From: a virus
Length of the DNA stretch: 32,607 bases
Virus record (IMG/VR): IMGVR_UViG_3300008108_000219
Location: 1-32,607 of that record
Direction: 5' to 3' (one strand)
Of this stretch, positions 1 through 32,607 are shown in pieces. The notes beneath the pieces are model-generated. The model worked only from the letters and a program-made list of their open reading frames with translations. It had not been told where the DNA came from and made no database searches. Position 1 is the stretch's first letter; each line of letters opens with the position of its first letter. The translations under genes were made by a program, and so were the position numbers.

Positions 1-1
1 T

Positions 2-391
2 GGAGCAATCTTAGATATTGGCGGAACAGTTACAACATCAAGTATATTTTCAGATGGTGGAGGAGGCGGAGGATTTACAAAATTAGGATCGGGGTTATTT
101 GGCTTTAATGCAATCAATACGTATACTGGAACTACTAATGTATCTGCTGGCACATTGAGAGTTTCCAAAAAGATAAGTGGAACTGGATCTGATGCAAGCT
201 TCAGTCGAGCTGATTTTACACCAACAACACTAACCGTTACTTTTGTTTCAGGAACTCCACCATCCGTCGGTAATACATATAAGTTGTTTTCTGGATCTAC
301 TCAACAAACATATGGTTCAGTCACTCTAGTAAACTATAGCGGAACAGCTTCTTATAACTCATCAGATTCTACTTTAACAATTAATACATAA
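2..391 (+). CDS. Tail fibre/adhesin C-terminus with autotransporter-type beta-strand repeat (5' partial)
   Basis: The frame is open from base 2, so the gene starts outside the window; an internal ATG-less TTG/ATG start is not needed. The visible ~129 residues are rich in Gly, Ser and Thr. They contain a pattern very like the autotransporter-associated beta-strand repeat: a K-LGSG-L stretch followed by NTYTGTTNVSAGTLRV. In bacteria this repeat builds the stalk of a beta-helical passenger domain. No outer-membrane barrel follows, because the protein ends shortly after with a beta-rich segment. In a phage late region the best reading is the distal part of a beta-helical tail fibre or adhesin. 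The stop is one base before the ATG of the next gene, so the two are probably co-transcribed. Family assignment of the repeat is good; the fibre role is inference. Confidence 0.6.
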   Translation, partial: GAILDIGGTVTTSSIFSDGGGGGGFTKLGSGLFGFNAINTYTGTTNVSAGTLRVSKKISGTGSDASFSRADFTPTTLTVTFVSGTPPSVGNTYKLFSGSTQQTYGSVTLVNYSGTASYNSSDSTLTINT

Positions 392-392
392 T

Positions 393-875
393 ATGATTAT
401 TCAACCAAACGAAGAAGGCTGGAGTTTCAGCGGAGAATTACAAGAAGATCAATTTTGTTTTGTTCATAAGGATAACGTCAGAATTTTTTATGGCAAATCA
501 AATATATCTACTACAGACACTTTGTTTATTGGAACTAGGGAAGAGTGCGAAGCGGAAATGTTGCGATTGAATATACCAATTATATATAGACTTGTATCTG
601 AACATTCTAATATTGTATTTTTCGGACCCAAAATAGATAGTGACACATACGAAGGCAATGAATATGTAGGAACCAAAGAAGAATGCGAAGCTGAAATTGT
701 TAGAATAAACACAGAAGCTGCTTCTAACATTCCTTACAAATTGATTTACAGTGAAAGTTTAAATGTTCTTTTTTTAGGACCGGAAGCAGACATCACACAA
801 GCTCAAGGAATTCAATTTTTAGGATCAAAACAAGAATGTGAAACAGAAATTACAAGATTAAATTTGCAATATTAA
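393..875 (+). CDS. Unknown protein built of three ~50-residue repeats
   Basis: 160 residues, not recognised as a named family. The protein is three tandem copies of one module. Each copy has a hydrophobic beta-like stretch (for example IVFFGP, LNVLFLGP), a variable loop, then the signature (F/Y)(I/V/L)G(T/S)(R/K)(E/Q)ECE(A/T)E(I/M)xRxN. The signature lies at about residues 46-60, 93-107 and 142-156. The first copy is the most divergent and begins with a Trp/Phe-rich stretch. The start ATG lies one base after the stop of the upstream fibre gene. The last four bases overlap the convergent gene on the other strand. Its position directly after a fibre gene would fit a fibre accessory or attachment protein, but nothing in the sequence proves this. 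Confidence 0.7.
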   Translation: MIIQPNEEGWSFSGELQEDQFCFVHKDNVRIFYGKSNISTTDTLFIGTREECEAEMLRLNIPIIYRLVSEHSNIVFFGPKIDSDTYEGNEYVGTKEECEAEIVRINTEAASNIPYKLIYSESLNVLFLGPEADITQAQGIQFLGSKQECETEITRLNLQY

Positions 876-1123
876 TCTTGTCGGACTTCATATTCAATTA
901 CTGAATCGTTTTTAAATGAGCGAAACTCTTCTTTATCTAAATCCCAAACAACAATTAAATTGTCATTAGCAGGTTTAACTCTCTCGGTCTTTTTTTCGTA
1001 AACAGGAACTAATTTTTGATTTAAAGTACAATTCATAGTTCGTTCTGTCCCATCTTGCTTTTTAAACTTAACGGTAACGATGTGTTCTTTTAGCAAAGTT
1101 CTTAGAGAATTTTTAGTAGTCAT
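872..1123 (-). CDS. Small SH3-like beta-barrel phage protein (DUF2693-like)
   Basis: 83 residues. The pattern VTVKFKKQDGTERTMNCTLN, followed by a Lys-rich loop and then VVWDLDKEEFRSFKNDSV, matches a small protein common in T4-like and marine phages. Such proteins are often annotated as SH3 beta-barrel-fold or DUF2693. Their function is not established; the fold suggests a nucleic-acid or protein contact role. The gene is convergent with the three-repeat protein and overlaps it by four bases. No NATAAATA motif is visible upstream of its start. Family resemblance is from memory of the pattern and not from a search. Confidence 0.65.
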   Translation of the reverse strand: MTTKNSLRTLLKEHIVTVKFKKQDGTERTMNCTLNQKLVPVYEKKTERVKPANDNLIVVWDLDKEEFRSFKNDSVIEYEVRQD

Positions 1124-1157
1124 TTTTTTATACTAACATTAAAAATTCTTTTATCAA

Positions 1158-1358
1158 CTAATAAACTCCGTCTTGTATATTTTGATATTTTGAAATTTGA
1201 CTTTGCAAAAACGTTGTATGTCTAAGTAATTCTTGTTTTTCGAAAATTATTGCTTTTAGCTCAGTTTTTAATTTTTCATTTTGTTCTTCTAATGATAATT
1301 TTTCAATATCCTCAAAAAACATATTATCAATAAATGTGCTGTAACCAAATTCAAACAT
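1158..1358 (-). CDS. Small coiled-coil protein
   Basis: 66 residues. Residues from about 18 to 60 form a likely coiled coil, rich in Glu, Lys, Leu and Gln (SLEEQNEKLKTELKAIIFEKQ and onward). The N-terminus is aromatic. A perfect TATAAATA on the minus strand sits nine bases upstream of the ATG, which makes this a late gene with its own promoter. No family recognised. It could be a small virion or assembly factor, which is inference from the promoter class only. Confidence 0.65.
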   Translation of the reverse strand: MFEFGYSTFIDNMFFEDIEKLSLEEQNEKLKTELKAIIFEKQELLRHTTFLQSQISKYQNIQDGVY

Positions 1359-1367
1359 GATATAATC

Positions 1368-1375
1368 TATTTATA
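1368..1375 (-). promoter_or_regulatory. T4-type late promoter (TATAAATA)
   Basis: Exact TATAAATA read on the minus strand, nine bases before the ATG of the small coiled-coil gene. The motif is the -10 element used by T4 late sigma gp55 and its cyanophage relatives. Confidence 0.7.
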
Positions 1376-1410
1376 TCCTTTTCTTTAAAAAGTATAAAAA
1401 CAAATAAAAA

Positions 1411-1604
1411 TTAAGAATTTTGTGGAGAAAACCACACAAAAGATGGATTCTTAATAATTGTTAAAGTTGGCTCTGGAGTCTCTGTAGGAGTTGGTGTTAA
1501 AGTTGGCTCTGGAGTCTCTGTAGGAGTTGGTGTTAAAGTTGGCTCTGGAGTCTCTGTAGGAGTTGGTGTTAATACGAGATTGTATGTTGACTCACTAGAG
1601 AGTT
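1411..1604 (-). other. Pro/Thr repeat extension in the -1 frame of the membrane protein gene
   Basis: Downstream of a nine-A run, the -1 frame is open for about 64 codons to a TAA at 1411-1413. It encodes a short linker, three copies of the 12-residue unit TPTPTETPEPTL, and an ending with IIKNPSFVWFSPQNS. The zero frame of the upstream gene stops at 1569-1571. No good independent start codon precedes this frame. It is therefore either reached by -1 frameshifting at A AAA AAC or is the broken 3' end of the gene. The same kind of PT repeat occurs in two other proteins in this window. Confidence 0.55.
1460..1567 (-). repeat. Three identical 36-bp tandem repeats encoding a PT-rich unit
   Basis: Three perfect copies at 1460-1495, 1496-1531 and 1532-1567, head to tail with no spacers. 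Read on the minus strand they encode a 12-residue unit of Thr, Pro, Glu and Leu. Perfect identity suggests recent expansion. Confidence 0.9.
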
Positions 1605-2339
1605 TTTTTTTAAAGCTATATTAAAAGCAATTAATAATGTTACTGCTAATGGATCGAATACGCAGATTAAAATGCAAATAAACGAAATTACAACCGTATC
1701 TAAAGGTTTATTAATAACATTTGCTACAAACTTAAATGTTCCTATATCTTTTACGTGAGCTGTTTGTTTATTTAATTCAATCAATTCGCTGTCTTTTTTA
1801 AACTTTTCTGTTTGTAATGATTGATTGCGTTCTGTTAATTTCTGTATCTCTTGATTGGCTTTTTCTATTGCTGCATAAGCTTGTTCTCTTGGAGCTTTAT
1901 AATTTCCAGCTTCTTGTACGCGTTGTTCTTGAGCTGCTCTTAGTTGATTTAAAGTTTCAATGCGTTTGTTGTTCTGCTGAACTTCTTGCTCAAATGTATT
2001 TTTTTGCGATTCTATAACAGATACTTGTTGATCCAATTGAGAAAACTTTGATGAATTGATTTGATATGCTGCAGACAGATATCCAAATACACCAACTGAA
2101 GTTACAGCCATTAGTACAATAATAGCCACTAATAAATATGTGCGAATAAGCCAAGATGTGGTACTCCAGTATCTATATAAAAATGAAGTTGCTACTACTT
2201 TGCCTAATTCTAAAGCTGATGCCATTGTAGCTACTTGTATAAAGCTTCCTGAAAATAAAGTAGCTATACCAATTACTGAAAAATACGCTCCGCATATTGC
2301 AACGAAGAATGCTGTGAATCCAAGTATAATTGTAAACAT
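1569..2339 (-). CDS. Four-helix membrane protein with periplasmic/cytoplasmic coiled coil
   Basis: About 256 residues from the ATG at 2337-2339. A longer GTG start at 2414 is possible, but a GATAAGTA late-promoter-like box lies seven bases before this ATG. Hydrophobic helices lie near the N-terminus (TIILGFTAFFVAICGAYFSV), around residues 30-50 with the conserved-looking ASALELGK, around 65-90 (LLVAIIVLMAVTSVGVFGYL) and near the C-terminus (VVISFICILICVFDPLAV). Between helices three and four is a long Gln/Glu/Lys coiled coil of about 110 residues. Similar proteins occur in marine T4-like phages, as I recall, without a known function. The zero frame ends with ALKKN at an A9 run, after which the -1 frame carries a PT-rich tail. 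Confidence 0.7.
   Translation of the reverse strand: MFTIILGFTAFFVAICGAYFSVIGIATLFSGSFIQVATMASALELGKVVATSFLYRYWSTTSWLIRTYLLVAIIVLMAVTSVGVFGYLSAAYQINSSKFSQLDQQVSVIESQKNTFEQEVQQNNKRIETLNQLRAAQEQRVQEAGNYKAPREQAYAAIEKANQEIQKLTERNQSLQTEKFKKDSELIELNKQTAHVKDIGTFKFVANVINKPLDTVVISFICILICVFDPLAVTLLIAFNIALKKNSLVSQHTISY
1602..1611 (-). other. Candidate -1 slippery site (A AAA AAC in an A9 run)
   Basis: On the minus strand the codons are GCT TTA AAA AAA AAC TCT, which contains the canonical X XXY YYZ heptamer A AAA AAC. Slipping back one base moves the ribosome into the open -1 frame with the PT repeats. Nine A residues are also a classic place for a sequencing or assembly indel, so both readings stay open. 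Confidence 0.45.
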
Positions 2340-2346
2340 ACTACTA

Positions 2347-2354
2347 TACTTATC
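2347..2354 (-). promoter_or_regulatory. Late-promoter-like box (GATAAGTA)
   Basis: One mismatch from NATAAATA, seven bases upstream of the ATG at 2339. It supports that start over the upstream GTG. Confidence 0.4.
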
Positions 2355-2424
2355 AAAAATGGTGATTTTAACCCTGTAAATATGCAGCGATTGCAGTAGT
2401 GCTGCTTGGCACACTGGTATTTAA

Positions 2425-4116
2425 TTAGCTTTCTTTTCGGTCTGTTAGATTATAATGTTCGAAGCGATTGTGTTCGATTGGAGAAAGCAATAATATGCCT
2501 GGATATAATGTATTGTTTTTGGTTAACTGAAACATATGAGACATCCACGTTTGTTCAAAGGGATGACCCCATTTGGTATCTAAAAACATTTTTTTATTGC
2601 CATTTTTTGATACAATTTGTGGCCAGTTGCAATAATAAATTTCGCCTGTAGCGTATGCTAATCCATCTATGCTTTGTATATTTTTAAATTCTGTTAAAGG
2701 TGAGTGCGGATCCAAACCTTGTTCTGGAAGTTTGCAGTAGTTGGGCCAAAACTCTTCTCTCTTAGCTTGAGGAACATTATACCAAGACCATTGTTTAGAA
2801 TTGTTGCCAAAAAATTCGGTAAAACAAAATTTTAAAAAGTCGAATCCTTCTTGAGACATAATCTTCATAATTTTTAAATAAAGATTATCTAGGTATCTAT
2901 TAAACCCGTTTTTACATATTTCTCCTTTATGCGGGTAAAAGAACATATCATCTTCAAAAAACATCATGTATTCTAACGAGAGAGAATCAAAATGTTCCGC
3001 AATAAATTGCCTTCCTCCGCAGATTCCTAAATTGTCTTTTTTAATGTGTTCGAACCCATGTTTGCGACAAAGTTCTTCGTATATTGGAGTGGTTGTTAAA
3101 TCTGTAGAATTATTTAACAAAAATTTAGTTGTTTTGTCTAAAAATCTAGAGTCGTAAGCCTCCATAGACTCTATTAACGTTTCGAATTGTTTTGGACTAT
3201 TAAACGTCAACACATATAAAGCGCATTGATCCGTATATGGTTTAGATTTGTTAACGATATGATTAGAGGGATGGATAATCGTTTCGTGTTTTAGTTGAAG
3301 TCTATCGTTTTTTATATTTTCAAAAAACTTTCCCATTAAACCATTTGGGTCAATTTCTGCATATTGAAATAGCTCCGGATATTTGTACACCATTAATGTG
3401 AAAACAGATTCTTCTGTTCCCATAAGTCCTTTATCTAACGTAGACTTCAATAAGTCATAATAGATTGAATTAGCTTGTTGAATTGTTTCTTTTGGTCCTC
3501 CGAAAAAACCACCTCTTGCTACTTTATTGGTCTTAGTTCGAGCTAGCTTGCAAAGTTCAGCATAATTAAATCCATGCACTTCTGTATTGGCTTCATATAG
3601 AAAACATACAAAAGAAAAATGCGTATATAAAGAAGAAAGTTTATCTATTACTTTATCGTGAGTAAAATAGCCAGGATGGATAGTATTAGTAATGCCAGCG
3701 TCAATCCAAAATAAATGTGAAGAATTAAATTGGTCTAAAATTTTTGCATCATTTAACAAAAACATTTTGGACATAACTAGTGGGTTGTACATTTCCAAAC
3801 GAGCTTGTGCTGATTCTGACAACCATCCCGTTCGACTCGACCAAGAAGAATCTGTTCTTATTTTTTGAATAGTATCAAAAAATTCGTTGCACTTAAACCA
3901 CTCTACGGATCTTTCAATAAATTGTGTGTTTTCTTGTTTGCGATTTTTAAAAACGAAATCTTTTAATTCAGGATCTCCAAATATAATTAAATTATTATTA
4001 ACAGCAAGTAGTTGAGCAAGTTTGTCTAAATAATGTTGATATGAACGAGACCAACCTTCCGTTAAAGTTTCTCGATTTATATTCCAAAGACCAGTGACTA
4101 ATGTGGAAGAATTCAT
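2425..4116 (-). CDS. Fusion of HtrL/YibB-like protein and GT-A glycosyltransferase
   Basis: 563 residues in two parts. Residues ~5-265 resemble the HtrL/YibB (WlaTC) family: LVTGLWNINRE at the start, a FWIDAG segment near 136-141 and GGFFGGPKET near 202-211. Residues ~298-540 look like a GT-A transferase: a Rossmann-like ALYVLTFNSPKQ start, an LGICGGRQ segment near 363-370 and a DxD-like FFEDDM at 386-391, where a metal-nucleotide-sugar would bind. HtrL-family proteins are found in polysaccharide/LPS gene clusters and are thought to be GT-like. The gene is the last of a six-gene operon and ends four or five bases from its neighbour. Donor and acceptor sugars cannot be told from the sequence. 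Confidence 0.75.
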   Translation of the reverse strand: MNSSTLVTGLWNINRETLTEGWSRSYQHYLDKLAQLLAVNNNLIIFGDPELKDFVFKNRKQENTQFIERSVEWFKCNEFFDTIQKIRTDSSWSSRTGWLSESAQARLEMYNPLVMSKMFLLNDAKILDQFNSSHLFWIDAGITNTIHPGYFTHDKVIDKLSSLYTHFSFVCFLYEANTEVHGFNYAELCKLARTKTNKVARGGFFGGPKETIQQANSIYYDLLKSTLDKGLMGTEESVFTLMVYKYPELFQYAEIDPNGLMGKFFENIKNDRLQLKHETIIHPSNHIVNKSKPYTDQCALYVLTFNSPKQFETLIESMEAYDSRFLDKTTKFLLNNSTDLTTTPIYEELCRKHGFEHIKKDNLGICGGRQFIAEHFDSLSLEYMMFFEDDMFFYPHKGEICKNGFNRYLDNLYLKIMKIMSQEGFDFLKFCFTEFFGNNSKQWSWYNVPQAKREEFWPNYCKLPEQGLDPHSPLTEFKNIQSIDGLAYATGEIYYCNWPQIVSKNGNKKMFLDTKWGHPFEQTWMSHMFQLTKNNTLYPGILLLSPIEHNRFEHYNLTDRKES

Positions 4117-4120
4117 TTTA

Positions 4121-5008
4121 TTATTTTAATAAATTATTAATTTTTTTTAGCAAATTAAACTGGTTAAAATATTTTTCTTTAATTTTTAATAAGTTTGGTA
4201 TCAGTTCGTCGTATAATTTTTCACAATTATTAAAAACATAATTTAATTGTTTAATTACAGTATCTGTGTCGTCAATATTATCAATTAAAATATAGCCGTC
4301 TTCTGGTAGAAATTCTTTGATATTTTTGCAACCAAAATAAATTGGTATTGTATTAGTTAATACGCAATCATAAAACTTTTCGCTAATATAATTTTTTTCG
4401 TTTGAGTTTTCTATGCATATTGAAAATCTATAATCTATTAATCCGTCTTTTTTAAGATTAAGGTCTTTATTATTCCAACCAAACACATCAACAAACTCGC
4501 AATTATCAATTATAGTTTTAATTAAATTTGCTCTTTTTTTGTAAATGCATCCGCTTGGGTACTCTCTATTGTCATTTCCTAAAGAAGAAACAATCGAAGA
4601 AATTAATTTGTTTTTTCTAAAAGCAAAATTAATCAAATTATTATAATTCCAAAAATTTCTTTCTCTTAGATTACCAGTGCCTCCATAAAACAAATGCGCA
4701 GGAGTTTCTATTACTTTATTAGGAGAATCGTAAATATTTTTTTCGTATCCAAAAACGGTTAAATTTTCATATTGCTTGAAAGCTTTTTGATGGTTTCCGC
4801 TCCAAGTTGGCTCATGAAAGAATATATACGCCTTTGAATTTTTTTTAGGTTCCTCTGTTATATAATTATTAAATACGATAATATCATATGAACCGTCATA
4901 AACGAATTCGACGTCGCTTCCGTCTTTTTCGCTAGTTTTAAATTGCTCTAGTAATCTTTCTGTTATATTTTCGGAAGTATCCCAACCTGCACAGATTTTA
5001 ATTTTCAT
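4121..5008 (-). CDS. GT10-family fucosyltransferase (alpha-1,3/4-fucosyltransferase-like)
   Basis: About 295 residues from the ATG at 5006-5008. An ATG five codons earlier (5023) overlaps the upstream gene more and lies before the natural beta-strand start MKIKICAGW. The key signature is in the C-terminal half: YRFSICIENSNEKNYISEKF, then TNTIPIYFGC. This is the GDP-fucose-binding motif of GT10 enzymes, which transfer fucose from GDP-Fuc to GlcNAc or Glc residues, mostly in alpha-1,3 linkage. Length is close to bacterial GT10 catalytic domains. The start overlaps the end of the upstream GT/methyltransferase gene by 11 bases, which suggests coupled translation. No membrane anchor is seen, so it is probably cytoplasmic in the infected cell. 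Confidence 0.85.
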   Translation of the reverse strand: MKIKICAGWDTSENITERLLEQFKTSEKDGSDVEFVYDGSYDIIVFNNYITEEPKKNSKAYIFFHEPTWSGNHQKAFKQYENLTVFGYEKNIYDSPNKVIETPAHLFYGGTGNLRERNFWNYNNLINFAFRKNKLISSIVSSLGNDNREYPSGCIYKKRANLIKTIIDNCEFVDVFGWNNKDLNLKKDGLIDYRFSICIENSNEKNYISEKFYDCVLTNTIPIYFGCKNIKEFLPEDGYILIDNIDDTDTVIKQLNYVFNNCEKLYDELIPNLLKIKEKYFNQFNLLKKINNLLK

Positions 5009-6488
5009 GCCGAATAATATCACGCTTAATAGCTATCATGTCCTCTCTTTGGTGTTTAGAATGTTCCCAATAATCGATTACATCATATCCATTATCATTC
5101 AACACATTTTTTATATGCATTCTTGATGGAATCTTTACGGTTTTACCATCTGATATTTCTAAATTGTGGTCTTCTTTACACCACCAACATGTCTCAAAAA
5201 ATAATACGTTGGGTTTTAATTGAGTTACCAAATCCAAAATAATTAAATGATCAATACTCTCTGCATCACAAAAGAAAAAATCAAGTTCGTCTATTTTTTC
5301 TTCAATTAAGAAATCAATAATTGTAATAGTATCAACTATAATTTGAGAGGATATGCGATCTTTGTTAAAACTTCCAAAAGATGCACCTTGATTGTTCTGA
5401 TCATTTGATAATACGTTTATAATATTATTTTCTCTTAGCACTTCAGGTAATATCGCTTTTTTGACGAATTTTGCATTTTTAAAATTTATTTTATTTTGTT
5501 TCATGATTTCAAAAGTGCTTTCAATCGGTTCTATGAAATAACCAATATCGCTTTCTTTTAGAAACTCATTTGCTATATCGTGGGTTTTTCCGTCGTTAAC
5601 TCCAATTTGTACAAACGAGATTGCTTCTTTTTTTAAACAAAGTCTCGACAAGTTTAATAAATCTAATGGCTTACAATCCTCAAATGCGTATTTGTGCTTA
5701 CTTTTAGTAGAAACTGATTTTAGTGAATTGTTGTTTGCAGTATTATCTGTAAACTTATTGCCGTTGAATTTAAACCCCAATATACTGTGCCACATGCTAT
5801 GTGTAATTTCAATTGATTTGTGAAATCCTGCATACCTTGCTGATATCCCAATTTCAAACCCATCTCCCCAACTCCCGCCCTCGCCGCGTATAGATTGTAG
5901 ATGGTCGTTAAGTTCTTTCCACCTCTCATAAAATTTTTTAATTTTACTTACATCGTTTTTAAAAATTAAAAAGTGTTCGCTCGGTAAAAGCGATAACATA
6001 ATATCATCATTATCGCTATAATTTTGTAAAATTTTATATGAATTTATCTTGTGAGAAAATAAAGTTTTACCGGTTCTCTTATATTCATTTACGCTATCAA
6101 TCATTGAACAATTCAGTCTCGTTGCTCCAAAATCATATTTTTTAAAAATAGATTCAATGTGTTCATCCGAGTTGCTATTCCATCCATCAAGCTTTATGTC
6201 GCAATCCAGATATATTATTATATCATAATCATTTGGTATGTGTTCAAACGCCTTGTATTTGAGATTATAATTAAATTCTGAACCGTATGTTAATATACAG
6301 GACGGATCAATGTTGTCTCTTATAAAAAATCTATTGGAAGAAATATCGTCAAAAAAATTTATTTTATTAGTAGACATCAATACATCGTGTTTAGTTTGAG
6401 TTAATATTTCTTTCACTAATCTTTTTGCAGATTCCAGATACATTTTGTTGCCAGAATCTATTGACAATAAAGTAAATAAAACTTTCAT
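4998..6488 (-). CDS. Fusion of GT-A glycosyltransferase and FkbM-family methyltransferase
   Basis: 496 residues, two domains. Residues ~1-245 are GT-A-like: a beta-strand start (MKVLFTLLSID), then DYDIIIYLDCDIK at 88-99 with the DxD motif, and an acceptor-side stretch with GGSWGDGFE. Residues ~288-490 match FkbM methyltransferases: FVQIGVNDGKTHD as the SAM-binding glycine loop, YFIEP, and LDFFFCDAES near 400. FkbM enzymes usually methylate sugar hydroxyls, so the gene could add a sugar and cap it with an O-methyl group. It abuts the GT4 gene by one base upstream and overlaps the fucosyltransferase downstream. The substrate is unknown. Confidence 0.8.
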   Translation of the reverse strand: MKVLFTLLSIDSGNKMYLESAKRLVKEILTQTKHDVLMSTNKINFFDDISSNRFFIRDNIDPSCILTYGSEFNYNLKYKAFEHIPNDYDIIIYLDCDIKLDGWNSNSDEHIESIFKKYDFGATRLNCSMIDSVNEYKRTGKTLFSHKINSYKILQNYSDNDDIMLSLLPSEHFLIFKNDVSKIKKFYERWKELNDHLQSIRGEGGSWGDGFEIGISARYAGFHKSIEITHSMWHSILGFKFNGNKFTDNTANNNSLKSVSTKSKHKYAFEDCKPLDLLNLSRLCLKKEAISFVQIGVNDGKTHDIANEFLKESDIGYFIEPIESTFEIMKQNKINFKNAKFVKKAILPEVLRENNIINVLSNDQNNQGASFGSFNKDRISSQIIVDTITIIDFLIEEKIDELDFFFCDAESIDHLIILDLVTQLKPNVLFFETCWWCKEDHNLEISDGKTVKIPSRMHIKNVLNDNGYDVIDYWEHSKHQREDMIAIKRDIIRHEN

Positions 6489-6489
6489 G

Positions 6490-7446
6490 TTAATTTAAAA
6501 AATTTTTATCAAACCTTTCCATTATTTTTTCTGGAGTATGGTTTTCATATGCTTTATAATAATCATTATGTTTTATATACGTTTTGAGATTGTTTAAAAT
6601 ATCGTAAAGCTCATCGTATGTATTATATATGATTGCTCGTTCTCCTAATATATCTAAATGAGATCTTTCTCCTGATAATCCATAAGTAACAACAGGTTTG
6701 TTCATTGCTGAAAATTCTGCAACAGATAAGCCAAATGTTTCTCCTCCGCTTCGAGCGTGTAACATAGCATCACACGCGTTTATAAACAACGATTTTTCAT
6801 GAAGATCCCATGTTCCTGGAAGATGTATAACATTCGGGTTATCTTCCATGAATTTATTTATATTCATAAAAATAAAAAAAACATCAGAGCGTTTTTTTAA
6901 AATATTTCGAATTGCTTCGTGAGCGTCTCGATGATTAAACTCAGTAGCTCCCCCTAAATATCCAAACACTGTTTTATCTTTCGAAATACCTATCCTTTCC
7001 CTTAAGCAGCCATTAGGCTCAGGCAATTTTTTGACCATATGAGGTATAGAATGTGTATTTGGATTGTATCCTTGATCTTTTGCAAGCCAATCCGAAACAA
7101 AACAATATTTATAGCCATGTGGCTCATTACTTCTAAAAACTACGTGGATTAAACAAGGAATGGAGTCCAAGCAAAGACCGTCCGACTTTCCTCCAGATTT
7201 TATAATATATAGATAATCTACTCCTAATTTAGAAAGAGACTGTTGATATTCATAAAAATGCATCAGAATAACATTTTCTCCGAAACGGTTCTTGAATTTC
7301 TCTAGAGAATCTAAATTGCCGTGTAGAGAACTTACAATTATGCTTTTATTTCCTAATATTTTTTCGTTGTAATCGGCATAATCATACATCGCATTAGTCG
7401 TGCCCCGTAAACAAAGATTATTATCGTGAAACGCGATCGTTTTCAT
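6490..7446 (-). CDS. GT4-family glycosyltransferase (GT-B fold)
   Basis: 318 residues. The N-terminal half is a Rossmann-like acceptor domain beginning MKTIAFHDNN. The C-terminal half has VFGYLGGATEFNHRD near 160-175 and the donor-binding signature ARSGGETFGLSVAEFSA near 232-247. This carries the E-x7-E arrangement typical of retaining GT4/GT1 enzymes. It is somewhat short for the family, with a compact N-domain. It abuts its neighbours by 0-1 bases, so it is clearly part of the operon. An internal TATAAATA lies in its coding sequence on the same strand but looks like chance. Donor sugar unknown. Confidence 0.8.
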   Translation of the reverse strand: MKTIAFHDNNLCLRGTTNAMYDYADYNEKILGNKSIIVSSLHGNLDSLEKFKNRFGENVILMHFYEYQQSLSKLGVDYLYIIKSGGKSDGLCLDSIPCLIHVVFRSNEPHGYKYCFVSDWLAKDQGYNPNTHSIPHMVKKLPEPNGCLRERIGISKDKTVFGYLGGATEFNHRDAHEAIRNILKKRSDVFFIFMNINKFMEDNPNVIHLPGTWDLHEKSLFINACDAMLHARSGGETFGLSVAEFSAMNKPVVTYGLSGERSHLDILGERAIIYNTYDELYDILNNLKTYIKHNDYYKAYENHTPEKIMERFDKNFLN

Positions 7447-8388
7447 TTAGATATTTAATAGAGATAGAGTATGTTTCACTCTATTTTGTCTTGAAAGGTA
7501 TCTTTCGTAAAATTCTCTTGCGTTTTTTGAAATAAAAGTTAAAAACTCTTTATCTTCCTTCACTTCAAGAAATCTTTGTTCTAAAAGCTCGGCATGCTCT
7601 CGGTTACCCAATCTGTCTATTGCCAAATTATATGGTCTATCTAAAGCTACATAATGATAATTAGGAATTAATTTGGGATTCAATTCGGTTGTATAATTAA
7701 ATCTCAACATGGGTATTCCTAGCGCCATATATTCGATGTCCCTATAACACAGTTCTCCTCTACCAGCAATTGATAATCCAACTTTGTAATTAATCAAATC
7801 TTCAAAGTACGAGTTCGGTCCACCTATTGGTGTATATCCATCTAAATATTTGGAACTTATATGCGTTACGATAGGTCTGTCATCTATCGATGTACCTCTA
7901 AAATACATTTTATCGATATATTCTTCTATCGATTTTCGTTTTTTATGAAAAAACTCCAGATCATCGACAGTACATGGAAAGTAAATCCAGGGTGAATATT
8001 TTTCCATATAAGTTAATGAAACATGATCCTGCAATTTCCTTCTATCGAATTGTGAAACTAGTACTTTTTTTAAATGTGGATTTTCGCGTTCATTCAAAAT
8101 AGCATGCGACAAATCATCAGAAACCGAAAGAATATAAAAATCGCCAGTATCTTCAAATTCAATTACATACTCGCATTCCATTAATAGAAAACAATGTTCT
8201 CCACAAGTTTGCTTTCTTAACCTAACTTCAAACCTTGATTGATTGGCAAACTCATAATATCTATTTTCAGTAACGATATATTGTGTCTTTAGCTCTTCTG
8301 TCAGCTCGTCCCAAAACAAATTATAATCCCGATAATATCTAGTATATTCATTGCATGGGTTATGAACAACGATTCTTGTCGGGTTCAT
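7447..8388 (-). CDS. Putative GT-B glycosyltransferase (exostosin/GT47- or GT90-like C-terminus)
   Basis: 313 residues. No clear family signature in the N-terminal half, which is rich in Tyr, Arg and Glu. The C-terminal segment YKVGLSIAGRGELCYRDIEY followed by MALGIPMLRF resembles the donor-binding region of GT-B proteins. In these a conserved Gly-Arg/Glu stretch precedes a helix and a (G/I)P(M/V) turn, as in exostosin-type and GT90 enzymes. The C-terminus is a helical bundle of ~50 residues. It lies between two firm glycosyltransferases with zero-base spacing on both sides, which strongly supports a role in the same glycan pathway. Confidence 0.6.
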   Translation of the reverse strand: MNPTRIVVHNPCNEYTRYYRDYNLFWDELTEELKTQYIVTENRYYEFANQSRFEVRLRKQTCGEHCFLLMECEYVIEFEDTGDFYILSVSDDLSHAILNERENPHLKKVLVSQFDRRKLQDHVSLTYMEKYSPWIYFPCTVDDLEFFHKKRKSIEEYIDKMYFRGTSIDDRPIVTHISSKYLDGYTPIGGPNSYFEDLINYKVGLSIAGRGELCYRDIEYMALGIPMLRFNYTTELNPKLIPNYHYVALDRPYNLAIDRLGNREHAELLEQRFLEVKEDKEFLTFISKNAREFYERYLSRQNRVKHTLSLLNI

Positions 8389-9627
8389 CTATAAGTTCCC
8401 TGTTACTCTTTCTCCCCAGCCTTTTGATTCAGAGTGAGGCCATACGACCCAATACTTTGGCTTGGTTTCACAATTAAACTCTCTCCAAATTTTACAATAT
8501 TTGTCTGGATCGCTTAACATTCTTTGTATTTCATCCTTATCAACATCTTTTCTATATATGGTCTCATCTCGTTCATCATGAAATGCTACTACCCAAAAAT
8601 CGTAATCTTTTTCGGGAATTTGTTCGTACCTTATATCAATGCAATGCTTAAAAATTCTTAAAAATGATTTTTCATATTCTTCAGAAGAAGTATATTGTGG
8701 ATTTGGTGGCAACATGTTGTCTAAAGTATACTTTTGAATGGCTCTTTTTTTAAAAGATATCCCAGAATACTTTTCATAATCTTCTAGCGTTCTTTGAGTT
8801 CCAAATCCATAAGGACCAAAGTCTATATCTCGTTTCTCACCATCCATCTCAAACAATTTTCTGTTTCTTAAATGAGATTTATTATTTTTATTACCCCAGT
8901 CTTTATCATCGTCCCAATGTTTAGTCCTACCTTTTCGTGTGTATTCGTGCCATGCTAAAATTTTGTGAGGATGAAACAAATCATACCCCCATGTATAAGC
9001 ACGAACAGCTATAGAGATTTCTTCTCCGTGAAAGTACAGCTCAGGATCGTGAGGAACTTCTTTACAAAAAATTCCATCAGTAAAACAAAAATGAGCAGAA
9101 TAGAATCTAGAGGGAATTGGTTCTGTTCTTTCTTGAAAGTCATCTATAGAAGCTGGCAGAAAAAACACAGCTCCTTCAGGTATAAAACGATCAAAATTCA
9201 TTTTCCATGGAATATTAACCCTGCCTGATGGGTCGTTATCAGGATCATAACTAGGTATATATCCAGTAAGTAAAGGTTTTTTATATCCTTTGCTTTTAAG
9301 ATCTTCCAACATATTAATAGCTAATTCATCCCAATGCTTAACAAATCTGTGATGGCTGTCTATTTGTAAAGTATATGTCTCGTCATCATAAAATTGTTGA
9401 ATTTTATTTCTGGCCCAACATGCTCCTTTAGATTCTTTATAAGGAACAGCAATAATTTTAAATCGAGAATCGTTCTTATATTCGTCTATGTTTTCATCAG
9501 AACCGTGTTGCCAACAAATACAAAAACGTAAATTTTCTGGATGCTTAGCATTTAAGATACAATCTTTTAATGTGTTACTAAGTTCAGGATCTCTATAAGA
9601 AGCTATTTGAATGAATATCGTGGACAT
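8389..9627 (-). CDS. PF11397-type GlcNAc transferase (Skp1 Gnt1-like GT-A)
   Basis: 412 residues from the ATG at 9625-9627, chosen because the strand-forming MSTIFIQIASYRDPEL is the usual family start. The longer ATG at 9648 would overlap the preceding gene. Diagnostic features in order are IASYRDPEL, LRFCICWQH (34-41), KGACWARN (67-74), the DxD-equivalent LQIDSHHRF (88-95), FTDGIFC, the HGEE box (200-203) and AWHEY (225-229). The family was defined by the Dictyostelium Skp1 enzyme, which transfers GlcNAc from UDP-GlcNAc to a hydroxyproline of a cytoplasmic protein. Bacterial and phage members are mostly uncharacterised. It is the first gene of the sugar operon and so may start the glycan on its acceptor; that order is inference. 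Confidence 0.8.
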   Translation of the reverse strand: MSTIFIQIASYRDPELSNTLKDCILNAKHPENLRFCICWQHGSDENIDEYKNDSRFKIIAVPYKESKGACWARNKIQQFYDDETYTLQIDSHHRFVKHWDELAINMLEDLKSKGYKKPLLTGYIPSYDPDNDPSGRVNIPWKMNFDRFIPEGAVFFLPASIDDFQERTEPIPSRFYSAHFCFTDGIFCKEVPHDPELYFHGEEISIAVRAYTWGYDLFHPHKILAWHEYTRKGRTKHWDDDKDWGNKNNKSHLRNRKLFEMDGEKRDIDFGPYGFGTQRTLEDYEKYSGISFKKRAIQKYTLDNMLPPNPQYTSSEEYEKSFLRIFKHCIDIRYEQIPEKDYDFWVVAFHDERDETIYRKDVDKDEIQRMLSDPDKYCKIWREFNCETKPKYWVVWPHSESKGWGERVTGNL

Positions 9628-9635
9628 AAAAAACA

Positions 9636-9896
9636 TCAAGCAACCCAATCGACCGTTTTAATATCAGTTACGTCAAAGTATATTGCATGACCTATAGAAT
9701 TATTTTCGTTGATTAAAAATCCTCTTAATTTTCTCGGTGTAGTCGAATATGGAGTTACTCTTTCGATTATTTCTTCTTTTGTAACATAATACTCTTTATT
9801 TTCGAACTGTTTTTGAATTGCTTTTCTTAAAAATTCTTGCAAATCTCCTTTGCCTACTTGATCCTGATGGACGTGATAATATGTTGGTTGTGACAT
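9636..9896 (-). CDS. Small unknown protein
   Basis: About 86 residues from the ATG at 9894-9896; an in-frame GTG six codons earlier is the alternative. The sequence starts MSQPTYYHVHQDQ and continues with a charged helix (EEIIERVTPYS) and a beta-like end (AIYFDVTDIKTVDWVA). No family recognised. It ends eight bases before the start of the GlcNAc-transferase gene, so it may be the leader gene of the sugar operon. Whether it takes part in glycosylation is unknown. Confidence 0.6.
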   Translation of the reverse strand: MSQPTYYHVHQDQVGKGDLQEFLRKAIQKQFENKEYYVTKEEIIERVTPYSTTPRKLRGFLINENNSIGHAIYFDVTDIKTVDWVA

Positions 9897-9940
9897 TTCT
9901 TTAATTATCACCAACTTCTGTTGTTTTGCAACAATTTATT

Positions 9941-10228
9941 TTAGAACCAAAGTTCAGAACTTGCTACTGAAATTTCTTTAAGCAACTTCATACAAGTTTT
10001 TGTTTTATATGTTAAAGAATGCAAGCGTTTTTTTCTTGCTGGAGTATCATTGACTGGATTTAATTGAGCTGATTTAATTTTATTATGAATTCTAGAAACC
10101 AACGAATAGCATTCAGCAATATCTTCTTCTATATTTTCAAGAGGAAAAGGCAAAGGCTTTCTTTCCTTTGGCTGTAAAGCCTCTGGATTAATTTGATTAA
10201 AAATTGAATGATCTTTAAACGAATTCAT
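9941..10228 (-). CDS. Small unknown helical protein
   Basis: 95 residues, mainly helical, with a Pro/Lys-rich segment (PKERKPLPFPLE) near residues 21-32 followed by two predicted helices. The ATG overlaps the stop of the upstream gene as TAATG, so the two are translationally coupled. No recognised family. Probably a phage-specific accessory or small structural protein. Confidence 0.6.
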   Translation of the reverse strand: MNSFKDHSIFNQINPEALQPKERKPLPFPLENIEEDIAECYSLVSRIHNKIKSAQLNPVNDTPARKKRLHSLTYKTKTCMKLLKEISVASSELWF

Positions 10229-10734
10229 TATTGACTTTTAGATTTTGCTTCTCGTTGAGAATCTTTGAGTCGGTCTAATTCCCTTAACGTTAAGGGCGTG
10301 GCTAAAGGTAGTGTTTCAACAGGAGGTAACAATTCTAAAGGAGGGTCTTTAGGAGGAGTTGCTGTAATATAAGCGGTATTCAAAAATCCTATACCAGGAA
10401 ATGCTGAAAAGTATGTTTTGACAAAATCATCAAACCAAAGCGGATTTGAGTCTCTGATTTCTCTTGAGACTAAGTTTCGTCTGATAATATAATCTATTAA
10501 TTCTTGCCTAACTTTATGTAGTTCAATTCTTCTTTTAGACTCTAAAGCATCTTTACGTTTACGGTCCGGTTCTGTGTTTTTTAGCGCAGAATAATCCCTT
10601 TTTAATTTTTCAGCTTTTTGTCCAAGCCTAATTGCTTCTTGCTCAGCTTCTTTAAGCAGCTCTTCGCTAATTAAAGGTAAGTCTAACTCATTAAAGGCTT
10701 CTTCACACAACTTAACGAAATTAATACAACTCAT
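10228..10734 (-). CDS. Unknown coiled-coil protein with Pro-rich C-terminus
   Basis: 168 residues. Residues ~20-95 form a long charged helix or coiled coil (LLKEAEQEAIRLGQKAEKLK and onward). Then comes an aromatic segment (DSNPLWFDDFVKTYFSAFPG), a Pro-rich linker (PPKDPPLELLPPVE) and a basic tail ending SQREAKSKSQ. A CATAAATA box lies 36 bases upstream on the same strand. An AATAAATA also lies just five bases upstream. Coupled to the next gene by a TAATG overlap. No function can be assigned; a scaffold or core-like role would fit the composition but is speculative. Confidence 0.65.
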   Translation of the reverse strand: MSCINFVKLCEEAFNELDLPLISEELLKEAEQEAIRLGQKAEKLKRDYSALKNTEPDRKRKDALESKRRIELHKVRQELIDYIIRRNLVSREIRDSNPLWFDDFVKTYFSAFPGIGFLNTAYITATPPKDPPLELLPPVETLPLATPLTLRELDRLKDSQREAKSKSQ

Positions 10735-10757
10735 TCCTTTATTTATTTAAAGAAGAG

Positions 10758-10898
10758 CTATTTGTTAATATATTTATGCCAAAAAATATACAAACGAAAC
10801 AAAATATTGTTAAGCCACAACCACTTAGGTGTTAGTTTATGAAATTCTTTTAATTCCTCAGAAGTTATTGGACTAATTGTGTCTGTTTTAGTTTTCAT
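10758..10898 (-). CDS. Small 46-codon unknown gene
   Basis: An ATG at 10896-10898 opens a 46-residue frame ending at TAG 10758-10760. It fills a stretch that would otherwise be non-coding. The N-terminal half is polar with Thr, Ser and Glu (ITSEELKEFHKLTPKW), and the C-terminal half is aromatic and basic (LWLNNILFRLYIFWHKY), perhaps a membrane-associated helix. No SD or exact late promoter is visible just upstream. The frame choice and the amphipathic pattern favour a real gene, but length makes this uncertain. Confidence 0.45.
   Translation of the reverse strand: MKTKTDTISPITSEELKEFHKLTPKWLWLNNILFRLYIFWHKYINK
10771..10778 (-). promoter_or_regulatory. Candidate late promoter (CATAAATA)
   Basis: NATAAATA on the minus strand, 36 bases upstream of the ATG of the 168-residue gene. 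It lies inside the 3' end of the small 46-codon gene. Confidence 0.45.
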
Positions 10899-10938
10899 AT
10901 CTAATATTAATATATAAATCGGTTGGACAACTCAACAC

Positions 10939-11370
10939 TTATTCAGCTTGCTTTAAAATTGTTGAACCTGACAATTCTATTGGAGTAGTCAAAGTAGTTG
11001 AACTAAATTGCATAAACACGCCATTTGTTTGATTGCATGACTCACACTTAAATGTATTTTTTTGGTTTAATTGAATTAATACATTGTTTGGTTGTTTGCA
11101 ATAAGCGCATGACAGAGGCACCGTAAAATTTGCGAGCCTGTCTAACGCTTGCAGTTGAATCAACTCTTCTGACACTCTTTCTCTCTGAACTAAGAAAGAA
11201 TTTGCCACAAAAAAACAAATCAATTGAAACAGAAAAGACAGAGCAAACCAAGACCAAAAAGTACCTGCTATAAATGGCCCGAGGGCACCGCATATAGAAG
11301 AAACCACTATAGTTATACAAACTGAAATGCTTGCAATTAATAGCTCAAATTTATTAAAATTTTTGATCAT
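10939..11370 (-). CDS. Two-helix membrane protein with C-terminal zinc ribbon
   Basis: 143 residues. Two hydrophobic segments (about residues 10-35, LLIASISVCITIVVSSICGA, and 37-62, WSWFALSFLFQLICFFVANS) form a hairpin. A short charged helix follows, then a C-terminal zinc ribbon with CAYC and CESC pairs about 20 residues apart. Such ribbons usually bind one zinc and mediate protein or nucleic-acid contacts. The ATG overlaps the stop of the upstream gene in an ATGA arrangement. Function unknown; a membrane-targeted host-takeover or lysis-related role is possible but unsupported. Confidence 0.65.
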   Translation of the reverse strand: MIKNFNKFELLIASISVCITIVVSSICGALGPFIAGTFWSWFALSFLFQLICFFVANSFLVQRERVSEELIQLQALDRLANFTVPLSCAYCKQPNNVLIQLNQKNTFKCESCNQTNGVFMQFSSTTLTTPIELSGSTILKQAE

Positions 11371-11600
11371 GATTCTAGCACTTTGTTATACAAGACGTCA
11401 GTGGCTGTGTCCACATAACGTTGAATTTTTAAAGGCTCGAGATCAAAGCTTTCAAATTCGATTTTTTTGTCTTCACATTTATCTCCAATGATATCAATGG
11501 CATCTTTAAGTGCTGCCCAACGACACAATTCATACAGAGACATGCCGTCGATAGAAATTTCGGTTTTTGGTTGGTTTTTAGATTTTGTTTTTTTATTCAT
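11367..11600 (-). CDS. Small unknown protein
   Basis: 77 residues. A basic N-terminus (MNKKTKSKNQPK) is followed by a helical, acidic body with ELCRWAALKDAID and KIQRYVDTATDVLY. No family recognised. Its stop overlaps the start of the two-helix zinc-ribbon gene by four bases, so the pair is probably coupled. Fourteen bases separate it from the upstream 84-residue gene. Confidence 0.6.
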   Translation of the reverse strand: MNKKTKSKNQPKTEISIDGMSLYELCRWAALKDAIDIIGDKCEDKKIEFESFDLEPLKIQRYVDTATDVLYNKVLES

Positions 11601-11614
11601 GAAATTGAAAGTTA

Positions 11615-11869
11615 CTATAATTTGTTAGGACATGGCAAGGGAAAATTTATAGTCTCTTCATAAATGTCTTCAGGAAGTTGCTCAACAAAAGACAATACTC
11701 CTAGTTCTATAGCTTTAATAAAATCATTTGTTGACAAATAAAAAGGCTCAGGTCCCGGAAAAGATAAAAAGTAATAATCGTGCTTGCGTTCAGAAACATA
11801 TAATAAAAAATCTCCAGCTCTGAGTTTATCAAAACTGTAAAACCCTCGCTCTATTGGAGTTTTTATCAT
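11615..11869 (-). CDS. Small unknown protein
   Basis: 84 residues with a beta-rich first half (GDFLLYVSERKHDYYFLSFP) and an acidic helical second half. It is the first gene of a minus-strand run and diverges from the portal gene. A weak AGTAAATA box on its strand lies about eight bases upstream (11877-11884), two mismatches from the strict late motif. No family recognised. Confidence 0.6.
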   Translation of the reverse strand: MIKTPIERGFYSFDKLRAGDFLLYVSERKHDYYFLSFPGPEPFYLSTNDFIKAIELGVLSFVEQLPEDIYEETINFPLPCPNKL

Positions 11870-11890
11870 TCTGTAATATTTACTCTAAGC

Positions 11891-11898
11891 TATAAATA
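11891..11898 (+). promoter_or_regulatory. T4-type late promoter (TATAAATA) for the portal gene
   Basis: Exact TATAAATA, 58 bases upstream of the ATG at 11957 and 25 bases upstream of the alternative TTG at 11924. Confidence 0.75.
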
Positions 11899-11956
11899 AG
11901 TAAACTATTACGTCATGTAGATATTGAAAAATATCGAATGTCATTTAAATAATAAT

Positions 11957-13855
11957 ATGATTTATAGACCCTATACCAATAATGCTGGGGTACCTGGAAG
12001 CTCAACAGCTTCAGTAAAGCCTCAACCGTACCCTCAAACATCGTTATTGGGAGCTTTTGTGTCTAGATTGCCTTATGCGTATCAAATCATAGATACGATG
12101 GTAAAAAACAATCCAAAGTTCTACGATTTTAAAAATCAGACTTCTAAAAAAGAAGAAATGCTTCAAGATCAATCTGTTTTTTTAAATCAAGGTCAGCAGC
12201 TAGACAATTATAGTAATGGCACACCTGGATCTTTTGCTATTAATAAAGACTATCAAGCGTTTGTTTATGCTAATATCGATAAAGACAAACAAAGACGTCT
12301 GTCAGATTATAGAAGAATGGCCGCATATGCAGAATTAGCTGATTGTTTGGATGAAATATGCGATGAGTGTATTGTAGTTGATGATAAAGGAGAAATTGTA
12401 AAATTTCAAGTCAGAGGAGCTTATAGTAAAAATATACAAGATTCATTAAAAAAAGAATTTGATAATTTTATTCAAATCTATGATTTAGAACATACGGGAT
12501 GGGAAAAGTTTAGACAACTACTAGTTGAAGGAGAATTGTTTTTTGAAAATTTAATAAAAGACAAACGAGAAGAATTAGGAATCATTGGATTAATTTCAAT
12601 ACCGTCTGAACTAATAAATCCTGTATATCACAACGTTCAAAACGAAATTATTAAAGGATATTTATTGCGAAAACCGATTGTCGGTCCAACTCAATCGATT
12701 AATACAGAAGACCAAGAAGAATTACTCTTTTTACAAAAAGCACAAGTTAGTTATATCAATTCAGGTTGTTGGAATGAGTTCAAAACAATGAGAATTCCGT
12801 TCATTGAAAACTCTAAACGTGCTTACAGACAATTGAGTCTAATCGAAGATTCTGTTGTAATATACAGATTAGTTCGAGCTCCAGAAAGATTAGTGTTTAA
12901 AGTGTATACAGGAAACATGCCTCCACCAAAAGCTGAATCTTATATTAAAAGTTTAATGATGAAGTATTGGTCTAAAAAGACTTATAATGGAGCAGAAGGT
13001 AAAACTGCAAATGTTTATGATCCTCAATCTATGCTGGATTCTTATTGGTTTCCTGTTGATGCTCAAGGACATGGTACGGATGTTAATCCATTAACTACTT
13101 CTACAAATCTTGGAGAAATAAAAGATTTAGATTACTTTTTAACCAAATTATACAAAAGTTTAAAAGTTCCTATTTCTAGATTCATGACTCCTGGAGATCC
13201 TTTTAAAGATGGAACTGAAATTACAAGAGATGAATTGAGATTTGCTAGATTTATTATTCGAATTCAATCGCAATTTGCTATAGGAATTAAACAAGCGTTT
13301 ATTACTCATTTAAAACTAAAAGGGTTATGGAAAGAATATAGGCTAAAAGAACAATCAATTAAAATTAAGTTTAACGAACCTACATCGTTCATGACGATGA
13401 GAAATCAGCAATTGTTAAGCTTGAGATTTGAAAATTATAATGCTGCTACTCAAGGAGATGCAATTTCGAAATCCTACGCTCAAAAGTATTATCTTGACCT
13501 GACTGCTGAACTAATGACTGAAAATCGTGAATGGTTAAGAAAAGATGCGGCCCTTAGATGGGAACTCAGTCAAATTGAACAAATGGGCCCTAACTTTAGA
13601 GAGCAATTAGCTGCTCAACAAGGAGAAGGTGGTGCAGCTCCAATTGAAGGAGAGGAAATGTCTTCTCCTGACGTTGGTGGAGGTGGAGGAGGAGGTTCTC
13701 CAGGAGCATCAGAAATTCCAGAATTTGGCTCAGGAGGAGCAGAAACAACTCCTGAAGCAAGTGAACTCTCTTCTCCAGAAGGAGGTACTGGAATTGGATC
13801 TGAACCTCCTCTAGCAGCTCCGGAAGGTGGAGGAGAACCTTCTCCTTCAGTATAA
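11957..13855 (+). CDS. 20: Portal vertex protein, T4 gp20-like
   Basis: 632 residues from the ATG at 11957; an in-frame TTG at 11924 would add eleven. Twelve copies form the ring through which DNA enters and leaves the head and to which the neck attaches. The gp20 landmarks are all present: DYRRMAAYAELADCLDEICDE near residues 115-135, the LEHTGWEKFRQLLVEGELFF segment, the strongly conserved DSVVIYRLVRAPERLVFKVY near 296-315, GNMPPPKAESYIK, then LGEIKDLDYFLTKLYKSLKVPISR. T4 gp20 is 524 residues. The extra length is mostly a C-terminal tail of ~85 residues rich in Gly, Pro, Glu and Ser with a GGGGGGG-like run. The next gene, gp13-like, also belongs to the neck. Confidence 0.95.
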   Translation: MIYRPYTNNAGVPGSSTASVKPQPYPQTSLLGAFVSRLPYAYQIIDTMVKNNPKFYDFKNQTSKKEEMLQDQSVFLNQGQQLDNYSNGTPGSFAINKDYQAFVYANIDKDKQRRLSDYRRMAAYAELADCLDEICDECIVVDDKGEIVKFQVRGAYSKNIQDSLKKEFDNFIQIYDLEHTGWEKFRQLLVEGELFFENLIKDKREELGIIGLISIPSELINPVYHNVQNEIIKGYLLRKPIVGPTQSINTEDQEELLFLQKAQVSYINSGCWNEFKTMRIPFIENSKRAYRQLSLIEDSVVIYRLVRAPERLVFKVYTGNMPPPKAESYIKSLMMKYWSKKTYNGAEGKTANVYDPQSMLDSYWFPVDAQGHGTDVNPLTTSTNLGEIKDLDYFLTKLYKSLKVPISRFMTPGDPFKDGTEITRDELRFARFIIRIQSQFAIGIKQAFITHLKLKGLWKEYRLKEQSIKIKFNEPTSFMTMRNQQLLSLRFENYNAATQGDAISKSYAQKYYLDLTAELMTENREWLRKDAALRWELSQIEQMGPNFREQLAAQQGEGGAAPIEGEEMSSPDVGGGGGGGSPGASEIPEFGSGGAETTPEASELSSPEGGTGIGSEPPLAAPEGGGEPSPSV

Positions 13856-13869
13856 TAACAATTTAAAAC

Positions 13870-13886
13870 ACAACTGTTATAGTTGT
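13870..13886 (+). terminator. Weak hairpin between portal and neck gene
   Basis: ACAACT-GTTAT-AGTTGT forms a six-pair stem with a five-base loop followed by TATTTT. AT-rich and short, so at best a weak terminator or RNA-end element just before the next late promoter. Confidence 0.3.
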
Positions 13887-13892
13887 TATTTT

Positions 13893-13900
13893 GATAAATA
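13893..13900 (+). promoter_or_regulatory. Late promoter (GATAAATA) of the gp13-like gene
   Basis: NATAAATA only six bases upstream of the ATG. A T4-like start point would put the 5' end of the RNA at or next to the start codon. Confidence 0.65.
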
Positions 13901-13906
13901 AGAAAT

Positions 13907-14779
13907 ATGCCAGAACCTCAGCCAGTAATACCTGTTGGGTATAAGGGAGGAACGAATTTCAATCCCTCGATAACGACTTATGAAGAGCTTTCTATACGTT
14001 TACAACGTCAGCTTGGAGCTCCTCTAATTAATTTAGAAATTTCTGATGAACAAGTGTATGATTGTATTACCGATGCAATTGAATATTTTACAAAGTGGGC
14101 TGGTTATACAGAAGAATATTTAATTTTTAGTTCAAAACTATATACTCGCGGTTTTGGAATAAAAATTGAGGCATTAGTTAATAATACTCCAGAGCTAAAT
14201 CAAAGCAATACTCCAAGTCTTTCATCATCTTATGATTATGATTTAGCCAGTTATAGAAAAGTTATTGATTGTTTTGAGTTTTCTAAAGGAGAAGACACAG
14301 GAATAAATACTTTATTTACTCTTGAACAAGCAATGGCTCAGCAAGTTTATTCCAGTTATATGCTTGGTAATTTCGGTTTTGATTTAGTAACTTGGGAAGT
14401 TCTTAAAGGGTTTATAGACACTAGAAATAAAGTTCTAGCAATGACACCACATTTTAGGTTTGATGCTAGAGAACAATTATTAAAAATAATTCCGGAACCT
14501 ACCGAAAATCACACTTATATGGGAATAGTTGGTTGTTATATTGAGCGACCTATAAAGCATTTAATTAGTGAACGTTATGTTCAAAAATTAGCTTTAGCTA
14601 AAATGAAAATTGCTATTGCTAGAGTAAGAGAAAAATATACAGGAACAAATTTGTTTGGTGGAGGGTCCGTTAATAGTCAGAGTCTATTGTCAGAAGGTAT
14701 TGCTGAGGTAGAAAAATATGAACAAGAAATTAGAGAATCTTATATAGATAATACTCCACCAACCTTTTTTATAGGATAA
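13907..14779 (+). CDS. 13: Neck protein, T4 gp13-like
   Basis: 290 residues, close to T4 gp13 (309). The N-terminal pattern TTYEELSIRLQRQLGAPLINLEISDEQVYDCITDAIEYFTKW is in the style of the gp13 family in marine T4-like phages. There, a short helix, a G-x-P-(L/V)-I turn and a DEQ…DAI(E/Q)FF helix recur. The C-terminal ERYVQKLALAKMKIAIARVREKY, followed by a Gly-rich loop and a last EVEKYEQEIRES helix, also fits. gp13 joins gp14 on the portal to complete the neck and block DNA leakage. Position directly after the portal gene supports this. No gp14 is seen in the window. Confidence 0.7.
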   Translation: MPEPQPVIPVGYKGGTNFNPSITTYEELSIRLQRQLGAPLINLEISDEQVYDCITDAIEYFTKWAGYTEEYLIFSSKLYTRGFGIKIEALVNNTPELNQSNTPSLSSSYDYDLASYRKVIDCFEFSKGEDTGINTLFTLEQAMAQQVYSSYMLGNFGFDLVTWEVLKGFIDTRNKVLAMTPHFRFDAREQLLKIIPEPTENHTYMGIVGCYIERPIKHLISERYVQKLALAKMKIAIARVREKYTGTNLFGGGSVNSQSLLSEGIAEVEKYEQEIRESYIDNTPPTFFIG

Positions 14780-14786
14780 CAACATT

Positions 14787-15071
14787 ATGACAAATTTTAT
14801 ATTATTAGTAGAAACCTGTTTAATCGAAGAAGCTTCGAAAAAATGCACAGGTCCAACAAAAAAAACATCTAGCACCCGTAAAGGGAAAAAATGGATGGCT
14901 TGTGTGAGACAGCCAAACGGAAGCTACAAAAGAATACATTGGGGTCAAAAAGGAGTAACGGTTACTGGAAAAAAAGGCAACACAAAACGTAAAAAAGCTT
15001 TTAGAGCTCGACACAAATGTTCTTCAGCTAAACCTGGAAGTGCTCAAGCACAAGCTTGTAAGGATTGGTAA
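14787..15071 (+). CDS. Small basic Cys-containing protein
   Basis: 94 residues with a very high Lys/Arg content. The core reads GKKWMACVRQPNGSYKRIHWGQKGV, followed by a basic stretch and a C-terminal FRARHKCSSAKPGSAQAQACKDW. The same layout (K-x-CV...G-x-K-x-(I/V)-x-(F/W)G-x-(K)G...F-x-RH-x-C...C-x-x-W) recurs in small proteins of phages and large DNA viruses, as I recall; I cannot name the family with certainty. The basic charge suggests a DNA-associated or internal head protein. It follows the gp13-like gene by seven bases. Confidence 0.6.
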   Translation: MTNFILLVETCLIEEASKKCTGPTKKTSSTRKGKKWMACVRQPNGSYKRIHWGQKGVTVTGKKGNTKRKKAFRARHKCSSAKPGSAQAQACKDW

Positions 15072-15126
15072 AATTAATGCAAAAACCGATGTCTTGGTGA
15101 ATATATTCTAAACAACAAAAAAAAAT

Positions 15127-15789
15127 ATGAAAAAAATAATCAGCTTTTCATTGTTTGGAACAAATCCAAAATACAATGTTGGAATTATATGTAATGTAGA
15201 AATAGCAAAAGTTGTTTTTCCTGATTGGATTTGCAGAGTTTATATTGGAGATAGTGTTCCATTAAACACCATAACTCAACTTAAAACTTATAATAATTGC
15301 GAGTTGATTTTTGTTCAAGAAAACAACAAAAACATGAGTTACATGTGGCGATTTTTATCGATAGATGAATGTGATATTGCTCTATCTAGAGATGCTGACT
15401 CGAGACTTTCATTTCGAGAGAAATTTTTAGTTGATGAGTTTGTTTCGTCAGAGTGTTTATTTCATGATGTTCGTGATCACCAAAATCACGTTGGTATCAT
15501 GGCTGGTATGTGGGGAATTAAAAAAAACGATCGGATTTGTATAAAAGAAGCAATTAATGAATTTTTGAATACACATAATTATTACGGATCTGATCAAACT
15601 TTTCTTCGTTTAGTGATCGCTCCACTATTTAAAGATTGTACTTTACTACACGACTTAAACTCTACTCCTTCTTTGCATTCTAACAATATCTTATCCACCT
15701 CATATAATCGTGGGCCATGCAAACATTTTATTGGCGAAGTATTTCCTCCCGAAAATTATAACGCACCGTTAGATCATATATTTTACTAA
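15127..15789 (+). CDS. Putative GT-A-like glycosyltransferase
   Basis: 220 residues. It starts with a strand (MKKIISFSLFG) and contains MWRFLSIDECDIALSRDADSRLS. The DADS serves as a DxD motif near residues 90-95, preceded by a helix. HDVRDHQNHVGIMAGMWGIK and YYGSDQTFLR follow. This pattern occurs in uncharacterised GT-A-like proteins often found near sugar clusters. It stands alone among head/neck genes, about 5.5 kb from the glycosyltransferase island and on the other strand. Probably a further member of the glycan system or an independent small acquired gene. Confidence 0.6.
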   Translation: MKKIISFSLFGTNPKYNVGIICNVEIAKVVFPDWICRVYIGDSVPLNTITQLKTYNNCELIFVQENNKNMSYMWRFLSIDECDIALSRDADSRLSFREKFLVDEFVSSECLFHDVRDHQNHVGIMAGMWGIKKNDRICIKEAINEFLNTHNYYGSDQTFLRLVIAPLFKDCTLLHDLNSTPSLHSNNILSTSYNRGPCKHFIGEVFPPENYNAPLDHIFY

Positions 15790-15848
15790 TAAAAAAAATA
15801 CAATTCTTTATTCTAAATGGAACTTAAATATGAGTAAAAATTTTCTAT

Positions 15849-16028
15849 ATGCCATACAACATTAAAGGTAAATGCATTTATAAAAAAAGAACAGGAAAAA
15901 AAGTTGGTTGCACGAAAGGTTCTGTAAAAAAATATCTAGCAGCATTGCAAGCAAATGTTCAAGAATCGTCACGAAAAAATGCTAACTTGAACTTTAAAAG
16001 TTTAATCTTAAGCCTTATAACTTTTTGA
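15849..16028 (+). CDS. Small basic protein of 59 residues
   Basis: An ATG at 15849 opens a 59-residue frame ending TGA at 16026-16028. The N-terminal half is strongly patterned: MPYNIKGKCIYKKRTGKKVG followed by CTKGSVKKYLAALQAN. This is like tiny proteins I recall from marine myoviruses. It has two Cys and many Lys. The stop codon overlaps the TTG start of the gp4 gene (TTGA), suggesting coupled translation. A small head or DNA-bound protein is possible; not proven. Confidence 0.6.
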   Translation: MPYNIKGKCIYKKRTGKKVGCTKGSVKKYLAALQANVQESSRKNANLNFKSLILSLITF

Positions 16029-16471
16029 AAAAAAGCTCTCAATATCGTCAGGGGGTGTTTAGACCTAATAACCCTCAAAAATACAAAGGAACTTTTCCTA
16101 TTTATTTTAGAAGTTCCTATGAATTAAAATTTCAAAAATGGGCCGACAATAATCCAAACGTATTATCGTGGGGTTCAGAAACTGTGGTTATCCCTTATCA
16201 AAATCCTTTGACCGGTAGAGTGTCGAGATATTTTACTGATTTTAATATCACACTTAAAGATAAACAAGGAGAAATAAAAAAGTTTTTAATAGAAATTAAA
16301 CCTTCAAGTCAGCTACTGCCTCCATCACAAAAGGGAAAAAGTACTAAATCTTTAATGAGACAACAAGCTGAATATGTTAAAAATCAAGCAAAGTGGAAGG
16401 CTGCATTTGAATACGCTGAGCGTAAAGGCATAGTGTTTACTATCTTAACGGAAAAGCATTTGGGTATATAA
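16025..16471 (+). CDS. 4: Head completion nuclease-like protein, T4 gp4-like
   Basis: 148 residues, matching T4 gp4 (150) from end to end. Landmarks are the YRSNWEKF-like FRSSYELKFQKWADNNPNVLSWGSE block at about residues 28-52, VIPYQNPLTG, RRYF-like SRYFTDFNI, the FLIEIKPSSQ segment with the Asp/Glu-Lys pattern of a PD-(D/E)xK-type nuclease, and KWKAAFEYAERKGIVFTILTE at the end. In T4, gp4 is needed to finish the DNA-filled head before tail joining. The likely start is TTG at 16025, because no ATG gives the conserved N-terminus. The gene ends one base before the convergent S74 gene. Confidence 0.9.
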   Translation: MKKSSQYRQGVFRPNNPQKYKGTFPIYFRSSYELKFQKWADNNPNVLSWGSETVVIPYQNPLTGRVSRYFTDFNITLKDKQGEIKKFLIEIKPSSQLLPPSQKGKSTKSLMRQQAEYVKNQAKWKAAFEYAERKGIVFTILTEKHLGI

Positions 16472-17356
16472 TTAGTTTTGTTTCTTCAATACGTTAACTT
16501 GAGATGATAGCTCTTTAATCGCTTCGATTAAAATTCCAACTATATTTCCATATGCAACAGTTTTTACTCCGTCTACTTCTCTTACAACTTGTGGTAATAT
16601 CGTTTCTACCTCTTGAGCAATAACTCCAATATGTTGTGTGTGATCGTCGGTTTTTTCAAATTCAACACCTCTCATGCTTATAACTTTGTCGAGGGCGTTT
16701 TTAATAGTTTTAACGTTTGTTTTGAATTTTAAATCAGAAAAAGCAGCTAAGTCGCCAGATGCAGTCAATGTTCCATTTGCGTCTAAATTAAGCCTATTTG
16801 AACCTGAATTATACCATCTTAAAGAAGGGGCTTCATGATTTCCAAAACAATCGTTATGCCAAAAAGTATTATTATCAATTGATCGAGCAAAAGAAAGCTC
16901 TCCTCCTTTTTGTAAACTATTCTGTCGCTTTAAGCAAACATTTGAAGTATTGACTTTTCCTTCAACATTTAAATCTTTTAGTATATTTACATTACTGGTA
17001 TTTAAATCTATTGTTAATGTCTTACGAGGTTCGGATTCAGCATTATTGTTTGTTACTAAAAAACAAAAAGCTTCTCCAATATTTTCTTGTATTAATTCTA
17101 ATTGTTTACCAAAATCTGAAGTTGATGGTTTAAACACAACTTTGGATGAAATTTCAACTTCTTCCGAAAAAGATGCTCTTAATATTTTAATTGGAGCGTT
17201 GTCTATAGTACTTATAAATCCGTCAGCGTCCGTAGTAACAAATTTACTTAGGTTAAATTTAGCTTCATCATCTAATGTTGTGTCATATCCAATAAGCCAT
17301 TTATTAGATTTATTATCTAAAGTAGTTAATTCTTTTATGTCAAAAAAAGTATTCAT
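16472..17356 (-). CDS. Tail fibre/spike with C-terminal S74 intramolecular chaperone
   Basis: 294 residues. Residues ~1-200 are beta-rich and fibre-like. The C-terminal ~95 residues match the peptidase S74 (endosialidase) chaperone: FSDLKFKTNV at 206-215 contains the Ser and Lys used for self-cleavage (S207 with a nearby Lys). Then come MRGVEFEKTDDHTQHIGVIAQEVE and a closing coiled coil (IVGILIEAIKELSSQVNVLKKQ). S74 domains trimerise the fibre and then cut themselves off. The gene lies ten bases downstream of the LamG/PT-linker gene and is co-directional with two other fibre genes. Confidence 0.85.
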   Translation of the reverse strand: MNTFFDIKELTTLDNKSNKWLIGYDTTLDDEAKFNLSKFVTTDADGFISTIDNAPIKILRASFSEEVEISSKVVFKPSTSDFGKQLELIQENIGEAFCFLVTNNNAESEPRKTLTIDLNTSNVNILKDLNVEGKVNTSNVCLKRQNSLQKGGELSFARSIDNNTFWHNDCFGNHEAPSLRWYNSGSNRLNLDANGTLTASGDLAAFSDLKFKTNVKTIKNALDKVISMRGVEFEKTDDHTQHIGVIAQEVETILPQVVREVDGVKTVAYGNIVGILIEAIKELSSQVNVLKKQN

Positions 17357-17365
17357 TAGTAAAAA

Positions 17366-18823
17366 TTAGCATCCACATTTTTTATTAGTTGGAGTTGGTG
17401 TTGGACTACAACGTATGGTTGGTGTTGGAGAAGGAGGACATCTTGGAGTTTCAAATATTGGAGTGGTTGGAGTTGGAGTTGGTGTCGGTAGAGGAGTACA
17501 TTGTATAATAGTTGGATTTAACACTGCATCTTTAGAATAGAAGTTAACTCTTCCCTCAGTAAAGACTCCAACAAACCTTGCACCTTCTACATTATCTCCT
17601 TGTAAGGTATATCCAAATTTCATTCCTAATCTACTTCTGTGGAAAATAATATCTGCTCTAACATTACCGTTTACGAAAACATACATCACCACTCTGTTAG
17701 ACGAAGATTCGTACCCCGTACCATCAGTATAATATAAAGTATCTTTATAGAGCGAATCAAGATAAACTACACTTCTTTCATCTGCTTCACAACCCGTCAA
17801 ACAATATATAAGCTCTTTTGGTGCAGGTGTTGAGGTCGGTGTTGGTGTGATAAACACTACAGGAGATGTTGTTGGAGTAGGCGTAACTGTAGGTGTAACT
17901 GTAGGTGTAACCGTAGGTGTAACTGTAGGCGTTGGAGTAGGAGTAGGAGTGCCTCTAAATGAAATGCATGGTTCTCTTCTATCTATGATTGTCCGTTTAT
18001 ATAAGTTGTAAAGTTCTACGGCTTTTTGCTGGCTTATTCCTTTTAATACCGCTGCAAATGATATATGCTGTTCTGAGAAAAATGAATTTTCACCAAAAAC
18101 ATTAGAATTAATACCTCCAACATACATATTTCTATTAGGAGTCTTGTCTACACTTGGATATGGAGCTGGAGCTTGTTTTGTGTTAACTTCTAAATTTATT
18201 CCATTTTTATGTATAAAAGCGTTGTTTGTTTCTGTTCGTGAGGCAATCCAAACGCCTGGTGAACCACTAACGCTAGTAGTGTAGGTTATGTACTCGTAAG
18301 AACTTGAAAATGCTACTGGGTTTAATTCACTAATATCTAAAGATAGTTTAGACGTATGACTTTGATATGCTCCAAAAGAACCAAATTCTGAAGTTAATGG
18401 TCTGTAATGAGGATCTATTACTTCCAACATTAGTGTTACGTCTGTAGGAATTATACCGACAGATAATGGATTAAAAGATGTGTCGATATAACTGATATTG
18501 CTACCACTAAATTTAACTCCACACAAGTTCCATTCGGAATTAAACCCACTTAAATCATAGTATCCTATTTTTTCATTCTCGTTATACCCACACGGGTGCT
18601 TTTGATGCCCTAGCCCTCCTAAGGAGTATCCAGAAGAATTTATTCCTAGATTTTTATCAGTTGTTAAAAACCAGCAAGCTATATCATTCCATAAATTTAA
18701 ATCATAAAGTCCTTCAATAAATTTAAAGACAGATCTTCTATCTTTATTTTCTTCAGTTAAAGAAGATATTCTATTAAAATATTCTTGAGTTTTTAAGAAT
18801 GAAATGTTTGATGTAATGAACAT
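17366..18823 (-). CDS. Virion surface protein: LamG-like domain, PT linkers and Cys-rich tail
   Basis: 485 residues. Residues ~1-290 are beta-rich and resemble a LamG/concanavalin-like domain of phage fibres. The ending YVGGIN…FFSEQHISFAAVLKGIS…AVELYNLYKRTI is typical of such proteins. A first PT linker (about 294-340) is followed by a ~95-residue domain whose core (MYVFVNGNVRADIIFHRSR and onward to FTEGRVNF) aligns without gaps to the 124-residue protein at 30957. The last ~45 residues are Pro/Thr with five Cys (ending KKCGC), perhaps cross-linking. The three-gene fibre run on this strand suggests one appendage. Thr-rich linkers are candidate glycosylation sites. Confidence 0.7.
   Translation of the reverse strand: MFITSNISFLKTQEYFNRISSLTEENKDRRSVFKFIEGLYDLNLWNDIACWFLTTDKNLGINSSGYSLGGLGHQKHPCGYNENEKIGYYDLSGFNSEWNLCGVKFSGSNISYIDTSFNPLSVGIIPTDVTLMLEVIDPHYRPLTSEFGSFGAYQSHTSKLSLDISELNPVAFSSSYEYITYTTSVSGSPGVWIASRTETNNAFIHKNGINLEVNTKQAPAPYPSVDKTPNRNMYVGGINSNVFGENSFFSEQHISFAAVLKGISQQKAVELYNLYKRTIIDRREPCISFRGTPTPTPTPTVTPTVTPTVTPTVTPTPTTSPVVFITPTPTSTPAPKELIYCLTGCEADERSVVYLDSLYKDTLYYTDGTGYESSSNRVVMYVFVNGNVRADIIFHRSRLGMKFGYTLQGDNVEGARFVGVFTEGRVNFYSKDAVLNPTIIQCTPLPTPTPTPTTPIFETPRCPPSPTPTIRCSPTPTPTNKKCGC
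17860..17965 (-). repeat. PT-coding repeats in the LamG/PT-linker gene
   Basis: On the minus strand this encodes a run of [16 protein letters not shown] type, built from near-identical 12-base units (ACTGTAGGTGTA on the plus strand). The pattern matches the linkers at 1411 and 31985. Confidence 0.75.
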
Positions 18824-18827
18824 AGAT

Positions 18828-20024
18828 TTACCAAATTGAGGATTTGTTTTTGTAATCCCATCTTAAAGAACAGGAAAAGTTTGGTAGTAAATTAATATAC
18901 GAATTGCTGGGGATTGACATTTCGTTTCTAACAAAATTAAAATTAGAACTACTAATAGTTATCGTTGATGTACTTTTATTTGTAAGAGTATAAAGAGCTC
19001 CTTTAATTCCATTTACAAATTTTAAAATAGTAATGTCTTCTTCTGAATGCAATTCGACATCATTTCCGTTAATTGGTAACTCAGTGCATTCGAATGCTTG
19101 TGCACTAATTGTGTCAAATACTACTAATGACGGATCGGTGATCCCCAACGACTTTCCAAAAAACGTTTTTCTGGTCCAAACCGAGCCAACCACACAAACC
19201 TCTGCTCCAAAATTTGCATTGCTTTCACAGCAAAGAGTGTGTACTGTCGTATCATTAGCTGATAAAACATTCGATAATGTGTTCGAAGCTGATAAATTTA
19301 AAATAGAAGCTGAACCAGCTGTAAGAATATTTGAATATGTATTAGTTGCAGATAGGGTTTTTATATAAGCGTTTTCAGCTGTCAGTAGTTTAGTTTTAAG
19401 GGTATTTGAGAAAATTTCTCCGTTTGTTCTTCCGCTAGAATCCGGACCCAACTCTCCTCCAGCACTAATATTTCCAACTATTGTTAATCGCTCATTTGGT
19501 TCTGTTGTATTAATTCCTACAAATCCTGGTCTCACTTGAGTTCCTTCAATAAAAAATACGCTGTTCCCACTATCTGAAAAATTAGCAATTGAATTTTCTC
19601 CAGTTTGATCTACGTTGAGAGCTGGTCCGTCTCCTGTATTTGTTATCGTTACTGCAGATGTAGTATAAACAAGAGTTTCTATTCGAGAAAATTCTCCATC
19701 AATATTTAAATTTCCCTTTACTCTTAAATTACGTTCTACTGTTAAATCTCTACCTAAATAAATATCATTTACTACAGACAAATTATGAGTTACTGATAAA
19801 TCATTTCCTACTAAAAGATTGTTTCCTATTGTTCCGTTTTTTTCAGCAGTTAGGCTTTGAGTAGTAATGATATCTCCTTGCGAATAAAATTCACCTTGAA
19901 AAGGTGAATCGAAGGAAGCAATAGGATCATAGCCTTTATCAGGATATTGAGGATCTCTTACCTGATTGGCTGGAACAGAGTGGTGATTAAACCTATGAAA
20001 TTTTTGATGGAGTCTGTTGCTCAT
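18828..20024 (-). CDS. Long tail fibre/structural beta-repeat protein
   Basis: 398 residues. The sequence has repeated beta-strand motifs (NLLVGNDLSVTHNLSVVNDIYLG and similar) with short N-x-L or S-A-x-N-T steps. A region around residues 215-270 repeats LSA(T/S)NT-S(N)-(I/V)L. It also has VGINTTEPNERLTIVGNISAG, a pattern typical of trimeric phage fibres that often precede an S74 domain. No membrane segment or enzyme motif. It ends four bases before the LamG/PT-linker gene, and the S74 protein lies further downstream. Only a weak ATTAAATA box lies upstream of its start. Confidence 0.75.
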   Translation of the reverse strand: MSNRLHQKFHRFNHHSVPANQVRDPQYPDKGYDPIASFDSPFQGEFYSQGDIITTQSLTAEKNGTIGNNLLVGNDLSVTHNLSVVNDIYLGRDLTVERNLRVKGNLNIDGEFSRIETLVYTTSAVTITNTGDGPALNVDQTGENSIANFSDSGNSVFFIEGTQVRPGFVGINTTEPNERLTIVGNISAGGELGPDSSGRTNGEIFSNTLKTKLLTAENAYIKTLSATNTYSNILTAGSASILNLSASNTLSNVLSANDTTVHTLCCESNANFGAEVCVVGSVWTRKTFFGKSLGITDPSLVVFDTISAQAFECTELPINGNDVELHSEEDITILKFVNGIKGALYTLTNKSTSTITISSSNFNFVRNEMSIPSNSYINLLPNFSCSLRWDYKNKSSIW

Positions 20025-20037
20025 TACCGAAAATTAT

Positions 20038-20214
20038 TTAATCGAACCAGGTTTTAAAAACGGATAAATCAAATTCTTCTAATTTCTCAATTAATAATTC
20101 AACCGCGGCTTCACATTCTTTTGGGGAATTAAGACTACTAGCTAAAAGATCTACTATGTTGTTTTCTATTAAATCTTCAACTATTGCTTCTATTTCATTA
20201 TTCTTACTATGCAT
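20038..20214 (-). CDS. Small acidic unknown protein
   Basis: About 58 residues from the ATG at 20212-20214. A longer frame begins at 20247, but the GATAAATA late promoter lies inside that extra part, so the shorter form is preferred. The protein is helical and acidic (NNEIEAIVEDLIEN… and EAAVELLIEKLEEFDLSVFKTWFD). No family recognised. It is divergent from the Gly-rich structural gene and lies 13 bases before the long fibre gene. Confidence 0.6.
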   Translation of the reverse strand: MHSKNNEIEAIVEDLIENNIVDLLASSLNSPKECEAAVELLIEKLEEFDLSVFKTWFD

Positions 20215-20227
20215 GATAAAGTATTGG

Positions 20228-20235
20228 TATTTATC
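20228..20235 (-). promoter_or_regulatory. Late promoter (GATAAATA), minus strand
   Basis: NATAAATA read on the minus strand, 13 bases before the ATG at 20214. It lies nine bases from an opposite-facing CATAAATA, so the two are back to back. Confidence 0.6.
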
Positions 20236-20244
20236 TACTTCGTG

Positions 20245-20252
20245 CATAAATA
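20245..20252 (+). promoter_or_regulatory. Late promoter (CATAAATA) of the Gly-rich structural gene
   Basis: NATAAATA, eight bases upstream of the ATG at 20261. Confidence 0.6.
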
Positions 20253-20260
20253 AATTTTGT

Positions 20261-22267
20261 ATGAACTATTTTCAAAGAGATTCGGAAATAATGAAGCGAG
20301 CTGTTGCGGCAGCAATGACTACAAATAAAGCTATTCCTTCAAAATCGAGTACTTCCAATTGGTTTTTTGAGAACATGTGCGGGGACGCGCAAATAAACCC
20401 TCAAACCACTGAAGGGACAACAATCGATAGATATTCCCGACTACATTTGCAAAAAACAGCATCGAATTTTTTTGCAGCAGAAGGTGCTTCTGAAGATGGA
20501 TCAAATAAAGCATCTAATTTTAAACAGCCTCCTGGAGTATCAGGAGATGCTTTTGCTAGTCGGATAGAAGACGCTGCTCAAAATTTAAGAACCAACACAA
20601 ACGAAATCTTAAAACCCATTTCTTCAGCAACTGGCTCTACGTTAGGAACAAACGTGTTAATGACTAAAGATGCAACAGGCTCTCTTCAAGCTAATTCCAA
20701 CTCTTTATGTGCTTTAACTGATAGTGTTAATCCTGCTTTTACGCAGAGATTAGATGCGACTCTTAAGAAATATAAAGTAGATGGATTAATGCATATGCCT
20801 GGAAAATTAATGGGGTCTATACAACACTTAGCAAATTCAGCAAGTAAACTTCTTTCTGTACCTCTTGAGTTTATGTCAGATATTTACAGAGGAGTCATGA
20901 AGCTCTTTAAATCTATAGCAAAAGCAGCTAATTCGCTTTTTGCTATGGTGACTAAATTTTTTATCGGACCTGGAGGTCTCATGGATGGCATTATGGGTTC
21001 TGGGTTGGTCAAAGGGTTTTTAGGAATTATTAAACAAATTGGAGCAAAAGCTATGGATTTAGTTAAATCTTTTGGAGGAACTCAATTGATTGGAAATTTA
21101 ACAAGCCAATTAGGAAGTATTTCCTCCTTAGGTTCAAAATTTTTGAGCAACCCAATGGCTTTGGCTCAAACGTTTTTACCTAATTCAAATATGTTTAGCG
21201 GAGGGCTTGGAGGAGCAATTGGTGGATTATTGGGAGGTGGCGGAGGTGGCCTTGGAGGAATGCTTGGCTCTTTAGGAGGCGGAGGTGGCCTTGGAGGAAT
21301 GCTTGGCTCTTTAGGAGGCGGAGGTGGCCTTGGAAGTGTGTTGGGTTCTTTGGGTGGTGGAGGTGGCCTTGGAAGTGTGTTGGGTTCTTTGGGTGGTGGA
21401 GGAAGTATTGGTAACATCTTAGGAAATTTAGGAGGCGGAGGTGGCCTTGGAGGAGCAATTTCTGGTCTAGCTGGCTCTTTAGGAGGAACGGGAGGACTCG
21501 GAGGAGGTTTAGGTGGAGGTATATCGAACGCAATTAGTTCTGCAATTAGTGGATATGGAGGAGGAAAAGCCTTTGGTGGAGGAGGACTTGGAGGAGCAAT
21601 TTCTGGTCTAGCTGGCTCTTTAGGTGGAGCTGGAGGCTTAGGAAGCGCGTTAGGAAATATTGGAGGAGCCAATGGACTTGGAGGAGGCTTAGGAAAAATG
21701 CTCGGAAGCCTTGGAGGCGGAGCTGGCGGTTTAAGTGGAGGCTTAGGAAAAATGCTCGGAAGCCTTGGAGGTGGATTTGGTGGCATTTCTAGTGGTATTG
21801 GTTCGTTAAGTCAAGGAGGAATAGGATCTAAAATTAGTTCCCTTGCTGGTAATTTATTTCCTCTTAAAGATCCTTCTAAAATTTTTGCTAGCCTTATTCC
21901 TGGACAATTGGGTAGTCAAATTTCAAAAATAGCAAGTGCTCCGGGATTGGGATTTCAAGGAAATCAAGGATATAGCGTCGGAAATTCATTTGAAAAGCCA
22001 AAGCAACTCACTCAACAACTAGCTTTATCACAATTAGGAGAACAAGTTGGTATTTTAGGTCCATTACTTGGTCTCGGCTCTAGTAAACCTAATTTAACCA
22101 ACAAAGCAACAACCGGTCCTCTTGAATCTGCTCCAAGTTCTATAAATTCAGGAATGATTGCTTCGAGAGAGTTTATCCAAGAAACTGACACTACAGCAAG
22201 AAAAATTTTTAGCCAAATCAAATCAAATGATAGTAATTCACTTTTACAAAGATTTGTAACAGCTTAA
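20261..22267 (+). CDS. Large Gly-rich baseplate/tail structural protein
   Basis: About 668 residues from the ATG at 20261; the upstream frame to 20156 overlaps the divergent gene and is not preferred. The N-terminal ~300 residues are non-repetitive and end in a long helical part (KLLSVPLEFMSDIYRGVMKL…MVTKFFIGPGGLMDG). Residues ~310-510 are Gly/Leu/Ser repeats of the type GG-LGG-MLGSLGGGG, some identical at the DNA level. The C-terminal ~150 residues return to normal composition. No enzyme motif. Its location directly before the gp5-like hub (six bases) and the late promoter suggest a baseplate or hub-associated component. The exact T4 counterpart cannot be named. Confidence 0.65.
   Translation: MNYFQRDSEIMKRAVAAAMTTNKAIPSKSSTSNWFFENMCGDAQINPQTTEGTTIDRYSRLHLQKTASNFFAAEGASEDGSNKASNFKQPPGVSGDAFASRIEDAAQNLRTNTNEILKPISSATGSTLGTNVLMTKDATGSLQANSNSLCALTDSVNPAFTQRLDATLKKYKVDGLMHMPGKLMGSIQHLANSASKLLSVPLEFMSDIYRGVMKLFKSIAKAANSLFAMVTKFFIGPGGLMDGIMGSGLVKGFLGIIKQIGAKAMDLVKSFGGTQLIGNLTSQLGSISSLGSKFLSNPMALAQTFLPNSNMFSGGLGGAIGGLLGGGGGGLGGMLGSLGGGGGLGGMLGSLGGGGGLGSVLGSLGGGGGLGSVLGSLGGGGSIGNILGNLGGGGGLGGAISGLAGSLGGTGGLGGGLGGGISNAISSAISGYGGGKAFGGGGLGGAISGLAGSLGGAGGLGSALGNIGGANGLGGGLGKMLGSLGGGAGGLSGGLGKMLGSLGGGFGGISSGIGSLSQGGIGSKISSLAGNLFPLKDPSKIFASLIPGQLGSQISKIASAPGLGFQGNQGYSVGNSFEKPKQLTQQLALSQLGEQVGILGPLLGLGSSKPNLTNKATTGPLESAPSSINSGMIASREFIQETDTTARKIFSQIKSNDSNSLLQRFVTA
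21190..21790 (+). repeat. Gly-rich coding repeats (~39-60 bp, imperfect to perfect)
   Basis: Within the structural gene, near-identical blocks recur. Examples are the unit encoding GGLGGMLGSLGGG at about 21250-21325, GGLGSVLGSLGGG at 21325-21405 and a GGLGKMLGSLGGG-type unit at about 21680-21780. Opposite-strand frames here are only shadows. Confidence 0.8.
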
Positions 22268-22273
22268 TAATAT

Positions 22274-24922
22274 ATGAAGCAATACTGGGGAAATCATTTA
22301 GGCATTTGTATTAACAATGCTGATCCTGAAAAAAGAGGAAGAGTGCAGATATTTATTCCTCATATTATGCCTGCACTTTTTAATGAATGGAATGCAGAAG
22401 GAAAGGACATAACAATTAAATGTGTTGGAGATAATATACCAGACGGTCTTTCTTCTAGTATTGTAGAGCGTTTAATAAAAATATTGCCATGGGCAGAAGC
22501 TGCATCTCCAATAGTCGGTATGTCCGCTCCTGGTGCCGTAACGTCTGGATCTTCTGTCGGAGAAGCAATAGCTGCTCAAAGTGGAGGTGAAGGTGGAGCT
22601 GATAGTTTTGCTGGAGGCAACATGGGAGCAACGAGCGGAGAAGGTGGCGGAGCTGAGCAGGGAACAGTGTTAGATCAAACTCCAACAACTTCTGATTCGG
22701 TTCCTCCTCCCCCAACTACTACAGGAGGTCCTCTTAAATTTCCTGATGCTGCTAATGAAGGTCGCGGAAAACCCACTATGCCTGGAGGAGAGGGAGGTAA
22801 TTGGGCAGGAAGTGCTAATGCGTTAAGTGATCTACTACCCGATGGATATAATTATCTACCTTCTAGCACGAAAAGAGTTTATCCTCCACCTCCAGGCTCT
22901 GGTTATTCAGCTTCAGGGGAAGGTTCAGATCACAATTGGGCTAATACGTATGCTTATGGCATAGACTTAGCTGCTAGAACTTTTGGAAGTGGATTGACAA
23001 CAAGAGGTTCTGCATCATATAATAAGGCTACTCAATGCGCAATAGGTATATATAACAATATACGTAGTCACTTAGGACAACCCCCTTTGCCACTAAATAC
23101 TCCTTGGACACCTCAACTTGCTGCAGAAGCGGCACAAAAACGCGTATTACCAAACGGTTATAGAGTACAACTAATGTGGTGGACAAGAGACGGCGGCCAT
23201 AATAATCACATTCATTTTGGTGTAAAATATGTAGGTCCAACAAAAGAAAATATAGCAGAAAGTGCAAAACCTCCTCCATGTGCTCCTACAAGCTCACGAG
23301 ACGGCGGATTGAAAGCTAATGATAAAGTTGTTCCTGCAAATAATGCTGCAGGAGCTCCAAGTAGTCCAAAAGCCTTTGGGATGGGAGATGCACCTGCACC
23401 TGAAGGATCAACTCTTCAAAGTCTAGGAGGAGCTCCGTCTCCTCCTCAACAACCACAAGGTTCTCCGTTTGGTCCGCATAAAGGAAAAACAATAGCTTCA
23501 GCTACTGGAGTCAATGGTTCTGGTACAACTACTGTTAGTTATACTGATGGTACGAGTGCTACTTTTAATCAACCAAGACCAGTCAGAAATAATAACCCTG
23601 GAAATTTAGAGTTTGGTTCTTTTGCTAGATCCCACGGAGCAGTTGGTTCTGATGGTAGATATGCTGTATTTCCAACGGTTCAATCAGGCTATCGAGCAAA
23701 GATAGCATTGCTTAAATTACCAAAATATCAAGTTCTTTCAATTGCGGATGCATTTGAAAGATATGCTCCTAGAAGTGAAAATCCAAATTATCAAAGAGAT
23801 TTACAAGCATATACTGGGTTCGACATGAGTAGAAAAATGAGTTCTTTATCTGTTGACGAATTCGATACGTTAGTTGCTGGTGTTAGTAAAATTGAGGGAT
23901 TTAAAGGAGCTCAATTCTTACCGAAGGCTTCTCAAATGGGATTAGATCAGCCGTTAGATCCAGCAGCAATGGCTGCTGCAGAAGCTGCTGCTATGGCAAA
24001 TGGCTCTATGGGAGCTGCTGAAGCTGCAGCAATGGGATCTCCTGATACTAGTTTAATGAACAGAACTAGCGATCATGGTCCTCTTACGGTTAAAAACACA
24101 AATGACACTCCGAATGGTCTATTTGCATATCCAGCAGTTGGTGCAATGTTGTGGGTGTTTTTCAGAGAAGGAAATCCTCTATTTCCTGTATACTTTGCTG
24201 CAAGTTTTGGAGCAGATGAGTGGTCTGGAGCATATCGACAAGGATCTGCTGCTCCTGGAATTGCTTATAACGGTGAAGGACCGGGTGGAGGATTTTCACA
24301 TGGAACTGAATTTAAACCAACACCAGCTGGCGGTATATCTTCAACATATACGGTAAATCCTTTAGATCCATCTAAAGATCAAAAAACTATAATGATGTAT
24401 GCTGATGATGGGTCTAATATCATGTTGGCATCAGGGTACAATCAATATTTTTCGCAACACGATAGAGTGGACTATGTTGCTGAAGACAGGTTTAACACAA
24501 CAATGGGATATAAAGAACAATGGGTGCAAGGAGATAGCAACACTGTTATTATAGGAGATTGTTATATTAAAATAGGAGACGTATCACAAAGAGCAGTTGA
24601 TGCGATGGAACAAATTAAAAAATATACTGCAGAAATTCAAGAGCCTTTATTGCAATCTAATGCATCTGGTGGTGGAGGTGGTGGCTCTTCTGCTCCAGCG
24701 TCTGCTCCAACGTCTACTACTCCTGCAGATCCAACAAAAACAGCATTACCTCCAAAACTACAACAAGCGATAGATAATAGAAGTATACTAAACCGTTTGG
24801 CTCCCGAACCAACCAAACCTTGGGTTAAAAATCCTCAACCAGCAAGTGGTAATGGTGGGGTTTCTTATACGGAGACTCAAATTACAACTATAAAGAAAAC
24901 TGGATATCCTGTAGTATTTTAA
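22274..24922 (+). CDS. 5: Baseplate hub/spike with two wall-hydrolase domains, T4 gp5-like
   Basis: 882 residues. Residues 1-85 are the first part of the gp5/VgrG OB fold (HLGICINNADPEKRGRVQIF, then ILPWAEAASPIVG). Residues ~617-640 carry the strands expected to close the same fold (YPAVGAMLWVFFREGNPLFPVYF). Between them is an insert of over 500 residues. It contains a low-complexity Gly/Ser part, an M15-like peptidase (H220 and D-containing SDHNWANTYAYGIDL; GGHNNHIHFG near 308-317), a Pro-rich linker and a lysozyme-like domain (RNNNPGNLEF near 438, DGRYAVF, ERYAPRSENPNY). After the fold comes a gp5-like C-terminal part. The protein should pierce and digest peptidoglycan during injection. T4 gp5 has its single lysozyme after the OB fold. 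Confidence 0.85.
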   Translation: MKQYWGNHLGICINNADPEKRGRVQIFIPHIMPALFNEWNAEGKDITIKCVGDNIPDGLSSSIVERLIKILPWAEAASPIVGMSAPGAVTSGSSVGEAIAAQSGGEGGADSFAGGNMGATSGEGGGAEQGTVLDQTPTTSDSVPPPPTTTGGPLKFPDAANEGRGKPTMPGGEGGNWAGSANALSDLLPDGYNYLPSSTKRVYPPPPGSGYSASGEGSDHNWANTYAYGIDLAARTFGSGLTTRGSASYNKATQCAIGIYNNIRSHLGQPPLPLNTPWTPQLAAEAAQKRVLPNGYRVQLMWWTRDGGHNNHIHFGVKYVGPTKENIAESAKPPPCAPTSSRDGGLKANDKVVPANNAAGAPSSPKAFGMGDAPAPEGSTLQSLGGAPSPPQQPQGSPFGPHKGKTIASATGVNGSGTTTVSYTDGTSATFNQPRPVRNNNPGNLEFGSFARSHGAVGSDGRYAVFPTVQSGYRAKIALLKLPKYQVLSIADAFERYAPRSENPNYQRDLQAYTGFDMSRKMSSLSVDEFDTLVAGVSKIEGFKGAQFLPKASQMGLDQPLDPAAMAAAEAAAMANGSMGAAEAAAMGSPDTSLMNRTSDHGPLTVKNTNDTPNGLFAYPAVGAMLWVFFREGNPLFPVYFAASFGADEWSGAYRQGSAAPGIAYNGEGPGGGFSHGTEFKPTPAGGISSTYTVNPLDPSKDQKTIMMYADDGSNIMLASGYNQYFSQHDRVDYVAEDRFNTTMGYKEQWVQGDSNTVIIGDCYIKIGDVSQRAVDAMEQIKKYTAEIQEPLLQSNASGGGGGGSSAPASAPTSTTPADPTKTALPPKLQQAIDNRSILNRLAPEPTKPWVKNPQPASGNGGVSYTETQITTIKKTGYPVVF

Positions 24923-24932
24923 TCTAGCTAAA

Positions 24933-24940
24933 TTTAAATA
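24933..24940 (+). promoter_or_regulatory. Degenerate late promoter-like box (TTTAAATA)
   Basis: One mismatch from TATAAATA, nine bases before the ATG at 24950. Low confidence. Confidence 0.3.
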
Positions 24941-24949
24941 AAGTAAAAT

Positions 24950-26392
24950 ATGCCTCAACGTCAAATTACTTGCCCTTTTTGTACTGGTTCTGTTTTAACT
25001 AAAGAAGCCGGCAAGGCCACATCAACACAACCTTTAATGAAAGCGAGATTTTCAGTGAAAATTCCGCTAATGAGTGTTGCTTCTCTGATATTTAATGATC
25101 CAGAAAAGTCAAAAAAAAGCCTTGAAACTTCTCCGTGTAAAGCTTGTGGAGGAAAAGGCACTATTCCTGACCCTCATGATGATACTTCTAAATATGAACA
25201 ATCAGCTCAAAAAGCTCAACAAAACGCCAGTAAAATTTTAAAGGAAGAAAACAAACTTGGTCAGCCAGGTGGATCTCGATATACTATTATCAGAGGAAGT
25301 GATTTATTAGAAGTTGGACTAGGATTTAATGATAAACCTTCGTATAGAGTAGATAAAGGAACTTCCGTTGCAAACGATGGTATAGGTAATCATAAGGTCC
25401 CTTCAATGCCTGCAGGAGCAAAAAGAAATACAGTAGTCGGCATTCAATCACCTTGGCCTGAAGATTCTGGTAACTACATGATAAAATGTGCCAATAATTT
25501 TCAAGTTTTAGTTGGAGCAGGAGGCATAAAGATGACTACAGGAGGACCAGTAGTCATAAGCGGAGGTATTACTCAAATTATTGGTCCTGAAGTTACTATA
25601 GGTTCTAGTACAGGAGGTGTAACAGTTGAAGGAGAGACGGTTATGTTGAAAGGAAAAAGTATTGAAGCAGCTCCGTCAGAAGGTCATTTTTTCGTAAAAG
25701 GTTCAATGAGCAATACTGGCAACGTTTCAGTTGGTGGACATATGCATGCTGAAAGTACATCATTTGTTAATGCAATATGTGCTGGACGTAATGATTCTAC
25801 TGTATGCAAACCGGCTGCTCCATCTGATAGTCACACCGGACCTGCTGTTTGGGGTGGCGTAGCTGTTAAAGGACTCACAGCCGCGTTAAAGGATTTAGTA
25901 GCTTACTCTACAACTCCGTTTTCTGAACCTGACGGCAAAGGTAATTTATTAACATCACCAAGAGGACAAGCTGGACTTCAAGATAAAATGAAGGCGATTG
26001 CATATCAAGCTCGTCCTTGGGAGCAAAAAGAAACGGGATATATTTTACCTGGAACACAAATTAAATTAGTCGGAACTTGTCCTTGTAATTATGGAGGAAC
26101 TGCTGCAGGATCGTTTAATACTATTGCAACAAACTTCATCAAGCTTAACAATTTTCCTCATAATCATGGAATGTTTGACGGAGTGCATTCACATGATATT
26201 AGAGTTCCTGATATGGATTTCAGCTCAGACAATGCTGAAGAATTAAGAGGAAAAGTTTTGCCAGGATTAGATCAAAATAGCCCAAAACACATCGATGGAG
26301 CCGCAAAGACAAAGCAAGACTTAACAACTGTAGTGGCAGCAAAAGCTTCGGGATTTATAGTAAGTAAAATTATCGGAAAAGCTATTGCTTAA
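24950..26392 (+). CDS. Baseplate spike-like beta-helix protein with zinc-ribbon start and His tip
   Basis: 480 residues. Two Cys pairs near the N-terminus, CPFC (8-11) and CKACGGKG (63-70), form a DnaJ-like zinc site. Residues ~105-270 are beta-helix-like repeats with VVISGGITQIIGPEVTIG and similar. The C-terminal half includes HMHAES and, near residues 401-415, FPHNHGMFDGVHSHD. His-x-His motifs of this kind coordinate iron or zinc at the tip of P2- and phi92-type spikes. In T4-like marine phages such a protein commonly follows the gp5-like hub. It is probably part of the central spike or a baseplate element and is not likely an enzyme. Confidence 0.65.
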   Translation: MPQRQITCPFCTGSVLTKEAGKATSTQPLMKARFSVKIPLMSVASLIFNDPEKSKKSLETSPCKACGGKGTIPDPHDDTSKYEQSAQKAQQNASKILKEENKLGQPGGSRYTIIRGSDLLEVGLGFNDKPSYRVDKGTSVANDGIGNHKVPSMPAGAKRNTVVGIQSPWPEDSGNYMIKCANNFQVLVGAGGIKMTTGGPVVISGGITQIIGPEVTIGSSTGGVTVEGETVMLKGKSIEAAPSEGHFFVKGSMSNTGNVSVGGHMHAESTSFVNAICAGRNDSTVCKPAAPSDSHTGPAVWGGVAVKGLTAALKDLVAYSTTPFSEPDGKGNLLTSPRGQAGLQDKMKAIAYQARPWEQKETGYILPGTQIKLVGTCPCNYGGTAAGSFNTIATNFIKLNNFPHNHGMFDGVHSHDIRVPDMDFSSDNAEELRGKVLPGLDQNSPKHIDGAAKTKQDLTTVVAAKASGFIVSKIIGKAIA

Positions 26393-27147
26393 GAGTTTAT
26401 TTTAACGTAATGTGATATTAATCGACATGCTACACCGAAAGGGTTCGCATCAATTAATTCAAGAGGCATGTTTCTAACAAGCTCAGCAAAACGAATAAAC
26501 TCTACTGCTCTTGGTTTGTCAATTACAAACTCGTCTCCGGATAACACAGCAAATACGTTGCCTAAATGATCTTCTCTCTCGGGATTTTTTTCGAATTCTT
26601 GAATATGGAAATCTCCAATTTGATCAAACTTTTCTCCAATAGCTGTTATCATGGGAATATAAGTAGAAGGGCAAAAGTCTTCTGCTATTTCTAAATCTTG
26701 AATTCTTAAAGGAACGTACGTGCTTGGATCTACACATTCAGATATAAACCGATCCCATGGATGATTCGGTATTTTTTCTAATTCTTCTTCTATGATCTCA
26801 TTTAATTCTTCTGCTTGTTGAACTAAATCCTCTATACCTCGAGTAGTTCTTCTTATATCTTCGTCAACTAATTCTCCTAATGAGTATGGAGAAGAAAAAG
26901 GCTCAGTAAGATCAATCGAAGATAACGGAGGAAAGACAACATCGCTATTTAAATTTACTGAAGAATTACCGTTTTCAAGAAACGAAAAATCCGTAATTGC
27001 TACGTTAGGATTTTCGATTGGAACTACAACTTCTTCGTAAGAAATGTCGGTTAGTTTTTCTGATAAATTAGTGTTTTCTATCGCAATTGTATCTCCGCCA
27101 ATAGCAAAGCCATCACTAGATAACGGTTCACTTACAATTAAACTCAT
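26389..27147 (-). CDS. Unknown 252-residue protein
   Basis: The N-terminal half is acidic and beta/loop-like with many Ser, Asn and Glu. A helix follows (RTTRGIEDLVQQAEELNEIIEEELEK, ~105-130), then a mixed C-terminal part with two Pro-Ser-Thr-Tyr repeats (VDPSTYVPL and FCPSTYIPM) and FAELVRNMPLELIDANPFG. No family recognised. Convergent with the spike gene and overlapping it by four bases. Lies 30 bases from the next minus-strand gene. A structural or assembly role is possible from location. Confidence 0.55.
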   Translation of the reverse strand: MSLIVSEPLSSDGFAIGGDTIAIENTNLSEKLTDISYEEVVVPIENPNVAITDFSFLENGNSSVNLNSDVVFPPLSSIDLTEPFSSPYSLGELVDEDIRRTTRGIEDLVQQAEELNEIIEEELEKIPNHPWDRFISECVDPSTYVPLRIQDLEIAEDFCPSTYIPMITAIGEKFDQIGDFHIQEFEKNPEREDHLGNVFAVLSGDEFVIDKPRAVEFIRFAELVRNMPLELIDANPFGVACRLISHYVKINS

Positions 27148-27177
27148 GTCTAAAATTAAGGAATTAATATTGAAAAA

Positions 27178-27666
27178 TCAAATAAAAAATTCACCTAAAA
27201 AACTTTCCCATTGCTCGTGGTGCTTTGCTAAGTCTTCCTGTCCGTGTATATTAAAAATTGATTTTGAAACCTGTCGATAATAGTCAGGAGAAGGAGCTCC
27301 ATGCATTTGCCATCTTTTTTTAAGAGCAGGTAAATGAAATGATAAAGCAATTAAAGTTTTAGTTGCAAATTTTAATCCTCTATCTTCCGACATTTGAGGC
27401 AATATGTTTACGGTATTAGTAAAATGATGAAATACTGAAACTGCAACTCTGAAACATTCATCTTCAGACTCTGCAAATTTAGCCATTAAACACACAATGT
27501 ATATAATATCTATTGGTTTAGAAACTAAAATTTTGTGTTTTTCTAAAAATACTTTGTTACCAATTGCTTCTAAAATACGTTCTCTTAATTGTTCGTCCTG
27601 TAAAAATAGAGTTTTAAGAGAGACAGCTTCCTTTGGGGTATAAAGCTCCTCAATTAAATTAACCAT
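27178..27666 (-). CDS. Unknown 162-residue protein next to PhoH
   Basis: Mostly helical, with IDIIYIVCLMAKFAESEDECFRVAV around residues 52-77 and a His/Trp-rich C-terminal half (RWQMHGAPSPDYYRQ, LAKHHEQWESFLGEFF). No recognised domain. It starts five bases downstream of the phoH-like gene, so it is likely in the same operon. An AGTAAATA box overlaps the space just before its ATG. Confidence 0.6.
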   Translation of the reverse strand: MVNLIEELYTPKEAVSLKTLFLQDEQLRERILEAIGNKVFLEKHKILVSKPIDIIYIVCLMAKFAESEDECFRVAVSVFHHFTNTVNILPQMSEDRGLKFATKTLIALSFHLPALKKRWQMHGAPSPDYYRQVSKSIFNIHGQEDLAKHHEQWESFLGEFFI

Positions 27667-27671
27667 GTTAT

Positions 27672-28451
27672 TTACTTAGTTTTAGATGCCTGATATTTTT
27701 CGATTTGATCAATAATAAATTTTAATATTTCAGATCTCATTATATCCTCTTTACCAAACTCAACACAATATATTCCTTGTTGTTGAGATTCTTCGGTATT
27801 AAAGACATCAAACATTGTTTTAAACCCAGAATGTTCTTTGTGCTTAAGATCAGTCTGCATTGGATCTCCAAGAATAAAATATTTTGTAAATTTGCCAATA
27901 CGAGTTAAAGATGTTAATATTTCCTGAAAATTTGCATTTTGAGCTTCGTCAACAATTACAGCTTTTGCATTGTAAGAAGTTCCTCTCAAATAATTTACTG
28001 GCATTCCTTTGACTCGCTCATCAGCAATTAACCGCTTAATATCTCCTGCACATAAAAGTTCTTCTAATTTATCATTTAGAACTGCTGTGAAAAACTGTAG
28101 CTTTTCGTTAGCATCTCCTGGAAGAGTTCCCATTGAATTTGAAGCACTTTCTACTATGGTTCTAACATAAATTATGTCGCTGACTTTGCGAGCATTTAAT
28201 AGTAATAGTGAGCAGTAAACAGCTAGAATCGACTTACTCGTTCCTGCTGGTCCGCTTAAAAATACTACTTTAGTATCTTTATGTGTTGCTAGTTCTATAA
28301 ATGCTTTTTGTTTTTCAGACCAGTCAAGCCCTTTGATGTTTAAATTAAAATCAATCTTTTCCCTTTGGAAAACCTTAGGCGAATTGTCTACTGGTGCTTC
28401 TTTCGCTGTTTGATTCATGTTTTTTTGAATCTTCTTTGGTTTTATTTTCAT
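27672..28451 (-). CDS. phoH: PhoH-like P-loop ATPase
   Basis: 259 residues. Walker A GPAGTSKS at 67-74, Walker B AVIVDEAQN at 164-172 and a sensor-like FILGDPMQTD at 192-201 give a full PhoH-type ATPase; the conserved VRTIVE and NYLRG stretches are present. The start at 28451 is preferred, and an internal Met at residue 12 is an alternative. PhoH-like genes are very common in marine phages, and the role is not settled (phosphate stress, RNA or nucleotide handling). The 87-base divergent region to the next gene holds a small inverted repeat. Confidence 0.9.
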   Translation of the reverse strand: MKIKPKKIQKNMNQTAKEAPVDNSPKVFQREKIDFNLNIKGLDWSEKQKAFIELATHKDTKVVFLSGPAGTSKSILAVYCSLLLLNARKVSDIIYVRTIVESASNSMGTLPGDANEKLQFFTAVLNDKLEELLCAGDIKRLIADERVKGMPVNYLRGTSYNAKAVIVDEAQNANFQEILTSLTRIGKFTKYFILGDPMQTDLKHKEHSGFKTMFDVFNTEESQQQGIYCVEFGKEDIMRSEILKFIIDQIEKYQASKTK

Positions 28452-28466
28452 TATAAAAATGTATGT

Positions 28467-28482
28467 TGCACTGAATCGTGCA
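28467..28482. promoter_or_regulatory. Small inverted repeat between phoH and the divergent gene
   Basis: TGCAC-TGAATC-GTGCA is a five-pair inverted repeat in the divergent region, 15 bases before the phoH start. It could be an operator or just chance in a small space. Confidence 0.25.
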
Positions 28483-28522
28483 TTATTACTTATGCAAAAT
28501 AGTTATTATTATATTAAAGCTA

Positions 28523-28530
28523 GATAAATA
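28523..28530 (+). promoter_or_regulatory. Late promoter (GATAAATA)
   Basis: NATAAATA, eight bases before the ATG at 28539. Confidence 0.65.
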
Positions 28531-28538
28531 ACAATATC

Positions 28539-28805
28539 ATGAGATCACCATTTAACCTCACAGGACCCGAATTAGAGCGAGAAGCGAGAGTAACGTTTTC
28601 GTATAAATCTCCAGAATTGCATCAAAATATTGAAATATCGATTGATGGTGATGATACATCAGTAGAAACGTTGCTGGATACATTTCAGCGTTTCTTAAAT
28701 GCTTTGGGAGTATCGACACCAGATAATGTAATGTTAAGCTTTGTCGAATTTAATGATGATGACGATGATGATGAAAAAGACAGCAAAGAAGATTCGGAAG
28801 AATAA
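28539..28805 (+). CDS. Small unknown protein with acidic tail
   Basis: 88 residues. The body (PFNLTGPELEREARVTFSYK, then ETLLDTFQRFLNALGV) is a short alpha/beta unit, and the last ~17 residues are almost all Asp, Glu, Lys and Ser, with six consecutive Asp. No recognised family. Its late promoter and position before a likely structural gene suggest a virion or assembly role. The acidic tail could bind a basic partner or act as a disordered spacer. Confidence 0.6.
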   Translation: MRSPFNLTGPELEREARVTFSYKSPELHQNIEISIDGDDTSVETLLDTFQRFLNALGVSTPDNVMLSFVEFNDDDDDDEKDSKEDSEE

Positions 28806-28806
28806 C

Positions 28807-28814
28807 TATAAATA
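28807..28814 (+). promoter_or_regulatory. T4-type late promoter (TATAAATA)
   Basis: Exact TATAAATA only five bases before the ATG at 28820. Confidence 0.65.
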
Positions 28815-28819
28815 ATTTT

Positions 28820-29749
28820 ATGACTACTAAATTTGATTCATTTTTAAGCGAAATGTTGTCTGAAATGGCAGCAACTACAAATTACGATCCTACTTCAATG
28901 GGGGATAAGGTTTCTCAAAAAGTTGCTGGCTTGCCTGGAGTATCGCAACATTGGAAGTATCTTCAGCAATTAACTCCAGAGGTAAGAAAAGATATTGTAA
29001 CTAAAATCATCCAAAATATTTTTACTGATAATGAAGATAATACATATTCTTTGAGCATCGATAACGTCGAAGACTTAAAACAAGCAATTGTTTCTGCAAT
29101 CAAGCGTGTTGCAGAAACTAATCCTGATTTTAAAGCTACAAGTAATACTATTATTAAATTTTTAGCAGACCGTTTAGCTAATAAAGATTTGCTCGGTAAC
29201 GTAAAATATACTACTGCTAGAGGAGAAGATATTGTGTTGGATAAAGACGTAACACAACAGGATGTTAAAAACGCGTTAAAAAAAGCTCTTAATCCAAAAG
29301 CTGACATAGATTCAGAAGAAGGTCCCTCAACAGACGAATCTCCAATAGCACATGAAGTAGATGAAAAACCTATTGCAAAAAAAGACAGCGTTTATAATCC
29401 TTCTAGAGATTATTATCTCAAAACGTATGAGGAAATTCCGTCTGGAAAATTAAAAGGAGATATTCAAGTAGCTTATGATAGATTATCAGGAATGTCTGGA
29501 GAGGTGCATTCCGGAAACGATTTTACAAAAGTATTAAGAAATAGTAATTTATCTCCATCTTTCATGAAACAATTATTTGACTTAGATATAATTGAGCTAG
29601 CAGATGCTGATATAGAAGATGTTGGAGATACTAAAGGATTTGATGAGACTGAAAGAGAATATATGGATAGACTTACTAGAGCTGCAAGAGAAGATCATGA
29701 ACGTTCTTCTCCATCTAGTAGATTTGGCGGAGAAGAGGTTTTTGGTTAA
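28820..29749 (+). CDS. Unknown 309-residue protein
   Basis: Helical and charged. The N-terminal part has TTKFDSFLSEMLSEMA and a stretch with VSQHWKYLQQLTPEVRKDI. The middle is acidic and perhaps unstructured (residues ~155-190). The C-terminal part includes SPSFMKQLFDLDIIELADAD and ends with a Ser/Gly segment. No family recognised. It is transcribed with its own late promoter and sits directly before gp15, so it is probably a structural or assembly protein. Composition resembles scaffolding proteins, but that is a weak argument. Confidence 0.55.
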   Translation: MTTKFDSFLSEMLSEMAATTNYDPTSMGDKVSQKVAGLPGVSQHWKYLQQLTPEVRKDIVTKIIQNIFTDNEDNTYSLSIDNVEDLKQAIVSAIKRVAETNPDFKATSNTIIKFLADRLANKDLLGNVKYTTARGEDIVLDKDVTQQDVKNALKKALNPKADIDSEEGPSTDESPIAHEVDEKPIAKKDSVYNPSRDYYLKTYEEIPSGKLKGDIQVAYDRLSGMSGEVHSGNDFTKVLRNSNLSPSFMKQLFDLDIIELADADIEDVGDTKGFDETEREYMDRLTRAAREDHERSSPSSRFGGEEVFG

Positions 29750-29783
29750 TCTTAAATTTTAATCATATATTGTTGCTCTCGTA

Positions 29784-29791
29784 GATAAATA
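29784..29791 (+). promoter_or_regulatory. Late promoter (GATAAATA) of gp15-like gene
   Basis: NATAAATA, 14 bases before the ATG at 29806. Confidence 0.6.
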
Positions 29792-29805
29792 CTTCTTAAT
29801 CGTCT

Positions 29806-30954
29806 ATGATTAGATATACATACGATTTTGAAGTTCAAACTATGATTACTATGTTCATCAATGCGATGAGCGATATAGTAATAAAGCGTTTTAATGTCAA
29901 TAGACAAGCAAGAGATCAAATCAAAACAAGAATCGTTTATGCTCCAAAACAAAGAGTATTAAATGACTTGTTAAACAGAGATCAAAATCTTATTCTGCCA
30001 GTAATTGCTTGTACGATAGGAGGAATGAATAGAGATCCTTCTAGAGTATACAATAAAATTTTAGGAACATTTCACGATATTAAGGATAAAACAATTAACG
30101 AGAAGACTCCTTTGCCTATCGATTTAACAATTAATGTTTCAATAATGACGAGATATCAAGCTGATATGGATCAGATATTAACTCATATCATGCCTTATAT
30201 TAATCCTTATTTTGTTGTTTCTTGGAGAACGCCTCTTAGACCAGATTTCGAAATTCGCTCGAAAGTAGAATGGAATGGCAATACTAGTATTACATATCCT
30301 GTGGATTTGAATGCTACACAAGTAGCTAGAGTTGTTGCTGATTTATCGTTTGTGTTTAAAGGATGGATTTTTCAGTCTTATTCAACAGAAGATGTAGGAA
30401 CAATTTATACTATTCATACTAATTACAACGAAAGCATTCCAGGAGTTCCTGTCGAATTTTTGTTACCTGATGATATTAGATCCTCTACTGAAGAAAAAGA
30501 CTACAGATTTATTAATGGAGCTGAACCACAACCGACAATGATAGAGCCATATTTAGCAAGAGTTGGTCGTTCACAAAAATTCCGAACAATTGGCACTGGG
30601 TTTACTGCTCTCAGTAATGTGTATTTATCTGGAGCTCCTTTTGCTGATAAAGCAACTACTTGGAATCCTTTGTCTGGATTTCCGAGTCTTTCTGCTGAAA
30701 ATCCACCATTTACAGGAATAAAGTTATTAAGCTCTGATTGGTGGTATGATCGAGACCATTCCGTTACTTTTGTAATGCCTTCTGCCTCTTCTCCGGGATT
30801 TGTAGATGTTATTATAGAGGGTCCAGCTGGATATGGAACGTTGACACAACATGTTCGCAGAAGCACATTAAATCCTTTTAAAGAAGGCTCTGCGCTTTAT
30901 GATAATTATATACCTTATCAACCTCCCTATTTGTCTGGGATTGAAGTTGTTTAA
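29806..30954 (+). CDS. 15: Proximal tail sheath stabiliser, T4 gp15-like, with C-terminal extension
   Basis: 382 residues. Residues ~1-240 follow T4 gp15 (272 residues): aromatic start (YTYDFEVQTMITMFINAMSD), IVIKRF, RIVYAPKQRV, the PIDLTINVSIMTRYQADMDQ segment near 105-125, ILTHIMPYINPYF and FKGWIFQSYS. gp15 caps the tail and joins it to the neck. Residues ~250-370 are extra and beta-rich (GRSQKFRTIGTGFTALSNVY and VTFVMPSASSPGFVDVIIEG). They resemble an IPT/TIG-like Ig fold of the type phages use as surface decoration. The next gene starts two bases downstream. Confidence 0.85.
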   Translation: MIRYTYDFEVQTMITMFINAMSDIVIKRFNVNRQARDQIKTRIVYAPKQRVLNDLLNRDQNLILPVIACTIGGMNRDPSRVYNKILGTFHDIKDKTINEKTPLPIDLTINVSIMTRYQADMDQILTHIMPYINPYFVVSWRTPLRPDFEIRSKVEWNGNTSITYPVDLNATQVARVVADLSFVFKGWIFQSYSTEDVGTIYTIHTNYNESIPGVPVEFLLPDDIRSSTEEKDYRFINGAEPQPTMIEPYLARVGRSQKFRTIGTGFTALSNVYLSGAPFADKATTWNPLSGFPSLSAENPPFTGIKLLSSDWWYDRDHSVTFVMPSASSPGFVDVIIEGPAGYGTLTQHVRRSTLNPFKEGSALYDNYIPYQPPYLSGIEVV

Positions 30955-30956
30955 CT

Positions 30957-31331
30957 ATGAACGAAGAAATTGTTAATGAAAATCAAGAAGAGGAGATCAG
31001 AACCATAGTTCCATTTGTTGTTGAAGAATCTAGTCTTCCGTATACACCTTATTTTAATTTTAATGTGTCAGGAGATGTTTTTGATGAACAAAACGAATTG
31101 AAAGTAGATGTAACAAACAATCTTGATATTTTTTTGTATAATTCTTTACTTACTTTTAATTCTAAACCTTGTATAATGAGACTTTACGTCAATCGTTCTA
31201 TTAGAGCAATTGCGTATTTTAGTGCAATTAGACGAGGCACTTCGTTCGGATTTAAACCAGTAGAATTAAAAGATAGTACTAAATTATTAATTGGAGCTTT
31301 TACATACGGTTCAATTAATTTTAATTTATAA
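30957..31331 (+). CDS. Small surface-domain protein shared with the LamG/PT-linker gene
   Basis: 124 residues. The first ~75 residues are acidic. Residues ~75-123 (CIMRLYVNRSIRAIAYFSAI and onward to FTYGSINF) align without gaps with a segment of the 485-residue protein at 17366-18823. About 16 identities occur over ~53 positions, including M, VN, RA, FxxxRxG, FG, GxFT and NF. So the module occurs in two virion proteins. Co-transcribed with the gp15-like gene (two-base gap). Role unknown; a capsid or tail surface binding or decoration domain is the best guess. Confidence 0.6.
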   Translation: MNEEIVNENQEEEIRTIVPFVVEESSLPYTPYFNFNVSGDVFDEQNELKVDVTNNLDIFLYNSLLTFNSKPCIMRLYVNRSIRAIAYFSAIRRGTSFGFKPVELKDSTKLLIGAFTYGSINFNL

Positions 31332-31343
31332 ATATTATAAATA
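31327..31343 (+). promoter_or_regulatory. Tandem pair of late promoters (TATAAATA twice)
   Basis: Two exact TATAAATA boxes at 31327-31334 and 31336-31343, offset by nine bases. The second lies only five bases before the ATG at 31349, and the first overlaps the stop codon of the previous gene. Confidence 0.65.
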
Positions 31344-31348
31344 TTAAT

Positions 31349-31756
31349 ATGCCAGATAGAAAAATTTCACAATTAAACAGTGCTCCTAATGTCGATTATG
31401 AAGATGTGATTCCGATCGTTCATAATGGAACTACTTACAATACCACTGTTGATCGTCTTGTGAATACTGGTAGTAGAAAAATTTTAAAAAATGAAAGTTT
31501 TGATGCAGATGGTAGAAAAACATATCTAGTTAATACTGCTGTGTATGCTGTTACAGCAACTTTACCTCAAACTCCAACGATTGGGGATTATGTATCTTTT
31601 GCAGATCCGTACCTTACATGGAATTTTAACCACTTTACGATAAATAACAATACGAATATGATACATGGTCACCTAGAGCCGTTAGTTTGCAATGTAGTGG
31701 GTTTGACTTTTACATTAACCTATGTTGGTGGAACTTTAGGATGGAGGGTTGACTAA
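31349..31756 (+). CDS. Fibre/baseplate-associated protein (KISQL-type N-terminus)
   Basis: 135 residues. The N-terminus ([35 protein letters not shown]) is a widespread phage fibre or baseplate attachment pattern: K(I/L)SQLP-A-x-x-(D/E)x-D-(V/F)-(I/F)P-V-(V/I)…GTT…(T/V)-x-x-L. The C-terminal half is beta-rich ([47 protein letters not shown]). It overlaps the next gene by one base (TAATG). It probably forms a fibre base or short virion fibre. Confidence 0.7.
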
Positions 31757-32607
31757 TGTTATTTTCTAATCTATTTCAACCTTTGTCTGTTACTATTAAT
31801 AATAACATTCCCGAGGCTTGCTGTGATGGAGAAACTACTCCAGAATTAAAAACTGATATACTTGTTCGTAATCCTTTAGGTCTTTATCATTATGGAGAAA
31901 TTATACCTCCAGGTACTAAGCTAGAAACAATTCTAAGAAATATTTTAAGCGAAGAATGTAGAGATTGTTGTTGTGAAGAAGTTACTCCTACTCCTACTCC
32001 TACAGAATCTCCTACTCCAACTGTTACCCCTACTCCAACTGTTACACCTACTCCAACTGTAACTCCTACTAATACAGTTACTCCTACTCCTACAACGACT
32101 GTTACACCTACTCCAACTGTAACTCCTACTAATGCTGTAACTCCTACTCCTACAACGACTGTTACACCTACTCCAACCGTAACTCCTACTAATACAGTTA
32201 CTCCAACTGTTACACAGACTCCTACTAATACGGTTACACCTACTCCAACTGTAACTCCTACTAATACTGTAACTCCTACTCCTACAACGACTGTTACACC
32301 TACTCCAACCGTAACTCCTACTAATACACCTACTAATACAGTAACACCGACTCCTACAAAGACTGTAACTCCTACTCCTACTAATACACCAACTGTAACA
32401 CCAACTAGTACAGTAACACCGACTCCTACAAAGACTGTTACACCCACTCCAACTATAACACCAACTAATACGGTAACTCCTACTAATACACCGACTAATA
32501 CGGTAACTCCTACTCCTACAAAGACTGTGACACCTACTCCTACTGTGACTCCTTCTACTACTCCTCCTGCTGTGATTCCTGTAAGTTCTTATTGGATTGT
32601 TGCTGAT
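31756..32607 (+). CDS. PT-repeat virion protein (3' partial)
   Basis: Open from the ATG at 31756 to the end of the window (284 codons), so the C-terminus is missing. The first ~75 residues are a globular part ([38 protein letters not shown], and a Cys cluster in [10 protein letters not shown]). The rest is ~195 residues of Thr/Pro/Val/Asn repeats such as [20 protein letters not shown]. The DNA is tandemly repetitive with a clear 60-base period, and opposite-strand frames over it are shadows. A short ordinary stretch ([12 protein letters not shown]) begins before the window ends. Likely a long, flexible and perhaps glycosylated surface protein. Confidence 0.75.
31985..32570 (+). repeat. Tandem PT-coding repeats with 60-bp period
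   Basis: Lines beginning near 32041, 32101 and 32161 are almost identical in 60-base steps, with shorter 18- to 30-base sub-repeats elsewhere. The copies differ by few substitutions, so the array is likely to vary in length between relatives. Confidence 0.85.

Follow-up and report, generated by a model that had tools for sequence, protein, structure and literature searches.

The window analysed here is the whole 32,607-nt stretch of an environmental-metagenome virus record (IMGVR_UViG_3300008108_000219; a 32.6-kb fragment), which is T4-like by its gene families: portal gp20, a head-tail adaptor, a tail-fibre end with an S74 chaperone, and PhoH. Six glycosyltransferase-type genes occupy positions 2425-9627, all on the minus strand and tightly abutting. 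An ORF check gave junctions of 0, 0, 1, -26 and 4 bases, the overlap before the GT10 gene being 11 bases when an internal ATG is taken as start; with this start the initial annotation of six minus-strand genes with 0-11 base junctions was borne out. The relevant features are:

1569..2414, minus strand: coiled-coil membrane protein bordering the slot on its 3' side (KD19 2.63)
2425..4116, minus strand: gene GT1, HtrL/YibB domain plus C-terminal GT-A, 563 aa, 3' bookend (PF09612, HtrL_YibB, 7.8e-21)
4121..5023, minus strand: gene GT2, GT10 fucosyltransferase-like, 300 aa (PF00852, 4.2e-15; ATG form from 5008)
4998..6488, minus strand: gene GT3, N-terminal GT-A-like part (DCD motif) plus FkbM methyltransferase, 496 aa (PF05050, 2.9e-6, residues 294-435)
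6490..7446, minus strand: gene GT4, GT4-like glycosyltransferase, 318 aa (phrog_2170, 1.2e-7)
7447..8388, minus strand: gene GT5, predicted GT-B fold glycosyltransferase, 313 aa (AlphaFold AF2 model, pLDDT 95)
8389..9627, minus strand: gene GT6, GT60-type candidate protein O-glycosyltransferase, 412 aa, 5' bookend (PF11397, 6.2e-73)
9636..9914, minus strand: small conserved gene bordering the slot on its 5' side, adjoining GT60
11924..13855, plus strand: T4-like portal gp20, lineage marker (PF07230, 1.6e-96)
13907..14779, plus strand: neck/head-tail adaptor (phrog_211, 4e-21)
15127..15789, plus strand: gene GT7, stray seventh GT-A gene (DAD motif), 220 aa (homologues in GT60 cassettes)
17366..18823, minus strand: candidate acceptor from the fibre region, a protein with mucin-like stretches rich in Thr-Pro (PT content 0.75 over 40 residues)
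31756..32607, plus strand: long Thr-Pro repeat protein, candidate acceptor, cut by the window end (PT content 0.80 over 40 residues)

The island had been placed between fibre and structural genes. Its location in a T4-like structural region holds, but its direct neighbours are small genes without assignment and the membrane protein, with no fibres, and the portal gene lies 2.3 kb away. The homologue of the small 5' gene keeps its position in portal relatives devoid of GT60; that of the membrane protein borders the slot in five loci (L005, L008, L011, L016 and L017), and in two of them, L016 and L017, it has a tail rich in PT. Promoter-like sequences occurred at chance frequency in the window (sigma-70-like, 60 against 58.9 expected; T4 late-promoter TATAAATA, 7 against 5.25), and none of either type was found at the operon start.

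Enzymes of the island and the predicted fold of GT60

HMM searches upheld the HtrL, GT10, FkbM and PF11397 identities assigned at first. The GT4 match of gene GT4 was weak (Glycos_transf_1, 1.9e-4, under the Pfam cut-off), and the GT-A half of gene GT3 was assigned by its DCD motif alone. Gene GT2 had cyanophage matches by tblastn. The product of gene GT5 matched no sequence family in Pfam, PHROG and NCBIfam profile searches, and its GT-B assignment comes from the AlphaFold model, which by Foldseek was nearest to POGLUT1/Rumi (1.6e-6), followed by GT4 enzymes and SdgB. The six-gene island is thus present as annotated, but gene GT7 had been overlooked; homologues of the latter lie in or beside GT60 cassettes in L074, L106 and L115 (29-46% identity) and, on the opposite strand, with the cassette of L116, which places it in the same gene pool as the island enzymes.

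Gene GT6 matched Pfam PF11397 with 246.7 bits (curated cut-off, 21) and phrog_24687 with 4.6e-184. In its DSH sequence, a DxH metal/nucleotide motif, D90 and H92 were invariant among the 50 relatives compared. GT60 is the family of polypeptide alpha-GlcNAc-transferases that includes Skp1 Gnt1 and a Trypanosoma cruzi polypeptide enzyme (PMC6939170). Sequence searches of the PDB with gene GT6, its profile and gene GT1 yielded no GT60 relative and nothing useful. Structure was predicted from an alignment that took in only proteins of the window and of the fetched loci, and the AF2 model of gene GT6 (pLDDT 93.9) was compared with the PDB by Foldseek: ranks 1 to 41 were all mucin-type ppGalNAc-transferases (best E-value 2.9e-11, TM-scores of about 0.5). 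The model thus points to gene GT6 being a relative of the enzymes that begin mucin sugar chains in eukaryotes, and we propose it as the initiating enzyme of the glycan. A hydroxyproline route of the Skp1 type was also considered. The prolyl hydroxylase family PF13640, the only one searched, exceeded its cut-off in just 5 of 29 GT60-positive records and in neither of the isolates XacN1 and RAS14, and this route is therefore less likely.

Conserved bookends and exchange of the cassette

Comparison of 87 distinct viral loci revealed a bookended cassette, unbroken in 63 of them, in which GT60 comes first, the HtrL fusion last, and one to ten variable genes lie in between. A six-gene order shared with related phages, as raised initially, was not found among the other loci compared; five of the six families (all except the fused GT-A+FkbM form) recur in a different order in L110 and L121. 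In the nearest relative the portal is 87% identical and GT60 just 51%, while distant phages with portals only about 30% identical have GT60s that are 65% identical. These comparisons show that the cassette is swapped between phages, its bookends being conserved. The rank correlation between portal and GT60 identities (-0.04, nine relatives) was set aside as evidence because that between portal and neck was also weak (0.21). The bookends, the swapping and the Thr-Pro mucin-like repeats described below had escaped the initial annotation.

Thr-Pro-rich proteins and the likely target of the cassette

Both Thr-Pro-rich proteins of the window lie away from the cassette, at about 8 and 22 kb, the first being flanked by the S74 fibre end and a further fibre-like gene. 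Coding TPTxTPT repeats were present in 53 of 61 GT60-positive phage records and in 8 of 79 GT60-negative ones (Fisher 4e-21, uncorrected for ancestry and habitat), and in 36 of the 44 clusters into which the GT60s fall at 90% identity; a reversed-pattern control was near zero. Since a random 16-mer control gave chiefly short contigs, 40 T4-like control records gathered with cyanophage NrdA as query were added. The eight GT60-positive records lacking the repeats include the L022-L024 lineage, in which GT60 stands without companion genes. In the reverse test, GT60 was found in 12 of 39 contigs chosen by a (TP)n repeat against 0 of 53, the other 27 showing none within their sequenced part. Going upstream from GT60, the nearest gene encoding 130 aa or more was PT-rich in 36 of 83 loci, compared with 65 of 1273 background genes. 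A neck-protein homologue with a fused N-terminal mucin-like domain occurred in L005, L016 and L017, all GT60-positive; no such fusion was present in portal relatives that have a neck gene and lack GT60. Such linkage of glycosyltransferases to structural genes is as in virion glycosylation systems.

The association also extends to isolates and to bacteria. Both GT60 and Thr-Pro repeats are present in XacN1 and RAS14, and portal identity to the window is about 30% in these two phages. In five bacterial loci GT60 directly follows a large protein of a single family within operons related to extracellular contractile injection systems (eCIS), one of which (L425) contains eCIS_core and a CIS tape measure. 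This large protein contains linkers rich in PT in two loci (L423 and L425) and little Thr-Pro in three of the five, and a PT-rich gene was near GT60 in just 14 of 80 bacterial GT60 loci.

Since GT60 phages nearly always encode long Thr-Pro mucin-like proteins, the cassette most likely adds sugars to the phage's own particle proteins. The initial proposal, that several enzymes encoded in the structural region make up a glycan-building cassette, was supported, with virion glycosylation as its best-supported target, and we assign a probability of about 0.6 to a mobile cassette that glycosylates the phage's structural proteins by mucin-type O-glycosylation.

Alternatively, the Thr-Pro segments might be ordinary flexible linkers, their association with GT60 arising because large aquatic phages have ancestry or habitat in common, and the enzymes might use another protein or a small-molecule acceptor. 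The repeats in eight GT60-negative records, the 27 repeat-selected contigs without GT60 and the lack of phylogenetic correction speak for this explanation, which we nevertheless consider unlikely given the excess of repeats directly upstream of GT60, the proportion of repeat-positive clusters and the persistence of the association in XacN1 and RAS14. Remodelling of the host LPS or O-antigen during infection, leading to a superinfection block or a receptor change, seems improbable. HtrL/YibB is linked to E. coli LPS loci, GT10, GT25, GT11 and FkbM genes, like those for nucleotide sugars, are characteristic of O-antigen loci, and a membrane protein stands at the cassette edge. The same target was argued for pelagimyophage glycosyltransferases (PMC7029224), but GT60 is a protein-acceptor family (PMC6939170) and the enzymes co-occur with Thr-Pro-rich proteins and contractile-injection operons. 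The flippase and lipid-linked transfer of GtrABC-type O-antigen modification were not seen either: no transmembrane segment was predicted in the six enzymes, and no Gtr-type flippase or lipid-sugar initiator was among the family matches in the window or the cargo. Glycosylation of modified bases in phage DNA is very improbable, given that GT60, GT10 and the POGLUT1-like fold are not known as DNA-glycosyltransferase families, that the hypervariable cassette travels with Thr-Pro-rich proteins, and that GT60 also lies beside tail-like machines carrying no genome. This target would fit the use of glycosyltransferases on DNA bases by phages (PMC12619734), the weak likeness of the C-terminal GT-A of gene GT1 to phrog_842 (beta-glucosyl-HMC-alpha-glucosyltransferase, 0.0038) and the weak match of a homologue of the HtrL fusion to a TET-associated glycosyltransferase (TAGT, 0.0036).

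The gene content, the order of the bookends, the swapping, the predicted fold of GT60, its co-occurrence with Thr-Pro repeats and its link to contractile-injection operons are direct results of the analysis. For glycosylation of particle proteins, we infer the sugar, the acceptor residue, the presence of the glycan on the virion and its benefit as follows. GT60 would act in the cytoplasm of the infected cell, most likely adding the first HexNAc to threonine (or serine) in Thr-Pro-rich mucin-like stretches of proteins of the fibre, the neck or other parts of the particle. The chain would then be lengthened and branched by the GT-B, GT4, GT-A, GT10 and HtrL-fusion enzymes, and FkbM may O-methylate it. 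As the middle genes are shuffled and exchanged among phages, the glycan would vary, probably changing recognition, stability or adsorption of the particle. More tentatively, a genuine mucin-type O-glycosylation pathway of their own may be used by tailed phages and also by some injection machines resembling phage tails. GT60, in the cytoplasm, would initiate chains on mucin-like Thr-Pro domains in the proteins of the particle, and the exchangeable cassette would vary the glycan, resulting in a coat of variable glycan composition. If true, GT60 would serve as a gene-level predictor of glycosylated phage particles, and the Thr-Pro-rich proteins, which many of the viral contigs compared here encode, would be named as likely acceptors. 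Virion glycosylation would become testable in already cultured isolates, and one enzyme family would join phage, contractile-injection and eukaryotic mucin-type glycosylation, with relevance to how phage particles are recognized by hosts, grazers and immune systems.

Comparison with known systems

Large glycan islands in T4-like phages were already known; what is new here is the GT60-led protein-glycosylation reading and the association with Thr-Pro repeats, and our literature searches found no earlier description of mucin-like phage proteins or of GT60 in phages. The statement that phages usually carry one or two glycosyltransferase genes was too strong. Pelagimyophages have a host recognition cluster in the structural region, with LPS as the proposed target, that resembles the island in being hypervariable, rich in glycosyltransferases and associated with fibres in a T4-like structural region; however, it lies between VrlC and gp14 with GT8 as the commonest family (PMC7029224), whereas the window island has GT60 as its leading gene and is situated before the portal, VrlC not being identified in the 32.6-kb fragment. 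The T4-like cyanophage S-SM2 (GU071095) is similar in having a sugar island, larger than that of the window, with GT10, two GT11, GT25 and nucleotide-sugar genes, but its genome has neither GT60 nor TPTxTPT repeats.

According to Freeman et al. 2023 (cited in PMC12619734), mycobacteriophage virions bear glycans on the subunits of the capsid and the tail tube. Phage glycosyltransferases decorating particle proteins would be common to both cases, the difference, as far as that citation describes them, being the Thr-Pro-rich segments and the GT60 initiator proposed here. XacN1 has a GT60 homologue (ORF334, 49% identity) and a Thr-Pro-rich protein (ORF350) adjoining structural genes, as the window phage has GT60 and Thr-Pro-rich proteins, and proteomics reported "at least two glycoproteins" in it, its authors naming two glycosyltransferases only (PMC5852040). 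It differs in being a jumbo phage whose GT60 lies beside a carbamoyltransferase, with no HtrL fusion annotated nearby. Finally, the phage enzyme shares with the GT60 polypeptide alpha-GlcNAc-transferases the DxH motif and a PF11397 match well over the cut-off, its predicted fold being nearest to mucin-type (GT27) ppGalNAc-transferases; it differs from Skp1 Gnt1 and the T. cruzi enzyme in being phage-encoded, 412 aa long and without a membrane anchor, and in standing in an operon with extension enzymes.

GT60-led cassette in a T4-like setting

The six minus-strand glycan-building genes proposed in the initial annotation were present as described in this viral IMG/VR record (32,607 bases); the spacings between them are 0, 0, 1, -26 (or -11) and 4 bases. 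From the HtrL fusion to GT60, their families are HtrL_YibB+GT-A, GT10, GT-A-like+FkbM, GT4-like, none and PF11397/GT60.

2425-9627 (-), six-gene island
2425-4116 (-), HtrL_YibB+GT-A fusion, 563 aa
7447-8388 (-), family-less GT-B protein
8389-9627 (-), GT60 (PF11397-type), 412 aa

The solved structures nearest to the AlphaFold model of the family-less protein (pLDDT 95) were all GT-B enzymes, with the protein O-glucosyltransferase POGLUT1 first (E 1.6e-6, TMq 0.49), followed by GT4 enzymes and SdgB, a Ser-Asp-repeat glycosyltransferase. The surroundings are T4-like (gp20 portal, head-tail adaptor, S74 fibre end and PhoH). Elsewhere, at 21-22 kb, GC content peaks locally at 0.456 with a GC skew of 0.43, caused by a long Gly-rich GGGGGLG repeat block in a 703-aa protein (20156-22267), and a partial protein at the record's left end (2-391) contains a passenger-associated-transport (autotransporter-type) repeat (PF12951, 3.8e-7).

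A set of 138 viral loci was assembled from proteins related to GT60, to the GT-B protein and to the portal. The run from GT60 to the HtrL fusion was unbroken on one strand in 63 of 87 distinct GT60-led loci, and the genes between these bookends fell into 65 clusters, including FkbM and other methyltransferases, GT10, GT11, GT25, a PLOD-like GT, the rhamnosyl-O-methyltransferase family, carbamoyltransferase, UDP-galactopyranose mutase, epimerases and sulfotransferase. Five of the window's six families recurred, in different orders, in two cassettes (L110 and L121), whose FkbM-related genes differ from the window's fused GT-A-like+FkbM form. Relatives of a stray gene (15127-15789) lay inside or beside four GT60-led cassettes, and the GT60 and HtrL-fusion pair also occurred in bacterial contigs (e.g., Saprospiraceae, Gemmatimonadota, Jiulongibacter sediminis).

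In the closest phage (L002), the portal and neck proteins were 87% and 94% identical to those of the window, versus 51% for GT60 and 46% for the HtrL fusion, and all four middle genes were missing. The reverse pattern also occurred: in records whose portals matched at 23-32%, GT60 matched at about 50-65%. Phages with related portals carried a GT60-led set in the slot flanked by the membrane-protein gene and by the small gene at 9636, except L008, which had no such set there.

Thr-Pro-rich proteins as candidate acceptors

Members of the GT60 family transfer alpha-GlcNAc to protein: they include Skp1 Gnt1, with hydroxyproline as its acceptor, and a polypeptide enzyme of T. cruzi (PMC6939170). 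The window GT60 scored far above the Pfam cut-off and had the invariant DSH motif; mucin-type polypeptide GalNAc-transferases occupied PDB ranks 1-41 for its model (pLDDT 93.9). Since the prolyl-hydroxylase family PF13640 exceeded its cut-off in 5 of 29 GT60-positive records and was found in neither isolate (XacN1, RAS14), the acceptor residue is more likely to be Thr or Ser.

A Thr-Pro-rich, mucin-like gene directly preceded many cassettes (36/83 loci versus 65/1273 background genes). In three loci that look like a single sublineage (L005, L016 and L017), the conserved neck protein bears a mucin-like domain as an N-terminal fusion; this was not found in GT60-negative relatives having the neck gene. 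In whole-record searches, a TPTxTPT-coding pattern was detected in 10/11 and 43/50 GT60-positive records, 8/39 GT60-negative records of mixed origin and 0/40 T4-like records retrieved with cyanophage NrdA. With ancestry and habitat uncorrected throughout, the pooled Fisher p was 4e-21, 36 of 44 GT60 clusters (90% identity) were TPTxTPT-positive, and, in reverse, GT60 occurred in 12/39 contigs chosen by (TP)n repeat versus 0/53 random and T4-like controls. The repeats may be mere linkers, as GT60 was not seen in many repeat-bearing contigs. Candidate acceptors, and Thr-Pro-rich phage proteins observed with extra modules (such as RCC1 repeats, laminin-G/concanavalin-like and proprotein-convertase P-domains), are:

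17366-18823 and 31756-32607, candidate acceptors in the window
L016:2655-3671 and L017:3191-4387, membrane coiled-coil homologues of window 1569-2414 with a Thr-Pro-rich C-terminal tail
L033:5366-9931, L042:1124-5638 and L032:7541-9937, Thr-Pro-rich proteins with extra modules

The tailed coiled-coil protein adds another candidate acceptor, which may lie in the infected cell's membrane. One lineage (L022, L023, L024) has a solitary GT60 with neither cassette partners nor Thr-Pro repeats; its acceptor should be different.

Bacterial contractile-injection loci and alternative targets

Five bacterial loci of eCIS type (two Sphingomonas, Eremiobacterota, Aerophototrophica and Novosphingobium) give independent support for a protein target: in each, the gene directly ahead of GT60 encodes a large protein that looks structural and belongs to a single family.

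L423:4385-9266, GT60-bearing locus
L425:4384-10477, GT60-bearing locus with eCIS core and contractile-injection tape-measure proteins
L431, L449 and L451, GT60-bearing loci

The large protein contained little Thr-Pro except in both Sphingomonas loci, where it had PT-rich linkers; L425 carries two tandem GT60 copies. No description of glycosylation of eCIS-type machines was found. Among phage isolates, XacN1, which encodes a GT60 (ORF334), was reported from proteomics to contain at least two glycoproteins (PMC5852040). For the GTs of pelagimyophages, the target chiefly proposed in the literature is host LPS (PMC7029224). Here this is less likely: the six enzymes lack membrane segments, no lipid-linked sugar machinery appeared among the family hits, and a protein-acceptor family heads the cassette. 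DNA glycosylation, drawn solely from weak similarities, is opposed by the association of GT60 with contractile-injection machines, which hold no phage genome.

No account of a GT60-led bookended cassette or of its tie to mucin-like proteins was found in the literature searched; virion glycosylation in phages (PMC12619734) and GT-rich islands in T4-like phages (PMC7029224) were already known. Cyanophage S-SM2 is a further known T4-like phage with such an island.
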